Assembly (NCBI RefSeq): GCF_001528665.1
Contig: NZ_BBYJ01000038.1
Coordinates: forward strand, 1-64,000
Length of the DNA: 64,000 nucleotides
Reading direction: 5' to 3'
Source of the DNA: Microtetraspora malaysiensis
GTDB lineage: Bacteria; Actinomycetota; Actinomycetes; Streptosporangiales; Streptosporangiaceae
Position 1 is the first letter of the stretch. Each line of letters opens with the position of its first letter. Positions 1-64,000 of the stretch are shown here, piece by piece. The notes under the pieces were generated by a model that searched no databases, was not told where the DNA came from, and saw only the letters and a program-made list of their open reading frames with translations. Both the position numbers and the translations under genes were made by a program.

Positions 1-590
1 CACACCCCCGGCGCGTCCGGCACCACCCCCACCGCCAACGCCGACGCGACCTGCCGCACCTGCGCCACCAACGGCCACGACACCCGACCCGCGTGGAAAG
101 AGCCGTCGCCAGGAGTGAGCCCTTCCTGCTCGAGGGTTCCAGACCCGGCCATGGACGCAGACCCGGCAGAGAACGGGTCCGCGTCGGCGTCCACGGCGGA
201 CGGGTCGGGGTCGGAAGCTGCGCGGGGGGATTGGTCACCGTCGCCTGACGCAGCCGCGGAGTGAGCCTCGGACACCGGAACCGACTCACCCACCGGCGAT
301 TCCGCCTCAGCTGGCGGTTTTACCGAAGCCGCGTCCGGACCCAGATGACCAAGGAACGGCGGCACGGTTTTTGTCGAGGTCGCGCTATTCGCCGTTGAAT
401 TGCTTCCTTTCGCCGCATCAGGGAGAAAGTCGTCAATCGTAAATATGGCGGCACTACGGGGCGTTTCGCCCGTTTGGGCTGGCCCGGGGGTCGTGGCGCG
501 CTCCCACCAGTCAGCATCACAAGGGCGGGACTCGTCGCGACCCGATAGTTCATCCGGAAAGAACCCGGCGGGCTCGAACAGCTGAGCCAT
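1..590 (-). CDS. Unidentified protein, 3' end outside window
   Basis: An open frame runs from ATG at 590 leftward to the window edge without a stop (about 196 codons). The first 60 residues are a mixed acidic/aromatic segment (starts MAQLFEPAGFFPDEL). Residues 60-165 are rich in Ala, Pro, Ser, Asp and Glu and look disordered. A more ordered stretch (VSWPLVAQVRQVASALAVG) begins near residue 170 just before the edge, so the folded domain is probably outside the window. I do not recognise the family. The long open frame and biased composition support a real gene; no function can be assigned. Confidence 0.5.
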   Translation of the reverse strand, partial: MAQLFEPAGFFPDELSGRDESRPCDADWWERATTPGPAQTGETPRSAAIFTIDDFLPDAAKGSNSTANSATSTKTVPPFLGHLGPDAASVKPPAEAESPVGESVPVSEAHSAAASGDGDQSPRAASDPDPSAVDADADPFSAGSASMAGSGTLEQEGLTPGDGSFHAGRVSWPLVAQVRQVASALAVGVVPDAPGV

Positions 591-837
591 GCCCACCCCC
601 GATCGCAATTAGAACGCCTGTATGAATAATGCCAAAGGCGGCGGCGCTAATCAAGCCGAATTCGCAAAGAATTTCGAGGTGACAATCGATAGATATTTCG
701 AGAAATATTCAGATGGCGGCATTAGTTCGTTTTGTCCGGAGGGAGCGTGGCCGGTCAGCGAGCACCAGACCATAGGCCCGTCAGGCCGGTCCGGCAGGCC
801 CGGACCGCTGTGACCGCACGGCGCGGCGACAGCGGCG

Positions 838-931
<94 letters not shown>

Positions 932-1037
932 GAAGGCAACATCGGCGCTGCAGGACGGATCGACACAATCCCCGTACCGGGGGTGGCCTGCTGCCCGCAG
1001 GACCGCCTCTCCGCCGACATCCGAAAGACCGGGCGAA

Positions 1038-1088
1038 GATCAGCACTGGTGGGCGATCAGCACCGGTGGGCGATCAGCACCGGTGAAG
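1038..1088. repeat. Three tandem 17-bp units
   Basis: Three head-to-tail copies of GATCAGCACCGGTGGGC lie at 1038-1054, 1055-1071 and 1072-1088. The first differs at one base and the last at its final three. No gene crosses them convincingly. There are too few units, and no spacers, for CRISPR. Confidence 0.85.
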
Positions 1089-1570
1089 CGCCTTGCCCGC
1101 GCTACTCCTCCGGCAACAGAGTTCAGGTGCCGCGCAAGGTCAAGGGGGATTTCCGAGGACCGGAGAGCGTCATGGCCGGGCATAGTCGGGGCAACCACTA
1201 CCTCTCGACGACACCGCTCGTACGGAACGCATCAGCGAGGTTGTGCCCTTCGTCGCTGGTCATGCTGGGGCCTCAGAGGCGGTTGCACTCCTGCCCGGCC
1301 GGGGCCTTCCACCTCGTTCTTCCGCCGTATGACTCAGCCCGGCACGGCTCGCCGCAGCGGTTGCTACCGCGCCTCAGCGTCGGCTGACCACGGCGCAGCG
1401 CCCTGCCGCTCAGCTCGACACGGCTACCCGGCCCCGGCCCGCATCGCACCGCACCGCACTGACTCGACGTCGCTCCCCCATCGCGCGTACGCCTGCGGGC
1501 TCCGGCGCGGATACGGGCAGCGGAACCAGGGCCGGCCACGTACGGCGACATACGGCGACGTCGGCCGTGG

Positions 1571-2215
1571 TTACTCCGTGGGCGCTGCCTCGAAAGCCTT
1601 GGCGACCACCTGCCGGGTCTCGTCCATCGATGCCTGGGCGCGCTCGCGCGCCACCGATGTCATATCGACGTCGGGCATCCCACAGGGGATGGCGAGGTCC
1701 CATGGGGTGAGATCGCCGTCCACGTTGAGCGCGAAGCCGTGGCTGGTCACAGCGCGGCTGGCACGCATGCCGATCGATACGATCTTGCGCTTGGTCTCCT
1801 TGGTCCAGACCCCCGTAAGCAGTTCCGAGCCCGGAGGGGTGTCGCGACGCTCAGCCGCGATCCCCAGCTCGCCGAGCGCCTCGACCAGCCGAAGCTCGAC
1901 CTCGCGGATGTAGTCGACGACGCCCTCGTCGGCCCGAAGCTTCACGATCAGATAGCCGACCAGCTGTCCAGGGCCGTGGTAGGTGAGCTGCCCGCCACGG
2001 CCGGTCTGCATGACGGGGATTCCGTGGGAGGGGTCGGGCAGGTGCTCCGTAGGGGTGCGCTTCCCGACCGTGAACACGCTGGGGTGGCTGAGCAGCCAGA
2101 GAGTGTCCGGACGGGCGTCCTCCTGCCGCTCTTCGACCAGAGCGGCCATTCGCTCCATGGCCTTCTCATAGTCGACCAGATCATCCTGAATCAACGTCAA
2201 CGGTCGTTCACGCAT
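1571..2215 (-). CDS. lipB: Octanoyltransferase LipB
   Basis: LipB moves an octanoyl group from acyl carrier protein to lipoyl domains of 2-oxoacid dehydrogenases and the glycine cleavage system, the first step of lipoate synthesis in the cytosol. The 214-residue length is normal. The family signature RGGQLTYHGPGQ is at residues 73-84. The catalytic Lys is at about 144 (KIVSIGMR) and the catalytic Cys at 178 (AIPCGMPD), all intact. ATG at 2215 follows GGAGG with a 7-nt gap. lipA, often next door in actinomycetes, is not adjacent on the downstream side. Confidence 0.96.
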   Translation of the reverse strand: MRERPLTLIQDDLVDYEKAMERMAALVEERQEDARPDTLWLLSHPSVFTVGKRTPTEHLPDPSHGIPVMQTGRGGQLTYHGPGQLVGYLIVKLRADEGVVDYIREVELRLVEALGELGIAAERRDTPPGSELLTGVWTKETKRKIVSIGMRASRAVTSHGFALNVDGDLTPWDLAIPCGMPDVDMTSVARERAQASMDETRQVVAKAFEAAPTE

Positions 2216-2826
2216 GGGGCACCTCCATTCGCGAGCATAGAACGGCCCTGCAAAACGAACGCACGCACCCCAGTGCGGGGCCGCCTCCCCGCACCGCGAA
2301 AACGGTCCGTGCCGGTACTGGAGCCCTGATCAGCGCGTTCGCGCCTCACCAGGGCCCACCTGAGGTTCCACTCCTCGCCCCAAAGGGGGCTCCTGCCCCC
2401 AGAAAGTTCGCGGACGGTTCGTACCGGGTGGAGTCTGGCCATGGGCGTCTCCGCATGAAGTCCGGACCCGACCGGACTGGTGATGCGGACGTCGACGGAG
2501 TGGACCGAGGCGCGATGGGAGACACCCCGGCCGGAAGGGAGGCGCGGACGCCGACGGACTCGACCGGGACGGCACGCGATGGGAGACGCCCCGAGCCGGA
2601 CCTCCTCCTCTGATCATGACGCTGGTACGCGGGCGCCCTGGGTCATCGGCCGCCGGATGCGACCGCCCTGTGTCGCTATCGACCGGGCGGGTGGGCCGCG
2701 GTGACGCGATCGGCCACGCGCCCAGGGTGGCCTGGACGCGGAGGCGCGGACGGCACAGCACCGGATGCCGGGAACCAGCGCTGAGGACCGGTGCTGAGGA
2801 CCGGTGCTGAGGACCGGTGCTGAGGG
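2216..2826. other. Gap between pspC-like gene and lipB
   Basis: About 600 bases without a supported gene. It contains a pair of similar 22-bp blocks (near 2513 and 2578, both starting CGATGGGAGAC) and the 13-bp tandem repeat at 2780-2825. The frames open here have neither start signals nor family resemblance. The lipB promoter must lie at the left end of this gap. Confidence 0.5.
2780..2825. repeat. 13-bp tandem repeat, 3.5 copies
   Basis: GCTGAGGACCGGT occurs at 2780-2792, 2793-2805 and 2806-2818, with a partial fourth copy to 2825. It sits directly downstream of the leftward PspC gene, so it would be transcribed in that gene's 3' region. No strong hairpin is formed by one unit. Confidence 0.85.
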
Positions 2827-3015
2827 TCAGTAGTGCGTGCGCGAGGGCGCGACGGGGATGAAGACCCACATGATCAGGTAGATGACGAACTGCGGTCCGG
2901 GAAGCAGGCAGGACAGGAGAAAGAGCAGCCGGACTACGGTGGGCGGCATACCGAAGCGCTCCGCGATGCCTCCGCAGACCCCCGCGATCATCCTGTGTTC
3001 TCTGGATCGGTGCAT
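2827..3015 (-). CDS. Small PspC-domain membrane protein
   Basis: A 62-residue protein made of one PspC domain. It has a basic N-terminus (MHRSREHRMIAGVCGG), the typical GVCGGIAERFG motif at residues 12-22, and one hydrophobic segment at about 28-54 (LLFLLSCLLPGPQFVIYLIM). PspC proteins sit in the cytoplasmic membrane and take part in the envelope stress response; small stand-alone copies are common in actinomycetes and their specific role is unknown. A run resembling a ribosome site (AAGGGGG) lies 8 nt before ATG at 3015. It is divergent from the CsbD gene at 3180, another stress-type gene. Confidence 0.9.
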   Translation of the reverse strand: MHRSREHRMIAGVCGGIAERFGMPPTVVRLLFLLSCLLPGPQFVIYLIMWVFIPVAPSRTHY

Positions 3016-3179
3016 GTAGCATTACCCCCTTTTCACCTGGTCCAACGAGCCTCCAGGAGGATCCGGTTCCGCCTCGAACCCTGACAAAACCCTGAGATAG
3101 TCCCGGGGTTCCCTTGCCCGCACAACGGACAGTTCTTCACGTGGCGGACAATCTGCCACATAACGGAAGGAAGTCTGAC

Positions 3180-3353
3180 ATGGGTATGGATGACAAGATT
3201 TCCAACAAGGCCAAGGAGCTCAAGGACAAGGCCAAGGAGCGCGCCGGCGAAATGACCGACGACGAGCGCCGCCAAGCCGAGAGCAAAGCCGACAAGGCCA
3301 AGAGCAACGTCAAGCAGGCCGGCGAGAAAATAAAGGACAAGTTCAAGGACTGA
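3180..3353 (+). CDS. CsbD-like stress protein
   Basis: A 57-residue, highly charged, Lys/Glu/Ala-rich protein (MGMDDKISNKAKELKDKAKE) of the CsbD family. These proteins are small, predicted partly helical, and induced by general stress in many bacteria; the molecular role is unclear. ATG at 3180 is preceded by GGAAGGAA. A perfect 16-bp hairpin follows the stop codon, so the gene is probably transcribed alone. The divergent PspC gene shares the 165-bp upstream region, and a common stress-sigma promoter is plausible but not shown. Confidence 0.9.
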   Translation: MGMDDKISNKAKELKDKAKERAGEMTDDERRQAESKADKAKSNVKQAGEKIKDKFKD

Positions 3354-3362
3354 TCAGCGTGA

Positions 3363-3406
3363 CCGAGCGGGCGGCGGGGCTTCCTGAAGTCCCGCCGCCC
3401 GCTCGG
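3363..3406 (+). terminator. Terminator of CsbD gene
   Basis: A perfect 16-bp inverted repeat (arms 3363-3378 and 3391-3406, CCGAGCGGGCGGCGGG and its complement) with a 12-nt loop starts 10 nt after the stop codon. There is no T-run, as is common in high-GC actinomycetes. The rest of the gap to 3690 shows no gene. Confidence 0.85.
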
Positions 3407-3690
3407 CGTCGCCGTCGCTCCCATCCCCGTCCCCTGCGGCACCGACCGGCCCCCGGCACGTACGCGGCAGCACGCGCACGGGAAGACGACCCGCGAGGGG
3501 ACCACGATGACGGGTCGTTCGGGAACGATGCGAGGGATGTGGCTGGTTCGGCCGCTTACGGCCGCCTACGCGGACGCGCCCCGCCGTCCCTCCGAGAGGG
3601 ACGATCTTCTTCGACGCACCGGCGAATTGATTCCGCGTTGATGACGATCTCGCGATATAGGCTGATTAATCGGAACCCATGGAGCGTGTC

Positions 3691-4269
3691 ATGGATATTT
3701 CGGTTCTTCAGCAGCAGACGCACCTGATCGTACGCCAGAAGATCACCATGATGGTGAACCGGTATGTCGTCCACGCGGTCCGGACGGACGGTTCGCCCGG
3801 CGAGGAGGTCGCCTTCGCGGAGCAGAAGCGGCTGGCCTTCAAGGAGCAGGTCACGCTCTACACCGACGAATCGCGACAACATGTGCTCGCGGGGTTCAAG
3901 GCCCGCAACGTGCTCGACCTCGCGGGCGAGTACGACGTGACCGACCAGGACGGCACGCCGCTCGGCGTGTTCCGCAAGGATTTCCGCCGATCGCTGCTGC
4001 GCTCGACCTGGCACGTCCGACAGCCGGGCCTGTCGACCTATACGGGCGCCGAGCGCAACACCACCGTCGCGCTCCTTCGCCGCTTCGGCGACTCGCTGTC
4101 CTGGCTGCCCTACCACTTCGATTTCAGCGTGGGGGCGTCGATCGCGTTCTCCGTCGAGCGGCGCTGGTCTCTCCGGGACAGCTATCTCGTGAGGATCCGC
4201 GACCCCCGCCTGGACCGCCGCCTGATCATCGCCACGGCCGTCGCGCTCGACGCGCTCCAATCACGCTGA
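3691..4269 (+). CDS. LURP-one-related (LOR) family protein
   Basis: About 192 residues of a beta-rich protein resembling the LURP-one/Tubby-like C-terminal fold. It shows the alternating beta-strand pattern of the family (FKARNVLDLAGEYDVTDQDG at about 65-85, then a FRKDFRRSLLRSTWHV stretch). Actinobacterial members are cytosolic and of unknown function, with suggested lipid or membrane association by relation to phospholipid scramblases. ATG at 3691 follows GGAG with a 6-nt gap; an in-frame ATG at 3679 lacks such a site. It converges on the aldehyde dehydrogenase operon and is separated from it by a two-way terminator. Confidence 0.75.
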   Translation: MDISVLQQQTHLIVRQKITMMVNRYVVHAVRTDGSPGEEVAFAEQKRLAFKEQVTLYTDESRQHVLAGFKARNVLDLAGEYDVTDQDGTPLGVFRKDFRRSLLRSTWHVRQPGLSTYTGAERNTTVALLRRFGDSLSWLPYHFDFSVGASIAFSVERRWSLRDSYLVRIRDPRLDRRLIIATAVALDALQSR

Positions 4270-4333
4270 CCCCGAGCCCCGCCCAACGGCCCAAGCCAAA
4301 ATCCTGACCGGACACCGCCGAGCCGGCTGTCCG

Positions 4334-4391
4334 GTGAGCGTCTCCCGGGGGCCGGCCAGCGGAAACAGTCGACCCCCGGAGAGACGCTCAC
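4334..4391. terminator. Bidirectional terminator
   Basis: An inverted repeat of about 17-19 bp with one bulged base (arms 4334-4350 and 4373-4391; GTGAGCGTCTCCCGGGG against its complement) lies exactly between the converging LOR gene (stop 4269) and the short aldehyde dehydrogenase gene (stop 4396). It can serve both transcripts. Confidence 0.8.
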
Positions 4392-4395
4392 CCGC

Positions 4396-5262
4396 TCAGA
4401 CGCCGATCGGATGCCAGACGGTCTTCGTCTCCAGGAAGGCCGTCATGCGGTCCATACCCGGGTCGGCCAGCCAGTCGATCCGGTCGAGCGGGGGACGCAG
4501 GACACGCTTGAGGTTCTCCGCGGCGAGCTCCTCGCACCGCACCGCGAGGTCCGCGTCCGCGCCGGTGAGATCGATGGCGTTGACGTCCATGTGCCCGGCC
4601 AGCCAGGGGGCGATCTCCCCCGCCGAACCCGTCAGAATGTTCACCACGCCACCTGGCAGGTCCGACGTGGCCAGCACCTCGGCGAGCGTGATCGACGGCA
4701 GCGGCGCCCGCTCCGAGGCGACCACGACGCAGGTGTTCCCGGTGACGATCACCGGGGCGATCACGCTGACCAGGCCGAGCAGCGGCCCCATCGGCGGCGC
4801 GATCACCGCCACGACGCCGGTCGGCTCGACGGTGGACAGGTTGAAGTACGGCCCGGCGACCGGGTTGGCGGCGCCCCGGATCGCGCCGATCTTGTCCGAC
4901 CAGCCCGCGTACCAGACGAGCCGGTCGACGGCCGCGTCCACCAGCTCGCCCGCCTTCTTGGCGGTGACGCCGTCGGCGTCGACCAACTCGGCCGCGAACT
5001 GGGCCCGGCGGCCCTCCAGCATCTCGGCGACGCGGTAGAGGATCTGCCCCCGGTTGTACGGCGTGGCCGACGACCAGCCGGGGAACGCCTTGCGGGCGGC
5101 GGCGACGGCGTCCCGCGCGTCCTTGCGGGACCCCTTGGCCGCGTTCGCCAGGAAATCACCCTTGGAGGAGGTCACGGCGTAGGACCTTCCGCTCTCCGAG
5201 CGCGGGAACGCCCCGCCGATGAACAGCTTGTACGTCTTGCGCACGGCCAGGCGCTCACTCAT
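4396..5262 (-). CDS. Short aldehyde dehydrogenase-like protein lacking catalytic domain
   Basis: A 288-residue protein matching the NAD-binding half of aldehyde dehydrogenases (KLFIGGAFPRSESGR at 12-26, WSSATPYNRGQILYRVAEML at 63-82, PGGVVNILTGSAGEIAPWL at 203-221). It ends before the region that carries the catalytic Cys and has no ELGG glutamate motif; APPMGP at 155-160 stands where active enzymes have PWNFP. It is therefore probably not an active dehydrogenase by itself. It is third in a leftward operon deoC, full-length ALDH, short ALDH, and may be a partner or regulatory subunit (inference). ATG at 5262 is preferred over a TTG at 5274 because GGAACC stands just upstream. Confidence 0.85.
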   Translation of the reverse strand: MSERLAVRKTYKLFIGGAFPRSESGRSYAVTSSKGDFLANAAKGSRKDARDAVAAARKAFPGWSSATPYNRGQILYRVAEMLEGRRAQFAAELVDADGVTAKKAGELVDAAVDRLVWYAGWSDKIGAIRGAANPVAGPYFNLSTVEPTGVVAVIAPPMGPLLGLVSVIAPVIVTGNTCVVVASERAPLPSITLAEVLATSDLPGGVVNILTGSAGEIAPWLAGHMDVNAIDLTGADADLAVRCEELAAENLKRVLRPPLDRIDWLADPGMDRMTAFLETKTVWHPIGV

Positions 5263-5441
5263 CGAAGGTTCCAATCTGGAGTGGACGGGCCGGCTGGTAG
5301 ACCTGGCCGCACCGGCAGACGCCGCCGCGGTGCGCGAACCAGCCGTGCCGTACGGCGAAGCGACGGGAGCGGCGGCCGCGGGCGTACCCGGCCCCGGCCC
5401 CGGCGACGGCCCGCCGGGTCAGGCGGCGACGGCGGCGATGA

Positions 5442-6869
5442 TCACACTGCAAGGTACGCCTCCAGTCCGTGTCGTCCGCCCTCCCGGCCGTAGCCGGACT
5501 CCTTGTAACCACCGAACGGCGAGGTCGGGTCGAACCGGTTGAAGGTGTTGGCCCAGACGACCCCGGCCCGCAGCCGGTCCGCCATCCACAGGATGCGGGA
5601 CCCCTTCTCCGTCCAGATCCCGGCGGACAGGCCGTACGGCGTGTTGTTGGCCTTCTCGACCGCCTCGGCGGGGGTGCGGAAGGTCAGCACGGACAGCACC
5701 GGCCCGAAGATCTCCTCGCGGGCGATCCGGTGCGACTGGGCCACGCCGGTGAAGACGGTCGGCGGGAACCAGAAGCCCCGCTCGGGGATCGGGCAGGCGG
5801 GCGACCACCGCTCGGCCCCCTCGTTGACGCCGGCCTCGGCCAGCTCGCGAATCTTGGCGAGCTGCGCGGCGGAGTTGATCGCGCCGATGTCGGTGTTCTT
5901 GTCCATCGGGTCGCCGAGCCGCAGGGTGGACAGCCGCCGCTTGAGGGCGTCGAGCACCTCGTCGGCGACGGACTCCTGCACCAGCAGCCGCGAGCCGGCG
6001 CAGCACACGTGGCCCTGGTTGAAGAAGATGCCGTTGACGATGCCCTCGACCGCCTGGTCGAGCGCGGCGTCCTCGAACACGATGTTCGCGGCCTTACCGC
6101 CCAGCTCCAGCGAGAGCTTCTTGCCGGTGCCGGCCACCGACCTGGCGATCATCCGGCCGACCTCGGTCGAACCGGTGAAGGCGACCTTGTCGACGCCGGG
6201 GTGGTTGACCAGGGCCGCGCCGGTCTCGCCCGCGCCGGTCACGATGTTCACCACGCCGGGCGGAAGGTCGGCCTGGCGGCAGATGTCGGCGAACGCGAGC
6301 GCGGTCAGCGGGGTCGTCTCGGCGGGCTTGAGGACCACCGTATTGCCGCAGGCCAGCGCGGGAGCGATCTTCCAGGCGAGCATGAGCAGGGGGAAGTTCC
6401 ACGGGATGACCTGCCCGGCCACGCCCAGCGGCCGGGGGTCGGGGCCGAACCCGGCATATCCCAGCTTGTCCGCCCAGCCCGCGTAGTAGAAGAAGTGCGC
6501 GGCCACCAGCGGCAGGTCCACGTCCCGCGACTCGCGGATCGGCTTGCCGTTGTCCAGCGTCTCCAGGATGGCCAGCTCGCGCGAGCGCTCCTGGATGATC
6601 CGGGCGATCCGGAAGATGTACTTGGCCCGCTCGGAGCCGGGCAGCGCGGACCACGTGGTGAACGCGGTGCGGGCCGCCTGGACCGCGCGGTCGACGTCCG
6701 CCTCGGTCGCCCAGGCGACCTCGGCCAGGACCTCCTCCGACGCCGGGTTGATGGTCTTGTGGTGGGTGTCGCCCTGGGAGTCGACCCATTCGCCGCCGAT
6801 GAACAGCCCGTACGACGGCTTGATGTCGACGATCTCCCGCGATTCGGGCGCAGGTGCGTACTCGAACAT
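5442..6869 (-). CDS. Aldehyde dehydrogenase, full length
   Basis: A 475-residue NAD(P)-dependent aldehyde dehydrogenase. It shows PWNFP at 156-160, the catalytic base in LELGGKAAN (Glu255), the nucleophile in NQGHVCCAGSR (Cys289) and the C-terminal PFGGYKESGYGREGG. It would oxidise an aldehyde to the acid. The gene starts 8 nt downstream of the deoC stop, so the two are cotranscribed; deoC cleaves deoxyribose-5-phosphate to glyceraldehyde-3-phosphate and acetaldehyde, making acetaldehyde a reasonable substrate (inference). About 180 bp of very GC-rich sequence separates it from the short paralogue downstream. Confidence 0.95.
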   Translation of the reverse strand: MFEYAPAPESREIVDIKPSYGLFIGGEWVDSQGDTHHKTINPASEEVLAEVAWATEADVDRAVQAARTAFTTWSALPGSERAKYIFRIARIIQERSRELAILETLDNGKPIRESRDVDLPLVAAHFFYYAGWADKLGYAGFGPDPRPLGVAGQVIPWNFPLLMLAWKIAPALACGNTVVLKPAETTPLTALAFADICRQADLPPGVVNIVTGAGETGAALVNHPGVDKVAFTGSTEVGRMIARSVAGTGKKLSLELGGKAANIVFEDAALDQAVEGIVNGIFFNQGHVCCAGSRLLVQESVADEVLDALKRRLSTLRLGDPMDKNTDIGAINSAAQLAKIRELAEAGVNEGAERWSPACPIPERGFWFPPTVFTGVAQSHRIAREEIFGPVLSVLTFRTPAEAVEKANNTPYGLSAGIWTEKGSRILWMADRLRAGVVWANTFNRFDPTSPFGGYKESGYGREGGRHGLEAYLAV

Positions 6870-6877
6870 GGGGCGCC

Positions 6878-7849
6878 TCAGTCCAGGGTGAAGTAGTCGG
6901 GGCCGGCGTACCGGCCGGTGGCCATCTTCTGCCGTTGCATGAGCAGGTCGTTCAGCAGGGTCGAGGCGCCCAGCCGGAACAGGTCGGGGGTGAGCCAGTC
7001 GGCGCCCACCGTCTCGTTGACGAGCACGAGGTTCTTGATCGCGTCCTTGGTCGTGCGGATGCCGCCGGCGGGCTTGACCCCCACCACGCGGCCGGTGCGC
7101 AGCCGGAAGTCCCGGACCGCCTCCAGCATGATCAGTGTCACGGGGAGCGTGGCGGCGGGCTGCACCTTGCCGGTGGAGGTCTTGATGAAGTCGGCCCCGG
7201 CCAGCATCGCGAGCCAGGAGGCCCGGCGCACGTTGTCGTACGTGGCCAGCTCGCCGGTCTCCAGGATCACCTTCAGATGCGCGCTGTGCTCGCCCTGTGC
7301 GCCTCCGGCACCGCAGGCGGCCTTGACCGCCACGATCTCCTCGAACACCTTCAGGTAGTCACCCGACAGGAACGCGCCGCGGTCGATCACCATGTCGATC
7401 TCGGCGGCGCCGGCCGCCACGGCGAGCGCGGTGTCGGTGACCTTCACATCCAGGGACGACCGCCCGCTCGGGAACGCCGTCGCCACGGAGGCCACCTTCA
7501 CCCCCGAACCGTCCAGGGCGCGTACGGCGGTCGCCACGAGGTCGGGGTAGACGCACACGGCGGCGACACGGGGAACGGAGGGGTCGGTGGGATCGGGGTG
7601 AACCGCCTTGGCGCACATCGCCCGGACCTTACCCGGGGTGTCGGCGCCTTCCAGAGTGGTCAGGTCCACCATCGAGATGGCCAGGTCGATCGCCTGGGCC
7701 TTGGCCGTCGTCTTGATCGAACGCGTCCCCAGCATCGCGGCCCGCGCGTCCGCACCGACCCGGTCGACACCGGGGAGCCCGTGCAGGAACGCGCGCAGCG
7801 CCGCGTTGGAAGATGCGACCTCCGCGAACGGAGCAGTCGTAGTTGACAC
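6878..7849 (-). CDS. deoC: Deoxyribose-phosphate aldolase
   Basis: DeoC splits 2-deoxyribose-5-phosphate into glyceraldehyde-3-phosphate and acetaldehyde during deoxynucleoside catabolism. The Schiff-base lysine is in ADFIKTSTGKV and the second active-site lysine in VGVKPAGGIRTT. The N-terminal part LHGLPGVDRVG and RSIKTTAKAQAIDLAISMVDL is typical of the longer actinomycete form. The start is uncertain: GTG at 7849 gives 323 residues but its GGGGAG is only one or two bases away. An upstream GTG near 7876 or ATG at 7960 would add residues without family support. First gene of the operon with two aldehyde dehydrogenases. Confidence 0.93.
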   Translation of the reverse strand: MSTTTAPFAEVASSNAALRAFLHGLPGVDRVGADARAAMLGTRSIKTTAKAQAIDLAISMVDLTTLEGADTPGKVRAMCAKAVHPDPTDPSVPRVAAVCVYPDLVATAVRALDGSGVKVASVATAFPSGRSSLDVKVTDTALAVAAGAAEIDMVIDRGAFLSGDYLKVFEEIVAVKAACGAGGAQGEHSAHLKVILETGELATYDNVRRASWLAMLAGADFIKTSTGKVQPAATLPVTLIMLEAVRDFRLRTGRVVGVKPAGGIRTTKDAIKNLVLVNETVGADWLTPDLFRLGASTLLNDLLMQRQKMATGRYAGPDYFTLD

Positions 7850-7980
7850 CTCCCCAGCATCGCCGACCGGTCTCACGGTTTCCAAACCGACCAAGGGCTG
7901 ATGCGTCCAGAGCTTTTTTGGCAGATGTCGCCGGTCCCCGGCCTGAGCCGCCCTATACATGGGATGACCCAGTGACCGTG

Positions 7981-8060
7981 CCTAAGGAGGCTTAGTACGT
8001 CCTAAGCCCAAGGGGCCGCGCACAGATAGGGCATCCGCCTGATGTGCCGGAGGGGGCCTT
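7981..8060. promoter_or_regulatory. CTTAG-rich leader with inverted repeat
   Basis: A 7-bp inverted repeat GGCTTAG (7989-7995) and CTAAGCC (8002-8008) lies in the 250-bp divergent region between deoC and the small gene at 8107. Two further related words, CCTAAGG at 7981 and CCTTAG near 8058, flank it. The pattern suggests an operator or mRNA structure in the leader of the 54-residue gene; no known motif is recognised. Confidence 0.4.
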
Positions 8061-8106
8061 AGCCCGAACCTTGAGTGTGTAAGGGAATTGAGAAGGAGAA
8101 ACCAAG

Positions 8107-8271
8107 ATGACTCCCGAACTGCACTACCAGCTCATGGTCAGCCGCGTGGCTGAGCTTCACGAGGAGGCGGCCCACCAGAGGACCGTACGCGCGGCGATCG
8201 CGGCGCTGAAGAAGCGACGCGCGAGCGCGCACCAGGCGCGGGCCGCTCTCGCCAAGACCCGCGTCGCATGA
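8107..8271 (+). CDS. Small basic helical protein, unknown
   Basis: A 54-residue protein starting MTPELHYQLMVSRVAELHEE. It is rich in Ala, Arg, His and Lys, has no hydrophobic span, and is predicted as one or two amphipathic helices. ATG at 8107 follows AAGGAG with a good gap, and a perfect 14-bp terminator hairpin begins 10 nt after the stop, so it looks like a genuine single-gene unit. I do not recognise a named family. Its promoter region is shared with the divergent deoC operon. Confidence 0.75.
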   Translation: MTPELHYQLMVSRVAELHEEAAHQRTVRAAIAALKKRRASAHQARAALAKTRVA

Positions 8272-8280
8272 CCTCGCTTC

Positions 8281-8318
8281 AAAGGCCCGGCCGGAGCCTC
8301 CCTCCCGGCCGGGCCTTT
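8281..8318 (+). terminator. Terminator of small gene
   Basis: A perfect 14-bp inverted repeat AAAGGCCCGGCCGG (8281-8294) pairs with its complement at 8305-8318 across a 10-nt loop and ends in CCTTT. It stands 10 nt after the stop at 8271. Confidence 0.9.
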
Positions 8319-8379
8319 GCTCCTTCATAGGAGCGTTCACTGACCGGAAAACCGGCGCAATCCGGACGGATGGCATGTA

Positions 8380-11256
8380 ATGCTTGACGACATGATGGCC
8401 CGGGCGGTGAGCCCCGTTTTCGTCGGACGGGGTGCGGAACTCGAGATGCTGGCCGAGGCGTTCGACCGGGCCCGCAAGCAGGCGGCTGCCGTGGTGCTGC
8501 TCGGCGGCGAGGCCGGCGTCGGGAAGTCCCGCCTCGCTGCCCGCTTCGCTGAGCAGGCCGCGCGGGACGGTGCCCACGTGCTCGTCGGCGGGTGTGTGGA
8601 GCTCTCCGCGGAGGGCCTCGCCTACGCCCCGTTCACCGCCGCCCTGCGGCAGCTCGTACGGGAGACGAGCACCGCCGACGTGGCGCGGCTGCTGCCCGAC
8701 GGCTCCGAACGCGAGCTGGCCCGGTTGCTGCCCGAGTTCGGCGAGCCCAGCGGCAACCTGGACACCGAGTCGGCGCGGGCCCGGCTCTTCGAGCTGATCC
8801 TGACCCTGCTGGAACGGCTCGCCGAGCGGCGGCCGGTGCTCCTCCTCATCGAGGACATCCACTGGGCCGACCGCTCCAGCCGCGACCTCATCGCCTTCCT
8901 GAGCCGCAACCTGCGCAGCGCGCCCGTCCTCATGGTCCTCACGTACCGGTCGGACGAGCTGCACCGGACGCACCCCCTGCGGCCGGTGCTCGCGGAGCTC
9001 GCCCGGGTGGAGGGCGTCGTCCGGATCGACCTGCCCCGGTTCACCCACGACGAGGTGGCCGCGCAGATGGCCGGCATCCTCGGCGTGGCCCCGGAGTTCG
9101 CCAAAGTCGGCCGGGTGTTCGAGCGCAGCGAGGGCATCCCGCTGTTCGTCGAGGCACTGATCGATTGCGGCGACGACTGCACCTTCCCCGAGTCGTTGCA
9201 CGACCTGATCAGCGCGTCCGTGGAGCGGCTCCCCGACGACACCCAGCACGTGCTGCGCATCGCCGCCGCGAGCGGGATCCGCGTGGGCCACGCGCTGCTC
9301 GCCGCGGTCAGCGGGCTGTCCGACGACGACCTGGAGCGGGCGCTGCGCCCGGCGATCGCCGCCAACGTCGTGCAGATCGCCGACGGCGCCTACATGTTCC
9401 GGCACGCCCTGATCCGCGAGGCCGTACACGACGATCTGCTCCCCGGTGAGCACATGCGGCTGCACGCGCGGTACGCGCTCGAGATCGACCGCGACCGGGA
9501 CCTCGTGCCGCCCGGGCGGGCGGCCATCGAGATCGCCCACCACTGGCACTCGGCCCGCAACGACCTCTGGGCGCTCATCTCGGCGTGGGAGGCCGCGGAG
9601 AAGGCGGCCCGCGCCTTCGCCTACACCGAGCAGATCGACCTGCTCCAACGCGTCCTCACGCTCTGGGACAAGGTGCCCGACGCGGCCGAGCGGATCGGCG
9701 TGGACCACGTCACCGTGTACGAGCGCGCCTCCGAGAGCGCGTACCTGTGCGGTGAGATCGAGCGCTCCAAGAAGTTCGTCCACGGCGCCCTCGCGGAGCT
9801 GGACGAGGAGACCGAGCCGGAGCGGGTGGCCGAGCTACTGGTCCGCCGGGCCAACATCAAGATCCAGAAGCACACGTCCGGGTTCATCGAGGACCTCCGC
9901 CACGCCGAGCGGCTGGTCCCCCATCCCACCGAGGCCAGGGCGAACACGCTGAGCCATCTCGGCCGCGTCCTCATGCTCTGCGACGAGGTGACCGAGGGGA
10001 CCGCGGTCACACAGGAGGCGCTCCGGATCGTCCGCGACCTCGGCGACGAGTGCCTGGAGGCGGACCTCCTGCTGAACCTCGCCCTCGGACACTCGATCTC
10101 GGGCGACCTGGAGCAGACCCGCGCCATCAACGACCGCGCGCTCTCCATCGGGAGACGCCTCGGCTCCGCGCGCATCAAGCTGCGCGCGATCGCCAACAAC
10201 GTGGACACCCTGAACAACCTCGGCAGGTCCGAGGAGGCGGTACGGCTGGCCGTCGAGGGCGAGCGGCTGGCCAAGATGTACGGCAGGATGCGCGCCCAGG
10301 GCGTGTTCATCGCGAACAACCGGGCCGAGGCGCTGGAGGCCCTCGGCCGATGGGACGAGGCCCTCGACGTCAGCGCGCACGCCCTGACCATGGAGCCGAC
10401 CCGGCAGAACCGCTGGCACCTGCTGCGGGTGCGGGCCGACATCGCGATCGCCCGCGGCGAGGAGGACACCGCCAAGAAGATCCTCACCGAGGTCGGGGCG
10501 TTCAGCCCCCGGTCGGAGGACGGGACGCAGGAGTGGGCGGCCAACACCCGCATGCTGATCAGCTGGCACCTGCTCCGCGGCGAGCCGGACAAGGCGGTCG
10601 AAGCGGCCGAGGCGGCGCTCGTCAACCCACGCTGGTCCAGGAAGGCCATGCTCGGCTGGCGGCTGCTCGCCGCGATCCGGGTCGCCTGCGACCGGGCAGC
10701 CGCCGTCGCCCCCGACCTCACCGCGACCGTACGCGGCCTGACCGACGTGTTCGCGGCCGACATGGTCACCGACGGACCGGTGGGCACGGCGTTCCGCCAC
10801 GTGTACGAGGGCAGGTTCGACGAGGCGGCGGCCGGGTGGAAGATCCTCGGCCGCCCGTACCCGCGGGCCAAGGCCCTCGTGTACGGGGCGACCGCGACGG
10901 CGGCGCAGGGCGACCGCGACGGCGCCGCCGCACGGCTCCGCACGGCGAGACCGCTCGCCGAGGCGCTGCGCGCGGCCCCGCTCCTGGCCGAGATCGACGC
11001 CCTGGCCCGCCGGGTCGGCGCGGCCCTCGACGACGCGTCGGCCAGGAAGGCCGCGCCCGAGGTCACGCTGACCCCACGTGAGCTGGAGGTGCTCCGGCTG
11101 GTCGCCCAGGGCCGGACCAACCGCGACATCGCCGGCGAGCTGTTCATCTCGGCCAAGACCGTCAGCGTGCACGTGTCGAACATCCTGCCCAAGCTGGGTG
11201 TCTCGACCAGGGGCGAGGCGGCGGCCGCCGCCCACCGCCTGGCCCTGCTCGACTGA
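8380..11256 (+). CDS. LAL-type LuxR regulator with AAA ATPase domain
   Basis: A 958-residue cytosolic regulator. The N-terminal P-loop ATPase has Walker A GGEAGVGKS at 42-50 and Walker B LLLIEDIHWAD at 154-164. A central region of helical TPR-like repeats spans about 370-850. A LuxR-type helix-turn-helix fills the last 64 residues (LTPRELEVLRLVAQG, then TVSVHVSNILPKLGV). Large ATP-binding LuxR regulators usually activate specific operons in answer to a ligand sensed by the repeat region. The target here is unknown, since the gene stands alone between the small gene and the convergent manganese exporter. ATG codons at 8380, 8392 and 8395 are all possible starts, none with a strong ribosome site. 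Confidence 0.92.
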   Translation: MLDDMMARAVSPVFVGRGAELEMLAEAFDRARKQAAAVVLLGGEAGVGKSRLAARFAEQAARDGAHVLVGGCVELSAEGLAYAPFTAALRQLVRETSTADVARLLPDGSERELARLLPEFGEPSGNLDTESARARLFELILTLLERLAERRPVLLLIEDIHWADRSSRDLIAFLSRNLRSAPVLMVLTYRSDELHRTHPLRPVLAELARVEGVVRIDLPRFTHDEVAAQMAGILGVAPEFAKVGRVFERSEGIPLFVEALIDCGDDCTFPESLHDLISASVERLPDDTQHVLRIAAASGIRVGHALLAAVSGLSDDDLERALRPAIAANVVQIADGAYMFRHALIREAVHDDLLPGEHMRLHARYALEIDRDRDLVPPGRAAIEIAHHWHSARNDLWALISAWEAAEKAARAFAYTEQIDLLQRVLTLWDKVPDAAERIGVDHVTVYERASESAYLCGEIERSKKFVHGALAELDEETEPERVAELLVRRANIKIQKHTSGFIEDLRHAERLVPHPTEARANTLSHLGRVLMLCDEVTEGTAVTQEALRIVRDLGDECLEADLLLNLALGHSISGDLEQTRAINDRALSIGRRLGSARIKLRAIANNVDTLNNLGRSEEAVRLAVEGERLAKMYGRMRAQGVFIANNRAEALEALGRWDEALDVSAHALTMEPTRQNRWHLLRVRADIAIARGEEDTAKKILTEVGAFSPRSEDGTQEWAANTRMLISWHLLRGEPDKAVEAAEAALVNPRWSRKAMLGWRLLAAIRVACDRAAAVAPDLTATVRGLTDVFAADMVTDGPVGTAFRHVYEGRFDEAAAGWKILGRPYPRAKALVYGATATAAQGDRDGAAARLRTARPLAEALRAAPLLAEIDALARRVGAALDDASARKAAPEVTLTPRELEVLRLVAQGRTNRDIAGELFISAKTVSVHVSNILPKLGVSTRGEAAAAAHRLALLD

Positions 11257-11279
11257 GCCCTCGCTCCGGGCGCGGCGGG

Positions 11280-11849
11280 TCACGCGAGCAGCGGCTCCAG
11301 CAGGAGGATCACACCGAAGACGGCGAACGCGGCGGCCGCGCCGTACTTGATCCACTTCTCGGGGAGGTGCGCGCCGAGGAAGCGGCCGATGACGATCGCC
11401 AGCGCGTCGGCCGCCACCATGCCGACCGTGGATCCGATCCAGGTGCCGAGCCAGCCGTGCTGCGTGGCGAGCGTGATCGTGGCGATCATCGTCTTGTCAC
11501 CCAGCTCGCTGAGGAAGAACGCCACGGTCACCGCGACCAGCACGTTGCGCGTGGTCCGGGCGGCCTTCGACGACTCCTCGTCGCTGAGCTCGTCGCCGCG
11601 CAGGGTCCACGCGGCGAAGCCGAGGAAGGCGATGCCGGCGGCGATCGATATGGCGGTGGTGGGGAGGGCGTCACCGATGACCCGGCCGAGCCCGACGCTG
11701 ACGAGGTGGACGACCGCGGTCGCCGTGGTGATGCCGACGAGCACCGGCCACACCTTGAACCGGGTCGCGAAGGTGAGGGCCATGAGCTGGCTCTTGTCAC
11801 CGAGTTCGGCCACGAAGATCACGGCCAGGGATATCCAGAACGCTTCCAA
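11280..11849 (-). CDS. GDT1/TMEM165-family manganese exporter
   Basis: A 189-residue membrane protein of the UPF0016/GDT1 family with six predicted membrane helices in two homologous halves. Each half carries the family motif E-x-G-D-K-S/T (ELGDKS at 15-20 and ELGDKT at 115-120). Bacterial members export Mn2+; plant and yeast relatives move Mn2+ or Ca2+. The start is TTG at 11849 (LEAFWISLAVIF), preceded by GAGAGG; upstream in-frame codons encode part of the leader. The leader carries a yybP-ykoY manganese riboswitch at about 11945-12050, which strongly supports the manganese role and metal-induced expression. Confidence 0.93.
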   Translation of the reverse strand: MEAFWISLAVIFVAELGDKSQLMALTFATRFKVWPVLVGITTATAVVHLVSVGLGRVIGDALPTTAISIAAGIAFLGFAAWTLRGDELSDEESSKAARTTRNVLVAVTVAFFLSELGDKTMIATITLATQHGWLGTWIGSTVGMVAADALAIVIGRFLGAHLPEKWIKYGAAAAFAVFGVILLLEPLLA

Positions 11850-11914
11850 GGGTCGCCTCTCGCTGCACGCGCGACCGGACCGCGTTCGGCACCCGGGGAG
11901 TTTCGGGCACACGA

Positions 11915-11955
11915 CTTCGGCCCGGCAGCACAGGAACATGACTGTCGGGCCGAAG
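11915..11955 (-). terminator. Riboswitch expression-platform hairpin
   Basis: A perfect 10-bp inverted repeat (CTTCGGCCCG, arms 11915-11924 and 11946-11955). Its aptamer-side arm overlaps the 3' strand of P1, so the two structures exclude each other. This fits an OFF hairpin that Mn2+ binding would prevent. There is no T-run; it may terminate transcription in the high-GC manner or act on translation. Confidence 0.65.
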
Positions 11956-12050
11956 GTCTCGTCCGCCGCATGGGCTCCGTGACCGGGCGTGAAAGATCAC
12001 ACCAGTATGTCGATCAACGGATTCGGGACTACTCCCCTTCGGGTGGTACC
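11945..12050 (-). promoter_or_regulatory. yybP-ykoY manganese riboswitch
   Basis: Read on the minus strand, the leader of the GDT1 gene has the hallmark GGGGAGTAG (12037-12029), then GATCGACATACTGG (about 12014-12001), and finally AGACCTTCGG (about 11959-11950). The P1 stem is formed by CCGAAGG next to GGGGAGTAG and CCTTCGG at the other end. These are the conserved landmarks of the yybP-ykoY aptamer, which binds Mn2+ and controls manganese export genes including this transporter family. Confidence 0.88.
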
Positions 12051-12109
12051 TCCCCAACCTAGCGGATCCCCGCCGATGCCCATTCCCGGCCGTCCGCGGC
12101 CCTGTTCGC

Positions 12110-12262
12110 CCGTCACGGGCTCCGGGGGACCCCTCGGGGCCCTTTGGGGCTCCCGGGACCCTGAGGGGCGCAGGAGGCCTCAGGAGACCTCAGGCTCAGA
12201 GGGACGCAGGAGGCTCAGAATGCTCAGGAAGACCTCGGAGCTCAGAGCGGCTCAGAGGGGCT
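12110..12262. other. CTCAG/CCTGAGG-rich spacer
   Basis: Between murB (stop 12263) and the riboswitch promoter region. It holds many scattered copies of CTCAG, CCTCAGG and GCTCAGAG without a regular period. No gene is supported. Some copies can pair with each other and could form the murB 3' end structure. Confidence 0.45.
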
Positions 12263-13309
12263 TCAGTCGGCGAGGGACACGCCCACCATGACGGGCTCGT
12301 TCACGAGGGTGACACCGAACTTCTCCAGCACGCCGTCCCGCACCTCCCGCGCCAGCGCGAGCAGCTCGGCGGCGTCCGCCTCTCCGGTGGGGTTCGTGAG
12401 GGCGAGCGTGTGCTTCGTCGAGATGCGCACCCGCCCCTTCTCGTATCCCTTGGGGAACCCGGCGTTCTCGATCAGCCAGGCCGCCGGGACCTTCACCGCG
12501 CCGTCCGGCATGCCCCACCGGGGGAAACCCGGCGCGCGGAGTTCGAGGTCGGCCGCCGCCGCCGCGTCGAGCACGGGGTTGGTGAAGAACGAGCCCGCGC
12601 TGCGCGTGTCCGGATCCTCCGGGTCGAGCACCATGCCCTTGCCCCGGCGGAGCGCGAGCACCGCCTCCCGCGCTTCGGCGAGCGGCACCCGCTCCCCGAT
12701 CTCCACGCCGAGCCGCGCCGCCAGCTCCTTGTACGCCACCGGCCCGGACAGGGGCGACCGGGCCAGCGCGTAGGTGACCGCCAGCACGATGTGCCGCCCC
12801 GGCTCCTCCTTGAAGAGGCTGTGCCGGTAGGCGAAGCCGCACTGATCCGCGCTCAGCTCGCGGATCTCGCCGGCCGTCCGGTCGTAGACACGGACCCCGG
12901 TGACGGTCTGGGACACGTCCTGTCCGTACGCGCCGACGTTCTGGATGGGGGTGGACCCCACCAGGCCGGGGATCCCGGACAGGCACTCGACGCCGGCCAG
13001 CCCCTCGGTCACGCAGCGGAAGACCAGCGCGTCCCAGTCCTCGCCCGCCCGTGCGGTCACCCGCCCGTCGCCGGCGATCTCGACGCCGGTGGAGGCCGCC
13101 CGGACGACCAGTCCGTCGAACCCATCGTCGGACACGACCAGGTTGCTGCCGCCGCCCAGGATCAGCACCGGCTCGCCGTTCCGGTCGGCCTCGGCCACGG
13201 TCTCGACGAGCTCGTCCTCGGATCGCGCCTCCACGAAGGCGCGGGCCCGGCCGCCCATCCGCAACGTCGTGTACGGCGCGAGCCGCACTCCTGCCAAACG
13301 GTCAGCCAT
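12263..13309 (-). CDS. murB: UDP-N-acetylenolpyruvoylglucosamine reductase MurB
   Basis: MurB reduces UDP-GlcNAc-enolpyruvate to UDP-MurNAc with NADPH and FAD, the second committed step of peptidoglycan precursor synthesis. The 348-residue protein has the FAD-binding features LAPYTTLRMGGRARAF near the N-terminus, ILGGGSNLVVSDDGF at about 50-64 and NVGAYGQDVSQTV at about 123-135. The catalytic serine is in SAGSFFTNPV at about 231-240 and the C-terminal glutamate in LVNEPVMVG. It is followed leftward by the manganese exporter unit and preceded by an unknown acidic protein gene. Confidence 0.95.
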   Translation of the reverse strand: MADRLAGVRLAPYTTLRMGGRARAFVEARSEDELVETVAEADRNGEPVLILGGGSNLVVSDDGFDGLVVRAASTGVEIAGDGRVTARAGEDWDALVFRCVTEGLAGVECLSGIPGLVGSTPIQNVGAYGQDVSQTVTGVRVYDRTAGEIRELSADQCGFAYRHSLFKEEPGRHIVLAVTYALARSPLSGPVAYKELAARLGVEIGERVPLAEAREAVLALRRGKGMVLDPEDPDTRSAGSFFTNPVLDAAAAADLELRAPGFPRWGMPDGAVKVPAAWLIENAGFPKGYEKGRVRISTKHTLALTNPTGEADAAELLALAREVRDGVLEKFGVTLVNEPVMVGVSLAD

Positions 13310-13381
13310 GCGTGATCCTCAAGCAAACGGTGAAAAGCGACAAACGGCCGCGGGGGAGGTCCCGCCGCGGCACGCCCCAGC

Positions 13382-13780
13382 CTACGGCCGGTCGGCGTCC
13401 GGCCGAGCGTCGTCGTCCGCCTCGTCCGCCTCGTCCGCGCGCTCGCTGATCGCCTCGGCGATGGCCTGGTCGACGCGGGACGTCGCGCTGCTCCCGTCCC
13501 ACAGCAATTGGGAGGCGACCATGGACGGCTCTCCCGACGGCGTGAGGGCCGTCTCGATCGTCCCTCCCGGGTAGATCTCGTGCTTCGAGGGGCGCTCGGC
13601 CCGCCGGGAGGCACCACGGGCGGTCCGCGCCCCCTCGGATCCGGGGGCGGAGTCGGAGCGGTCCGGCGCCGGCTCCGGCTCCGGCTGAGGAGAGCCGGGG
13701 CCGCAGCGCCGTGCGGACTCGGCGCCCTTCACCGGCTCCCGGTCGTTCCCCTCACCACGCTGCTCGCTCGATCGCGTCAT
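13382..13780 (-). CDS. Hypothetical acidic protein
   Basis: A 132-residue protein. The first 65 residues are Pro/Glu/Arg-rich and disordered. The middle contains a more structured stretch (HEIYPGGTIETALTPSGEPS, then MVASQLLWDGSSATSRVDQ), and the C-terminus is a run of Asp, Glu and Ala (ADEADEADDDARPDADRP). I do not recognise the family. It lies between murB and the MaoC genes on the same strand, 50-70 bp from each. The ordered middle argues for a real gene, but high GC alone could keep this frame open. Confidence 0.5.
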   Translation of the reverse strand: MTRSSEQRGEGNDREPVKGAESARRCGPGSPQPEPEPAPDRSDSAPGSEGARTARGASRRAERPSKHEIYPGGTIETALTPSGEPSMVASQLLWDGSSATSRVDQAIAEAISERADEADEADDDARPDADRP

Positions 13781-13833
13781 GCGGGGACGCTTACCCCCGC
13801 GTTCTCCCGCAAACCTCGGCCGGGAAACCGGGG

Positions 13834-14262
13834 TCAGGAGAGCTGGACGATGGCGCGGGCCTTGGACAGGACCCTGCTGTCACCCGACTTGGCGGTGAGA
13901 ACGACCACGACGCGCTTATCCTCGAGCTTCTCCTCGACGATGCCGCTGACCGTGATCACGGCGCCCTTGTCGTCGTCGGGCACGACCACCATGGACGAGA
14001 AACGGACGCCGTAGTCGACGACCGCGGCCGGGTCGCCCGCCCAGTCGGTGACGAAGCGTCCGCCCTGAGCCATCGTGAACATGCCGTGGGCGATGACGTC
14101 CGGCAGGCCCACGGACTTGGCGAAGCGCTCGTTCCAGTGGATCGGGTTGAAGTCCCCGGAGGCGCCCGCGTACTTCACCAGGTCCACCCGGTGCACGGGG
14201 AACTCGACGGCGGGGATCGCCTGCCCGACCGTGACCTCGTCGTACTTGACCGTCGCAGCCAT
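13834..14262 (-). CDS. hadB: MaoC-family dehydratase, HadB-like subunit
   Basis: A 142-residue hot-dog protein. It carries the MaoC catalytic motif with Asp and His in GDFNPIHWNERFAKSVGLPD (about 36-55) and the following HGMFTMAQGGRF. In mycolata and other actinomycetes HadB pairs with a HadA- or HadC-like partner to dehydrate 3-hydroxyacyl-ACP in type II fatty acid elongation. It starts 2 nt after the stop of the HadA-like gene, so the two are translationally linked. The hadB symbol is by family and context; the exact acyl substrate in a non-mycolata host is not known. Confidence 0.85.
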   Translation of the reverse strand: MAATVKYDEVTVGQAIPAVEFPVHRVDLVKYAGASGDFNPIHWNERFAKSVGLPDVIAHGMFTMAQGGRFVTDWAGDPAAVVDYGVRFSSMVVVPDDDKGAVITVSGIVEEKLEDKRVVVVLTAKSGDSRVLSKARAIVQLS

Positions 14263-14264
14263 GG

Positions 14265-14714
14265 TTACGCCGCCCCTCCGCGCTCGACAATGACGTTGTA
14301 GGTCCGGCAGACGAGCTCACCTTCGGGGGTCGTCACGTCGCCCTGCACGGTCAGGAACTCGTTGCGGCCCACGCTGCGGATCTCGGTGATCGTGGAGGTG
14401 CAGATGAGCTGGTCGCCGGCGTAGATGGGGCGCTGGTACTCGAAGCGCTGCTCACCGTGGACGACCATCGCATAGTTGAGACCGAGCTCGGGGTCGGCGA
14501 ACGCCTCGCCGGCGCTGGCCAGGCTGAACACGATCGGGAAGGTCGGCGGCGCGACGACGTCGGGGTGTCCGGCCTCGGCGGCGGCGGCCCGGTCGACGTA
14601 GATCGGGTTGGTGTCGCCGATCGCGGTGGCGAACTCCTTGATCTTCACGCGGCTGACCTCGTAAGGGGTGGGCGCCGTATACGCCCGCCCGACGAAATCA
14701 CGGTTCAAAGCCAT
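14265..14714 (-). CDS. hadA: MaoC-family dehydratase, HadA-like subunit
   Basis: A 149-residue hot-dog protein starting MALNRDFVGRAYTAPTPYEV. It matches the FAS1-type dehydratase half that lacks the complete catalytic dyad and forms a heterodimer with HadB. Conserved features are FATAIGDTNPIYVD at about 24-37, APPTFPIVF near 55 and HGEQRFEYQRPI near 87. ATG at 14714 fits the family start; the frame is open further upstream but without resemblance. First gene of the hadA-hadB unit, downstream of rpmG on the same strand. Confidence 0.85.
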   Translation of the reverse strand: MALNRDFVGRAYTAPTPYEVSRVKIKEFATAIGDTNPIYVDRAAAAEAGHPDVVAPPTFPIVFSLASAGEAFADPELGLNYAMVVHGEQRFEYQRPIYAGDQLICTSTITEIRSVGRNEFLTVQGDVTTPEGELVCRTYNVIVERGGAA

Positions 14715-15323
14715 CGGTGCCCATGCTCCTTCGCGGCTACAGAGCGGAAAGGCCGACGGTAACAGAACAACATTCGGCTGTCGTGGGTCGGGCTTTCGCC
14801 GTACGCCGGCCAGGACCAACGTTAGCCCGGCCGGCCGGTTGGATCATGTGTCGCCTCGCGCCAACGACGCCCACCATGGTTCTGTATCGAGACGACAAAG
14901 CGGGCTTCCCAATGACACGGCGTTCGCGCCCCGCGCCCGGGAGGTTCCGTGCCGGGAGAGATTCATGCCCCGGAGAGATCGGCGCCTCGGAGAGTTCCGG
15001 GCCTCGGATTTCCGGGCCCGAAGACGCGAGAAACCGGCGCTCCACTTCGGGAACGCCGGTTACGCGTTTTATGACCTGCCGGGTTTACCGCCTGCCGCGG
15101 GCACCGCATACCCTCGCCCTGGGCAGCACCTCGTCCGCTGCCAAGGGACACCCCGTGTCTCACCTCGGCGCGTTCGAACGCACGCTTCTCTCGCCCTGCT
15201 CTCGCGGGCGCTGCGGGCGACTTCTCCGGAAGCCCTACCGCCTGGGAGGCGTGGTGCGCCCTGCCCTGGTTTCCAGGAGCGCGATGGGCAGCACGTCGCG
15301 ACGTTCTGCCCGGAAGACGCCGG
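14715..15323. other. Long gap between rpmG and hadA
   Basis: Some 600 bases with no supported gene. It contains an 8-bp inverted repeat AACCGGCG/CGCCGGTT around 15033-15061 and several GGAGAGNTTC-like words near 14938-15000. The promoter of hadA is expected near its left end. Confidence 0.45.
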
Positions 15324-15488
15324 TTAGCGCGTCTCGCGGTGCGCCTGGTGCGTCTTGCAGTTGGGGCAGTACTTCTTCAGCTCAAGCCGATCCGGGTCGT
15401 TGCGCCGGTTCTTCCGCGTGATGTAGTTGCGGTGCTTGCACTCCTGGCAGGCCAGCGTGATCTTCGGCCTAACGTCTGTGGCAGCCAC
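15324..15488 (-). CDS. rpmG: 50S ribosomal protein L33
   Basis: A 54-residue L33 starting with GTG at 15488 ([20 protein letters not shown]) and ending HQAHRETR. It keeps both zinc-binding pairs, CQEC at about 14-17 and CPNC at 41-44, so it is the C+ zinc form. AAAGG stands about 9 nt before the start. It lies immediately downstream of tRNA-Met and tRNA-Thr on the same strand, the usual actinomycete arrangement near the secE-nusG region. Confidence 0.95.
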
Positions 15489-15569
15489 GTGGGAGTGCCT
15501 TTCTACGTCTGGGACTACTGGACAACCCGAAACTCGGCTCCCTGTGTGAGAGAAACCGAGAAGGGTAGT

Positions 15570-15642
15570 AGCGGAGGCCGGACTTGAACCGGCGACACAG
15601 CGATTATGAGCCGCTTGCTCTGCCTGACTGAGCTACTCCGCC
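15570..15642 (-). tRNA. tRNA-Met (CAU)
   Basis: 73 nt on the minus strand. The acceptor stem GGCGGAG pairs with CTCCGCT, with a final wobble. The D-arm is TAGCTCAGTCAGG, the anticodon loop CTCATAA gives CAU, and the T-arm is GCCGGTTCAAGTCCGGC. It is the elongator type. The CCA end is not encoded. Confidence 0.93.
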
Positions 15643-15777
15643 TTGAACCGGCAAAATCGACCGGCCACGCAAGGATACCCGACCTGTACGGCTGTTGCGC
15701 ACCCGCATACAGCCCCTGATCGGGTTCAGGTATCCCCCAGTGTGCCGGAACTCACGAGAGAAACCCAAACCGTTTCT

Positions 15778-15803
15778 GATGGGAGGAGTGAACCCCTCCC
15801 ATC
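15778..15803 (-). terminator. Hairpin downstream of tRNA-Thr
   Basis: A 9-bp perfect inverted repeat (GATGGGAGG at 15778-15786 and its complement at 15795-15803) with an 8-nt loop lies 46 nt after the tRNA-Thr 3' end. It may end the tRNA-Thr transcript or act as a processing site ahead of tRNA-Met. Confidence 0.5.
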
Positions 15804-15849
15804 ACGCCAAAAGACCCGCCCGAAAGATCGAGCGGGACTTGTTAGCGAG

Positions 15850-15922
15850 AGCCCCCAAACGGAATCGAACCGTTGACCTTCTCCTTACCATGGAGACGCT
15901 CTGCCGACTGAGCTATAGGGGC
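15850..15922 (-). tRNA. tRNA-Thr (GGU)
   Basis: 73 nt on the minus strand. The acceptor GCCCCTA pairs with TGGGGGC. The D-arm is TAGCTCAGTCGGC, the anticodon stem TCTCC/GGAGA holds loop ATGGTAA (anticodon GGU), and the T-arm is AACGGTTCGATTCCGTT. The CCA end is not encoded. Confidence 0.93.
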
Positions 15923-16119
15923 GTGCCCGCCGCCGCTCTCGCGCTGCGGACAGGTGCAACCATACACGTCCCCAGCGGTTGATGCGAAATCAAAGTGCGG
16001 CCGCGCAACGCGCTGCGAGAAGCGGCTCCTGAATCGGCACGCCGCCGCTCCGGCCCCGGCGCGGCCGACCTGCGATCTTGTGCGTCCGGCCACCGTCCTG
16101 ACCATGAAAAGGGCGGCCG

Positions 16120-16557
16120 CTACTCGTCCTGCGGCGCCGGCAGGGAGCCCTTCAGATCGGCCGTCTCCCTCTCGGCCGCGGGCAGGCTCGCCTTGATCGC
16201 GTACCTGGTGAAATAGCCGTCACCCCTGTACGGCACGACGTCGCTGAGGGTGACGGTCGCGCCGTAGGGGTGGTCCTGGCAGCGCGGGAGGCACCAGGTG
16301 CCGCTCAGCCGGCCGACGCCGACCGCCCGCTCGGGTCCCCAGCTCCGCCAGCTCATCCCGCTGACGGTGCTGAACTCCGACAGCACGAGGGACGGGGGAC
16401 GCTGATCGTTCCTGCCGTTCTCGTCGCCGTACAGGTTGAGCACGTAGATCGGCGCCTCCTCGGCGGGAGCCGTACGGACGGCCTGGCTCGCGCAGGCGGC
16501 GAGGCTCAGGGCGGCCAGGCAGAGCACGGCCGGGCGGAGTGCGGCGGGCAGGCGCAT
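16120..16557 (-). CDS. Secreted lipoprotein, unknown
   Basis: A 145-residue protein with a lipoprotein signal peptide: basic start MRLPAALRPAV, hydrophobic core LCLAALSLAAC and lipobox ending at Cys22. The mature part contains paired cysteines in TWCLPRCQDHPYG and a conserved-looking VTLSDVVPYRGDGYFTRYAI. It should be anchored to the outer face of the membrane. I do not recognise a named family. Confidence 0.75.
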   Translation of the reverse strand: MRLPAALRPAVLCLAALSLAACASQAVRTAPAEEAPIYVLNLYGDENGRNDQRPPSLVLSEFSTVSGMSWRSWGPERAVGVGRLSGTWCLPRCQDHPYGATVTLSDVVPYRGDGYFTRYAIKASLPAAERETADLKGSLPAPQDE

Positions 16558-16620
16558 GGTTCCCCCTCGTGAGACCGGGATTCTCCGAGGTTAGAGGGGG
16601 CGCGCCCGGCTCGTGGGGAA

Positions 16621-16830
16621 CTACGGGAGCGCGGCCCGGCGGTCGTCGTCACGCGTCGGGAAGGGGATCACTTCACAAAGGTCGGCAAGGTCGACATGCC
16701 GGGCGACCTCCTCGACTGAACGGCAGTCGGCGATGGGCAGCCCGTGCCTCCAGACCTGGAGCACCTGGCGGCCGTCCCGGATCGCGGGCACGATCTCGTA
16801 ACCGTCGGGACCCACCCATCGCCGTTCCAT
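16621..16830 (-). CDS. Small hypothetical protein
   Basis: A 69-residue protein, MERRWVGPDGYEIVPAIRDG at the start. It has a likely compact alpha-beta pattern (RQVLQVWRHGLPIADCRSVEEVARHVDL) and no membrane or signal segment. The spacing of charged and hydrophobic residues looks like a real small domain rather than a GC artefact. I do not recognise it. Confidence 0.5.
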   Translation of the reverse strand: MERRWVGPDGYEIVPAIRDGRQVLQVWRHGLPIADCRSVEEVARHVDLADLCEVIPFPTRDDDRRAALP

Positions 16831-16906
16831 AATCCGACAAACTATCGCTTTGCCCCGTCAATTTCTCAGAGCATCACAAACCACGCCAGCTCCGGCGAGA
16901 CGTCCG

Positions 16907-17413
16907 TCAGCCCGAGTAGTGATAGAAGCCGAGCAGGTCCTTCACCTCGCCGATGTCATCGATCCGCGTGGTCGTGCCGGTAGCGAAGGCATTGATCATC
17001 TTGCCGCCGCCGATGTAGACGCCGACGTGATGGGTCTTCCTCCGGCTGCCGTAGAACACGAGATCACCGGGGCTGGGCGTACGCACCCTGCGCATCCGAC
17101 GGATGTGGTCGTCCGTGGTGCCCCGGCCCAGCACGTCGTCGCCGTAGGCGAGCCGGTACATCCATCGGGTGAAGCCGGAGCAGTCCAGGCCCAGGGTGCG
17201 CTCCGCCGGGCAGGGCCGTACGGACCCGCTGTAGCCGCGACAGGTCCCCTGAGACGGGCCCGGCCGCTTCCCGTGGCCGCCTCCCCAGGAGTACGGGATG
17301 CCCCGGGAGGCATAGGCGTAGCCGACGACCTTGGCGAGCTCGTCGGCGCGCGGGATCGATCCGGCGGCAAGGAAAAGCACGGCCGCCAATGCGGCGAGGC
17401 GCCCCCAACGCAT
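16907..17413 (-). CDS. NlpC/P60-family cell wall hydrolase
   Basis: About 168 residues from ATG at 17413, with a signal-like hydrophobic N-terminus (MRWGRLAALAAVLFLAAGS). The NlpC/P60 domain follows: GIPYSWGGGHG, the catalytic Cys in LGLDCSGFTRWMYRLAYG, PSPGDLVFYGS, and the catalytic His in THHVGVYIGGGKMINAF. Such enzymes cut peptide links in peptidoglycan outside the membrane. An upstream ATG at 17467 in the same frame would add 18 residues before the signal peptide and is less likely. Confidence 0.9.
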   Translation of the reverse strand: MRWGRLAALAAVLFLAAGSIPRADELAKVVGYAYASRGIPYSWGGGHGKRPGPSQGTCRGYSGSVRPCPAERTLGLDCSGFTRWMYRLAYGDDVLGRGTTDDHIRRMRRVRTPSPGDLVFYGSRRKTHHVGVYIGGGKMINAFATGTTTRIDDIGEVKDLLGFYHYSG

Positions 17414-17535
17414 GGATGCGACGATAGCTTTCCTCCCGCTTTGTCGCATCCACCTTTCCGCGGTCACCTTCTCCCTTCTCCCTGCTCCCTGTGGCCTCCG
17501 CCCGGTGACCGGCCCACCGCTCCTTACGTGTCCGG

Positions 17536-17970
17536 TCAGCAGCCCGCCGTGGGCTCCTGGGGCTCCGTGGCCGGCTGGGTGATCCGGATCGCGTTGCCGA
17601 AGGGGTCGCGCAGCGCGCAGTCGATGCCGTAGAAGTGCTCGGTCGGCTCCTGCGTGAACTCGACGCCCTTGGCGCGCAGCGACTCGTATGTCGTGCGGCA
17701 GTCGTCCGTGCTGAAGATGGTCAGGCCGATCGCGCCCTTGGCGACCAGTTCCCGTACCTGATCGGCCGTCGCCTCGTCCAGCGCGGGCGGGCCGGGCTTC
17801 TCCAGCAGGATCTGGCGCTCCGGCTGGCCGGGCACGTTGACGGTCAGCCAGCGCATGAACCCCATATCGAAATCGGAGTGGACCTCCAGGCCCAGCGTGC
17901 CGACGTAGAAATCGAGAGCTTCGTCCTGGTCAAAGACGTAGATGTGCGAATGCGTGAGTGACGTAACCAT
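17536..17970 (-). CDS. VOC/glyoxalase-family protein
   Basis: A 144-residue vicinal oxygen chelate protein (MVTSLTHSHIYVFDQDEALD) with the paired beta-alpha-beta-beta-beta modules of the family. LDFYVGTLGLEVHSDFDMGF begins the first module and GVEFTQEPTEHFYGIDCALR then DPFGNAIRITQP closes the second. The metal ligands appear to be His8, Glu (LLEKPG) and others typical of the glyoxalase/dioxygenase superfamily. The substrate is unknown. Start chosen at ATG 17970 to match the family; the frame stays open upstream. Confidence 0.88.
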   Translation of the reverse strand: MVTSLTHSHIYVFDQDEALDFYVGTLGLEVHSDFDMGFMRWLTVNVPGQPERQILLEKPGPPALDEATADQVRELVAKGAIGLTIFSTDDCRTTYESLRAKGVEFTQEPTEHFYGIDCALRDPFGNAIRITQPATEPQEPTAGC

Positions 17971-18067
17971 GCAGACCACGCTAGCCATCCGCGTCCACGC
18001 GGGGCTTCTCCGAAACTGCTCGCTCGCGTCCAGGACATCGCGAAACACGACGGCGCGCCCCAGGGTC

Positions 18068-18922
18068 TCAGCCCTTGCTGAAGCCTCTGCGACGGCGCAG
18101 GAGCAGTCCGGTGGCGGCCGCGAGGGTGACCACCGAGCCGATCAACACGATCACTCGTCCGTCCGGGCCTGTCTCACCGCCTCCGCCGGTTGCGGCTCCG
18201 CCCCGCGGCGTCTTGAACACCTCGTTGTCTTTCTCCCTCGGTTCCTCCGGGGACTTCGTCACGGTCACCGTGACGGTATGCGTCGGCAGGCTGCTCGCGC
18301 TCGTCGTGGCGCTGGGGGTCGGCTCGGGGCTCGACGTCGGGGTGGCGGAGTGGCTCGGCTGGCCGCCTGCGGAGGCGACGGTGAGGGTATAGGTCTTGAG
18401 AGCGCCGGCGTTCCGCACCTCGCACTTGATCGACGACGGTCCGGTTTCGGTCCCGAAGTTGATGGCGCCCGGCCGTACCGTCGCCGTGCCCGTGTTTCTG
18501 GCGGTGGTGCTCAGAGAGACCGTGGTCGCCGGCAGGGGAAGGATCTGCCCAGGGCTGAGCGTGGCGAGTTCTTCCGCTCCTGTCGCCGACGACAACTGGG
18601 ACAGCCCGCTGATAGCCGCGTACGCGTACAGCTTGGTGCCACTCGGCAGCCCCGTGGCGGGCACCCTCAGCTCGCTGCCGTCGGCGTACGTTCCGTGCCA
18701 GCCGATGGACATCTGCCGATCCACCGTGGCGTCGGTCGGCATCGTCAGCTCGATCTTGACCTTGACCTCCTGCTTCTCGGCCGCGCCCGAGGTGGTGCAT
18801 TCGTAATCGACGATGTCGGTGACCGTGTCCCGCCGCGCTTCGGGTACGGCGGCCCGCGCGGGCGAGCAGAGAAGGATCAGGCCGCCCACCACGACGGCCG
18901 AGAGCATGGGGCGGATGCGCAA
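18068..18922 (-). CDS. Surface-anchored secreted protein
   Basis: A 284-residue protein with a signal peptide (MRIRPMLSAVVVGGLILLCS, then PARAA) and an extracellular beta-rich domain to about residue 185. A Ser/Thr/Pro linker (about 190-225) follows, then a C-terminal membrane segment VIVLIGSVVTLAAATGLLL and a basic tail RRRRGFSKG. This layout suits a cell-surface protein held by a C-terminal anchor. No clear LPxTG is seen, although ATGGGGETG precedes the segment. The folded domain is not recognised. Confidence 0.75.
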   Translation of the reverse strand: MRIRPMLSAVVVGGLILLCSPARAAVPEARRDTVTDIVDYECTTSGAAEKQEVKVKIELTMPTDATVDRQMSIGWHGTYADGSELRVPATGLPSGTKLYAYAAISGLSQLSSATGAEELATLSPGQILPLPATTVSLSTTARNTGTATVRPGAINFGTETGPSSIKCEVRNAGALKTYTLTVASAGGQPSHSATPTSSPEPTPSATTSASSLPTHTVTVTVTKSPEEPREKDNEVFKTPRGGAATGGGGETGPDGRVIVLIGSVVTLAAATGLLLRRRRGFSKG

Positions 18923-19043
18923 GACGCCTCCTGTTGTGACAAAGGGGATACAGGAGAGACGGCGCGCGACGCCATCCGGTTGACACCGGTCGGCCGTATT
19001 AAGTGCGTCGTGGAGACTGGGCTAATTCCGCGAATCAGGTACT

Positions 19044-19724
19044 TCAGCGGATGGGCAGCGTTGGATGCGGCGCGCTCGGAATGCCCGCCATGGTGTTGGT
19101 GATGGCCCACCGTTCGTGATCGCGCCAGGCTCCGTCGATGTACAGCAGATCGGGCGCGTATCCCTCACAGCGGAACCCGAGGCGCTGGACCAGCCGCAAG
19201 GAGGCGTGGTTGTCCGGCTGGATTTGCGCCTCCAGCCGGTGGAGGCGCAGTTGCTCGAACGCGTAGCGCAGCACCAGGCCGAGGCCCTCGAACATGTATC
19301 CCTGACCGGCCGTGGGAGCGAAAGCCGCGTAGCCGAGGGAGGCGGACTGGAACCGTCCGCGAATGATGCTGTTGATATTGACGTTGCCGGCTATGGCACC
19401 GGTGTCACGTACGCAGACGAGCAGCCCCTGGTTGGACAGTTGGTCGTCGAACCGCCCGACGTACGCCTCGAACTCCTCCGCCGTGGCGGGCAGGGACATC
19501 CACGGATGGTGCAGGTCGACGCTGGCGCGGGCCAGCCGGAGAAACTCGTCCTGGTCATGGCGGGTGATCCCTCGCAGGATCACACGGGAGGAATCTCCCC
19601 GCGGAGCGGTGTGGTCGGCGTCGATCACTGCCGCCCGTCGGGCCTCGGCGTCGTCATCGGAGATCACCGGCACAGGGTAGCCGACCGGCCGGCGGCCCCC
19701 CGGAGAGCGCCGCCCGGCCGACAT
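19044..19724 (-). CDS. GNAT acetyltransferase, RimJ/RimL-like
   Basis: Up to 226 residues; the start is uncertain because the first 30-45 residues (to about VILRGITRHDQDEF) lack family resemblance and internal GTG codons exist. The GNAT fold is clear: LGYAAFAPTAGQGYMFEGLG carries the acetyl-CoA pyrophosphate loop, and LHRLEAQIQPDNHASLRLVQRLGF with CEGYAPDLLYIDGAWRDHERW is typical of the RimJ/RimL subgroup. It acetylates an amino group of a protein or small molecule; the substrate is unknown. Confidence 0.88.
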   Translation of the reverse strand: MSAGRRSPGGRRPVGYPVPVISDDDAEARRAAVIDADHTAPRGDSSRVILRGITRHDQDEFLRLARASVDLHHPWMSLPATAEEFEAYVGRFDDQLSNQGLLVCVRDTGAIAGNVNINSIIRGRFQSASLGYAAFAPTAGQGYMFEGLGLVLRYAFEQLRLHRLEAQIQPDNHASLRLVQRLGFRCEGYAPDLLYIDGAWRDHERWAITNTMAGIPSAPHPTLPIR

Positions 19725-19772
19725 CCGCTCGTGGTGCCCGGCGGGCCACGCCGACGACGGACGGAAAGAGCA

Positions 19773-20174
19773 TCATCGGTCCAGGACCTCAAGGTAGTGC
19801 TGGTTGTACATGACGCCGAGGACGTTGCCGAAGGGGTCCACCACGGAAGCGGTGACGAAGCCGGGTCCGCGCTCGATCGGCTTCTCGTGCGCCGTGGCGC
19901 CCAGGGACAGCAGCCGCTCGAAGGCGGCCTCGACGTCGTCCACGTGCCAGTAGGCCACCGCGCCGCCGGCCGTATCCGGACGATGCGGGGCGAAGCGGCT
20001 GTCAATGATGCCGAGTTCGTGCTGGTAGTCGCCGACGCGGAACTCGACGTAGGCCGGCGTCCCCTCGATCGGACGCGCGAAGTACGGCTCGATGCCGAGC
20101 AGTTCGCCGTACCAGCGGGCGGCGGCGGCGACGTCGTCGGCGAAGAAGCTGATGGTGGTGAGGCCGCGCAACAT
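19773..20174 (-). CDS. VOC-family protein
   Basis: A 133-residue VOC protein (MLRGLTTISFFADDVAAAAR) with two beta-alpha-beta modules: WYGELLGIEPYFARPIEG, then YWHVDDVEAAFERLLSLGAT, and the closing VVDPFGNVLGVMYNQHY. It is divergent from a WYL-domain regulator across a 90-bp gap that contains a perfect 10-bp inverted repeat. The regulator therefore probably controls it. The substrate, perhaps a toxic small molecule, is not known. Confidence 0.88.
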   Translation of the reverse strand: MLRGLTTISFFADDVAAAARWYGELLGIEPYFARPIEGTPAYVEFRVGDYQHELGIIDSRFAPHRPDTAGGAVAYWHVDDVEAAFERLLSLGATAHEKPIERGPGFVTASVVDPFGNVLGVMYNQHYLEVLDR

Positions 20175-20220
20175 GGGTGGGTCCCTTCCTCAGTGGGTGA
20201 TATCTCCCATCCTCTGCTCA

Positions 20221-20245
20221 AAAGTGCTCACCTTCTGAGCACTTT
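20221..20245. promoter_or_regulatory. Probable operator of WYL regulator
   Basis: A perfect inverted repeat: AAAGTGCTCA (20221-20230), a 5-bp spacer, then TGAGCACTTT (20236-20245). It lies between the divergent VOC gene (start 20174) and the WYL regulator gene (start 20264), overlapping the expected promoters of both. Confidence 0.75.
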
Positions 20246-20263
20246 GTTGGAGAATCTGGGGCC

Positions 20264-21214
20264 ATGCGTGCTGACCGTCTCGTAGCCGTCCTGCTGCTGA
20301 TGCAGGCCCGTGGCCGGGTGACCGCGGCGGAACTGGCCGCCGAGCTGGAGGTGTCCGTCGCCACCGCCCGCCGGGATCTGGAGGCGCTGTCGGCGGCGGG
20401 CGTCCCGGTCTATCCGCAGCCTGGACGCGGCGGCGGCTGGTCCCTCGTCGGCGGTGCCCGTACCGACCTCAGCGGCCTGACCGCCGCCGAGGCACAGGCG
20501 CTGTTCCTGCTCGTCGGCCCCGCCACGGCCGTCTCGTCCGAGGCCAAAGCGGCGCTCCGCAAGCTCGTACGGGCCCTGCCCCGGACCTTCCGGGCCGACG
20601 CCGAGGCCGCCGCCGAAGCCACGATGATCGACCCCACCCGGTGGGGCGAACGCGACCGCCCCCGGCCCGCCACGGTGGACCTGCTGCAGACCGCCGTGGT
20701 CCGCCGCCGCAAGATCCGCCTGACGTACGCCGGTCGCGCCGGAGAGCGAACGGAGCGGCTGGTCGATCCATGGGGCCTGATCGACAAGGACGACGTCTGG
20801 TACCTCCTCGCCGGAACCGACCGAGGGCGGCGAACCTTCCGCGTCGACCGGATCATCCAGGCCGAGCCGACCGATCAGGCCGCCGACCGCCCCGACGACC
20901 TCGTCCTCGCCAACGCCTGGCAGGAGGTCGTCGACGAGGTCGAACGGCGCCGCTCCCGCACCTGGGCGACCGTGCTCGTCGAGGAGCGGTTCGTGCCGAT
21001 CCTGCGCGACCAGTTCGGACGGCACTGCCACGCCGACGGCGACCCCGAGCAAGGACGCGTGCGGGTCCGCCTCGCCGCCCCGACTCCCCTGGACATCGCC
21101 CGCCACCTCGCCGGCTGGGGCGCGATGATCGAGGTCGTCGAACCCCCCTCCGTCCAGGACGAACTCACCCGCATCGGCACCGAACTCGTCGCCCGCTACA
21201 CCGGCGGACGATGA
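20264..21214 (+). CDS. HTH/WYL-domain transcriptional regulator
   Basis: A 316-residue regulator. The N-terminal DeoR-like winged helix (MRADRLVAVLLLMQARGRVT, then VSVATARRDLEALSAAGVPV) is followed by a WYL domain (RRRKIRLTYAGRAG, then LVDPWGLIDKDDVWYLLAGT and RRTFRVDRI) and the WCX C-terminal extension to residue 316. WYL domains sense small ligands or nucleic acids. The gene is divergent from the VOC gene and has a perfect 10-bp inverted repeat immediately upstream, suggesting autoregulation and control of the VOC gene. Confidence 0.92.
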   Translation: MRADRLVAVLLLMQARGRVTAAELAAELEVSVATARRDLEALSAAGVPVYPQPGRGGGWSLVGGARTDLSGLTAAEAQALFLLVGPATAVSSEAKAALRKLVRALPRTFRADAEAAAEATMIDPTRWGERDRPRPATVDLLQTAVVRRRKIRLTYAGRAGERTERLVDPWGLIDKDDVWYLLAGTDRGRRTFRVDRIIQAEPTDQAADRPDDLVLANAWQEVVDEVERRRSRTWATVLVEERFVPILRDQFGRHCHADGDPEQGRVRVRLAAPTPLDIARHLAGWGAMIEVVEPPSVQDELTRIGTELVARYTGGR

Positions 21215-21315
21215 CACCGGGCACGGCGGCGCCGACATCCTCCCCCACGCCCACGCCAAGCGCCCCTACGACCGACGCCCACACAACTGGAGGCGGGCGT
21301 TCTCAGGGGCGCCTC

Positions 21316-21831
21316 TCAGCCCTGTGCCAGCCTGGCGGTCTGAACCGCGGCCGGGACCTGCTGGAGATAGAGCCGGAATCCCTCCGCTTCCGGCTCGAAC
21401 CCCAACGAGGTGTAGAGCCGATGCGCGCCATCGGTGGCATGGCGCTTGTGAGACAGAAGCTGGACCTTGTTGCATCCCGCAGATCGAGCGTCGTTGAGGA
21501 GCCGACGCATGATCGCGGCGGCCATGCCCTTGCGACGATGAGCTGCAGCGACCACGACCGCCTCGACGAACGCGGTGGGGGCACAACCGTAGGTCAGGTT
21601 CGGCATCACCATCAGCGTTGCCGTCCCTACCACCTGCTCGTCGACCTCGGCGAGATAGACGGTGAGTCCGCTGGATCGCATCATCTGTTCCCAGGTCTGC
21701 CGTTCCAGATCCGAAGCCTCGCGCGGAGAGCCACCATCTGGGACGTGTTCTGCGGCGTAGACCTGCAAGACGGCCACCAGATCCTCGGGGCGGGCAGTTC
21801 GAACGGCGCACGCTGCGGCAGCATTTGTCAC
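21316..21831 (-). CDS. GNAT acetyltransferase
   Basis: About 171 residues from GTG at 21831 (VTNAAAACAVRTARPEDLVA). The acetyl-CoA loop is in VEAVVVAAAHRRKGMAAAIM and the C-terminal GNAT half is NKVQLLSHKRHATDGAHRLY then TSLGFEPEAEGFRLYL. It is a single-domain cytosolic N-acetyltransferase of unknown substrate. The frame is open another 52 codons upstream but that part does not resemble the family. Confidence 0.85.
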   Translation of the reverse strand: MTNAAAACAVRTARPEDLVAVLQVYAAEHVPDGGSPREASDLERQTWEQMMRSSGLTVYLAEVDEQVVGTATLMVMPNLTYGCAPTAFVEAVVVAAAHRRKGMAAAIMRRLLNDARSAGCNKVQLLSHKRHATDGAHRLYTSLGFEPEAEGFRLYLQQVPAAVQTARLAQG

Positions 21832-22051
21832 TCGATGAGCATGTCCGTCTGAAACGGTCGTCGCCAAGACGGCACCCTCGACCTGAGGGCCGGACGCCGG
21901 CCGAAAATGCGGCCAGCTTTCCGACACCGAGCGCTCGGCTTTGGCCGTCGCGCTTCCCGCCCTCACCCGCGCCCTACGTGAGGTCACCGCCGCCTCAACG
22001 AGCTAGTGCCCCTCCCGCCAATTTGTGATCAGGCTCCCGGCGGTAGCCGTC

Positions 22052-22915
22052 TCACCTCCGACCGGCGACCGAACCGGCGGGTGCTTCGCGGCTGGGCCAG
22101 GCCATGTCGTCGACCGCCAGAAACGACTCGCCGGCCACGGTCACGGGGGTCACTCCGGTGAACGCCATGACGTCCCGATGCAGGTGGGATTGGTCGACGT
22201 AGCCGGCGTCGGCCGCGACTCGGGCGGCACCTTCACCCGCGACCAGGCGGTGGACGGCATGGTCGAAACGGACCAGCTTCACCGCGCGCTTGGGCGGCAG
22301 GCCGAGCTGCGAGCGGAACCGGGACCACAGGCGCTTACGGCTCCATCCGACCTCGGCCGCCAGTCCTTCGACCCGGACCCGGCCGCGGCTGCCGGCAATC
22401 CGGCGCCAGGCCCAGGCCACCTCCGGGTCTATCGGCGCCCCCGCCTCATGCCGGCGGGCGAGCAGCGCGTCCGTCAACGCGAAGCGTTCCTGCCACGACG
22501 AGGCATCGCTCAGTTGCTCACGGATTCGTGCCGCCTCCCGGCCCCACAGATCGTCCAGGACCACCACAGCGCCGTCGAAGTCGGTTGGGGAGGCGCCCAG
22601 AACCGCGCGTGCGATCATCGGGGACAGGCGGACCTGCACGCACTCGACGTTCTCGCCCCGCGCCCAGACCGCGCCTCCGGACCCGAACCCGGGCCCGGCG
22701 ACGACGCATCCCAACTGCTGCCGCCCGGCGGCATGGTCCAGGACGGACGAACCGGCGCCGAACTCCAGAAGCAGCGTCACGGCCGGGTGCGGGACCATCC
22801 GGAGCGCGTCCAGGGAACGGACGCCGAACCCGGCCATGGTGACACCGGCCACCCGACTGGGCCGCTGCGGACATGCGACGTCCCACACAGCCGCGCCGTG
22901 CACGAAGGTCCGCAC
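22052..22915 (-). CDS. AraC-family transcriptional regulator
   Basis: A 287-residue regulator with a cupin-like sensor N-terminus and a C-terminal AraC helix-turn-helix pair (VEGLAAEVGWSRKRLWSRFR, then AARVAADAGYVDQSHLHRDV and MAFTGVTPVTV). It is divergent from an alpha/beta hydrolase gene over about 75 bp and probably regulates it. The ligand is unknown. Confidence 0.9.
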   Translation of the reverse strand: MRTFVHGAAVWDVACPQRPSRVAGVTMAGFGVRSLDALRMVPHPAVTLLLEFGAGSSVLDHAAGRQQLGCVVAGPGFGSGGAVWARGENVECVQVRLSPMIARAVLGASPTDFDGAVVVLDDLWGREAARIREQLSDASSWQERFALTDALLARRHEAGAPIDPEVAWAWRRIAGSRGRVRVEGLAAEVGWSRKRLWSRFRSQLGLPPKRAVKLVRFDHAVHRLVAGEGAARVAADAGYVDQSHLHRDVMAFTGVTPVTVAGESFLAVDDMAWPSREAPAGSVAGRR

Positions 22916-22992
22916 CGCCCCATGCTATGCGGGCCGATTGAAGGGAACATATGTCCAATCCGCCAGCGCGTACTGGCGGCGACAGTGGCCTC

Positions 22993-23865
22993 ATGACTAC
23001 TCCTGACGGGCAACCGCACGTGAACGGCGACGCCGAGGCCGAGGCCGAGGCCACCGAGAGTTCGCCCCTGTCCCCGGACGACGGCGACATCTACCTGTGC
23101 CAGGACGGTCCCCGCGACGCCCCCGCACTGCTGCTCATCCACGGGACCGCGTCCTCGGCCCGCTCATGGGACATGCTGGTTCCGATGCTGACCGGATCCC
23201 ATCGCGTCATCCGGGTCGACCTGCTCGGGCACGGCCGGTCAGCCAAACCGGCCGCCGATCGCGGCTACGAGACCCCCGAGCAGGGACGCCGGGTCGGCGT
23301 GGAACTGGACCGGCTCGGCGTCAAACACGCCATAGTCGTCGGCCATTCCAGCGGCGGCGCGGTCGCCACCGCCCTCGCCGAACAACGCCCCGACCTGGTG
23401 ACCGCGCTCGCTCTCGTGAACACCGGACCCAGCATGGACGCGTACATCGCACCGGAGTCCGCCGCGAGCGGCTCCTCGCAGTGGCCGCCGACCGACGAGC
23501 AGATCCGCCAGCTCGCGAGCACCGGTTTCGGCCGCGCGGACTACCAGATCCCACAAGAGTTCGTGGACGATCTGCGCGGTATGACCTACCACGCGTTCAC
23601 CGCGGTAATGCGGGCGGGCCGCGCCTACCTGGAGCAGCGGGCGCTCCCGGATCGGCTGATGGTCCTCGGCATGCCGCTGCTGGTGATCTTCGGCGAGGAA
23701 GACCGGAGATGGCGATCCTCATCCGCCGCCGACTACCGTGTCGTTCCGGGCGCGAAAATCGAGTTGCTGCCCGGTGTCGGGCACTCGCCCATTCTGGAAG
23801 ATCCGCCGCGTACCGCCGCACTCCTCCTTGCCTTCACCGCGGCCCACGCCGCGCGGGCGGACTGA
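22993..23865 (+). CDS. Alpha/beta hydrolase
   Basis: About 290 residues from ATG at 22993 (MTTPDGQPHVNGDAEAEAEA, an acidic tail before the fold). The hydrolase core has the oxyanion region LLLIHGTASSARSW, the nucleophile elbow VGHSSGGAV, an acid after strand six (LVIFGEEDRRW) and the catalytic His in PGVGHSPILEDPP. It is a serine hydrolase of unknown substrate, divergent from an AraC regulator that likely controls it. The ATG at 22951 in the same frame is possible but lies in the intergenic promoter area. Confidence 0.88.
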   Translation: MTTPDGQPHVNGDAEAEAEATESSPLSPDDGDIYLCQDGPRDAPALLLIHGTASSARSWDMLVPMLTGSHRVIRVDLLGHGRSAKPAADRGYETPEQGRRVGVELDRLGVKHAIVVGHSSGGAVATALAEQRPDLVTALALVNTGPSMDAYIAPESAASGSSQWPPTDEQIRQLASTGFGRADYQIPQEFVDDLRGMTYHAFTAVMRAGRAYLEQRALPDRLMVLGMPLLVIFGEEDRRWRSSSAADYRVVPGAKIELLPGVGHSPILEDPPRTAALLLAFTAAHAARAD

Positions 23866-24112
23866 ACGAGACGATCGCGATGGTCACGCCGGCGACGACG
23901 CCACTGGTGATCGCCCCGTAGACGGCCGGACCCGACACGAGAGGCCCGTCACCGCGTTTCCGTCGGTGACGGTCCTCTGCCCGCCCTGTCGGCTGGGGAA
24001 TTGCCTGGACACGCCTCGTAAGGGCGGTGACCTGCGGCTTGAGAAGGTCATGAGTGGCCGTGGCTGCCCCCTCGTCGCCCTGCTTAATGGCCCGGCGGTT
24101 GGAGTCCACTGC

Positions 24113-24559
24113 TTATGGTCCGGCGGGATCCAACTCCAACCGGTAGACCGTCGAGTCCCGCCGCTGGAACCCTGCACGCTCGTACAGGCGATTTGCCGCC
24201 TCTCGCGACGGCCGAGACGTCAGATCGACAGTGCGTGCGCCCATTTCTCCGGCCAGTTGTAGAGCCTTGTCCGTCAGTGCCGCCGCTACACCCCGCCCGC
24301 GCGCGCCCTCATCCACCACAACGTCCTCGATGCGCGCACGGACCCCGGAAGGCAGGGGAAAGGTGACCAAGGTCAACGTGCCTACCAACCGACCTTGAAG
24401 GCGAGCGCCCAGTACCGTGTTCGCTTCGAAGGCCAGTAGCCGAGCGACGGTCTCGCGATCAAGGGCCTTCGCGGTCGTGGACAGTTGCGGCAGAAGCCGG
24501 CCGAGCGCGGTCACGAGGTCATCGCTCGCCTCCCGGAGGATCTCAATCTCGACGCCCAC
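24113..24559 (-). CDS. GNAT acetyltransferase
   Basis: About 148 residues from GTG at 24559 (VGVEIEILREASDDLVTALG), preceded by GAGGAG at a 7-nt gap. The acetyl-CoA loop is VVVDEGARGRGVAAALTDKA and the C-terminal half is ARTVDLTSRPSREAANRLYE then RAGFQRRDSTVYRLEL. It is a compact N-acetyltransferase of the type found near antibiotic or amino acid metabolism genes; the substrate is unknown. Confidence 0.87.
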   Translation of the reverse strand: MGVEIEILREASDDLVTALGRLLPQLSTTAKALDRETVARLLAFEANTVLGARLQGRLVGTLTLVTFPLPSGVRARIEDVVVDEGARGRGVAAALTDKALQLAGEMGARTVDLTSRPSREAANRLYERAGFQRRDSTVYRLELDPAGP

Positions 24560-24918
24560 AAACCGACTCCTCGCCTGAAGATCGTTATTCACGTCCGCAC
24601 AATCTACTCGGGTGGGGTCGTGTCCCCGGTGAACCATGCGCGGCGCGCACACCCGCCGCCTCACTGTGCACGTGGGCCGATCGGCGTTCCCCGGCAATTG
24701 GCCGCCAAAGAACGCAGACAGGCTTAAGCCGAAAGAATCGGTTCCGCTGGGCTTGCCTAGTGCCGTAGCAGCTTGGGGTCGCCCTGTTGCACGATGATCA
24801 ACATAGTGTGGTCGAGCACCTCGATCGTGACCCTGACCTGCGGCCACCGCATCTGGCGCGTGTCCCCTGTTACTCTCTCGCCCTGGCTGGCGGCACGGTC
24901 ACCCTGCCTTTCGATCGG
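24560..24918. other. Gap between HigA gene and acetyltransferase
   Basis: About 360 bases without a supported gene. Short frames on both strands have no start signals or family resemblance. GC is lower than in the flanks around 24720-24900. Confidence 0.4.
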
Positions 24919-25242
24919 CTAACCGGCCAGAAGATCGATCTGTTCCGCTTCCTCGTCTCCCACGGAGATGGTGAACCGAACGCCAATCGCTCTGCTGATC
25001 CGCTCAAGCATCTCCAGCGTGGGCACTCCCCCGCCCAGCTCAATACGCGATAGAGCTGGCTGGGAGATCCCTGCTCGCCTGGCGACTTCGGCCTGGGTCA
25101 GGTTTCTCGCCACACGAACCTCACGAAGCCTTTCCCCCAGGTCCATGTCCCGGACGGCTCGGGTGTACTCGGGGTGCTCTTCAGCCTCTCCTTCCAGAAG
25201 CCGCTTGGACTTCAGCGTCTTCCAGGTACTGTGTCCAGCCAT
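24919..25242 (-). CDS. HigA-like antitoxin, XRE family
   Basis: About 107 residues from ATG at 25242. The N-terminus MAGHSTWKTLKSKRLLEGEA is followed by an XRE helix-turn-helix (LGERLREVRVARNLTQAEVA, then RRAGISQPALSRIELGGG) and a short acidic tail. It binds and neutralises the toxin encoded just upstream and represses the shared promoter. Its ATG overlaps the toxin stop (TGATG), with a perfect AGGAGG 5 nt before it. A GTG three bases upstream is too close to that site. Confidence 0.92.
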   Translation of the reverse strand: MAGHSTWKTLKSKRLLEGEAEEHPEYTRAVRDMDLGERLREVRVARNLTQAEVARRAGISQPALSRIELGGGVPTLEMLERISRAIGVRFTISVGDEEAEQIDLLAG

Positions 25243-25604
25243 CACGACCTCCTGTCGAACACGTGGGTAACGGTCATGTCATGTTCGAGCTGGCAAGTCT
25301 TCTTGGCCTTGACCGCACGCTCCACGTCATCATGCTGCGGTCCGTTGCGGGTCTTGGCAAACACCGTGAGCAGAATGATCGCCCTGCCCCCGGGCCTCCA
25401 GAACGTGACCCGCCAGGACCGGTCCCCGAGGGGGAACCTCAACTCACTGACACCATCACGCAAGCCCTTGACGTGATCATCGTCCGGCAGACCACCTCTC
25501 TCCGCGAGATACCGGTCCACCTTCGCCATCACACGCTGGAACTGCCCGAACGGCAATTCCGCCAACCATGTCTCCACCTCGGGCTCCAACGCGATCTCGA
25601 GCAT
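25242..25604 (-). CDS. HigB/RelE-like toxin
   Basis: A 120-residue ParE/RelE-fold toxin of the Gp49/HigB type (MLEIALEPEVETWLAELPFG). Conserved positions are KGLRDGVSELRFPLGDRSWR then VTFWRPGGRAIILLTVFAKT. These toxins cut mRNA at the ribosome and are held inactive by the antitoxin. It precedes the antitoxin gene, the usual HigB-HigA order. Start ATG at 25604; the frame is open upstream but continues into the promoter repeats. Confidence 0.9.
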   Translation of the reverse strand: MLEIALEPEVETWLAELPFGQFQRVMAKVDRYLAERGGLPDDDHVKGLRDGVSELRFPLGDRSWRVTFWRPGGRAIILLTVFAKTRNGPQHDDVERAVKAKKTCQLEHDMTVTHVFDRRS

Positions 25605-25640
25605 ACCTTTGATGATATATACCTTCGATGGTAAGGGGAG
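25603..25640 (-). promoter_or_regulatory. HigBA promoter/operator with direct repeat
   Basis: On the minus strand two copies of ATC(G/A)AAGGTAT stand directly before and into the toxin start, separated by ATATC. The spacer is AT-rich in otherwise high-GC DNA and resembles a -10 region. This is a likely antitoxin-binding operator. Confidence 0.55.
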
Positions 25641-26221
25641 GTGAACCGGAGAGCCAGCCTCAGACTCGAACGATTTCACCCACCGCGGGCGAGACCGAGC
25701 AGCTTGCCATGCCAAGGAACACCCCACTGCTGGCCGTGTTCGGCGCGGTCCGCGACGCCTCTGGTCTGGTGCCCCGCTGGTCGTGGTGGAGATCCTGCTC
25801 CCGGCCGACCGGCACGAGCTGGATGACACCTACCCGATCATGTAGGGGCACGTTAGGTGCCTGCCGGGCTCAGCCATCCGGGCTGCGACTTCTCCGACAC
25901 CTTCCAGCCCTCGGCGTGCAGGTGGTGTGCGCGGGCCCGCTCGGGCGCGCATTCCCCGCGTACGCCTCGGTTCAGATCGGATCGGACGTCGTCCCGCCGA
26001 TCTCGACCCCGAGCCGGGGCCGGTGGAGCGCGCCCGGCGGTGTTTTACAGTCCCGCGCCGAGAGCGCCCCTTTGCACCTTGCACGGCCCTGCCGAGAACG
26101 CATTGGGACTGATCACCAGCTCAAGGACTGACGACCAGCCAGGCGTTTCCGCATGTCAAGCCCCAGATCCGTGTCCTGGGCGGCATCGTGATCTGTTGAA
26201 CCCAGGGCCCGGGGCGGTAGG
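25641..26221. other. Gap between toxin-antitoxin pair and TetR gene
   Basis: About 580 bases without a supported gene. Frames on both strands contain no recognised domain. An 11-bp imperfect repeat, AGATCCGTG and AGATCTGTG in opposite orientations, occurs near 26168 and 26222. Confidence 0.4.
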
Positions 26222-26827
26222 TCACAGATCTGGTGATGCCGCTCCATAGAGGGCCTGAGTGACCAGGCGCTCGGTGATCGATTCGTCGAAGGGGACCTTG
26301 AGCACGAGCAGCCGGTGGTAGCAGGCGCCCCAGAGTTGGTCGACTATGACGTCGAGGTCGGCGTCTTGGCGCAGCTGGCCCTGTTGTTGGGCGATGCGCA
26401 AGCGTTGCCGGGCGAGTTCGCGGCGGGGCAGCGCGTAACTCTCCGACCATGCGTGTGCGACGTCCGGGTCCGTCTGCGCGATGCCGATGAGCTCGGACAC
26501 GGGCTGCTCTGCTCCTTCGTCCTTCAGCCAGCGGACGAACGCGCCGAGCTGGGTGATCAGGTCGGCACGCAGGTCGCCGGTGTCGGGAAAGTCCAGCACC
26601 CGTTGGCTGTGGGCGAAGTACGCCTCGGCCGCGAGCGCACCCGGCGACGGCCACCACTTGTAGAGGGTTGTCTTACTCGCTCCCGCCTCGGTCGCCACGC
26701 GCTCGAAGGTGACCGCCTGCATGCCGTCTCGCAGCAGCATGCGTCCGGCTGCTGTGAGCACTTCAGCGCGCACCTCTGCGGCCGGCCGACGACCTCGGCC
26801 CCGTCGTACGTCAGTGCTCTCGGACAC
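26222..26827 (-). CDS. TetR-family repressor
   Basis: About 201 residues from GTG at 26827 (VSESTDVRRGRGRRPAAEVR), with GAGG 6 nt upstream. The TetR helix-turn-helix is at about 18-62 (EVLTAAGRMLLRDGMQAVTF, then ATEAGASKTTLYKWWPS). The C-terminal domain (about 80-200) is of the TetR_C_16 or similar ligand-binding type. It is divergent from the first SDR gene of the oxidoreductase run and probably represses it until a substrate is present. Confidence 0.92.
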   Translation of the reverse strand: MSESTDVRRGRGRRPAAEVRAEVLTAAGRMLLRDGMQAVTFERVATEAGASKTTLYKWWPSPGALAAEAYFAHSQRVLDFPDTGDLRADLITQLGAFVRWLKDEGAEQPVSELIGIAQTDPDVAHAWSESYALPRRELARQRLRIAQQQGQLRQDADLDVIVDQLWGACYHRLLVLKVPFDESITERLVTQALYGAASPDL

Positions 26828-26840
26828 TTGCCACCTCACT

Positions 26841-26894
26841 TATGGACAGATCGTTCATTTTTGCGTATCGTCATATGTGAACACTTCGTCCATA
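26841..26894. promoter_or_regulatory. TetR/SDR divergent control region
   Basis: A 7-bp inverted repeat TATGGAC (26841-26847) and GTCCATA (26888-26894) flanks an AT-rich stretch between the divergent starts at 26827 and 26914. The spacing is wide for one TetR dimer, so these may be halves of two sites. The region must contain both promoters. Confidence 0.4.
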
Positions 26895-26913
26895 TCCTAT
26901 CGAAGGCAGAGCC

Positions 26914-27654
26914 ATGAACAACACCAGCGCACAGCGGGTCGCACTCGTCACCGGCGGTTCGGGCGGCATCGGCCGCGCCGTGGTCGAGCGGCTGGCAGCC
27001 GCCGACTTCGCCGTGGCCGTGCACTACGCGGGCAGCAAGGACCGTGCCGAGGAGACCGTCGGCCAGATCATTGGGTCCGGTGGCCAGGCGATCGCCGTCG
27101 GCGGCGACGTTGCCGACGAGCAGGCCATGTCCGTGGCGTTCGACGCCATCGAGGCCGCCTTCGGCGGGATCGACGTGGTCGTCAACACCGCCGGGATCAT
27201 GCTGCTGTCGCCCATCGCGACACTGGACCTGGCAGACCTGGACCGCATGCACCGCACCAACATCCGCGGCACGTTCGTCGTCTCTCAGCTCGCGGCCAAC
27301 CGGCTGCGTGCCGGGGGTGCGATCATCAACTTCTCCACGTCGGTCACGCGCACGCAGCTGCCCACCTACGGCGCCTATGTCGCGTCGAAGGCGGCCATCG
27401 AGGGCATCACGCTGATCCTGGCGCGCGAGCTGCGTGGCCGTGACATCACGGTCAACGCCGTCGCCCCCGGCCCCACCGCCACCCCTCTGTTCCTTGAGGG
27501 CAAAAGCCGGGAGCTGATCGACCAGATCGCCTCGATGAATCCGATGGGACGGCTCGGCACCCCGCAGGACATCACCGAGACCGTCGCGTTCCTGGCCGGA
27601 CCGGCCCGCTGGGTCAACGGCCAGGTCCTGTTCACCAACGGCGGCATGGCCTGA
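26914..27654 (+). CDS. SDR-family oxidoreductase 1
   Basis: A 246-residue classical short-chain dehydrogenase/reductase: cofactor motif TGGSGGIG at 14-21, NTAG near 90, Ser in FSTSVTRTQLPTYG and active-site YVASK at about 153-157, ending with FTNGGMA. It resembles 3-oxoacyl-ACP-reductase-like SDRs; the substrate is unknown. It is first gene of a rightward run that is probably controlled by the divergent TetR. ATG at 26914 is preceded by GAAGGCAGAGCC. Confidence 0.93.
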   Translation: MNNTSAQRVALVTGGSGGIGRAVVERLAAADFAVAVHYAGSKDRAEETVGQIIGSGGQAIAVGGDVADEQAMSVAFDAIEAAFGGIDVVVNTAGIMLLSPIATLDLADLDRMHRTNIRGTFVVSQLAANRLRAGGAIINFSTSVTRTQLPTYGAYVASKAAIEGITLILARELRGRDITVNAVAPGPTATPLFLEGKSRELIDQIASMNPMGRLGTPQDITETVAFLAGPARWVNGQVLFTNGGMA

Positions 27655-27689
27655 CCTCCGACCATTCCCCTTCAGAAGGACAAATCGTC

Positions 27690-28592
27690 ATGCCTGAGTC
27701 GGACAAGAACGTCGTCCTGGTCACCGGTGCTGCCACCGGGATCGGAAACCTGACCGCCCGCACGCTGGCGGCGGCGGGTCACACCGTGTACGCGAGCATG
27801 CGCGACGTCGCCGGGCGCAATGCCGGCCACGCTGCCGAACTCGTCGAGCTCGGCCGCCGTGAGGGGCAGGACCTGCGGGTCGTCGAGCTCGACATCACTG
27901 CCGAAGAGTCGGCCCAGGCAGCGGTGGCAAGCATTCTCGACGATGCCGGTCACCTCGACACCGTCGTGCACAACGCCGGACACCTGTTCATCGGATATGT
28001 CGAGGCGTTCACCGACGACGACATCGCTCACCTGCTGGACGTCAACGCGATCGGCGCGCACCGGGTGAACCGTGCGGTGCTGCCGCACATGCGGCAGCAC
28101 CGTTCCGGGACCCTCCTCTACGTCGGCAGCACCATCGTCGTGACCACTCCGCCTTTCCTCGGCCCTTACGTGGCCTCGAAGGCGGCGTTCGACGCGCTCG
28201 CCGTGGTGACCTCCTACGAGGTGTCGCAGTTCGGCATCGAGACGTCGATCGTGATGCCTGGGGCGATCACTCAGGGCACGCAGCACTTCCCGAACGCTTC
28301 GAGGGCCACCGACGAGCACGTGGCCGCCCAGTACGCCGAGCTCGACCCGCTCGTCGCAAGGACCCACACCGCGCACGAGCAGCTCTTCGTACCGGGGACG
28401 ACCGCCGACCCGCAGGACGTGGCCGACGAGATTCGGCGCATCCTCGCCCTTCCGGTCGGCGCCAAGCCGTTCCGGTCCGTGGTGGATGCCGCCCGAGCAG
28501 GGGTCGATCACGTCATGGCCTTCAGCGACCTGACGCGCGAGGCCTTCGTACGGCGCCTGGGCTTCACCGAAACGCTGGAGCTCAAACGATAA
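27690..28592 (+). CDS. SDR-family oxidoreductase 2
   Basis: A 300-residue SDR with TGAATGIG at 12-19, NAGHL near 90, and Ser in YVGSTIVVTTPPF followed by active-site YVASK. The extended C-terminus (about 240-300) is characteristic of the SDR subgroup acting on larger substrates. ATG at 27690 follows AGAAGGA, 35 nt after the first SDR stop, so it is likely cotranscribed. The substrate is unknown. Confidence 0.92.
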   Translation: MPESDKNVVLVTGAATGIGNLTARTLAAAGHTVYASMRDVAGRNAGHAAELVELGRREGQDLRVVELDITAEESAQAAVASILDDAGHLDTVVHNAGHLFIGYVEAFTDDDIAHLLDVNAIGAHRVNRAVLPHMRQHRSGTLLYVGSTIVVTTPPFLGPYVASKAAFDALAVVTSYEVSQFGIETSIVMPGAITQGTQHFPNASRATDEHVAAQYAELDPLVARTHTAHEQLFVPGTTADPQDVADEIRRILALPVGAKPFRSVVDAARAGVDHVMAFSDLTREAFVRRLGFTETLELKR

Positions 28593-28827
28593 TCGCCCGG
28601 CGCGACGACGACCGATGGCCGGCGGCGACGCAGGTGACTTACTCCTACCGACGCGAACGTGTCGCCGCCTACGCGAGCTGACCGCATGACATGCCGAGTG
28701 GTGCGACTGAAAGTGGCGGTGCGGTGCGCTCCGGCTCCGCGGCTACACCGATCTACCCGACCCTCGCAGACACCCTCCCGGTGCGCTGACCGATCCCGAT
28801 CACCGGTTCGCCCGAAAGAAGGACCAG

Positions 28828-29601
28828 ATGTCCACCACACTCACTCCCGACCAGACCGACGACCACGCCACCGGAAGGGTCGTCGTCATCACCGGCGCCG
28901 CCGGCGGCATGGGCGCCGCACTCGTCGAGCGATTCCTCGGCAACGGCGACCGCGTCATCGCCACCGACCTGTCGGCGGACGCACTCGACAAGCTCGCCAC
29001 CCGCCTGGGCGCCGGCGACAGTCTGGTGACCGTCGCCGGCAGCATCGCCGACGAGGACGACGTACGCCGGATCGCCGAAGCCGCATGTGTGGCCGGTGGG
29101 GTCGATGTGCTCCTCAACGTCGCCGGCTTCTTCCCCTTCGACCTGTTCGCCGAGACCACCCCTGAGCGTTGGCGGGCCGTGATCGACACCAACCTGACGG
29201 GCTACTACCTGGTCACCCACGCGCTGCTTCCGCTGATGACCGGCCGCGGGTGGGGACGCATCGTCAACGTCGGCTCGGCCTCGATGTACCCCGGGGTGGC
29301 CGGACAGGTCCACTACGTCACCGCCAAGGCCGGACTGGTCGGATTCACCCGCAGCCTCGCCCGCGAGGTCGGCAACGCCGGCATCACCGTGAATCTCCTG
29401 ACGCCGGGCCTGACCCTGACCGGCCCGGTGCTCGAGCACTTCCCGCCTGAGCTCATCACGTCCCAGCGCGAAGGCCGGGCGATCCCCCGCGACCAGCACG
29501 CCGGAGACCTTGTCGGCCCGATCTTCTTCCTCGCCTCACCCGACGCCGATTTCGTCACCGGCCAGACCCTGAACGTCGACGGCGGCATGTTCATGAACTG
29601 A
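28828..29601 (+). CDS. SDR-family oxidoreductase 3
   Basis: A 257-residue SDR: TGAAGGMG at about 20-27, NVAGFF in place of the usual NAG, Ser in VGSASMYPGVAGQVH and active-site YVTAK, and C-terminal TGQTLNVDGGMFMN typical of FabG-like enzymes. The preceding 235-bp gap holds no gene and could carry a second promoter. AGAAGGA stands 8 nt before ATG at 28828. Confidence 0.92.
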   Translation: MSTTLTPDQTDDHATGRVVVITGAAGGMGAALVERFLGNGDRVIATDLSADALDKLATRLGAGDSLVTVAGSIADEDDVRRIAEAACVAGGVDVLLNVAGFFPFDLFAETTPERWRAVIDTNLTGYYLVTHALLPLMTGRGWGRIVNVGSASMYPGVAGQVHYVTAKAGLVGFTRSLAREVGNAGITVNLLTPGLTLTGPVLEHFPPELITSQREGRAIPRDQHAGDLVGPIFFLASPDADFVTGQTLNVDGGMFMN

Positions 29602-29662
29602 CCCCTCGCCGGCCGCCCCGGAACTCCGGCCCGGCCGACACCAAGAACGGAAGGGACCGACC

Positions 29663-30079
29663 ATGACCGAGTTCAACGACCAGGTGATCACCGAGTTCCG
29701 AGCCAACCAGGGCCGGGTCGGCGCCTGGGGCACCCATCTCGTCCTCATCCACCACCGAGGCGTACGCACCAACACCGAGCGCATCAATCCCGCCATGTCT
29801 CTGCGCGAGGGCGACGCATGGCTCGTCGTCGGCTCGGCCATGGGTGCACCACGCGACCCAGCCTGGGTCGTCAACCTACGCGCACACCCCGACATCGAGA
29901 TCGAGGCAGTGGTCGGCGGCCACATCGCCACCGTCCCCGTCCGGGCAACCGAGCTCACCGGCGACGAACGCGGCACCGCCTTCGGACGCTTCGTAAAGAT
30001 CGCGCCCGCCTTCGCGTCGTACCAGGCCAAGGCAGGGCGGCCGTTGCCCGTGATCCGCTTCGACCCTGCCACGTCCTGA
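29663..30079 (+). CDS. Deazaflavin-dependent nitroreductase-family protein
   Basis: A 138-residue DDN/FGD-type split-barrel protein (F420H2-dependent quinone reductase family). It shows VLIHHRGVRTNTERINPAMS at about 27-46, WLVVGSAMGAPRDPAWVVNL then RAHPDIEIEAVVGG, and the closing LPVIRF. Family members use reduced F420 to reduce quinones, nitro compounds and other small molecules in actinobacteria. Its place inside an SDR run suggests a step in the same conversion pathway. GAAGGGA precedes ATG at 29663. Confidence 0.88.
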   Translation: MTEFNDQVITEFRANQGRVGAWGTHLVLIHHRGVRTNTERINPAMSLREGDAWLVVGSAMGAPRDPAWVVNLRAHPDIEIEAVVGGHIATVPVRATELTGDERGTAFGRFVKIAPAFASYQAKAGRPLPVIRFDPATS

Positions 30080-30200
30080 GCCCGTCGACGGGCACGTGTT
30101 TCTGGGGCCCCGTTACCCCGAAGAGGGCTCCCTTCCACGAACGCCGCAGCAGGCGCACTGTCAAACCACATTGCTCCACCATCCACATCACGGAGAAGAC

Positions 30201-30944
30201 ATGAAGATCACCGGAAACACCGTTCTCATCACCGGCGCCACCTCCGGAATCGGCCTGGGGCTGGCCCGCCGCCTCAAGGACGAAGGCAACGAGGTGGTCA
30301 TCGCCGGCCGCCGCAAGGACGCCATCGACGAGGTCAGCGCACGATTCGGCTTCGACGGCGTCGTCATCGACGTCAGCGACGCCGAGTCGATCAAGAACGG
30401 CGTGCGCACCGTCATCGAGCGGCACCCTGAGCTCAACGTCGTCGTCAACAACGCCGGCATCATGCTGCCGGAGAACGTTCTCGAGCCGGGTTGGTTACCG
30501 GTCGCCGAGGAGTCGGTCGCGACCAACCTGCTCGGACCGATCCGCATCGTCGCGGAGGTGCTTCCGCACCTGCTCGGCCGCGCCGAGGCCTGGATCGTGA
30601 ACGTCAGCTCGGGCCTTGCGTTCGTTCCCCTGCCGCTCACGCCGACGTACTCCGCCACCAAGTCCGGCATCCATGCCTTCTCCGAGGCGGTGCGCGTCCA
30701 GCTCGCCGGAACCAGCGTGGGGATCGTCGAGATCGCCCCGCCGCCGGTGCGCACCAAGCTGATGAACCAGGAGGAGCGGGAAGAGGCCATGCCGCTCGAG
30801 GGCTTCCTCGACGAGGTGATGAGCATCCTGCGAGCCGACCCGGACGGGCACGAGGTGCTCGTGGACGCGGTCAAGCCGTTCCGCAACGCCCAGGCCGAGG
30901 GCACCTACGACACGTTTCTCGAAGCACTCTCCCAGAGGCGATAA
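30201..30944 (+). CDS. SDR-family oxidoreductase 4 (DltE-like)
   Basis: A 247-residue SDR starting MKITGNTVLITGATSGIGLG. It has NNAGIML at about 80-86, Ser in NVSSGLAFVPLPLTPTYS and active-site YSATK, and a C-terminal PPPVRTKLMNQEEREEAMPL of the DltE/oxidoreductase subgroup. GGAGAAG stands just upstream of ATG at 30201. Same orientation as the neighbouring SDR genes. Confidence 0.92.
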   Translation: MKITGNTVLITGATSGIGLGLARRLKDEGNEVVIAGRRKDAIDEVSARFGFDGVVIDVSDAESIKNGVRTVIERHPELNVVVNNAGIMLPENVLEPGWLPVAEESVATNLLGPIRIVAEVLPHLLGRAEAWIVNVSSGLAFVPLPLTPTYSATKSGIHAFSEAVRVQLAGTSVGIVEIAPPPVRTKLMNQEEREEAMPLEGFLDEVMSILRADPDGHEVLVDAVKPFRNAQAEGTYDTFLEALSQRR

Positions 30945-31209
30945 CCCATCGTCCCTGGAAGATCGGAGAAGCACGTGTCCGTCGTACTGATCACGGGGGC
31001 TCGACAGGAATCGGGCATCTCACGGCGCGATCGTCTCCGGCGAGTGTCTGCGCCCGTCCCCACCGGCCCGCGCAAACCATCAACTCCTCGGCCCAGAAAC
31101 CGCTGACCCCGTTGCGTTCCGTTGTTCTGCCCACTCGAAGCGAGTGGTTGACCATGCGAATTACTGGTGCGGTGACTGCCGTACCGGACAAGAGAAAAGG
31201 AAAAGGTCG

Positions 31210-31629
31210 ATGATCTATCACAGCACGCGGATTACCGTCAAGCCGGGCGTGGCTCCTGAGAAGCTGGAGGAGGCGCTGGAGAGCATGCGTAACCAGGGGC
31301 GGGTGATCCCGTCAGTGAAGTCGTTCATCGTCGGCCGTGACTTCGGCGGCGAGTACGAGATCGCCGCGATCTACGCGATCGAAGACCTGGAGGGGTACTG
31401 GGAGTACCTGATCCACCCGGCTCACCACCACACGGACATGATCGGGCTGCCACTGGTCGACAAATTTGTGTCCTACGACGTGGTCGACGACGACGACCCG
31501 GACCTGGCCGCGAAGATCGCCGCACTGCACCAGCGCCGCTACGACAACGACCCCGAACTCACCCAACTGGTGTCGGACCTTGCCAGTTACGAGGGCAGCG
31601 CTGCCCCCGGCCCGCACGGCGACCGCTGA
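31210..31629 (+). CDS. Dabb-domain (stress-responsive barrel) protein
   Basis: A 139-residue dimeric alpha-beta-barrel type protein (MIYHSTRITVKPGVAPEKLE) with SVKSFIVGRDFGGEYEIAAI and EDLEGYWEYLIHPAHHHTD, the typical strand-helix pattern of the Dabb/SnoaL-like small barrels. Some relatives are cyclases or monooxygenases in polyketide and terpenoid pathways and others are stress proteins, so the role is open. AAAAGG stands 4 nt before ATG at 31210. The 265-bp gap before it holds no gene. Confidence 0.75.
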   Translation: MIYHSTRITVKPGVAPEKLEEALESMRNQGRVIPSVKSFIVGRDFGGEYEIAAIYAIEDLEGYWEYLIHPAHHHTDMIGLPLVDKFVSYDVVDDDDPDLAAKIAALHQRRYDNDPELTQLVSDLASYEGSAAPGPHGDR

Positions 31630-31631
31630 CC

Positions 31632-31824
31632 AGAGGGCAGCTCGGGCTCGGGTCCGCGCTCGTCCCCGCCCTGCAAGCTCGGGGTGTCAACGTACGGGCC
31701 ATGATCCGCGACCCCGAGCGACCCGTTCCCGGCGTGGTGAACGTCGTGGCCGACCTCACCGACGCCGACTCAATCACCGCCGCACTCGCCGGTGTCGACG
31801 CCGCCCACGACAACGCGTGGCCCG
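31632..31824 (+). pseudogene. Remnant of NmrA-like NAD(P)-binding protein
   Basis: The frame reads GQLGLGSALVPALQARGVNV then RAMIRDPERPVPGVVNVVAD and LTDADSITAALAGVDAAH. That is the N-terminal Rossmann part of an NmrA/NAD(P)H-binding atypical SDR, but it lacks the first strand and glycine motif start, has no start codon at the right place, and breaks off into the next gene. The rest of the roughly 280-residue protein is gone. It is a decay product between the Dabb gene and SDR 5. Confidence 0.7.
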
Positions 31825-31840
31825 GGGAGAGGAAGAGCAC

Positions 31841-32644
31841 ATGGAGATCAAGGACCAGATTGCCCTGGTCACCGGGGCGAACCGCGGACTCGGCCGGCAC
31901 TTCGTCACCGAACTGCTGGAGCGGGGAGCGGCGAAGGTCTACGCGGCCGCCCGGAAACCCGAGTCGGTCGACGTACCGGGCGCAGTGCCGCTGCGCCTGG
32001 ACGTGACCGACGACGCCTCCGTCGAGGCGGCTGCTGCGGTGGCGGGTGACGTGACCCTGTTGATCAACAACGCCGGGGTCGCGACGCTCAGCTCGTTCAT
32101 CGGCAGCGACCTCGCGAACGCGCGGCAGGAGATGGAGGTGAACTTCTGGGGCAGCCTGCGCATGGTGCGGGCCTTCGCGCCCATCCTCAACGTCAACGGC
32201 GGCGGAGCCATCCTCAATGTCCTCTCGCAGAGCTCGTTTCGGGCGTTCGGGTTCGCCGATACCTACGGAGCGTCGAAGGCAGCCGCGTGGCAGCTGACCA
32301 ACGGAGTCCGGCTGGAGCTGGCCGGGCAGGGCACGCAGGTCACCGCCCTGGCCATGGCGCTGGTGGACACGGACATGTCCGCATGGGCGAAGAACGAGGA
32401 GGGCTGGTCGCTGGCCGACCCTGCCGACGTGGTCCGGGCGGCGCTCGACGGTGTCGAGGCCGGTGCTCTGGAGGTGTACGGAGACGAGATGACCCGCGAG
32501 TGGCGCGCCCGCCTCGGCGAGCCGACCGAGTCGCTCTACCCGGACGCGGCCCGCGCTACAACCGAACAGAGTTCGAGCAGTCCGGGTTCAAGGCCAGCGG
32601 CTACGGCGTGCTCTGCGGGCTCCGGGCGCCAGCTGCTCTCATGA
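31841..32644 (+). CDS. SDR-family oxidoreductase 5
   Basis: A 267-residue SDR: TGANRGLG at 11-18, NNAGVA near 78, Ser in NVLSQSSFRAFGFADTYG and active-site YGASK. The last 30 residues (ATTEQSSSSPGSRPAATACS and onward) are low-complexity and unlike the family. Another frame over the same bases reads YNRTEFEQSGFKASGYGVL, which looks more protein-like, so the 3' end may be a fusion with another remnant. GAGAGGAAGAG precedes ATG at 31841. Confidence 0.88.
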   Translation: MEIKDQIALVTGANRGLGRHFVTELLERGAAKVYAAARKPESVDVPGAVPLRLDVTDDASVEAAAAVAGDVTLLINNAGVATLSSFIGSDLANARQEMEVNFWGSLRMVRAFAPILNVNGGGAILNVLSQSSFRAFGFADTYGASKAAAWQLTNGVRLELAGQGTQVTALAMALVDTDMSAWAKNEEGWSLADPADVVRAALDGVEAGALEVYGDEMTREWRARLGEPTESLYPDAARATTEQSSSSPGSRPAATACSAGSGRQLLS

Positions 32645-32696
32645 CCGCGTCGGCATCAGAGCGACTCGGACGCTCTGAGATTCCGGAAGAGGAGTC

Positions 32697-33806
32697 ATGA
32701 CCACACTCGAAGTTGCCGACTTCGCCATCGAGGTACCGGAGCACGACCTCACAGACCTGCGACATCGCCTGTCGTCGACGCGGTGGCCTCGAGACTGGCC
32801 CGAACCCTCCTGGTCGGCAGGAACCGACCGGGACGTCCTTACACGCCTCGTCGGCTACTGGGCCGACGGGTTCGACTGGCGCAGGCACGAACGCCGCCTG
32901 AATGCCGAGCCGCAGCGCATCGCGACCGTCAGCGGCCAGAGCGTGCACTTCCTCCACCTGCGCACGAAAACGCCAGCAGGTCTCCCGATCATCCTGACCA
33001 ACGGGTGGCCGAGCACCTTCGCCGAGATGGTCCCCCTGGCGCACCGGCTCGCCGATCTAGGACACGATGTCGTCGTACCGTCCCTGCCCGGATTCACCTT
33101 CTCCGATCAGCCTGCTGCGGCTCCGGCCGAGGTTCCGACGTACGAGGTCTGGCACCGCCTCATGTCAGGTCTTGGCTACCACCGCTACGTCGCGCACGGG
33201 GGCGACCTCGGCGCTGGGATCACCTCGCGTCTCGGAGCCGCCCATCCCGAAGCGGTCGCAGGCATCCATCTGATGGCTGTCATGGCGGCCGCCGACCATA
33301 GCGACCTCACTGCAGCCGAGGAGGCATACCTGTCAGGGATCGAATCCTGGACAAACGACGGCGGGGCCTACCAGCACCAGCAGCAGACCAGGCCCCTGAC
33401 GCTGGCATACGGCCTGACAGATTCTCCGGTCGGCCTGTTGGCCTGGATCCTTGAGAAGTATCGCGCCTGGAGCGACTGCGGTGGAGACGTCACCGCCCGC
33501 TGGAGCGACGACGAGATCCTGGTGCATGCATCGCTCTATTGGTTCACCAACACGATCGGCACATCGTTCCGGCCCTACTTCGACTACGTCGCGCACCCTC
33601 TTCCACGCCCGGTGATGGGCGACGTGCCGACCGCTGTCGCCGCATTCCCGTACGACATCTCCGTGCCGCCGCGCGAGTACGCCGAGCGGACCTACCACGT
33701 CGTGCGCTACACCCGCTTCGACCGCGGCGGGCACTTCGCCCCGCATGAGGAGCCGGATTCGCTCGCCTGCGACATCCACGAGTTCGCTGCCGTGCTCCCT
33801 GCCTGA
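32697..33806 (+). CDS. Epoxide hydrolase
   Basis: A 369-residue enzyme of the microsomal-type epoxide hydrolase group. It has the N-terminal EHN domain (FAIEVPEHDLTDLRHRLSST at about 10-29), an alpha/beta hydrolase core with the oxyanion region LTNGWPSTFAEM, the nucleophile Asp in AHGGDLGAGITSRLG at about residue 170, and the catalytic His in RGGHFAPHEEPD near the end. It adds water to an epoxide to give a diol. GGAAGAGG stands 5 nt before ATG at 32697. Last gene before the integrated element. Confidence 0.93.
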   Translation: MTTLEVADFAIEVPEHDLTDLRHRLSSTRWPRDWPEPSWSAGTDRDVLTRLVGYWADGFDWRRHERRLNAEPQRIATVSGQSVHFLHLRTKTPAGLPIILTNGWPSTFAEMVPLAHRLADLGHDVVVPSLPGFTFSDQPAAAPAEVPTYEVWHRLMSGLGYHRYVAHGGDLGAGITSRLGAAHPEAVAGIHLMAVMAAADHSDLTAAEEAYLSGIESWTNDGGAYQHQQQTRPLTLAYGLTDSPVGLLAWILEKYRAWSDCGGDVTARWSDDEILVHASLYWFTNTIGTSFRPYFDYVAHPLPRPVMGDVPTAVAAFPYDISVPPREYAERTYHVVRYTRFDRGGHFAPHEEPDSLACDIHEFAAVLPA

Positions 33807-34053
33807 GGAAGGCTCACCGTCGGGGATATCACTTGCCCCTCCGTCGCCGGCCCGCTGCCGCTTCGCGGTGGGTCGAGGCGAACGGGATGATCGGGAGGGC
33901 GAGGCGTGCGCGTCCGTGCTGGGTTCGGGCTTGATCACGTGCCACACCCGTGCCATATCTCACGGGGAACAGTGGGAAATCAGGGGCACTCACGGATCAA
34001 GAAACGAAGAAGCCCCCAACCGGCATCTCTGCTGGTCAGGGGCTCTTTTTCCT
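33807..34053. other. Chromosomal flank left of element
   Basis: About 250 bases without a gene, ending in a two-way terminator (about 34008-34050) that contains AAGCCCCC and AGGGGCT arms and a T-run on the plus strand. This is the original downstream flank and terminator of tRNA-Tyr before the element inserted (inference from the att structure). Confidence 0.6.
34008..34050. terminator. Two-way terminator beside attachment site
   Basis: AGAAGCCCCC and AGGGGCTCTTTTT pair across about 20 nt. It has a T-run on the plus side and CTTCTT on the minus side, so it can end epoxide hydrolase transcripts and, before insertion, tRNA-Tyr transcripts. Confidence 0.7.
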
Positions 34054-34108
34054 GCTGGTGGCAGGTCCAGGGTTCGAACCTGGGTAGGCTGAGCCGACGG
34101 TTTTACAG
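34054..34108 (-). repeat. Left attachment site: truncated tRNA-Tyr copy
   Basis: 55 bp identical to the 3' portion of the intact tRNA-Tyr, from CTGTAAAACCG in the anticodon loop through the CCA end plus two bases (GC). Upstream of the anticodon the sequence (CACGCGACC on the plus strand) no longer matches and cannot pair as a tRNA 5' half, so this copy is not functional. Confidence 0.93.
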
Positions 34109-34176
34109 CACGCGACCTTTCCCAGCCGGCCATTACCTCTGACCTGCGGCGATCCTTGCCGTACGGCTCTCGCCGG

Positions 34177-34202
34177 CAAGATCATTGCATGCATATTGCA
34201 CG
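34177..34202 (+). promoter_or_regulatory. Left arm-type integrase site (candidate)
   Basis: Begins CAAGATCATTGCATGCATAT. A 26-bp motif at 61659-61684 inside the other end matches it at 22 of 26 positions (counted by hand), in the same orientation and about 70-90 bp from each core repeat. This is the arrangement of integrase or excisionase arm sites. The gap from 34109 to 34420 holds no gene. Confidence 0.65.
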
Positions 34203-34420
34203 GCGTGGTGATCAAGCTTTGGCTCGTGCGGCTCCGCGCGCGAATACCCTTTGGTATCAGTCCAAGATGCTGGCGAGTCGCCAGCCTTCGTAGTGGTGCT
34301 CAAGCTCGACCAGTCCCTGACCCGGACACCGACGACATCCTCACGATGCGACCGCTTGTCACACAGTTGGTCACGCAGCGATTCGCCTGCTGCAACGGTG
34401 CGAGGGAATCCCGGCGCGGT

Positions 34421-35200
34421 TCAGACCCGCCGGCGCCGTGGGGCTGGCCCGGAGTGCCGGTTTACCGCCGCGACCCGCCGCATCAGGTTCGGCTGGCTCG
34501 GGTCGTACAGCAGCCGCAGCGCCAGGCCGAGCATCTCCGCGCCCTCCAGGACGTCCTCGATCCCCAGGGACCCTTCGTGGCTGCCGGTGTTGCCGATCCA
34601 CTTGACTGCCATCAGCACCTGCTCCACCTGCGGTTTGCGCTGGGCGAACAACTCGATCCGCTGGTGGGTGGTGCGCCGCACCCGCTTGATCGGTTTGCCC
34701 GGCTTGGCCGCCATCCGGAAGCGCGGCACCCGCTGTGCGGTCAGCAACTCCTCTACGGCGACCCGTAGCCGTCCGGCCGCTCCCGCCGGGTCGATCCACA
34801 CGATCTCCGCCGCGACGCGACCGGCAGCGACAACCGACTCCGGCGTGCCGACCGGGCAGTCCACCAGCGTCAGTGCCGGCCGTGCGTAAGTGAGCCGGTA
34901 GAACGCCGCCCATGGCCCATTCTTCACCGGGTCCGGGTCATCGCCCACCCGGTAGTCGCCGGCGAGCACGACCGTCTCACCACAGCCGGCGTGCGCACAC
35001 ACCAGGAAGCCGGTGAACACGCCGGTGCTCCAGTCCGGCTCCCAGGCGTCGGGCTCCTGGGTCTTCGCGACACTGGTGGCCGCATCATCATGGGTGATGA
35101 ACTTTTGCTTCTTGACCAGGTGCCCATACTGGCATGTCGGGCAGCGCAGGTCCGGCGGCGCAATGAACTCCTGGGCGAGCGGCAGCAGCGGGTGAGCCAT
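34421..35200 (-). CDS. DUF4145-domain protein with zinc-binding N-terminus
   Basis: A 259-residue protein from ATG at 35200 (MAHPLLPLAQEFIAPPDLRC). A zinc-binding N-terminus (CPTC near residue 20-23, CAHAGC near 70) precedes the helical DUF4145 domain, with the typical RLRVAVEELLTAQRVPRF region and the KWIGNTGSHEGSLGIEDVLE motif near residue 210. DUF4145 is a HEPN-related helical domain often found in or beside restriction systems; its exact role is not established. It is the first gene inside the left end of the element and points toward the end. Confidence 0.82.
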   Translation of the reverse strand: MAHPLLPLAQEFIAPPDLRCPTCQYGHLVKKQKFITHDDAATSVAKTQEPDAWEPDWSTGVFTGFLVCAHAGCGETVVLAGDYRVGDDPDPVKNGPWAAFYRLTYARPALTLVDCPVGTPESVVAAGRVAAEIVWIDPAGAAGRLRVAVEELLTAQRVPRFRMAAKPGKPIKRVRRTTHQRIELFAQRKPQVEQVLMAVKWIGNTGSHEGSLGIEDVLEGAEMLGLALRLLYDPSQPNLMRRVAAVNRHSGPAPRRRRV

Positions 35201-35497
35201 GCAGGGCACCGTACCGCCGGCGACCACCGTACCGCGCACCTATATCCCGTTTGGACGGTCCGCCCGGCATTCGGCGACGGCCGCTTGTTCGGAGGCGCTC
35301 AAGCGGGGGCTACGGCGTCGGCGGACGACCCTGATTACCGATCCTCACCCCGGCTAGGAATCGCGATTACATCAAGCCTCCGCCATGGGAAGCCATTTGT
35401 TTGACGCAAGATTGTGCTGCCGCAGCGGAGCGACTCGGTTGGACATAGCTAAACCTCTGCCCGTTGGCCGGCACTAAAACTAGTGACTGGATCTCAC
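35201..35497. other. Gap upstream of DUF4145 gene
   Basis: About 300 bases with no gene seen. GC falls from about 35350 onward into the low-GC DUF262-Shedu gene, which may mark a recombination boundary. Confidence 0.4.
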
Positions 35498-36868
35498 TTA
35501 CGGGATCTGCGAAATTCCCGCCATCCACTCGGCACGGCTCAGTAGTTCGTCAAAAGTCACAATCTCGGGCTCAGTGATGCTCCGACGGTACAGTTCGAAG
35601 GAGACGAATTTGTCCTCGCGAACCCCGCCTCCTCCACTAAAAAGGTCCGCCAGTTGCCCAACGATAAGATAGGATCTCGGCCGTATGAGGTATGTTGCCT
35701 CTCCGGGAATAGCCGCTCCTTCTTCGTCGTGATCGTTAATTAGATTCCCTATGTGACGTACTGCGCGATGCACTGTCCCTTGTAATTGAGACACTCCTCC
35801 CGTCACATGCTTTGATGGAATCCAGCAGCCGGATCTATAAACATCCTTGTCAAGCAAGGCGGTTCTATGCGTTTTGAATTCAGCGAAGACCATCGAGCGT
35901 ATGCGGCCAGCAGTGCGCAAAAGCGCGTCTGTTCGCTTACCTACACCACTGATGGAGCTTCCAGTAACTGCCTGCTCAAGACGCGACGGATCCCAAGATA
36001 CAAGAAGTTGACCACCTAATGACGCACCGAGGATCCACGGGTTTTTCTCGAAGAACTGCTGCCAGACATCCTCGCCCCGCTTTCTAGCTGTCCTCGCAAT
36101 CGCCCTGTCGAAGCAGTTGTCATCTTCAAGATATTTCCGAAATACCGATACCTGCTCTCGTCGATGAGCGAAGGCAATTACGTCGTCTGCTGCCTTGTCC
36201 TCTGCAATGAGACGGCGAAATGGTTTTGGATTGCTCTGATAAAGAAAAGGAAGCAGAGATGCCGCGGCCTCCTTATCAAAAGAGAGGGCTGCCATTACTA
36301 TACCTTCTCGAACTACTGCGGACACGCCGTGCAGCCAAGAGAAAGCCTGCTGGAAGTCGTCTAAGTTTGGGCATGCGTCGAGTAGTCTTCTTCGCATGAA
36401 CTTATACGCGTCAGCCACGCGTCCCGTTGCGCCCACATCTCCATCACCCTCTATGATCGCAGTGAAGTTCGGGCGATCAGCTTGATGTGCCACGAGTCGG
36501 TAAGTTGTTTCGGCGTTATATGACTCAGCGTGCAGATACCTGCTGGTAATCGAGTCACCGATGGGCAACCCAATCAGTGACATATGGTCACGCATGGCAC
36601 ACAGCACTACGAGGAGGGTCATGATCCTCTGATACCCGTCGATCAGCCGAATCCTCATCGGCGACTCGTACCGATCCACCTCTAGTACTACGGATCCCAA
36701 AAAATAGTCTTTATGCGCTGACGGACTAGAAGCTCCGGCAGAAATCGTGTCCCATAGGGGCTGTATCTGCTTCGGACCCCATAAATACGGCCTATGGTCG
36801 TCCGGTACAACCAGCTGTACCGACGGGGAGATCAGGTGATCGATCGACATCACGCGCGCTTCAATCAC
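35498..36868 (-). CDS. DUF262-Shedu (DUF4263) fusion nuclease
   Basis: A 456-residue, low-GC gene. Residues 1-240 resemble DUF262/GmrS: VPDDHRPYLWGPKQIQPLWD (21-40), DYFLGSVVLE (54-63) and LIDGYQRIMTLL (75-86), where DGYQR replaces the usual DGQQR. Residues 262-456 match the Shedu nuclease domain: EDVWQQFFEKNPWILG (266-281), GKRTD with Asp314, FAEFK with Glu330 and Lys332, Gln361, then PRSYLIVGQ and the closing FELYRRSITEPEIVTFDELL. Shedu is a single-gene anti-phage nuclease with varied N-terminal sensors. A DUF262 front end links it to GmrSD-type nucleotide-driven restriction. GTG at 36868 follows GGAGG. Confidence 0.83.
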   Translation of the reverse strand: MIEARVMSIDHLISPSVQLVVPDDHRPYLWGPKQIQPLWDTISAGASSPSAHKDYFLGSVVLEVDRYESPMRIRLIDGYQRIMTLLVVLCAMRDHMSLIGLPIGDSITSRYLHAESYNAETTYRLVAHQADRPNFTAIIEGDGDVGATGRVADAYKFMRRRLLDACPNLDDFQQAFSWLHGVSAVVREGIVMAALSFDKEAAASLLPFLYQSNPKPFRRLIAEDKAADDVIAFAHRREQVSVFRKYLEDDNCFDRAIARTARKRGEDVWQQFFEKNPWILGASLGGQLLVSWDPSRLEQAVTGSSISGVGKRTDALLRTAGRIRSMVFAEFKTHRTALLDKDVYRSGCWIPSKHVTGGVSQLQGTVHRAVRHIGNLINDHDEEGAAIPGEATYLIRPRSYLIVGQLADLFSGGGGVREDKFVSFELYRRSITEPEIVTFDELLSRAEWMAGISQIP

Positions 36869-36944
36869 ATCGCCTCCAGCAGTAACGCCACAGACCGGAG
36901 GACGATCGTTTCACAGAAAGGAGGTAAGTTGAATACCCACAGCC

Positions 36945-36975
36945 AGCGTAAGAGCGTGTTTGAGAGCGTGTTTGA
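36945..36975. repeat. Short direct repeat before IS remnant
   Basis: AGAGCGTGTTTG occurs twice in tandem at about 36951-36974, shortly before the truncated IS5-family gene. It may be the outer end of that insertion sequence or its target duplication; no matching inverted copy is seen on the right. Confidence 0.45.
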
Positions 36976-37032
36976 GAAGGCGGTGCGGGCATCTCGCCGC
37001 CGTGACCACGGTCAGATCGCGATCATGGCTGG

Positions 37033-37616
37033 GTGCCCCTCGAACGCCGCTACCCCTCCGACCTGACCGACGCCCAATGGGCGCTGATCGAGCCGCTGCT
37101 TCCCGCGCCGAACACAGGCGGACGGCCCGAGAAGCACCCGCGCCGCGACATCGTGGACGCCGTCTTGTACGTAGTGCGGACCGGTTGCGCCTGGCGGCAG
37201 TTGCCGTTCGACTTCCCACCCTGGCAGACCGTGTACTGGTACTTCGTCCGCTGGGAAGAAGCCAAGGTCACCGAACAGATGATCGCCGTGCTGCGGCGCC
37301 GGGTCCGGGTGGCGCAGGGGCGGGCCGAGGAACCAAGCGCGGGCATCATCGACTCCCAGAGCGTCAAAGGCGCCGACACTGTCGGACGCGACAGCCGCGG
37401 CTACGACGCGGGAAAGAAGATCAACGGGCGCAAGCGGTTCATCGTCACCGACACCCTCGGGTTGCTGCTGGTCGTCTGCGTGATGGCCGCCTCCGTCCAA
37501 GACCGCGACGGAGCCAAGACCACCCTGCTCAGCATGTATCTGGTCACGCCGGTCCGGTACGTGTTCGCGGACGCCGGCTTCGCCGGGACGCTGGTGGACT
37601 GGACACAGAATACCTG
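37033..37616 (+). pseudogene. Truncated IS5-family transposase
   Basis: About 192 residues of an IS5-family DDE transposase from GTG at 37033 (VPLERRYPSDLTDAQWALIE), with HPRRDIVDAVLYVVRTGCAW then RQLPFDF. The first catalytic Asp is in AGIIDSQSVKGAD and the second in VRYVFADAGFAGTLVDWT. The sequence then leaves the family near 37607 and runs on into the leader of the next gene. The last catalytic Glu and about 70 residues are missing, so it cannot transpose on its own. It sits in the middle of the defence cargo and marks past rearrangement. Confidence 0.88.
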
Positions 37617-37710
37617 GATACCCGGGCATCCCCCTATTGCGGGTATCGCCAGAACGTGCCATCATCGCAATACCTCAATGAGAGGGTTCTCCCGTGTATG
37701 GAGGTATGCG

Positions 37711-38475
37711 ATGATCCACATCACGATGGGTGGCTGCAAGCCATGCCCCGCTGGCGACCCGCTCAACCGCAGCCAGCACGGCTACGCGCCAGAGATGACG
37801 CCGCATGAGATCTACGAGGCCAACCGCGGTTACTACGCCATTGGCGCCGAGGCAGAGACCCGCGAGCGGTACGCGATCTTCTCGGGCATTAGCGCCGCCG
37901 GCGAGCGGGCCGTCGTCCTCGCCGTCGAGATCGACAAGATCGTTCCGGTCCAGGTCCCCGGCAAGCCCGGCCGCAAGGCCATCGAAGGCCGCGTACTGGA
38001 GCCCGGACACCCCGTCTATGACGCCTACGTCGGTAAGCCGATAGAGGGCGCCCGCAACCCCGTCGTCTACCTCGAATCCCCATTCGACCTGCGGAAATGC
38101 GCGTGCAGGTGCGGTGAGATTTCACGCAGCACCTTCGTTCCGGGTCACGATCAGCGGGCGCTCCACGAGCGCATCGCCCAGATCGGGAACGTGGCCGAGT
38201 TCATCACCTGGTTCGACAAGATCTTCAGCACCGGCGGAGAGACGATCGGGCAGCATGCCGACCTGCAACACGGCCGGCCGCAGGCTACCCGCAACGACCA
38301 ATGGGGCCACGACAAGTACGACTGGCCCAACGGGCTTGGACTGTTCCTGTACGACGACGGTCGCATCAAGGTGGAACTCAAGGACGGTACCGTTACCGTG
38401 ACTGACGTCTCGAACTATGCGTCGGACGACAACCGCGGCGGCGCGCACATCATCGCGCAGTTCGTCCGGGCCTGA
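37711..38475 (+). CDS. Hypothetical protein of actinomycete islands
   Basis: A 254-residue protein. ATG at 37711 follows GGAGG with a 6-nt gap; the frame is also fused upstream to the IS remnant, but that is not the native start. Features are MTPHEIYEANRGYYAIGAEA, a Cys cluster with CKPC near the start and LRKCACRCGE near residue 130, FVPGHDQRALHERIAQIGNV near 145, and an acidic C-terminus. The GHDQRALHERI segment is familiar from uncharacterised proteins in actinomycete elements. No function can be assigned; the cysteines suggest metal binding. Confidence 0.7.
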   Translation: MIHITMGGCKPCPAGDPLNRSQHGYAPEMTPHEIYEANRGYYAIGAEAETRERYAIFSGISAAGERAVVLAVEIDKIVPVQVPGKPGRKAIEGRVLEPGHPVYDAYVGKPIEGARNPVVYLESPFDLRKCACRCGEISRSTFVPGHDQRALHERIAQIGNVAEFITWFDKIFSTGGETIGQHADLQHGRPQATRNDQWGHDKYDWPNGLGLFLYDDGRIKVELKDGTVTVTDVSNYASDDNRGGAHIIAQFVRA

Positions 38476-38791
38476 CGCCGCGACGTGGGCATTTCCGAGT
38501 GGCAAATGGAATGCAGCAGTGGTCGCCGGCCGACTCGGCGACGGAGGACCTCGAGTACTCGGACCCCTGTTATGCCAGTTCCTGGCCTAGCGGTTTTCAA
38601 GAGGGCTGCGTTCCGAGTGGCAACAGGGCCTCTCGCCAGGCAGAAGCACTCTTTTGGGCCCCAACCGTACAAGATCATCCCGCGTGTATCCCGCAAGGCC
38701 TATTGATCGGTCTCGGCGTGCTTGGCGTGCTCTTGTAGTCGACGTAGGCGGCGGTCGTACTGACCCGCGTATGACCTCTCGGCCTTGTCGC

Positions 38792-38953
38792 TCAACCCGT
38801 TTGCGGATCTGATGAATGCTCATAAAGCGTGGTCTCGAATGGATCACGGTCGTACTCGATCAGTTGGGCCAGCATCTTGCGGTCCTGTTCAGTCGCACAT
38901 CGACCCCGAACCTGTGCGCACCACCTTTCCGAGCTCGCCATAGCCTCGTCCAT
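38792..38953 (-). CDS. Possible small protein, 53 residues
   Basis: ATG at 38953 opens a 53-residue frame (MDEAMASSERWCAQVRGRCA, then TEQDRKMLAQLIEYDRDPFE). The composition looks like a helical protein and the frame is too short for ordinary detection. It lies 19 nt downstream of the 549-residue gene on the same strand. No family recognised. The rest of the 38476-38971 gap holds nothing else that I can support. Confidence 0.35.
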   Translation of the reverse strand: MDEAMASSERWCAQVRGRCATEQDRKMLAQLIEYDRDPFETTLYEHSSDPQTG

Positions 38954-38971
38954 ACCTCGACCTTAGCCGCA

Positions 38972-40621
38972 TCATGACGAGTGTTTGGGAGGCGTGAAAT
39001 CGCTTAGGTCGACCAAAGTCTGCGCTGCCCGTGCGAGAAGGTCTTTGACAAACTCACTCTTTGTACGACCATCGAGCTGCTGGGCAATGAATTTATCGTA
39101 TGATGATCCCTTTGAATGTGCGCTAGCCTGGGATCTAATCGTTTGAATCTGGCGAAGTAAGGACACATCCCGATCCATGTGAGGATATTGCCAAAATGTC
39201 AACAATCGCTCAAGCTTACTGATCCCCTTCTCGCCTTCTGGACCCTTTCCGGTGACCGCTGTTATCCCCTTCTCATTGAGGAAGTCAACTAGCAATTTAG
39301 CAAGCGACAGAATCTGGTCTTCGAATTCTCGCTGTGATTCACTTAAGGGGGCGTGGAGACGCTCTATGAGCACTTTATCAACACTGTGAGGTTCTCTATA
39401 GAGCGGCCAATTGTTGCGTCTCTGCCACTCCTCGTTTAGGCGTTGATAAGCGCGCTTGAACTGATGCTCTGGCCCTTGCGCATCCACCCACTGACCTAAG
39501 AACGATCTGCGCATATTAGTATCGCTCATCGGCCCTTCAGGTGGAATGTTGAAACCCAGCCAGTAATTTCGCTCAGCTTCGGGCAGGTCTCGTCCGAGAT
39601 CTCCAAGAAAGACCATGACATAGTCTGGATGATCATTATCAACTCTGATTCCCCAGAGGCCTGCACACCGTAAGTAGCCATCCTGAACCTGGTACAGTTC
39701 AGGGTTTTCATAGTACTTTTGGAGGACCTCTCGTCGAAAGAAGACGGGGGTAAGATAATGCGGCGCATCCGGGTTCTTCCCGAAGTAGTTGCCGAGAGCC
39801 TCATAGTCGGATGTATAATTTCGAACAGAGCCGTCGTCGTTTTCGCCAATAATGAATTCCGGATAATTCTCAACGCGATTCCCGTATCCCAACACATTTG
39901 AAGCCTCAATGGAGGGGGGAGCGAAGAATTTCTTTGCCCGGAAAAGCGAAATCACTTTGCCGAGACCGCCTTCATCTCGGACGTGAACGAATCCCATTTC
40001 GCCTTGTTTGCGCCATTGAGTGTTGTGAGTAGTGTAGTCAGCATTCAAGTCTAGGTTTGCGTAGAGGTCAACCACCTCCACGTACAACCACATATCGAGC
40101 TGCTTGAGCGCCCGGTATCGGGCTAAATAGGACGTGCGAATGCGAACCGAATCATCGGTGACTTCGGCGACAAGCGTCTCACTGCCATCCTTCTCGGTGG
40201 CAATGAAATGTCCGCTAGCTTTATCTTCCCACAAATTGAAAACGAGGCGAAACTCTTCGCATAGCAGTGTTTGACCGAGGCGCTTGCCGTACTGCTCCGT
40301 AATAATGACGAGCGGCTCCCAGCCCTCATTATTTCCATACCGGAAATAATGAGTCTCTTGTCCCTTCTCGTAAGAAGTGATAGTCCCCGGTTGTCCGTCA
40401 CCGATACGGACGTCCCAGCTTTCGTCACCGAGGTACTGCTCACGCAGAGCTGGTGGAGCAAGGACAGAGAAGTATGCGCCGGAGTGATCCGTCCCGTACC
40501 CCCATGCCTTATAGACAAGAGTCCAAGCCTCTTTGCCGTGGGTCTCGAAAGCCGTCCGTGCATCGACTTGCTCTAGAGCTTTGATCTGCTCGTCCTTGAG
40601 ATCTCTTGGAGGATTGTTCAA
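38972..40621 (-). CDS. Unknown 549-residue protein with HEPN-like C-terminus
   Basis: A low-GC gene starting with TTG at 40621 (read MNNPPRDLKDEQIKALEQVD), preceded by GGGAG. Residues 1-410 form a large unrecognised region rich in Tyr, Trp and charged residues, with no membrane segment or P-loop. Residues 430-545 are helical and contain RQIQTIRSQASAHSKGSSYD, where R496 and H502 fit the R-x4-6-H signature of HEPN ribonucleases. This layout, a big sensor plus HEPN tail, is known in single-gene abortive infection proteins. Assignment is inference from one motif and context: it lies between an IS remnant and a type I restriction system. Confidence 0.6.
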   Translation of the reverse strand: MNNPPRDLKDEQIKALEQVDARTAFETHGKEAWTLVYKAWGYGTDHSGAYFSVLAPPALREQYLGDESWDVRIGDGQPGTITSYEKGQETHYFRYGNNEGWEPLVIITEQYGKRLGQTLLCEEFRLVFNLWEDKASGHFIATEKDGSETLVAEVTDDSVRIRTSYLARYRALKQLDMWLYVEVVDLYANLDLNADYTTHNTQWRKQGEMGFVHVRDEGGLGKVISLFRAKKFFAPPSIEASNVLGYGNRVENYPEFIIGENDDGSVRNYTSDYEALGNYFGKNPDAPHYLTPVFFRREVLQKYYENPELYQVQDGYLRCAGLWGIRVDNDHPDYVMVFLGDLGRDLPEAERNYWLGFNIPPEGPMSDTNMRRSFLGQWVDAQGPEHQFKRAYQRLNEEWQRRNNWPLYREPHSVDKVLIERLHAPLSESQREFEDQILSLAKLLVDFLNEKGITAVTGKGPEGEKGISKLERLLTFWQYPHMDRDVSLLRQIQTIRSQASAHSKGSSYDKFIAQQLDGRTKSEFVKDLLARAAQTLVDLSDFTPPKHSS

Positions 40622-41066
40622 TTGTTACTCCCGATGCCTGATGTCACGGATTACACGAGTGAGAGACTCCCTCAGTCTGCCAGGAGTGACCGACGCCGAG
40701 ACGCCGTACCGTATCCAGGGCCCGCGCAGTCGATCGTGTGCGACGCCGAGGGTCCGCTGATATCCGCCCGCGCCGGATCTGGGCATGGCCGCGGTGGTCC
40801 GGAGTGGCCCGATCCCGTGCAGCCTATGCGAGGCGGAGGTCGCCGAGGCTGCCTGACCTCTCGTTGCTCGCGCTTTGTGTCGGCCCCCTCCGCTACGGTG
40901 CGGGCGGGCCTGAAATTCCCCCTGATTTCCCGAGTACGCAGGAGGCCGAGGTGCGCGAAGATGGGCTTCATGACGCCCCGTCAGCGGACGTGCGTTGCCT
41001 TGCGAGGCGCGACTACCTCAGTGTCGGCGCAGCCATGCACGTTGAGTGATTCCTGTAAGGAGCCTT
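40622..41066. other. Divergent control region of 549-residue gene and hsdM
   Basis: About 445 bases without a gene. It must contain the promoters for the leftward unknown gene and the rightward hsdMSR operon. No operator pattern is evident. Confidence 0.4.
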
Positions 41067-42812
41067 GTGAGCACGCTCGGTAGTTTCATCTGGTCGATCG
41101 CCGACCAGCTTCGGGGTCCCTACCGCCCCAACCAGTACGGGAACGTGATCCTCCCGTTCACGATCCTTCGGCGCCTCGACTGCATCCTGGAGCCGGACCG
41201 CGAGACCGTCCGAGACCTGGCCGCGGCATACGAGAACCCGAACAGGCTCCGGATCGAGGTCAAGAAGGCCACCGGCCAGCCGTTCTACAACACCTCGAAG
41301 TACAGCTTCGCGAACCTTCTGAAGGACGCGGACGGGCTCGAGGACAACCTCGTCGACTACATCGACCGGTTCTCCGCCGACATCGACGTGTTCGAGTACT
41401 TCGACTTCAAGAAGCAGATCATCGCCCTGGAGAAGGCCGGTCTCCTGCGCGAGATCGTGAAATCCTTCGGCGCCGTCGACCTGCACCCCAATGTCGTGTC
41501 CAACGCCGACATGGGGGACGCGTTCGAGTACATCATCCGCAAGTTCAACGAGGCCGCGAACGAGACCTCCGGTGACCACTACACGCCGCGTGACGCGATC
41601 CGGCTGCTGGTCGACCTACTCTTCGCCGAGAAAGACGCCGACCTGACCGAGTCGGGCATCGTCCGAACGCTCTACGACCCCACCGCCGGCACCGGCGGCA
41701 TGCTCGCTCTGTCCGAGGAGCACCTGCTCGCACAGAACCCGGACGCCCGGCTGAGCCTGTACGGCCAGGAGTACAACCCGCAGTCGTACGCGATCTGCAA
41801 GTCCGACCTGCTCGCCAAGGGCCACGACGCGTCTAACATCGCCTTCGGCAACACGCTCACCGACGACGCCTTCAAGGGCCGCCAGTTCGACTTCTGCATG
41901 TCCAACCCGCCGTACGGCGTCGACTGGAAGCAGTACGCCAAGGCCGTCACCAAGGAGCGCGCCGAGGCCGGCCCATACGGCCGCTTCGCGCCGGGCCTGC
42001 CAGCCATTTCGGACGGGCAGATGCTGTTCCTGCTGCACCTGGTGCATAAGATGCGCGCCCCCGAGGACGGCGGCGGCCGGGCCGGGATCATCATGAACGG
42101 CTCGCCGCTCTTCAACGGCGCCGCCGAGTCCGGCCCCTCCAACATCCGCAAGTGGCTGCTGGAGAACGACCTGGTCGACGCGATCGTCGCGCTGCCGACC
42201 AACATGTTCTTCAACACCGGCATCGCCACCTACATCTGGATCCTCGACAACACCAAGCACCCCGACCGCAAGGGCCTGGTCCAGCTCATCGACGGCACCT
42301 CGTTCTGGACCAAGATGCGCAAAAACCTCGGCAACAAGAACCGTGAACTCAGCGACGCCGACCGCGCCAAGATCCTCCGTCTGTACGCCGACTTCACCGA
42401 CGCCGACCCCGACTACTCCAAGGTGCTGCGCAACGACGAGTTCGGCTACTGGACCATCACTGTCGAGCGGCCGCTGCTGGACGAGGACCGCAAGCCCGTC
42501 GTCGACCGCAAGGGCAAGCCGAAACCCGACTCCAAGAAGCGCGACACCGAGAACGTGCCCTTCACCTACGGTGGCTCGACCGCCGGCCCTGCGGGCAAGG
42601 CCGAGGTCATCCAGGCGTACTTCGACACCGAAGTGAATCCGCACGTACCCGACGCCTGGATCGACTGGGCTAAGGTCAAGGTCGGCTACGAGATCCCCTT
42701 CCCCCGCCACTTCTACAAGTACGTCCCGCCCCGCCCCCTCGCCGAGATCGACGCCGACCTGGAGAAGCAGGTCGCCAAGATCCTCAACCTGCTGAGAGAG
42801 GTGGAAGGGTGA
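41067..42812 (+). CDS. hsdM: Type I restriction-modification DNA methyltransferase HsdM
   Basis: A 581-residue N6-adenine methyltransferase subunit. The N-terminal HsdM domain is VSTLGSFIWSIADQLRGPYR. The AdoMet motif DPTAGTGG is at 204-211, the catalytic NPPY at 280-283, and the C-terminal part interacts with HsdS. With HsdS it methylates the recognition site; with HsdR it forms the restriction complex. GTG at 41067 follows TAAGGAG at a 6-nt gap. The stop overlaps the hsdS start (GTGA), so the three genes form one operon. Confidence 0.96.
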   Translation: MSTLGSFIWSIADQLRGPYRPNQYGNVILPFTILRRLDCILEPDRETVRDLAAAYENPNRLRIEVKKATGQPFYNTSKYSFANLLKDADGLEDNLVDYIDRFSADIDVFEYFDFKKQIIALEKAGLLREIVKSFGAVDLHPNVVSNADMGDAFEYIIRKFNEAANETSGDHYTPRDAIRLLVDLLFAEKDADLTESGIVRTLYDPTAGTGGMLALSEEHLLAQNPDARLSLYGQEYNPQSYAICKSDLLAKGHDASNIAFGNTLTDDAFKGRQFDFCMSNPPYGVDWKQYAKAVTKERAEAGPYGRFAPGLPAISDGQMLFLLHLVHKMRAPEDGGGRAGIIMNGSPLFNGAAESGPSNIRKWLLENDLVDAIVALPTNMFFNTGIATYIWILDNTKHPDRKGLVQLIDGTSFWTKMRKNLGNKNRELSDADRAKILRLYADFTDADPDYSKVLRNDEFGYWTITVERPLLDEDRKPVVDRKGKPKPDSKKRDTENVPFTYGGSTAGPAGKAEVIQAYFDTEVNPHVPDAWIDWAKVKVGYEIPFPRHFYKYVPPRPLAEIDADLEKQVAKILNLLREVEG

Positions 42813-44032
42813 CAGTTGTCCGGCAGATGGGTCCGACAAGGATCGACTGGTTGCAAGGGCTCTCACTTCCGCTCGACTGGTCCGAGTCGAAACTGAAGTA
42901 TGTCGCGCCCGGAATGCAGGCCGGCGAGGCGATCACCGCCGATTCGATCGAACCAACGGGGACCTATCCCGTCTATGGCGGCAACGGTCTTCGCGGCTAC
43001 ACCGAAGCGAAGACCCACCAAGGAACACACATCCTGATCGGGCGGCAGGGTGCGTTGTGCGGCAACGTGCATCTTGTATCGGGTGAGTTCTGGGCATCGG
43101 AGCACGCGATCGTTGCGCGGCCCGCGGCCACGGTCGAAGCTCGCTGGCTTGCTTATCTCCTGCAGGTGATGAACCTCGGGCAGTACTCCCAGACAGCTGC
43201 GCAGCCTGGCATCGGAACAGCGCAGATCAACGCCCTGGCTGTCCCTGTTCCGCCTTTCCAAGAGCAGCACGCCATCGCCGACTACCTCGACCGCGAGACC
43301 GCCCGCATCGACACGCTCATTGAGGAGCAGCAGCGTCTTATCGAGATGCTCCGCGAGCGGCGGGACTCGGCGTGGGCGGTAGCTGTTGACCAGGCTTATC
43401 AGTCTGGCCGAGAGGTGGAAGTGCGGAGAGTCATCACGTCAATCGTCGATGGTCCTTTCGGATCTTCGCTCACCTCGGAGCACTACTCGGACGAAGGCGC
43501 TCGTGTGATCCGGCTTGGCAACATCGGGATCAACGAGTTCAGGGATGCCGATGAAGCGTTCATTCCGCTTGAGTACGCCGACGAGCTCGGCGCCCACGAG
43601 GTGGAACGGAATGACGTAGTTGTTGCCGGGCTGGGCGATGACAAAATGCCGCTCGGCCGTGCCGCAGTGGTGCCCGACATCGGGCGTGCCATCGTGAAGG
43701 CCGACTGCTATCGCCTCCGCCCCAACCGGTTGGTCAGTTCGGAGTACCTCGCTTGGGTCATGTCAGCTCCACAGACGCGTTCGCAGATCATGCTGCTCGC
43801 ACGGGGTGCCACTCGCTTGCGACTAAACACCAAAGTTGTGCAGCAGGTGAAGGTTCCGGTTCCGGATCGGGAGGAGCAGGACGCACTGGTAGCTCAGTCC
43901 GTTGCCGAGACCTCGAAGATCGACGCGCTCATTGCGGAGACGAAGCGCTTTATCGAGCTCGCCCATGAGCGCCGCTCCGCACTGATCACGGCAGCTGTGA
44001 CGGGGCAGATCGACGTACACGAGGTCGCGTGA
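42809..44032 (+). CDS. hsdS: Type I restriction-modification specificity subunit HsdS
   Basis: A 407-residue specificity subunit with two target-recognition domains (about 15-150 and 205-345). They are separated and followed by the two conserved helices (DRETARIDTLIEEQQRLIEM, then LRERRDSAW; and KIDALIAETKRFIELAHERR). The first domain contains YGGNGLRGYTEAK and the second VDGPFGSSLTSEHYSDEGAR. The two domains set the split DNA target, which cannot be read from sequence. GTG at 42809 overlaps the hsdM stop; the TGATG at the end overlaps hsdR. Confidence 0.95.
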   Translation: MTVVRQMGPTRIDWLQGLSLPLDWSESKLKYVAPGMQAGEAITADSIEPTGTYPVYGGNGLRGYTEAKTHQGTHILIGRQGALCGNVHLVSGEFWASEHAIVARPAATVEARWLAYLLQVMNLGQYSQTAAQPGIGTAQINALAVPVPPFQEQHAIADYLDRETARIDTLIEEQQRLIEMLRERRDSAWAVAVDQAYQSGREVEVRRVITSIVDGPFGSSLTSEHYSDEGARVIRLGNIGINEFRDADEAFIPLEYADELGAHEVERNDVVVAGLGDDKMPLGRAAVVPDIGRAIVKADCYRLRPNRLVSSEYLAWVMSAPQTRSQIMLLARGATRLRLNTKVVQQVKVPVPDREEQDALVAQSVAETSKIDALIAETKRFIELAHERRSALITAAVTGQIDVHEVA

Positions 44033-47000
44033 TGGCCGATCACAATGAGGTCGTCTTCGAGACAGAGATCTGTGAGTACCTCGCGGCCCATGGCTGGCTG
44101 TACTCGGCGAACGACACCGGGTATGACCGTGAGCGGGCGCTGTTTCCCGAGGATTTGTTCGCGTGGCTGGAGGCGACGCAGAAGCTGGCGTACGAGAAGG
44201 CGTTGAAGGCGGCTGGGTCGCAGGCGAAGTTCCTCGATGTACTGACCACGGCGCTGGACAAGCCGCTGGAGCATGGCGGTGGGATGCTGAACGTCCTGCG
44301 CAGTGGGGTGCAGTACATCGGCGGTGGCCGGTTGAAGATGGCGCAGTTTCGTCCCGAGACATCGTTGAACGAGACGACGAACGCGCACTATGCGGCGATG
44401 CGGGTGCGGGTCATGCGTCAGGTGCATTTCTCGACGGCTGACCAGCGCAGCATCGACCTGGTGTTCTTCGTCAACGGGCTCCCGGTTGCGACGGTGGAGC
44501 TGAAGACCGACTTCACCCAGTCGCTGGACGAGGCAATCCAGCAGTACCAGAAGTACCGCAACCCGCTGACCAATGGTCGGCGCGAGCCGCTGCTGTCGTT
44601 CGGGCACCGGGCGCTGGTGCACTTCGCGGTCTCCAACGACCTGGCTGCGATGACCACCCGGCTGGAGGGGGAGAATACGCACTTTCTGCCGTTCAACACC
44701 GGCTTCGAGGACGGTGCCGGGAACCCGCCTGGTGCGGACGGGAGGTCGGCGACGGCGTACCTGTGGGAGCGGGTCTGGGAGAAGCACGCCTGGCTCAACA
44801 TCATCGGCCGGCTGATGATCGTGGAGACCAAGGAGGAGTGGGACGTCGCGACCGGCACGTCGGTGCGCCGTACGAACATGCTGTTCCCCCGGTTCCACCA
44901 ATGGGAGGCGGTCACGAAAATCGTGGCCGCCGTGGCTGAGGAGGGTGTCGGCCAGCGTTACTTGATCGAGCACTCCGCGGGATCGGGAAAGACGAACACG
45001 ATCGCCTGGACGGCGCACCGTCTCGCGCGGCTCCACGTCGATGATGAGAAGGTCTTCGACTCGGTCATTGTGGTCGTCGACCGCACGGTGCTCGACGGGC
45101 AGCTTCAGGACGCGATCCGGCAGATCGACGGTAGCGGGAAGATCGTCGCGACGATCAGCCCCGAGGACGTGCGCAAGGCCGGTGCGAAGTCGAAGTCCGG
45201 TCTGCTGGCGCAGGCGCTGAAGAATGGCGAGTTAATCATCGCGGTGACGGTGCAGACCTTCCCGTTCGCACTCGATGAGATCCGGGCCGACTCCAGCCTG
45301 AAGGGCAAGCGGTTCGCCGTCATCGCAGACGAGGCGCACTCCTCGCAGTCGGGGAAGATCTCCTCGAAGCTGAAGCAGGTCCTGACCGCAGAGGAGATCA
45401 AAGAGATCGAGGACGGCGGCTCGGTCGACGTCGAGGCGATCCTGGCCGCGGAGATGACCGAGCGGGCCGAGTCAAAGAACATCTCCTACTTCGCGTTCAC
45501 CGCGACGCCGAAGAACAAGACCATGGAACTGTTCGGCCGCAAGGGGCCGGACGGCAAGCCGCGCGAGTTCCACCTGTACTCGATGAAGCAGGCGATCGAG
45601 GAGGGCTACATCCTCGACGTGCTCAAGGGCTACCAGTCCTACGAAACCGCGTTGAAGATCGCCGGCAAGGCCGAGAGCGGCGACGGTGGCGAGGTCGAGG
45701 AGTCGGCTGCGCGCAAGGGGCTGATGCGGTGGGTGCAGCTGCACCCGACCAACATCAGCCAGAAGGTGCAGATCATCGTCGAGCACTTCCACGCCAACGT
45801 CGCCCACCTCCTGGAGGGCAAGGCGAAGGCGATGGTCGTCACCGACTCGCGCAAAGCCGCGGTGAAGTACAAGAAGGCGATCGACGCCTACATCGCCAAG
45901 CGGGCCGCCGAGGACGCGTCGTACAACTACCGGACCCTGGTCGCATTCTCCGGGTCGCTGTCAATGACCGAAAACGAGACGTGGAGCCAGGACTGGGGGC
46001 CGACGCCGTCGAAGGACGACGAGTTCACCGAGGCCAAGATGAACCCCGGAGCGGGCGCCGACCTGGCCGCCGCGTTCAAGGGCGAGACGTACAAGATCAT
46101 GCTGGTCGCCAACAAATTCCAGACCGGCTTCGACCAGCCGCTGCTCTCGGCAATGTATGTCGACAAGAAGCTCTCCGGGGCCACCGCCGTGCAGACGCTC
46201 TCCCGACTCAACCGAACCCACCGCACCGCCGGCGGAGAGCAGAAGGCCAAGACGTTCGTCATCGACTTCCTCAACAAGCCCGACGACATCAGGACCGCCT
46301 TCGAGCCGTACTTCACCAACGCCACCCTGGAGACCGAGACCGACCCGTACGTCGTCGTCCACCTTGCGAACAAGCTCGCCCAGGCAGGGATCTACACCGA
46401 GGACCAGGTCCGCCAGGTCGCCGAGCTGTGGGTCGCCCGCAAGGGCAACAACGCGCTCTCGGCGGCAATCAGCCCGGCCCAGCACGACTTCCGGCGTCGC
46501 TACGCGGCAGCGATCGAGGCCGAGGACAAGGTCACGCTCAACACCCTCGACCTCTTCCGCAAGGACGTCTCCACCTACGTGCGGCTCTATGACTTCATGA
46601 GCCAGATCGTTGACTACGGCGACCCGTACATGGAGATGCTCTCGATCTTCCTCCGGCTTCTGGAGAAGGTCATCGCCGAGTCCTCGTGGAGCGCCGACGT
46701 CGACCTTTCGGACGTGGTCCTGGTCGGTGTGAAGCACAACAAGGCAATCGCAGTTGACATCTCGCTGACCGGAGACGGCGAGCTGAAGGGGATCAGCGCA
46801 GCAGGCACCGGCACCAAGAAGGAGCCGAAGTACGTCGCGCTCCAGGTCGTCATCGACAAGATGAACGACCTCTTCGGTGCCGAGTCGTTCGCCGAGTCCC
46901 AGATCCGGGAGTTCGTGCAGGGGCTCGTGCAGCGACTGCTCGCCGACCCGGACTTGGTCCAGCAGACCCGGGTGAATTCGAAGAAGCAGTTCATGGAGTC

Positions 47001-47196
47001 GCAGGACTTCCAGTCCGCCGTCACCGAGGTCGTCGCCGACAACCAGGAGGCGCACAACACCATGGCTGACTACTTCTTCACCGACGGGCCTGCGATCAAA
47101 GGGATCATCGTGGCGCTCGCCGACGCGTTCTACGAGGCCGCGATCGACAAGGGGGCAGGGGGCCTTGCTCAGGATCTTGAGGTATCCCCTCACTGA
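44032..47196 (+). CDS. hsdR: Type I restriction endonuclease subunit HsdR
   Basis: A 1054-residue motor and nuclease subunit. The N-terminal nuclease has PD-(D/E)xK residues Asp142 and Glu156-Leu-Lys158 (SIDLVFF, then VATVELKTD). The translocase has Walker A HSAGSGKTNTI near 313, DEAH in IADEAHSSQ near 433 and motif III FTATPKNKTMELFG. Motif VI (LSRLNRTHR) lies near 725 and a helical C-terminus binds the methylase core. It cuts unmethylated foreign DNA far from the target after ATP-driven translocation. ATG at 44032 overlaps the hsdS stop. All motifs are intact, so the system is likely active. Confidence 0.96.
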   Translation: MADHNEVVFETEICEYLAAHGWLYSANDTGYDRERALFPEDLFAWLEATQKLAYEKALKAAGSQAKFLDVLTTALDKPLEHGGGMLNVLRSGVQYIGGGRLKMAQFRPETSLNETTNAHYAAMRVRVMRQVHFSTADQRSIDLVFFVNGLPVATVELKTDFTQSLDEAIQQYQKYRNPLTNGRREPLLSFGHRALVHFAVSNDLAAMTTRLEGENTHFLPFNTGFEDGAGNPPGADGRSATAYLWERVWEKHAWLNIIGRLMIVETKEEWDVATGTSVRRTNMLFPRFHQWEAVTKIVAAVAEEGVGQRYLIEHSAGSGKTNTIAWTAHRLARLHVDDEKVFDSVIVVVDRTVLDGQLQDAIRQIDGSGKIVATISPEDVRKAGAKSKSGLLAQALKNGELIIAVTVQTFPFALDEIRADSSLKGKRFAVIADEAHSSQSGKISSKLKQVLTAEEIKEIEDGGSVDVEAILAAEMTERAESKNISYFAFTATPKNKTMELFGRKGPDGKPREFHLYSMKQAIEEGYILDVLKGYQSYETALKIAGKAESGDGGEVEESAARKGLMRWVQLHPTNISQKVQIIVEHFHANVAHLLEGKAKAMVVTDSRKAAVKYKKAIDAYIAKRAAEDASYNYRTLVAFSGSLSMTENETWSQDWGPTPSKDDEFTEAKMNPGAGADLAAAFKGETYKIMLVANKFQTGFDQPLLSAMYVDKKLSGATAVQTLSRLNRTHRTAGGEQKAKTFVIDFLNKPDDIRTAFEPYFTNATLETETDPYVVVHLANKLAQAGIYTEDQVRQVAELWVARKGNNALSAAISPAQHDFRRRYAAAIEAEDKVTLNTLDLFRKDVSTYVRLYDFMSQIVDYGDPYMEMLSIFLRLLEKVIAESSWSADVDLSDVVLVGVKHNKAIAVDISLTGDGELKGISAAGTGTKKEPKYVALQVVIDKMNDLFGAESFAESQIREFVQGLVQRLLADPDLVQQTRVNSKKQFMESQDFQSAVTEVVADNQEAHNTMADYFFTDGPAIKGIIVALADAFYEAAIDKGAGGLAQDLEVSPH

Positions 47197-47921
47197 AGCG
47201 CCCCGCCTTCTGGGCATGGGAGGAGCGTAGTTCGTCAACTGTCCCACTTTGAAGATCAGCCACGTTACTTGGTGAGCCAGGGTGAGGAACGAACCCTGGA
47301 TCGTCGATCGCCCCCAAGTACGTACGGCGTCTAGCCATGCAGTGGCGATCGTAGGGCTGCATCTGTGCGGCGGCGTAGCAACCCCGGTCGGGGCGTTCGG
47401 TGGGTACGGCGGGGCCGGCGTGTGGTGCCCGGTCCGATGTCCTGCCGCCGTGCGAGACCGGCCCCCAGGTCGTACGTCCGGGCGGAGGGCCGGGGATACG
47501 GCGGCACGCCGCGCCGCCGCTTGATCCCCTACAAGCGCAACTCGGCAATGTTTTGGGCATGTATCCCCTCAACGGCCTGGTGTTTGGGCAACTGTCATCC
47601 GGCCGCCGCCTCAGCATGCCTTCGGGTTCCAGTTGCTCGCCATGGCGCTGACAGCGCGTGGGTGGTGCTGGTCGCGACCGGCCGAAGAGCCGCAGCGCGG
47701 CCAGCGACCGCCCGACGCGCGGCAGGCCGCCGCAGGCGGGCTGCCCTTGAAGACGTAGAGAAAGTTCTCATCCGCCACTCCTGAACCGTCCTGAACCGCC
47801 GTTGTCCTGAACCGCCGATCACGGGCACCGCCGGCTCGATCTGGCCAGTCGTGGGACGGCTGATCCGCGGGAGTCGTGACGTCGGAACGCTGACGACGGA
47901 TGGGCTGTAGTCCTGCGCGGA
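47197..47921. other. Gap between hsdR and GntR gene
   Basis: About 725 bases. Frames on both strands are open because of high GC but show no family, start signal or sensible composition. A short tandem repeat of CCTGAACCG (three copies) lies at about 47780-47816. Confidence 0.45.
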
Positions 47922-48206
47922 TTACTGGGGAGATGCGGCCTGCTCGTCTACTGGCGGTTCCCAGTGGGACGGATCGGAGACGTAGGAGCCGAGGCCGGGT
48001 TCGGTGTGGATCAGTCCAGCTTGCCGGAGAGCGCGCATGACCTTCTGGCCGGTGGCGTTGGCGATCCCGAACTCTTCGACCAGGTTGATCAACGAGGGGA
48101 TGCGCTCTCCGACCTTGTAGTGACCGGATCGGATGCGGTCACTGATGATCTTGTATACCTGGCGCCATCTGGGCTGACTCGTCTGCAACTCCACCACGCT
48201 GTGCAC
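47922..48206 (-). CDS. GntR-family regulator, short
   Basis: About 94 residues from a GTG near 48206 (VHSVVELQTSQPRWRQVYKI), though the frame extends to 48245. It is a stand-alone GntR winged helix (ISDRIRSGHYKVGERIPSLI, then EEFGIANATGQKVMRALRQA and GLIHTEPGLGSYV) with no ligand domain. It is the YtrA/KorSA-like short type common in actinomycete elements. It is divergent from the methyltransferase gene at 48308 and may repress it. Confidence 0.82.
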   Translation of the reverse strand: MHSVVELQTSQPRWRQVYKIISDRIRSGHYKVGERIPSLINLVEEFGIANATGQKVMRALRQAGLIHTEPGLGSYVSDPSHWEPPVDEQAASPQ

Positions 48207-48307
48207 GCTAGGTGGATCATGACGTGACAGGCGATGGAGGCGCACCTAGCGCACCTAGCGCGCTACTGTTATTGTCGATCCGTTGGTACTCAGGCATTGG
48301 AGGCCGC

Positions 48308-49123
48308 ATGCCACACCAGATGCCCCTACCCCCGACCTTCACGACAGCCCCCAACGTCGCCCGGATGTACGACTACTTCCTTGGCGGCAAGGAGAACTTC
48401 GCCGCGGACCGTGCTATGGCGGAGAAGGTCTTGCGGCTCGTCCCGCAGGTCCGGACCTACGCGCGGCTGAACCGGGAGTTCCTCGTGCGGGCGACGCTGT
48501 TCCTCGCTGGTGAGGCCGGGATCACTCAGTTTGTCGACATCGGGTCTGGCTTGCCGACCCAACGGAACGTGCATGAGGTCGCCCAACAGATCGCCCCAGG
48601 CGCTCGGGTCGTCTACGTCGACAATGACCCGATGGTGCTCGTGCACGCGCGGGCGCTGCTGGCTACCGACGCCCAGACGAGGGTGGCGGACGCCGATCTA
48701 CGCAAGCCGTCCAGCATTGTCGGGCATCGCGAGGTGCTCAACCTGATCGACTGGTCCAAGCCGGTCGCGGTCCTGCTGGTGGCCGTACTGCACTCGATCA
48801 CCGACACTGACGACCCTCGCCGGATCATCGGCGAACTATGCGCGGCGATGGCGCCCGGCTCTTACCTGGTGATCTCCCACGTTGAGCAGCGCCCCGAGTT
48901 GGTCAGGGCGGCTGACCTTTACCGGAATGCCAACGCACCGGTCGTGCCGCGTACGGCGGAGGAGATCGCCGCATTGCTCAGCGGCTTAGACCTGGTGGAG
49001 CCGGGATTGGTCCGGCTGCCGCTGTGGCGCCCGCGGGAGCTTGAGATGTGGCCCGAGGAGCTGGACGCTCCGCTGCTCGGGGCCGTTGGACGGGTGGCCT
49101 CCACGCGCACTGGGGGTGGGTGA
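48308..49123 (+). CDS. SAM-dependent methyltransferase (PF04672 type)
   Basis: A 271-residue protein of the S-adenosyl methyltransferase family expanded in Streptomyces and relatives: PNVARMYDYFLGGKENFAAD at about 15-34, FVDIGSGLPTQRNVHE near 75 as AdoMet motif I, VVYVDNDPMVLVHARALL near 100, and SYLVISHVEQRPEL. It acts in the cytosol; the methyl acceptor is unknown for most of the family. It starts 100 bp from a divergent short GntR gene and ends before a perfect 11-bp terminator hairpin. Confidence 0.9.
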   Translation: MPHQMPLPPTFTTAPNVARMYDYFLGGKENFAADRAMAEKVLRLVPQVRTYARLNREFLVRATLFLAGEAGITQFVDIGSGLPTQRNVHEVAQQIAPGARVVYVDNDPMVLVHARALLATDAQTRVADADLRKPSSIVGHREVLNLIDWSKPVAVLLVAVLHSITDTDDPRRIIGELCAAMAPGSYLVISHVEQRPELVRAADLYRNANAPVVPRTAEEIAALLSGLDLVEPGLVRLPLWRPRELEMWPEELDAPLLGAVGRVASTRTGGG

Positions 49124-49186
49124 GGAGGCCACCGCTCAACCGCGCCCGTCGACGCCGGCCTTCCCCCATCCCGTCGGCGGGTGCAG

Positions 49187-49228
49187 CCCCCGCAGAGCCA
49201 CACGCCCCCGAGTGCCCCTCTGCGGGGG
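49187..49228 (+). terminator. Terminator after methyltransferase gene
   Basis: A perfect 11-bp inverted repeat CCCCCGCAGAG (49187-49197) pairs with CTCTGCGGGGG (49218-49228) about 65 nt after the stop. Confidence 0.8.
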
Positions 49229-49277
49229 TCACCATCACCTACCCAGACGCCCCCACCGGGAAAGGAGGACTGTCGGC

Positions 49278-49574
49278 ATGGCAACAGGCGGCCTGACCGT
49301 CGAGCACCACGGCATCCACCCGGCACCACCGAAACCCGGATGGGAGAAGCTCCCATGGCAGGAATGCCGTCCCCGAGCGAGCCGAGTCCGGGTGCTTGAG
49401 CACACCTGCGAATGCCAGGACATCGTCTACGAGCTGTGCCAGGCCGGGGGCCTGCTCTTCACCCGCCGCCACTACCGCGCCGCCGACGGCACCGTTGTCA
49501 GCGAGAGCGAATGGCTCCGATCCGTCCCCGGCCGACGGCTGTGGACCAACATCCTGCTCGGTCACTTCCGATGA
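49278..49574 (+). CDS. Hypothetical 98-residue protein
   Basis: ATG at 49278 (MATGGLTVEHHGIHPAPPKP) follows a perfect AAAGGAGG at a 9-nt gap. The centre has CECQDIVYELCQAGGLLFTR and a WLRSVPGRRLWTNILLG end; Cys pairs may bind metal. The pattern suggests a real small cytosolic protein of the kind often seen in actinomycete elements. I do not know its role. Its 3' end overlaps the end of the guanylate-kinase-like gene on the other strand by a few bases. Confidence 0.7.
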   Translation: MATGGLTVEHHGIHPAPPKPGWEKLPWQECRPRASRVRVLEHTCECQDIVYELCQAGGLLFTRRHYRAADGTVVSESEWLRSVPGRRLWTNILLGHFR

Positions 49575-50155
49575 CCAACCGAACCCGCCCCCTTCCCCTC
49601 GGTGGCCAAAGCGCCGAAAGCGCCGGCTATCTCCCGCGCCACTGCTACGGCCTTGGCATCCTCGGTGAAAACCGTCAGATCGAATGTCGCAGTCTCGGCG
49701 TGGGCGTCAAAGTCGGCTTGGGCCTCGTCCCATGCCTGGAGGCGCTTGCCGGTGTCGGGGTCGCCGCGGCTTCGGGAGCGCTGCCCGCACACTTCGCGGG
49801 GGACCCAGAGCCGTACCGTCAACCAGTCGCCGCCGCTGCCGGTGAGCTGGTGAAGGTCGGTAATGCTGCCGACATGCACGATGGGGATCTGTCCGGCCTC
49901 GGTCATCGCGTCGACCGTGCGGGCGTCGACGGCGTAGACGTTGCCGTACCGGCGGGTCTCGACCAGCAACCGCCCGGCCTCGCGCAGTTGCTCCAGGTGC
50001 TCGGCGGTGACGAAGTCGTACTCATCGGCGCGGCCGGTGCCAACCTTGAGCTTGCGGAGCAGGGTGAACTGTGGGTCGGTGTCGGCGAGTGCGGCCGTGA
50101 TGGTGCTCTTGCCGCTGGCGGGCGGGCCATAGAGCACGATGCCGCGCAGCCTCAC
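49562..50155 (-). CDS. Guanylate-kinase-like P-loop protein
   Basis: A 197-residue P-loop protein from GTG at 50155 (VRLRGIVLYGPPASGKSTIT), Walker A GPPASGKST at about 10-18. The middle (DEYDFVTAEHLEQLREAGRL, then YGNVYAVDARTVDAM) resembles the GMP-binding part of guanylate kinases. A true guanylate kinase is a housekeeping enzyme, so this copy is more likely a paralogue with an altered substrate. Its GTG overlaps the stop of the AAA kinase upstream (GTGA), making it the third gene of an XRE, P-loop, P-loop operon. Confidence 0.8.
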   Translation of the reverse strand: MRLRGIVLYGPPASGKSTITAALADTDPQFTLLRKLKVGTGRADEYDFVTAEHLEQLREAGRLLVETRRYGNVYAVDARTVDAMTEAGQIPIVHVGSITDLHQLTGSGGDWLTVRLWVPREVCGQRSRSRGDPDTGKRLQAWDEAQADFDAHAETATFDLTVFTEDAKAVAVAREIAGAFGALATEGKGAGSVGHRK

Positions 50156-50778
50156 GTCAGAATCCGCTTGAGTGCTTCGCGGGTCTGGTCGGCGAGGCTG
50201 ATCGCCGCGCCGAGCCGGTTGTCGACAGTGACGTGTGCCGTGGGCGGACTGGCCTCGACTTTGAGCCCTGTGGCGTACTGGTCCCAGTTGCTGAGCTTCC
50301 AGGTGTCGCGGGCGGCGGCGCGGAACTCGATGTACTCGCGCATGGAGTCGGTGTCGCAGCGGACCCAGATCGCGGCTACGTCGATGCCCTTGGCTGCGCA
50401 CCGGTTTTCCAGTCGGGCGAACCACGCCTCATCCTGTAGCTCCGCGATGAACGGCGCGGACAGGATGGTTGAGGTGCCGACGTTGAGGTTGTCCCATGCG
50501 GTCTCCATCAGGCACCGGTACTCCAACGGGCGGACCTCTTTGAGGTACAGGTCGGTGTGCCGGTCGTGAGGATCGCCGCCCAGGGAAATGAGCAGCCGTT
50601 CGACGATGGCGCGGGTCAGCGAGTCCTTGTCCAGGAACGCCCAGCCGGTGATGTCGGACAGGAAGCGGGAGAACTCGGTCTTGCCCGATCCGGCGTACCC
50701 ACCGACGAGGACGAGGATCGGCTTGGGGCTACCTCCGCCGTGGCGCCTGCGCCAGGCGTCGACCACGCGGGCGCGCAA
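50152..50778 (-). CDS. AAA-type P-loop kinase
   Basis: A 208-residue P-loop protein with Walker A VGGYAGSGKTEFSRF at about 27-41. The core resembles zeta-toxin or chloramphenicol phosphotransferase-like kinases (WAFLDKDSLTRAIVERLLIS, then LYLKEVRPLEYRCLMETAWD). The start at TTG 50778 overlaps the end of the XRE gene by 50 bp; a GTG at 50766 is an alternative. It is coupled to the guanylate-kinase-like gene. The substrate is unknown; small-molecule or sugar-nucleotide phosphorylation is possible. Confidence 0.8.
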   Translation of the reverse strand: MRARVVDAWRRRHGGGSPKPILVLVGGYAGSGKTEFSRFLSDITGWAFLDKDSLTRAIVERLLISLGGDPHDRHTDLYLKEVRPLEYRCLMETAWDNLNVGTSTILSAPFIAELQDEAWFARLENRCAAKGIDVAAIWVRCDTDSMREYIEFRAAARDTWKLSNWDQYATGLKVEASPPTAHVTVDNRLGAAISLADQTREALKRILT

Positions 50779-51187
50779 GAGAGCCTGTGGAGTCTCCTGG
50801 CTCGATGCCGCCGATGGAGACCTTGGTGAACGCTTCTTCGATGACCTGGGCAGCGGCGTTGTCGGTGGCGAGGTCTGTGGGCGCAGGCAATTCGGAAATC
50901 ACAATTTCCGCTTTCTGTGATTCACCGGGCAGAGGGGGACGAAAGCCTAGTTCGGGCTCTGTTGCCTGATAAAGCAGACAGTATGCGCGGCGGTAGTGCG
51001 GGCCGGGGAAGATGGTCCCCTGCTCATGTCCCCACAGGGTTTGGAAGTTCGCCGCCGGTACGGCAAGGCCGTGGCGGCTGGCCGCGAGCCGGAGCCGTTC
51101 ACCCGCCGCTTCGAGGGTGAGGCCGTGCGCTTCGCGGTGTTCCCGCAGGCGGGAAGGTGTCCAGCCGGGCCGCTGGGTCGTCTTCAT
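50729..51187 (-). CDS. XRE-family regulator
   Basis: A 152-residue protein with an N-terminal XRE helix-turn-helix (PSRLREHREAHGLTLEAAGE then RLRLAASRHGLAV, with LWGHEQGTIFPGPHYRRAYC) and a tail of lower conservation whose last 20 residues are Arg-rich and overlap the next gene. It heads an operon with two P-loop proteins and probably controls it. Proteins with this HTH plus a kinase partner recur in Streptosporangiales elements (from general familiarity, not a search). Confidence 0.82.
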   Translation of the reverse strand: MKTTQRPGWTPSRLREHREAHGLTLEAAGERLRLAASRHGLAVPAANFQTLWGHEQGTIFPGPHYRRAYCLLYQATEPELGFRPPLPGESQKAEIVISELPAPTDLATDNAAAQVIEEAFTKVSIGGIEPGDSTGSLARPRGRRLAQAPRRR

Positions 51188-51387
51188 TGCATACCTTCGC
51201 CTTCACGCTCGGGGTGGTGGTGCGCGGTGTGCGGTCGTGCATGTGAAAACGCTCGTGTAAATGCCCGTTGAGACGGACTGAAAAATCTTAACTAGATCGG
51301 TGTGATACCGGAAACCCGCAGCTCACGGTGAACTTGAGCCATCCCGAAAGGGCGAAAGGCGCCAGGGATGAGCGAGGAGAGACGAGC

Positions 51388-51534
51388 GTGAATGCGGACG
51401 AGCGGCGCATCATTCAAGAGCTGGCTGAAATGCGGGCGGAGCTGGAGGAGTTGGCCTGCAGGGTCGCGGAGATCACTTCGGCTTTGGGAACACCGCCGAT
51501 TCCAGAGCGGCAAGCCGATCCCCCAACTCCTTGA
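51388..51534 (+). CDS. Possible small coiled-coil protein
   Basis: GTG at 51388, with GGAGA 7 nt upstream, opens a 48-residue frame (VNADERRIIQELAEMRAELE then ELACRVAEITSALG), a clean heptad pattern for one coiled-coil helix and a Pro-rich tail. It overlaps the end of the oppositely oriented GntR gene by about 60 bp. It may be genuine, but the overlap weakens the case. Confidence 0.35.
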   Translation: MNADERRIIQELAEMRAELEELACRVAEITSALGTPPIPERQADPPTP

Positions 51535-51838
51535 CCGATGCGCGCATCTGCGTGAGCTGGTCCAGGATCTCGGCGTTGATGCCGGACGGCTCGGGCTCGA
51601 CGGTCGATGCCGGGGCTTCGCGGACGAACACGCCCTTGCCCTGCTGGCCGACCACGAGTCCCTCGGTGCGCAGGACACTGATCGCGGACTTGACCACGCT
51701 GGCCGAGACCTCGAACCGCTCGCAGAGCTGCGCGATGGACGGCAGGGCCGTACCGGGCGGCAGTGAGCCGGCGCGGATCTGGGCGCGCAGCTCGTCAACG
51801 ATCTGCAAGTAGGCCGGTCGGCCGGTCTTTTCCACCAT
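51473..51838 (-). CDS. GntR/KorSA-like repressor of the element
   Basis: A 121-residue protein from ATG at 51838 (MVEKTGRPAYLQIVDELRAQ). It has a GntR winged helix (PGTALPSIAQLCERFEVSAS, then VVKSAISVLRTEGLVVGQQG) and a short C-terminal coil (INAEILDQLTQMRASVKELG). It matches the KorSA-type repressors of pSAM2-like elements, which keep transfer and excision genes off. It is divergent from the SCO3933-like gene across 140 bp that should hold the controlled promoters. Confidence 0.87.
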   Translation of the reverse strand: MVEKTGRPAYLQIVDELRAQIRAGSLPPGTALPSIAQLCERFEVSASVVKSAISVLRTEGLVVGQQGKGVFVREAPASTVEPEPSGINAEILDQLTQMRASVKELGDRLAALESAVFPKPK

Positions 51839-51980
51839 CGGTGCTCTCCTCGTCTCCGCCCTCCAGTTGAGCACACCCAGGTAAAGAAACCAACCAAGTC
51901 CTCGAAGCACTCCTTGACAACTTAGAATTCCAAGCGTTCCATGTACTCCAAGTAGTCTCACTCTGATCAAAGGAACGATC

Positions 51981-52319
51981 ATGCGCAACATCCCGATCCC
52001 CGTCGACGTCAGCCGGCTGTCCGTCTCCGTCGCCAAGGGTGCCCGGCCGCGCCTGGTGAGCAAGGAAACCGGAGAGGTCAAGCGGGACCGCGACGGCAAC
52101 GTCATGTACGAGGTCACCCTCATGGTTGAGGACGAGTTCGGCCGGATGGAGCTCGTCAAGGTCAGCATCACCCCGGAACCGCAGGTCTCGGCAGGGGACG
52201 AGGTGATCCCGGTCGGCCTGGTCGGCTACGTCTGGGAGCAGGCGGGCCGGTGGGGCATCTCCTACCGCGCCCAGTCCTTCACCCCGGTCACGGCCGCGGC
52301 CGGTGCGGGGGTGAACTGA
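51981..52319 (+). CDS. SCO3933-family regulatory protein
   Basis: A 112-residue protein (MRNIPIPVDVSRLSVSVAKG) with VSKETGEVKRDRDGNVMYEV and GLVGYVWEQAGRWGISYRAQ. It matches the small SCO3933-type proteins conserved directly before traB/ftsK in actinomycete integrative elements; their role is thought regulatory but is not defined. AAAGGA stands before ATG at 51981. The stop overlaps the start of the translocase gene (TGATG), so the two are translationally coupled. Confidence 0.85.
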   Translation: MRNIPIPVDVSRLSVSVAKGARPRLVSKETGEVKRDRDGNVMYEVTLMVEDEFGRMELVKVSITPEPQVSAGDEVIPVGLVGYVWEQAGRWGISYRAQSFTPVTAAAGAGVN

Positions 52320-53692
52320 TGCCCGACATCTCCCGGCCGATCCTGCTCGCCGTCGCCGCCCTGGTCATCCTGCTGGCCTGGCGGCGGTGGGCGCCGGTCT
52401 CGTACTGGTACCTGCTGGTCTTCCCACGCAAAGCGGTCTGGCTGCGCTGGTCCTGGCGGCACGTCGCCTCCGGCTGCGGGCTCACCAAAAAGCGGCACCG
52501 CTGGTGGTTCACCACCGTCCCCGGCCTGGTCGCCTCGACCGGCATCATCCGGGTCAAGCGCCGCTTCCAGCGGGTCGCCGTCGATACCAAGCCGTGGATG
52601 GGCCTGCCCCGCCCCGTACGGCACGGCTTCCGCATCACCTTCCACCTCCTCGACGGGCAGATCCCCGACGACTACGCCAAGATCTGCGACCGGCTGGCGC
52701 ACGCCTGGCGGATCGAAGCGGTCCGCGTGGTCGGCTCCCGGCCTGGACGGGTCACCGTGCAGGGGATCAACCGCGACCCTTTAGCGCACGTCGCCCCCGC
52801 GCTGGCTCCCGCTGAGCCTGCGGACGGCTGGCGGGCCGAGGACCTGCTACGGCCGGTGGTCGGGGTGCTGGAGACCGGCGCGGCCTGGCGGATGGATCTG
52901 CGGCTGATCCCGCACTGGATGAACGCCGGCGCGACCCAGTCCGGCAAGTCCAACCTGATCAACGCGCTCATCGTCGGCCTCGCGCCGCAACCGGTTGCCC
53001 TGGTCGGGTTCGACCTCAAAGGCGGGGTGGAGCTGTCGCCGTACGCACAACGGTTGACCGCCCTGGCGACGACGCGCGGGGAGTGCCTGGAATTACTGGC
53101 CGACCTGATCGCGGTCATGGGCGCCCGAATGCTCGCCTGCCGCCGCTACAGGGTGCGTGACATCTGGCAGCTCCCCGACGGTGCGCGGCCGATCCCGGTC
53201 GTGCTCCTGGTGGACGAGGTGGCCGAGCTGTTCCTGACCGCCGACAGGGCCGAGAAGGACCAGGTCACCCAGACGGCTACCGCGTTGCTGCGGATCGCTC
53301 AGCTCGGGCGGGCGTTCGGCATCCATCTCGTGCTGTCGGGTCAGCGGATCGGCTCCGACCTCGGCCCTGGCGTGACCGCGCTGCGGGCGCAGATCGGCGG
53401 CCGGGTCTGCCACCGGGTCAACGATCCGGAAACCGCGGTGATGACGCTCGGGGACCTCGACCCCGACGCGCTGGTTGCCGCCCGCTCGATCCCACCGGAG
53501 CTGCCCGGGGTCGCCGTGGTCACCGGGAGCGATGGCCGCTGGTGCCGGGCCCGTTCCGGCTACGTCTCGACCTCGGCGGCGGAGCAGGCCGCTGAGACCT
53601 ACACGGCCGTGACGCCGTCGTGGTCACAGGTCGCCGCCTCCGGCCTCGGCCACGAGCTTCCGGCGAACGGCAGTCCCGAACTCGCCGCCTGA
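52319..53692 (+). CDS. TraB/FtsK-SpoIIIE-like DNA translocase
   Basis: A 457-residue protein. One or two membrane segments lie near the N-terminus (ILLAVAALVILLAWRRWAPV). The FtsK motor domain has Walker A GATQSGKSN at about residue 207, LVGFDLKGGVELSPYAQRL, Walker B PVVLLVDEVAELF near 297 and a sensor QRIGSDLGPGVTALRAQIGG. In actinomycete elements a single TraB-type FtsK protein moves double-stranded DNA between hyphae at the membrane. It looks intact. ATG overlaps the stop of the upstream gene. Confidence 0.93.
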   Translation: MPDISRPILLAVAALVILLAWRRWAPVSYWYLLVFPRKAVWLRWSWRHVASGCGLTKKRHRWWFTTVPGLVASTGIIRVKRRFQRVAVDTKPWMGLPRPVRHGFRITFHLLDGQIPDDYAKICDRLAHAWRIEAVRVVGSRPGRVTVQGINRDPLAHVAPALAPAEPADGWRAEDLLRPVVGVLETGAAWRMDLRLIPHWMNAGATQSGKSNLINALIVGLAPQPVALVGFDLKGGVELSPYAQRLTALATTRGECLELLADLIAVMGARMLACRRYRVRDIWQLPDGARPIPVVLLVDEVAELFLTADRAEKDQVTQTATALLRIAQLGRAFGIHLVLSGQRIGSDLGPGVTALRAQIGGRVCHRVNDPETAVMTLGDLDPDALVAARSIPPELPGVAVVTGSDGRWCRARSGYVSTSAAEQAAETYTAVTPSWSQVAASGLGHELPANGSPELAA

Positions 53693-53724
53693 CCACCTGC
53701 GACGACTCGAAGGGAGTGAGCAGC

Positions 53725-54246
53725 ATGAGCATGACCGTGTCCCGCCTGGCGCTGCGGCTGGCCGACTCCGGGCCGGTCATCGTCCTGGCTGCCATCGCCG
53801 GGGCCGGCAGCTTCACCCACATCCGCGACACTGCCGCCGCGAGCGGACAGAGCGGCTGGATGGCCTGGGCGGTGGCGGTCTGCGTCGACCTCACCTGTGT
53901 CATGGCCGCTCGGGAACGCCATCGGGACAAGAAGACCGGACGCGTCCGGCGGGGCTGGGTGTCGTGGCCGACGCTCATCCTCGTCGCCGGGATCGTCCTG
54001 TCCCTGGCCGCCAACCTCCACCAGGCCGACCCGACTGTGTGGGGCTGGCTGACCGCCGCAACCCCCGCCGGGGCGTTCCTGGTCGCGGTCTCGATGCTGG
54101 AGCGCCGGGCCATAGTGCCAACACGGTCAGACGCAAGCGGGCCGTGCTGCATGCGGTGCTCGAGTACGCCGTGGAGCTGGAAGAGCTTCCAGCCAATCCG
54201 CTACACCGGATCAAGTGGAAGCCGCCGAAGACGACCGAGACGGTAG
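53725..54246 (+). pseudogene. DUF2637 membrane protein, truncated by fusion
   Basis: ATG at 53725, after AGGGAG, opens a DUF2637 protein (MSMTVSRLALRLADSGPVIV) with membrane spans at about 16-30, 45-60, 88-103 and 110-125. The family sequence ends near LERRA (about 54113). After that the frame continues 44 residues into integrase DNA in the wrong frame. DUF2637 proteins normally run on with a cytoplasmic, often HTH-bearing, tail and sit between traB and rep in these elements. The break marks one side of an internal deletion. Confidence 0.85.
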
Positions 54247-54914
54247 ACCCCCGTGTCGTGATCAACCCGCGGCAAGCTCACGAACTGCTGACCGCAGTGA
54301 CCTACGTGGGCAAGCGCGGCCGTGGCCGGCGACTCATGGCGCTGTTCGCCTGCATGTACTACGCGGCACTGCGTCCAGCCGAAGCAATCGCCCTGCGCAA
54401 GGAAGACTGCGACCTCCCAGCGACCGGCTGGGGGCGCCTCCTGATCGACGTCTCCCGTCCCGAGGCCACTAGGCAATGGACGGACACCGGCGATGCACAT
54501 GAGCAACGCGGGCTCAAGCATCGAGGTCGTGACGATGTCCGGCCTGTGCCCATCCCACCGGCTCTGGTCGAGATCCTTCGGCAACACATCAATCAATTCG
54601 GCCTTGGCCCCGACGGGCGGCTCTTTCAAAGTGAGCGCGGCGGGGTAGTCGCCTCGACGGCCTACACGGAGGTGTGGCAGGAAGCACGCAAGCTCGCCCT
54701 CACGCCTGCCCAGGTCGTCTCACCACTTGCGCGCCGACCGTACGACCTCCGTCACGCGGCCGTTTCGCTCTGGCTCAACGCGGGCGTCCCGGCCCCTGAG
54801 GTGGCCGAGCGGGCGGGCCACAGTGTGGACGTCCTCCTACGCGTGTATGCCAAGTGCCTCGACGGCCATCAGAAGGTCGCCAACCGGCGAATCACCGACG
54901 CCCTAACTGCCTGA
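54114..54914 (+). pseudogene. Tyrosine integrase, N-terminus deleted
   Basis: The frame begins inside the core-binding domain (ANTVRRKRAVLHAVLEYAVE, then LPANPLHRIKW) and continues through a complete catalytic domain. The first Arg is in YAALRPAEAIALR, the Lys in LKHRGRDDVR, the second Arg in RRPYDLRHAAVSLWL, and the His and nucleophile Tyr in RAGHSVDVLLRVYAK. About 100-150 N-terminal residues that bind arm sites are missing. No start codon or ribosome site stands at the junction with DUF2637, so expression and function are doubtful. Confidence 0.9.
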
Positions 54915-54932
54915 CGTACCACTCGCATTCGT

Positions 54933-54959
54933 AGGGTCCCGGCAGCGATCCGGGGCCCT
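54933..54959 (+). terminator. Terminator after integrase remnant
   Basis: AGGGTCCCGG (54933-54942) pairs with CCGGGGCCCT (54950-54959), one G-T pair, followed by TTTTG. It lies about 20 nt after the integrase stop. Confidence 0.8.
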
Positions 54960-55207
54960 TTTGCGTTCGCCATTCACCTCCTAAAGTGCCGGATCGCTGA
55001 ACCGTATTGTGAGCTGCGGAAACTCGCTTCTGGCCGCATGATCGCGCCATGCGAGCCTCCCGCCAGGAGTCCGTGATGGCTTACAGGAGCACCACGTACG
55101 TGACGCTTCGCGCGAACCATCTCTTCGCATTTCATGCAAGTTGAAGTAGCATTCGTCTACAATCTACCCAGACAGGTGAATGTTCGACAGCACTGACAGC
55201 GAGTCTC

Positions 55208-57376
55208 ATGAGTACCCTATTTGAACGACTCATTCATATAGCATGCAATCACTTCACGGCACGATCACCTTTATTCCTCATCGCAACATCAGACGATGAG
55301 AGGAATTACACCGCATCCATCCCTTGGGAAAATCAAATTTCAATCGATCGGACAGATCTCGTTGCGAAAGTAAATGAACATCTGCGAGGCGCGCCGGTTG
55401 TACTGCTACCCCTATGGGAAAGAGTAAACACTCAACGCCTTTCGTGCACCGAGGAGGCGCTAATTAACTGCAAACCCACTTCTCTCGATGATCTACTTGT
55501 GGTTCTATTGCCCTCCGGACATATGCTTAACCAACGCTACCGTGTATTCCGCGAGAGGCTGTTTGCAGATTGGCGTCCTGTAGTACTACTGTTTGCCGTC
55601 GGAGTCATACCTGGCGCACATTCTAGCTTCCACGTTGTTGCCTTATTCCTACGAAGCAGGACAAGCGGGGAAGCAACCAAACTCTTCAAAATGCCCGAAT
55701 CTTTCAATACTGGCGAAGTCGAAAAGGACTTCAGTCGCCTACTTAACAGAAAGAGTGGGCGAGGGAGCTATGGATACGTGCTGGCGGAAGAGCCGACAGT
55801 AGGAGAAAGCCTCTCGTTCGACCGCTACGATCCTGAATTACTTACCCAGAGAGACGGACTGAACGATTTCGGTGCGACTAGGCCGCTCAGCGAACTTTTT
55901 ACTATCAATGTAGGACCATTTTTCCGCGCCAATTCTAAAGAGCTAGTAACCGATATCGACGACCCCTTGGCAGTCAGGGTCGTTCTTGGACGCGATGTGT
56001 CTCACGGCGGACTGATCACGCCTGCAGACGAGGACTCTGAATATGCCCATGTCCCACAGGATCAACAACTAGCAGCAGGAGATATCCTGCTTCGCGGCAT
56101 TACACGCCTAACCGATTCTGGCGGTCTGGTGGTAGCAGAGGCGACCGAAGCGGATCTCCCTGCTGTGGCTAGCTCGAACGTCCTTGTCCTGCGACCCACA
56201 GCAGCGATGCCTAGTTCCCAGCTATCGATAGTTATTCAATTCCTACGCACACCACTAGCCAAGAAACTAGTTCTTGCCGGCACAGACGGACTCCGTATCT
56301 CGGTACGTGCGCTGGGTGAGCTACCCGTTCCACAACTTGATGATGATTTGCTCGCTGCCTGGGATAGCTTAGAGTCCGCCCGAACACGTTTCGAGACCTG
56401 GCGAGAGGAAGCAGATTCAGTGCTAAATAGCGTGTTTAGCAGCGATAGTGCTGAAGCCGCGCGAATTCGCCTCATTAAATCCGGCCGCAACCTACGACTG
56501 CGTAGTAACGCGGCAGCATCGCTAGACGATCCATCTTATATTTTTCGCACTAGATTCCCATATCCTATCGCTTATCGCTGGCGCCTAATGGAGGCCGCGT
56601 ACAGTGCAGATGCATACAGGGATGCTTACGTCGCAGCACTAGACACTGCTGAGATCCTCGCCTGTTACACGGCTTTGCTGGGCCTCTCCCTTGCACGGGA
56701 AGCTGGCATAGAGATCGGCTATGTCCGCAACATACGAGAAAAGCTGAGGAAAGGAAAGAGCGGACCAAGTTTCGGTGACTGGGTCGCAATTCTCCGTGAA
56801 ATATCTACCTCACGCCATATACAACCAGCATCGGATGCAAAAAAGCTTCAAGATCTTAGATATATGCTAGGAGACAAGGAAGCTGACGCTGCGCTAAGCA
56901 TGCTGGCGAGCAAGCGCAATGACGAGTCACATCTGCGACGTGTCGACCCGGGAGACCTGCCTCGAGCCTGCAAAGAAGCTCTCGCCGAGCTGACCACGCT
57001 GATGAACTCGGCTTTGGTTCTCGCCGACCTTCCGCTTGTCCAACTTACATCCGTTCGATGGGACAGCTTCCGCCGGGTTTCGACGGTACAATTTCGGGAA
57101 CTCATGGGAGATCATCCCGTAGTACCCAGTCAATATCTAGAGTATGCGTCTAGCGAATTAGAAGTAGACAGCCTCTACGTATTAGATGAACAACATCGAC
57201 TGCATCTTCTTCGCCCATATTTGATAGGGTCCGATTGCCCTAAGTGTCACATGTGGTCCACTTTTCATATTGAAGGCGTCCATCAAGATCGGGTCAAATT
57301 GAAGAGCCTGGAGAATGGCCATACTCTTGACAGAGAAGGTGTGGCCCATGTATTCAGATCCGTGGATTTCATCTGA
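55208..57376 (+). CDS. Methylase-like/TRD/HEPN fusion, unknown defence candidate
   Basis: A 722-residue, low-GC gene alone after the integrase. Residues 90-165 resemble the C-terminal part of N6-adenine methylases (LDDLLVVLLPSGHMLNQRYR, then WRPVVLLFAVGVIPGAHSSF), but AdoMet and NPPY motifs are absent. Residues 230-380 look like an HsdS target-recognition domain (GDILLRGITRL, AVASSNVLVLRP, LRISVRALGELPVP). Residues 460-610 are helical and contain ASKRNDESHLRR, where R570 and H575 fit the R-x4-6-H motif of HEPN ribonucleases. Residues 640-722 hold a CPKC pair. A DNA-site sensor joined to a toxic RNase is a possible reading (inference). Confidence 0.65.
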   Translation: MSTLFERLIHIACNHFTARSPLFLIATSDDERNYTASIPWENQISIDRTDLVAKVNEHLRGAPVVLLPLWERVNTQRLSCTEEALINCKPTSLDDLLVVLLPSGHMLNQRYRVFRERLFADWRPVVLLFAVGVIPGAHSSFHVVALFLRSRTSGEATKLFKMPESFNTGEVEKDFSRLLNRKSGRGSYGYVLAEEPTVGESLSFDRYDPELLTQRDGLNDFGATRPLSELFTINVGPFFRANSKELVTDIDDPLAVRVVLGRDVSHGGLITPADEDSEYAHVPQDQQLAAGDILLRGITRLTDSGGLVVAEATEADLPAVASSNVLVLRPTAAMPSSQLSIVIQFLRTPLAKKLVLAGTDGLRISVRALGELPVPQLDDDLLAAWDSLESARTRFETWREEADSVLNSVFSSDSAEAARIRLIKSGRNLRLRSNAAASLDDPSYIFRTRFPYPIAYRWRLMEAAYSADAYRDAYVAALDTAEILACYTALLGLSLAREAGIEIGYVRNIREKLRKGKSGPSFGDWVAILREISTSRHIQPASDAKKLQDLRYMLGDKEADAALSMLASKRNDESHLRRVDPGDLPRACKEALAELTTLMNSALVLADLPLVQLTSVRWDSFRRVSTVQFRELMGDHPVVPSQYLEYASSELEVDSLYVLDEQHRLHLLRPYLIGSDCPKCHMWSTFHIEGVHQDRVKLKSLENGHTLDREGVAHVFRSVDFI

Positions 57377-57448
57377 AATCGATACAGGCTTCACCTCTCG
57401 AGACGTCCGCTAAGCAACCTCTTTATCGACTTTCCAGCCCACAAGTCA

Positions 57449-57931
57449 TCAGCCAATGTATGGCAGGCCGGTACCGCTGAGATAATGGTTTATCCTCAGG
57501 GCCATTGAGCGGTCCATCGGCAGGGCCTCGACCTGGTTGCGGGGCACCCATCGAACCTCGGTCGACTCGGTGCTCGGGGTCGGTTCGCCACTGACGACTC
57601 GGGCGGCGAGGACGATGGAGAACTCTTGGCGGACCTCGCCGTTCGACGTGTAGAGGATCACGTGGCGAGGGTCGGTGTAGGTGCCGACGAGGCCGATGAT
57701 CTCGCAAGTGATGCCGGTCTCTTCGAGGGTCTCGCGTACGGCGGCCTGCGGGAGGGACTCGCCCAGGTCAAGGGCGCCGCCGGGAACGGCCCAGTTGCCG
57801 TTGTCGGAGCGCCGGATCATGAGGATGTCACCGGCGTCGTTGGTGACGACGACGTTGACCGATGGAACGAGACTGTTTGGCGCCGGGGCATGTGGGTCGT
57901 CGTAGAAGTCAATCCTGCCAACCACGGTCAC
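57449..57931 (-). CDS. NUDIX hydrolase
   Basis: About 160 residues from a GTG near 57931 (VTVVGRIDFYDDPHAPAPNS); the frame extends to 57973. The complete Nudix box GALDLGESLPQAAVRETLEE and TGI lies at about residue 52-74, matching Gx5Ex7REUxEExGU. It hydrolyses a nucleoside diphosphate derivative; the substrate is unknown. It is convergent with the low-GC 722-residue gene and GC-rich itself, so the two likely have different origins. Confidence 0.9.
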   Translation of the reverse strand: MTVVGRIDFYDDPHAPAPNSLVPSVNVVVTNDAGDILMIRRSDNGNWAVPGGALDLGESLPQAAVRETLEETGITCEIIGLVGTYTDPRHVILYTSNGEVRQEFSIVLAARVVSGEPTPSTESTEVRWVPRNQVEALPMDRSMALRINHYLSGTGLPYIG

Positions 57932-58108
57932 GACCTTACCGGCGGGCGTGCTGCCACATCTTCCTGCTGGCAAGGGGAGGTGGTGGCCAACGTCGCCGCA
58001 TCACACGCTCAGCTGTCGGGAAGTGCCCTACGTAGCACTATCGCGGGTCGGATGTGCTCACAGAGCAGCGCTTTTCGACGAGCATGAGGCATTAGAAAGG
58101 ACCGAGCC

Positions 58109-58741
58109 ATGACCTCCCCCTCGCCCAGCGCAAGCCCTAGTCCAACGCCTGTCGTCTTGCCGTCCCCACCCCAGATCGCTGAGACCAATCCCATCGTGGT
58201 CGTGGTCCCCAGCCCGACCGTGCTGCCCAACCAGGGCGATTCCGGATGGGCCATCGCAACGTCAATCGCAACGGTTGTCGCAGTCGTGGTCGCATTGGGC
58301 ACGACCGTGGCCACCCTCCGCAGGGGAACAGCCGACCGCCAAGACGCGGAGAAGCGGCGGCGTAACGACTTCCTCATTCAGCAACTCCAGGGGGCAGCGG
58401 ACCTGTACGCGGAGTACAAGGCCTCCGGGCGGGAGTTCCGGTTCACCGCGCAAGACCCTTCGAGCCGGCATGCCGAACGGATCGCAGCGCACAGGCTTCG
58501 GGCCTACATCGCGCCCATTCCGAGCCCGTACGCCTCGCTGCTCAAGACCGAGATGTTCGGGACCTCCATGACCAACAAGGCAACGCTCATCCTCGACGAG
58601 GCGACGCTGCAGGAGGCACGCCGACGTGCCCCCGACCCTGATGGTGACGGTGTCGGCCCAATCGATGACGAGCAGATTTACCGTGAGATCGCGGACAACA
58701 TCGACGAGCTCCTCGGACGGGAGGGAACGCCTGATGGATGA
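58109..58741 (+). CDS. Membrane-anchored hypothetical protein
   Basis: A 210-residue protein with a Ser/Pro-rich N-terminus (1-45), one membrane span (GWAIATSIATVVAVVVALGT at about 47-66), then a charged helical cytoplasmic part (RRGTADRQDAEKRRRNDFLI onward). The single-span-plus-helical layout is like that of the 191-residue protein at 60621. No family recognised. GAAAGG stands before ATG at 58109. Confidence 0.7.
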   Translation: MTSPSPSASPSPTPVVLPSPPQIAETNPIVVVVPSPTVLPNQGDSGWAIATSIATVVAVVVALGTTVATLRRGTADRQDAEKRRRNDFLIQQLQGAADLYAEYKASGREFRFTAQDPSSRHAERIAAHRLRAYIAPIPSPYASLLKTEMFGTSMTNKATLILDEATLQEARRRAPDPDGDGVGPIDDEQIYREIADNIDELLGREGTPDG

Positions 58742-58941
58742 CCTGATCGCGTTCCTCAAGGAAAAGGATCTCGGCACGCCTCGCGATGGCGAAGGCCGCG
58801 TCCGGCGACGGCACCTGGTACGAGGTCGACGGCTGGCTCAACAACTGGGCGGGCTGCAACATGGGCCAGGCGGAGGAGGTGCACATCGTGGCCAACCCGC
58901 CCGCCCTCGTGATCGGCCAGTGCGAGGACCGCCGCCGATGA
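58734..58941 (+). pseudogene. Frameshifted small DUF6221-like gene
   Basis: ATG at 58734, overlapping the previous stop, reads MDDLIAFLKEKDLGTPRDGE and then becomes Arg/Gly-rich nonsense. A second frame from 58786 reads MAKAASGDGTWYEVDGWLNN then NMGQAEEVHIVANPPALVIG. Together they look like one protein of the small MDDLIAFL family, split by a frameshift near 58780. Confidence 0.45.
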
Positions 58942-59063
58942 CCCTAGCGGGTTGGTCAGCGTTCTGTCTCGTTCCCCCGCGCCATCGCGGCACAGGCGCT
59001 TATGGTGGCTGTGGCTGCCTCGTCGGGAGGTGGCGTCACAAAGGTCCTATTCGGAGGGACACC

Positions 59064-59393
59064 ATGGCTCTCAGCCGTCTGGCGCGTGAGTTCGCCGCCG
59101 CCATCAAGTATCAGGACTGGTCAGACTCCCCCTGGCGCCTCGACCGCGCTGGACACCGCCGGGAGCTCGACTCCAAGGCCCGTCCTACTGACGACTTCCT
59201 CAAGCCCGAAGAAGCGCGCCGAGTGCGCGTCAATGTGATGTGGGTGACCGCCCAGGTGCTCGGCCACGCTGACCCGAACTTCGACGTCCACGAATACGCC
59301 AAGGCGTGCGGTGTTACTGGGCATTCGGTGGGCACCATCGAGGCCGGGATCATGCGGGATCACACGGGCGCATACCTCGCCGTAGGCGAGTAG
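59064..59393 (+). CDS. Hypothetical 109-residue protein
   Basis: ATG at 59064 (MALSRLAREFAAAIKYQDWS) follows GGAGGG at a good gap. The sequence is a plausible soluble helical protein with DDFLKPEEARRVRVNVMWVT and ACGVTGHSVGTIEAGIMRDH, the latter resembling a helix-turn-helix-like turn. Proteins starting this way recur in actinomycete elements, in my recollection. The function is unknown. Confidence 0.7.
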   Translation: MALSRLAREFAAAIKYQDWSDSPWRLDRAGHRRELDSKARPTDDFLKPEEARRVRVNVMWVTAQVLGHADPNFDVHEYAKACGVTGHSVGTIEAGIMRDHTGAYLAVGE

Positions 59394-59592
59394 CGGGAAG
59401 GCCGCGACGGGCATCAAGGCGGTGCCGACACCGGGCCGCCCTTCTCTCTTGCCCTTCGCCCGTCGTCGCTCCTCGTCGTCAGGCTCGAACTCGACTACGT
59501 GGCCGCGAATCTGACCGTGCCCGCCGGCCAGGTCTACGCGTTCCCAGAATCCGAGAAGTGGCGGCCGTGAAGCACGCCGTCACGGCGTACAG

Positions 59593-59990
59593 CTACAACC
59601 GGGCAGGTGCCTGGGCTGCGAGCATCGACACCGCAACCGGCCCCAGTTCCGGATCGGTCACGTCGCGCACCAGCCCCGCGACAGCTGCCGCCTGCACCGC
59701 CGGCGCCCACCGCGCGAACAGATACATCAACCCCGGCAGACTCTCCACCAGCATGAACGGCGAGCCTCCCGACAGATACCGCACTTCAGCAGATACTCCT
59801 CCCCGCCCGCGGCGGGCCGCCGCCACGACTGGAGGCACATGTCGCTGTCGGGGTCGCCGATGATGATGAAGGGCTCCCAGCCCTGGCTGATCAGGTAGCT
59901 GTCGTCGCCGTCGGGGTAGTCGGCGAGCACGTCCGTCGGCTGCCAGCCGTCAGGGGTGAGGCGCAGATCATGGCTGCTCTGGCTGCTCAT
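59593..59990 (-). pseudogene. Hypothetical protein broken by frameshift
   Basis: ATG at 59990 reads MSSQSSHDLRLTPDGWQPTD, then YLISQGWEPFIIIGDPDSDM and GGEEYLL before turning to Cys/Arg-rich residues and a stop at 59727. The next frame takes over near 59810 with AEVRYLSGGSPFMLVESLPG, then LMYLFARWAPAVQAAAVAGL and VRDVTDPEL, to 59593. Each half looks protein-like and the changeover is one base, so a single gene of about 130 residues seems to have been split. Confidence 0.5.
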
Positions 59991-60106
59991 GGCGTCATCC
60001 CGAGGGGAATCGTGCGTATCCGTCACCAGTGACCATAACCGCCGTGACCTCGGCGAGCGGCAAGATTCACAAGGAAGACGTGGCAAGAAAGCGGGAAGAT
60101 CGAACC

Positions 60107-60214
60107 ATGAGCACGTGGGAAGTGCACATGTCGACGCGGGCCAAAGCCCGTGCGCTAAGCGCCGAAGCCAAGCAGATCGCCGCTGACCGCAGCGCACGCG
60201 AGAGAAAGCGGTGA
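60107..60214 (+). CDS. Small basic peptide, 35 residues
   Basis: ATG at 60107 gives MSTWEVHMSTRAKARALSAE then AKQIAADRSARERKR, a basic helical peptide. It overlaps the next gene by 4 bp (GTGA), as in coupled operons; this overlap is the main support. Confidence 0.45.
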   Translation: MSTWEVHMSTRAKARALSAEAKQIAADRSARERKR

Positions 60215-60501
60215 CCATGGACATCCAAGGCCAGATGCTCAACGTCCGACGCGCCCTCGACGCCGCAGGCCACACCCGCAACGACGGCCAGGGCGGCTAC
60301 GAGCTGAGCGTCTCAGACGGCAAGGTCATGATCCGCCACGTCCTCCGCCCTGGCGAACCCCGCCAACTCAGAAAGCAGTCGATCCGCCGGTACGCGTGGG
60401 CGCTCGATGACGCCGGATACGGGGTGGAACTCGTCGGTCTCGCGGACGGCGCATCCCGGGTCATCGTCCATCGCGGACCATCGGTCGCCTCAGGCGGCTG
60501 A
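60211..60501 (+). CDS. Hypothetical protein, HicA-like fold possible
   Basis: A 96-residue protein starting with GTG at 60211 or ATG at 60217 (MDIQGQMLNVRRALDAAGHT) and running GYELSVSDGKVMIRHVLRPG, then LRKQSIRRYAWALDDAGYGV and VIVHRGP. The helix-strand-strand order recalls small double-stranded-RNA-binding-like folds, but I cannot place it in a family. It is coupled to the 35-residue gene upstream. Confidence 0.6.
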   Translation: MTMDIQGQMLNVRRALDAAGHTRNDGQGGYELSVSDGKVMIRHVLRPGEPRQLRKQSIRRYAWALDDAGYGVELVGLADGASRVIVHRGPSVASGG

Positions 60502-60620
60502 ACCCATAGCTCTGCCCCGCGCAAGCCCCAACCATCCTGGTTACGTCCACGGCGTAAAGCCCAACAAGAAGATCTCCTCCGCCGGAAGCTATGACCTAAA
60601 ACGACCAGCGGAAATAGGCC

Positions 60621-61196
60621 ATGCCCGAACTTGCCCACCTCGCCCATACCCTTACCGCAGCCACCACCGCGGAAGTGGATCCACTCCTCCTCGCTCTGCT
60701 CCCCGTCGGCGCGGGTGTCCTCGGCTCACTACTCACCATGGCTGGCCAAGCACTCAGCGACCGCCGGACACACAAACGCGAAACAAAGGCCCGCCACGAC
60801 CAACTCTGGATCCAGCTCTACCAAGAGGACCGCGACAACCTCCACGCGCTCCAAAAGTCCCTTGTAGACATCGCTGAGCTCTATGCCATGGCCATGAGTG
60901 AGCACACGGTGCACCTCCGCGACAACGGCGACGCCAAGATCAAGCACCTGCTCAAGGGGGATCAGGTATTGAGGAGTAATAAACTCCTCGCCCAGCAGAT
61001 GGCCTGGCACCAGCGGTGCCGCTCCGGTGCGGTTCGGGAGGCCGTGGAGGCACACATGACCGCCATCCACGATCTGCAGACATGCGAAACGCTGAAGGAA
61101 CTCCACGACTGCTGGGAGAAGCACAACGAGGCATTTGGCGACGCTCAGAAGGCGATCGGCGAGGAACTGCGGCGTTCCCCGCTGGACGCTCTGTGA
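60621..61196 (+). CDS. Membrane-anchored helical protein, unknown
   Basis: A 191-residue protein with one membrane span near the start (PLLLALLPVGAGVLGSLLTM at about 21-40), then a long helical cytoplasmic domain (HDQLWIQLYQEDRDNLHALQ, with IHDLQTCETLKELHDCWEKH). Last gene before the right end of the element. The layout resembles the protein at 58109; both could act at the membrane. No family recognised. Confidence 0.7.
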   Translation: MPELAHLAHTLTAATTAEVDPLLLALLPVGAGVLGSLLTMAGQALSDRRTHKRETKARHDQLWIQLYQEDRDNLHALQKSLVDIAELYAMAMSEHTVHLRDNGDAKIKHLLKGDQVLRSNKLLAQQMAWHQRCRSGAVREAVEAHMTAIHDLQTCETLKELHDCWEKHNEAFGDAQKAIGEELRRSPLDAL

Positions 61197-61658
61197 CGTC
61201 AGATTTCAGCGCATGTTGGTCGCTGCTCGTCGCCGCCCTGACAGGCTGACGACGGTATCGGGGCGACAGGTTCCCACGTTCCGTGCAAGAGCCCAGACCA
61301 GGCTCGCGCCGCCTACATGCCGGACGCCATCTGGGCAGTCAGCAGGCTCCCCAAGACTCGTCCCGGAGCCCAGCTCATGCCCCGGTTTCGACGCCACTGA
61401 AGTTTCTTACGACACGTCATCAGCGGTTCGCTTCCGCTCGCCTTCCTGATCCACACCTGACGCGATCACGTCGCGCCTTTTCCCGCAGCGCTCACCACGA
61501 ACGGCCGTTAACCGACGCAGCCTGCGGTGGTTTGGGACCTCCCCCTGCAGGGCGACCCCGGAGGACCTACCTCCATCTCCTGCACAGCACCGCTTCCAGA
61601 AGCTCCTACATCAACGCCTCCTTCAGCGTTCGTGGCACACGACCTGCGGAAACGCCAT

Positions 61659-61684
61659 CAAGATCATTGCGCGTATATTGCGCG
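61659..61684 (+). promoter_or_regulatory. Right arm-type integrase site (candidate)
   Basis: Begins CAAGATCATTGCGCGTATAT. It is the partner of the motif at 34177-34202, matching at 22 of 26 positions, about 90 bp inside the right core repeat. The AT-rich core stands out in this high-GC DNA. Confidence 0.65.
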
Positions 61685-61741
61685 ATCATCGACATACGGC
61701 CGATCAGAGCGGCACATGGCTGCATGATCCGGAAAAGCAAA

Positions 61742-61761
61742 AGAGCCCCCGGAGGGGCTCT
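61742..61761 (-). terminator. Element-borne terminator of tRNA-Tyr
   Basis: AGAGCCCC and GGGGCTCT pair with a 4-nt loop and are followed, on the minus strand, by TTTTGC. It lies 16 nt after the tRNA 3' end, inside the element, so the element supplies both the tRNA 3' end and a working terminator. Confidence 0.8.
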
Positions 61762-61775
61762 GAGCTGCCGTTATG

Positions 61776-61830
61776 GCTGGTGGCAGGTCCAGGGTTCGAA
61801 CCTGGGTAGGCTGAGCCGACGGTTTTACAG
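61776..61830 (-). repeat. Right attachment core repeat
   Basis: 55 bp identical to 34054-34108, spanning the tRNA-Tyr anticodon loop to two bases beyond the CCA. It is part of the intact tRNA-Tyr gene. Confidence 0.93.
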
Positions 61831-61862
61831 ACCGCTCCCTTTGGCCGCTCGGGCAACCTGCC
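61778..61862 (-). tRNA. tRNA-Tyr (GUA), intact
   Basis: 85 nt including encoded CCA. The acceptor GGCAGGT pairs with ACCTGCC. The D-arm is CCCGAGCGGCCAAAGGG, the anticodon stem-loop ACGGT-type around CTGTAAA gives GUA, the long variable arm is CGGCTCAGCCTACC, and the T-arm is CCAGGTTCGAACCCTGG. It is class II, as expected for tyrosine. The 3' 53 nt are shared with the truncated copy at the left end of the element. Confidence 0.95.
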
Positions 61863-61985
61863 TTGTCTTCCGCTCTCGCGGCGACAGGTAGAAGAATAGC
61901 GGACTTCGGGCGTGGACGTGACACCGGTTTGTCCCGGCCCCAGACCGTACGGCCGGGGGCATCAGGCTCGCGAGATGATGGACAA

Positions 61986-62462
61986 ATGATCAGATGGGCT
62001 GACAAGGAAGATCTCGCCGGGCTGGTCCAGGTTGAGCTCGCGGCCGACCGGACGTTCGTCCCCTTGGGCATCGTCTTCCCTCCCGGCACGACCATGATCG
62101 AGGAATGCGACGACCCGGGACGGGTGATCGTCGCGGACCGGCCGCCGGTGGGGTTCGCCCTCCTCGGCCAGGTGGACGGCCTGACGCATCTCGACCAGCT
62201 CGCCGTAGATCCGGATCATCAGGGCCAGGGCGTCGGGACGCGGCTGATCGAGGCCGTCTGTGACGCGGCCGCGGCCACGAGTGACGCGATCACTCTTACG
62301 ACATTCCGTGATGTGCCGTGGAACGCCCCGTGGTACGCCCGGCGCGGCTTCGAGGTGCTGCCGCCGGAGAACTGGGGACCGGAGCTGCGGGCCCTGGTGG
62401 AGCATGAGCGGGCGCTCGGTTTGGAGATCGCCCCCCGTGTCGTCATGCGCAAGGTCCTCTGA
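61986..62462 (+). CDS. GNAT acetyltransferase
   Basis: A 158-residue protein (MIRWADKEDLAGLVQVELAA) with the GNAT core: LTHLDQLAVDPDHQGQGVGT then RLIEAVCDAAA as the acetyl-CoA-binding strand and loop, and NAPWYARRGFEVLPPENWGP near the end. The substrate is unknown. It lies just upstream of tRNA-Tyr but divergent from it, outside the element. It starts close to the tRNA promoter region. Confidence 0.9.
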   Translation: MIRWADKEDLAGLVQVELAADRTFVPLGIVFPPGTTMIEECDDPGRVIVADRPPVGFALLGQVDGLTHLDQLAVDPDHQGQGVGTRLIEAVCDAAAATSDAITLTTFRDVPWNAPWYARRGFEVLPPENWGPELRALVEHERALGLEIAPRVVMRKVL

Positions 62463-62914
62463 ATCTGTGGCCCGCCAGGGTACGAGCGAAGCCGGCAGCG
62501 GCCTGAGGATCGGCCCCTGACGCACCACACGTGATCGCTTGCCTCTCAGTGCTCCGAGCTTCCACGGCTCGGGGCACTACGTATTTCCGGGATCGGATCT
62601 CCGCGGCGTCGGCCGACGCAGGCCCAAGCGGCGCACCCGGCCTTCTCGGCCGCGCTCCGGCATCCCGAGCGCGACAGCGCCGCCTACCAGCAGGTGGGCT
62701 GGACCGACGAGGAGCCGTCCCTGCCCGCCAAGCGCGATTGACGGCGCAGGGGGCGAATAGTGCCTGCACCCCAGTACCGGATGATGCTCGATAGGCTGAT
62801 CCATACGTGAAGCTGTCACGGGTCGGTCCCGTGGAAAGCCGCGCGCATCGTGGTGACACCTCTGTGGGCGCCTCCCGACGATGAGCCGGACCAACAGTGA
62901 GAGAGGTTTGTGCT
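62463..62914. other. Gap before yajQ; possible gene remnant
   Basis: About 450 bases. From about 62620 to 62740 one plus-strand frame reads AAHPAFSAALRHPERDSAAY then QQVGWTDEEPSLPAKRD and a stop. It looks like the tail of a lost protein, but I cannot name it and see no start. The rest shows nothing. Confidence 0.35.
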
Positions 62915-63406
62915 TTGGCAGATTCGTCATTCGACGTGGTCAGCAAGATCGACCGCCAGGAGGTGGACAACGCGCTGAACCAGACGGTCAAGGAGATCGG
63001 GCACCGGTTCGACTTCAAGGGCACCGGGGCGAGCATCTCCTGGTCCGGCCAGGACAATATCGAGGTCAAGGCGAACAGCGAGGAGCGCGCGAACGCCGTT
63101 CTCGACGTGTTCAGGGACAAGATCGTCAAGCGCGGCCTTTCCCTCAAGGTCCTGGACGCGGGTGAGCCGAAGCTGTCCGGCAAGGAGTACCGCCTGATGA
63201 TCGCCCTCAAGGAGGGCATCGACCAGGAGAACGCCAAGAAGATCTCCAAGCTCATCCGGGACGAGGGCCCGAAGGGCATCAAGGCGCAGATCCAGGGTGA
63301 CGAGCTCCGGGTCACCTCGAAGAAGAAGGACGATCTCCAGGAGGTCATCTCCCTGCTCAAGGGCAAGGACCTCGACATCGCCCTGCAGTTCACGAACTAC
63401 CGTTGA
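62915..63406 (+). CDS. YajQ-family nucleotide-binding protein
   Basis: A 163-residue cytosolic protein of the YajQ/UPF0234 family from TTG at 62915 ([20 protein letters not shown]), with GAGAGG 8 nt upstream. Two ferredoxin-like domains are visible: [20 protein letters not shown] then [20 protein letters not shown], and [20 protein letters not shown] then [20 protein letters not shown]. Members bind cyclic di-GMP or other nucleotides and can act with regulators; the role in actinomycetes is not settled. Confidence 0.93.
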
Positions 63407-63725
63407 CCGAGCGGTGATCCGGACGGGTCACCGCTCCCCTATCGCGGTGCTCCGTCCGGGTCGCCGGTCCGGCCCCGGCGTCCCCACGCTCCGGTTTCCG
63501 TTGCCTCTGCGGCTGTCGCTACCGCCAGGGCTCAATCGGCGTTGATTCGGGACCAAGCGCTCAACCCCGCCATGTCCCGCCAAATCACCAAGATTGGCAT
63601 AATCTCGCTGGAGGACTCCACCGCAGGGCACATCGAGGGCACGTGAGACCACGAGAACGGCGAGAACCACGGCCACCGGCGACCGCGCTCACGGCTCGCC
63701 GCGCACGAATGGCGGCGGTGTGGCG
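63407..63725. other. Promoter gap before XRE gene
   Basis: About 320 bases without a gene. The AT-richer part near 63586-63610 (ATTGGCATAATCTCGCTGGA) resembles a -35/-10 area and may serve the XRE gene. Confidence 0.4.
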
Positions 63726-64000
63726 ATGACCGCCCTGTCGGAGCAGGTCCGGGCGGCGATCGCCGGAAACGTCCGGCACGCCCGCCGCACGCGAGGGCTC
63801 AGCATCCGCGATCTGGCCGACCGGTGCGGGTTCAGCAAGGCTCTGCTGTCGCAGATCGAACGCGGCGTGGCCAACCCCACGGTAGAGGTCCTCTCCGGCA
63901 TCGCCGAGGCGCTGGATCTCTCGTTCGCCGACATCACCAGGACCCCGCTGTACGAGCCGCAGGTGATGCGACGGACGGCGGCCGACGCGGCGGCGCGCAC
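63726..64000 (+). CDS. XRE-family regulator, 3' end outside window
   Basis: ATG at 63726 opens a frame that runs off the right edge after 91 codons. The N-terminal helix-turn-helix is clear: VRHARRTRGLSIRDLADRCG, then FSKALLSQIERGVANPTVEV and LSGIAEALDLSFADI. The following segment (RTPLYEPQVMRRTAADAAAR) suits the linker to a C-terminal cupin sensor, which is the usual form of such regulators. The target is unknown. Confidence 0.88.
   Translation, partial: MTALSEQVRAAIAGNVRHARRTRGLSIRDLADRCGFSKALLSQIERGVANPTVEVLSGIAEALDLSFADITRTPLYEPQVMRRTAADAAAR

Follow-up and report, generated by a model that had tools for sequence, protein, structure and literature searches.

What does a DUF262 domain do when it is joined to a nuclease other than the one it usually accompanies, and could it still act there as a nucleotide-driven sensor? 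The question is raised by one gene in the 64,000-nucleotide stretch of Microtetraspora malaysiensis DNA analysed here (hereafter the window). A preliminary description had read the gene as DUF262 and Shedu (DUF4263) in one chain, perhaps coupling NTP-dependent sensing of modified phage DNA to a Shedu cut, and had asked whether the DUF262 part hydrolyses nucleotide or only binds it. Shedu proteins with varied N-terminal sensors, an ATPase included, are already known according to the consulted part of PMC12137116. No report of a DUF262-Shedu fusion was found among titles and abstract openings, or in the consulted parts of PMC12137116 and PMC12839542; Gu et al. (2025, Mol Cell) and Loeff et al. 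(2025, Cell) may list a DUF262 class.

The gene product, P0001, is encoded by an uninterrupted open reading frame of 456 codons with a GTG start, four bases 5' of which a GGAGG was read by eye in the sequence (Table 1). The GC content of the gene is 0.528, against 0.659 for the window. The one-chain architecture was borne out by Pfam, which placed GmrSD_N (PF03235, DUF262) at residues 16-144 (E 4.6e-15, profile positions 8-112 of 199) and a complete SduA_C (PF14082, DUF4263) at residues 266-443 (E 6.6e-31, positions 4-159 of 159), both above the curated cut-offs. In agreement with this, the best PADLOC family is SduA (E 1.4e-97, residues 208-450), while the N-terminal part is matched by the DUF262-type families Orf5, HEC-06 and SspE. 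GmrSD_C, the DUF1524 HNH nuclease (PF07510), has no match in P0001 up to E 1. The residues named in the preliminary description, Asp314, Glu330-x-Lys332 and Gln361, are all present: E330, K332 and Q361 are invariant in the 34 aligned Shedu proteins, a list that does not include D314, which is itself invariant in 15 of 15 aligned Shedu C-terminal parts. Two solved Shedu structures, 8ti8 and 8ps4, which we take to be the B. cereus and E. coli proteins, are matched by profile A4 (E 6e-26 and E 7e-10), and P0001 alone as query finds 8ti8 at E 3.8e-8. The presence of a PD-(D/E)xK core in the C-terminal part is thus supported at the level of sequence.

Table 1. Features of the fusion gene and of the integrated element that carries it (window coordinates)
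Feature	Coordinates	Strand	Basis
DUF262-Shedu fusion gene, 456 aa, GTG start, GC 0.528	35498..36868	-	ORF, Pfam
DUF262/GmrSD_N (ParB-like) domain, residues ~1-203, ends just before FxxxN segment	36260..36868	-	Pfam, alignments, AF2 fold
Motif I: HR (H25-R26) replaces QR	36791..36796	-	Alignment, census
Motif II: DGYQR (residues 77-81) replaces DGQQR	36626..36640	-	Alignment, census
Shedu-type linker, residues 204-262, at place of ordinary DUF262 FxxxN segment	36083..36259	-	Alignments; aligns to 8ti8
Shedu PD-(D/E)xK nuclease domain, residues 263-456 (D314, E330, K332, Q361)	35501..36082	-	Pfam, alignments
55-bp perfect direct repeat, one element end	34054..34108	.	
Second 55-bp repeat copy, overlaps tRNA-Tyr 61778-61862 (-)	61776..61830	.	
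Phage-type integrase of element	53964..54914	+	Pfam Phage_integrase
FtsK/SpoIIIE-type protein of element	52250..53692	+	Pfam

The place where the two parts meet was located from both sides. The eight closest of the first ten Shedu relatives have residues ~191-210 to ~450 in common with P0001 at 46-59% identity, the other two being 36 and 41% identical, and the N-terminal parts of these relatives differ from that of P0001. Ordinary GmrSD proteins, most of them members of the same bacterial family, match P0001 from its start onwards with 30-36% identity (BLAST), and these matches end at residues 158-203. In multiple alignments the DUF262 homology reaches ~200 and stops just before the FxxxN segment, after which the Shedu linker follows. 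The preliminary description had assigned the first 240 residues to DUF262; the domain is real, but its extent has to be shortened, since residues 204-262 already belong to the Shedu linker. The full chain was analysed in alignment A9 and the N-terminal part in A7, while the mixed MAFFT alignments A1, A5, A6 and A8 were set aside because their N-terminal rows were wholly or partly misplaced.

Structure prediction, which the preliminary description had called for, points in the same direction for the N-terminal part. The AF2 model of the full chain is of too low a confidence to be used (pLDDT 48.3, pTM 0.32), whereas that of residues 1-210 alone, predicted from a 15-row alignment, reaches pLDDT 75.7 and pTM 0.75. 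With this partial model Foldseek returned only six PDB chains at E <= 0.001, all of them SspE or DndI, the next match lying at E 1.1. VIA-align scored DndI at Z 21.1 over 201 residues (DndI 5-229) and SspE at Z 18.4-18.7, with BrxU at 6.5 and ParB below 5. Given that the DUF262 domain of DndI comprises residues 1-238 (PMC11662687, consulted in part), nearly the whole DUF262 fold would be present in P0001, without its last strip. The N-terminal part is accordingly predicted to fold as DUF262, although the alignment behind the model consisted of DUF262 proteins and so biases the prediction towards this fold.

The family search likewise suggested by the preliminary description yielded one further DUF262-DUF4263 fusion among 341 family genomes. 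This protein, L106, comes from another genus of the same family (genome G952), is 48% identical to P0001 over P0001 residues 6-454 (47-48% overall) and has the junction at the same position. The fusion is not a one-off. Pfam finds in L106 a GmrSD_N (E 9.3e-13, profile positions 4-166 of 199) and a complete SduA_C (E 3.8e-33), with no match to PF07510 up to E 0.01, and the GC content of its gene is 0.521. Identity between the two proteins rises along the chain, from 30% (residues 1-100) and 23% (101-203) to 44% (204-262) and 63% (263-456). Two trivial explanations of the P0001 locus were rejected on these grounds: a chance open reading frame, in view of two strong domain matches and a full-length second copy, and an assembly chimera, in view of the same junction in another genome.

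The arrangement appears rare in the sets that were searched, which overlap. When both proteins were run against 345 genomes of the order (E <= 1e-20), only P0001 and L106 themselves came back at full length; in the 297 relatives, 394 class genomes and 396 phylum genomes screened before, the window's own copy was the sole such match. Among the gathered loci, 78 with the N-terminal part and 59 with the C-terminal part, the only open reading frames having both are copies of these two proteins. None of the 263 matching plasmid records covers at least 80% of P0001, and none of 151 does so for L106; no full-length fusion was found in phage records, which gave two weak partial matches, or in the viral contigs reached by pattern scans.

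How far the fused domain departs from its ordinary counterparts was assessed in a census of 48 distinct DUF262 domains, based on a domain profile from alignment A3 (P0001 and ten ordinary domains). The census omits loci L071-L094, which had been found with a VVDGQQRL and QR pattern search; an earlier DGQQR tally of 66 out of 67 was dropped as biased, because the search had used that pattern. Outside those loci lie 54 of the 79 open reading frames with an N-terminal match, all 54 of which passed the score and start filters, and removal of duplicates by the first 120 aligned residues left 48. QR, DGQQR and FxxxN (FxxxNxxG) occur together in 46 of 46 ordinary domains, and in neither of the two fused ones. 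P0001 carries HR and DGYQR, the latter at residues 77-81 as previously noticed, L106 carries GR and DGQNR, and the FxxxN segment is absent from both.

The divergence extends beyond these signatures. Thirty columns reach 95% conservation or more among ordinary domains; of these, 17 persist in P0001, 16 in L106 and 13 in both. Nine of the thirty lie past the junction, in the FxxxN segment, so that before the junction the figures are 15/21 for P0001 and 14/21 for L106, and eleven of these 21 columns (P22, R26, Y28, W30, F56, G58, D77, G78, R81, A91 and D131) are kept in both. Eight hand-picked divergent ordinary domains, each excluded in its turn, retain 29-30 of 30-33 conserved columns, a figure that refers to all columns and not to the 21 before the junction. 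Identity to the same reference is 32-51% for these eight controls, and 31% and 29% for the fused domains.

Residues of characterised relatives allow the losses to be read in functional terms. In SspE, GTP docks at D96 and R100 of DGQQR together with K40, and modification is sensed through Y30/Q31 (PMC9646914, consulted in part); in DndI the sensing residue is Y25 (PMC11662687, likewise). HMMER alignment places SspE D96, R100, Y30 and Q31 at P0001 D77, R81, D24 and H25, so that the phosphate-pocket Asp and Arg are kept, and alignments with both SspE and DndI show the sensing Tyr-Gln replaced by D24-H25. SspE K40 corresponds to Q34, which is uninformative because ordinary relatives mostly have Gln there too. 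For BrxU, the gamma-phosphate was modelled at D98, Q100, Q101 and R102, and an RLFDS motif was tied to nucleotide binding (PMC8565348, consulted in part); we infer that the FxxxN segment is this motif. P0001 thus keeps D77, Q80 and R81, has Tyr at the Q79 position and lacks the FxxxN segment, which sharpens the question of hydrolysis against mere binding, as far as residues can indicate it.

We propose that P0001 is a one-protein DNA nuclease of the Shedu family, whose N-terminal regulator would be a DUF262 domain taken over from a GmrSD-type restriction enzyme of actinobacteria. By analogy with the Shedu family, its target would be phages or other invading DNA; by analogy with other Shedu proteins and with SspE and DndI, the DUF262 part may hold the nuclease in check, and the binding of a ligand to it would release the cut. 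The ligand step is more likely to be the binding of a nucleotide (or DNA) than a hydrolysis cycle in the manner of SspE and DndI, because the phosphate pocket retains its Asp and Arg while the glutamines and FxxxN are gone. That a captured DUF262 regulator gates a Shedu nuclease non-canonically, perhaps through nucleotide occupancy, and directs it at invading DNA is a reading to which we give slightly better than even chances, the gating itself being inferred from the related systems. Such a gate fits the residues better than an NTP-driven sensor of modified DNA would.

The strongest competitor is a type IV-like restriction activity, in which the DUF262 part would hydrolyse NTP, recognise modified phage DNA and so license the Shedu cut. 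DUF262 is coupled in this way to DUF1524 nucleases in GmrSD, BrxU, SspE and DndI (consulted parts of PMC9646914, PMC11662687 and PMC8565348), and with D77, Q80 and R81 kept in P0001, hydrolysis may survive. A Shedu core can moreover stand in a restriction-modification setting, as indicated by a locus described below (L007) in which it follows the front part of a type II restriction enzyme, beside a C5-cytosine methyltransferase and Vsr. However, the Tyr-Gln with which SspE and DndI sense modification has become D24-H25, and the QR, DGQQR and FxxxN consensus is lost in both fusions, through different substitutions in each. In GrwA and GrwB, by comparison, the consensus is kept and defence is lost when R is replaced by A in the DUF262 part (PMC12137116, consulted part). 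Motif loss and the replaced Tyr-Gln weaken the case for an NTP-driven sensor of modified DNA, which finds no support in the form originally suggested and which we regard as unlikely.

It could also be supposed that the DUF262 part is no more than a passenger in decay, with the linker and nuclease doing the work of an ordinary Shedu. The strong divergence of the N-terminal part and the loss of conserved columns agree with decay, but both open reading frames are intact in two deeply diverged copies, eleven of the 21 pre-junction conserved columns persist in both (D77, G78, R81, R26, Y28 and W30 among them), and the predicted fold matches DndI 5-229, so this reading appears rather less probable still. 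An integrated decoy, in which the DUF262 part would imitate a restriction enzyme and, once bound by a phage anti-restriction protein, release the Shedu nuclease, would suit a restriction-enzyme front with degenerate motifs that lacks its own nuclease, in a host whose genome also has a complete ordinary GmrSD gene (contig C16), but it is very improbable, as the open reading frames of the DUF4928-Shedu locus, inspected by eye, showed no separate intact copy of the corresponding enzyme, which makes the piece found there look like the enzyme itself.

The origin of the fusion was followed in two trees. In that of the Shedu C-terminal parts (30 rows), P0001 and L106 are sisters with support 97/96, and their terminal branches measure 0.46 and 0.39 where the median is 0.3; the tree omits L040 (motif not found by the script), the fragments L043, L051 and L052, the frame L108, the distant L041 and L097, and L099-L103. 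To the N-terminal tree each locus contributed one row if its match had E <= 1e-12 and 150 residues or more, which gave 66 rows for the 78 loci. Here too the fusions come out together (89/90, a value that the tool does not star), nested among GmrSD domains of their own bacterial family (92/87). Their branches there are long, 2.28 and 2.11 with a median of 0.16, and those of five other rows (L087, L077, L088, L079 and L069; four viral, one from the phylum) measure 2.15-3.44. Branches that equal or exceed those of the fusions mean that rapid change is not theirs alone and make the N-terminal tree unsafe; the tool itself warns about long branches. The simplest reading is one fusion event followed by fast change of the sensor, and as only two fusions, sisters, are at hand, the motif loss may be one historical event.

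Other Shedu proteins carry different domains in the same place. A Pfam scan of 34 of them, which preceded the finding of L106, identified in front GmrSD_N once (P0001), AbiJ_NTD3 twice, DUF4928 once and SduA_N once, with weak matches to three further families, one member each. The AbiJ_NTD3 cases, L038 and L039, are on Streptomyces plasmids. In genome G074 of the same family (L007/L104), DUF4928 (profile positions 1-129 of 306; PADLOC type II restriction enzyme, 11-142 of 331) precedes a Shedu part 55% identical to that of P0001, with genes for a C5-cytosine methyltransferase (E 1.9e-38) and for Vsr (E 9.4e-19) alongside it at L104:6625-10112; no second full-length protein of this type was found in 197 class genomes. 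Separate genes for the two functions also occur side by side: at L105:1206-4327 a complete GmrSD gene is divergent from an ordinary Shedu gene, and on a Dietzia plasmid (L042) an ordinary Shedu gene adjoins a DUF262-HNH gene. PF07510 is present in L013, L002 and L105.

With the Shedu proteins of known structure (8ti8, 8ps4), P0001 shares the complete SduA_C, the catalytic residues, the linker region and the single-gene layout, but its N-terminus is DUF262. With GmrSD, BrxU, SspE and DndI it shares the predicted DUF262 fold up to the domain's last few residues; unlike them it has no DUF1524/HNH, departs from the QR, DGQQR and FxxxN consensus and has a PD-(D/E)xK Shedu as cutter. The DUF4928-Shedu protein resembles it in the Shedu part and in having a piece of another restriction enzyme in front, but that piece is DUF4928, in a locus with its own methyltransferase and Vsr. 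VcSduA, a type I-D Shedu, likewise places a nucleotide-binding-fold domain before the nuclease, but there it is a GHKL ATPase with conserved motifs, whose mutant E27A loses defence, whereas the NTPase consensus of P0001 is broken (PMC12137116, consulted part).

The fusions constitute a natural experiment on the widespread DUF262 domain, in which the same predicted fold is attached to a different nuclease and three signature motifs are lost together, while the phosphate-contacting Asp and Arg and much of the conserved core are retained. If the fused domain still gates the nuclease, the usual hydrolysis cycle would not be an essential part of DUF262 regulation. Taken with the DUF4928 case, this gives a hint that different defence systems exchange Shedu cores as cutting modules. 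A bolder version, in which Shedu cores are swappable cutters behind restriction-enzyme fronts and DUF262 has become a non-hydrolysing nucleotide-occupancy gate that unleashes the cut when infection shifts the nucleotide state, is speculative and probably goes too far.

The P0001 gene lies inside an element integrated at tRNA-Tyr (34054-61830) and bounded by 55-bp perfect repeats, between which a GntR-type regulator is also encoded. BLAST of the window's open reading frames against 19.5 kb around L106 matched the fusion, a GntR-type regulator (36-38%), a protein weakly like the window's FtsK (23%, itself without a Pfam match) and short weak stretches. The regulator and the weak FtsK likeness suggest a mobile element at L106 too, and no conserved partner gene common to both loci was seen in that comparison; with no other neighbour clearly shared, the fusion looks like a one-gene system. 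P0001 is the only Shedu gene of the host genome, whose one other GmrSD_N gene, that on C16, encodes an ordinary GmrSD (GmrSD_N and GmrSD_C) with DGQQR; of the DNA-sulfuration genes that accompany phosphorothioate readers such as SspE and DndI, DndB (PF14072) was looked for and not found there. In 34100-38800 no promoter-like site was seen, and terminator-like sites were near chance.

Several neighbours within the element deserve mention in their own right. Just downstream of the fusion gene and on the same strand, 34421-35239 (-) encodes a DUF4145 protein (GC 0.698) with a weak PADLOC match to PD-T7-4. On the other side the gene is adjoined by an IS5-family transposase frame, 37033-38475 (+), apparently a broken copy, in which the family match runs only to position 185 of 258, the rest of the frame having no further match to the family. 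A 549-aa protein at 38972-40621 (-) (GC 0.508; no Pfam, PADLOC or NCBIfam match) is possibly an unknown defence gene; it matches 11 plasmid records and is hypothetical in the eight listed. A type I restriction-modification operon (hsdM, hsdS, hsdR) occupies 41046-47196 of the same element, and a 722-aa protein of low GC (0.514) at 55208-57376 (+), without Pfam or PADLOC match, matches eight plasmid records, annotated as 'restriction endonuclease' in six, hypothetical in one and 'N-6 DNA methylase' in one.
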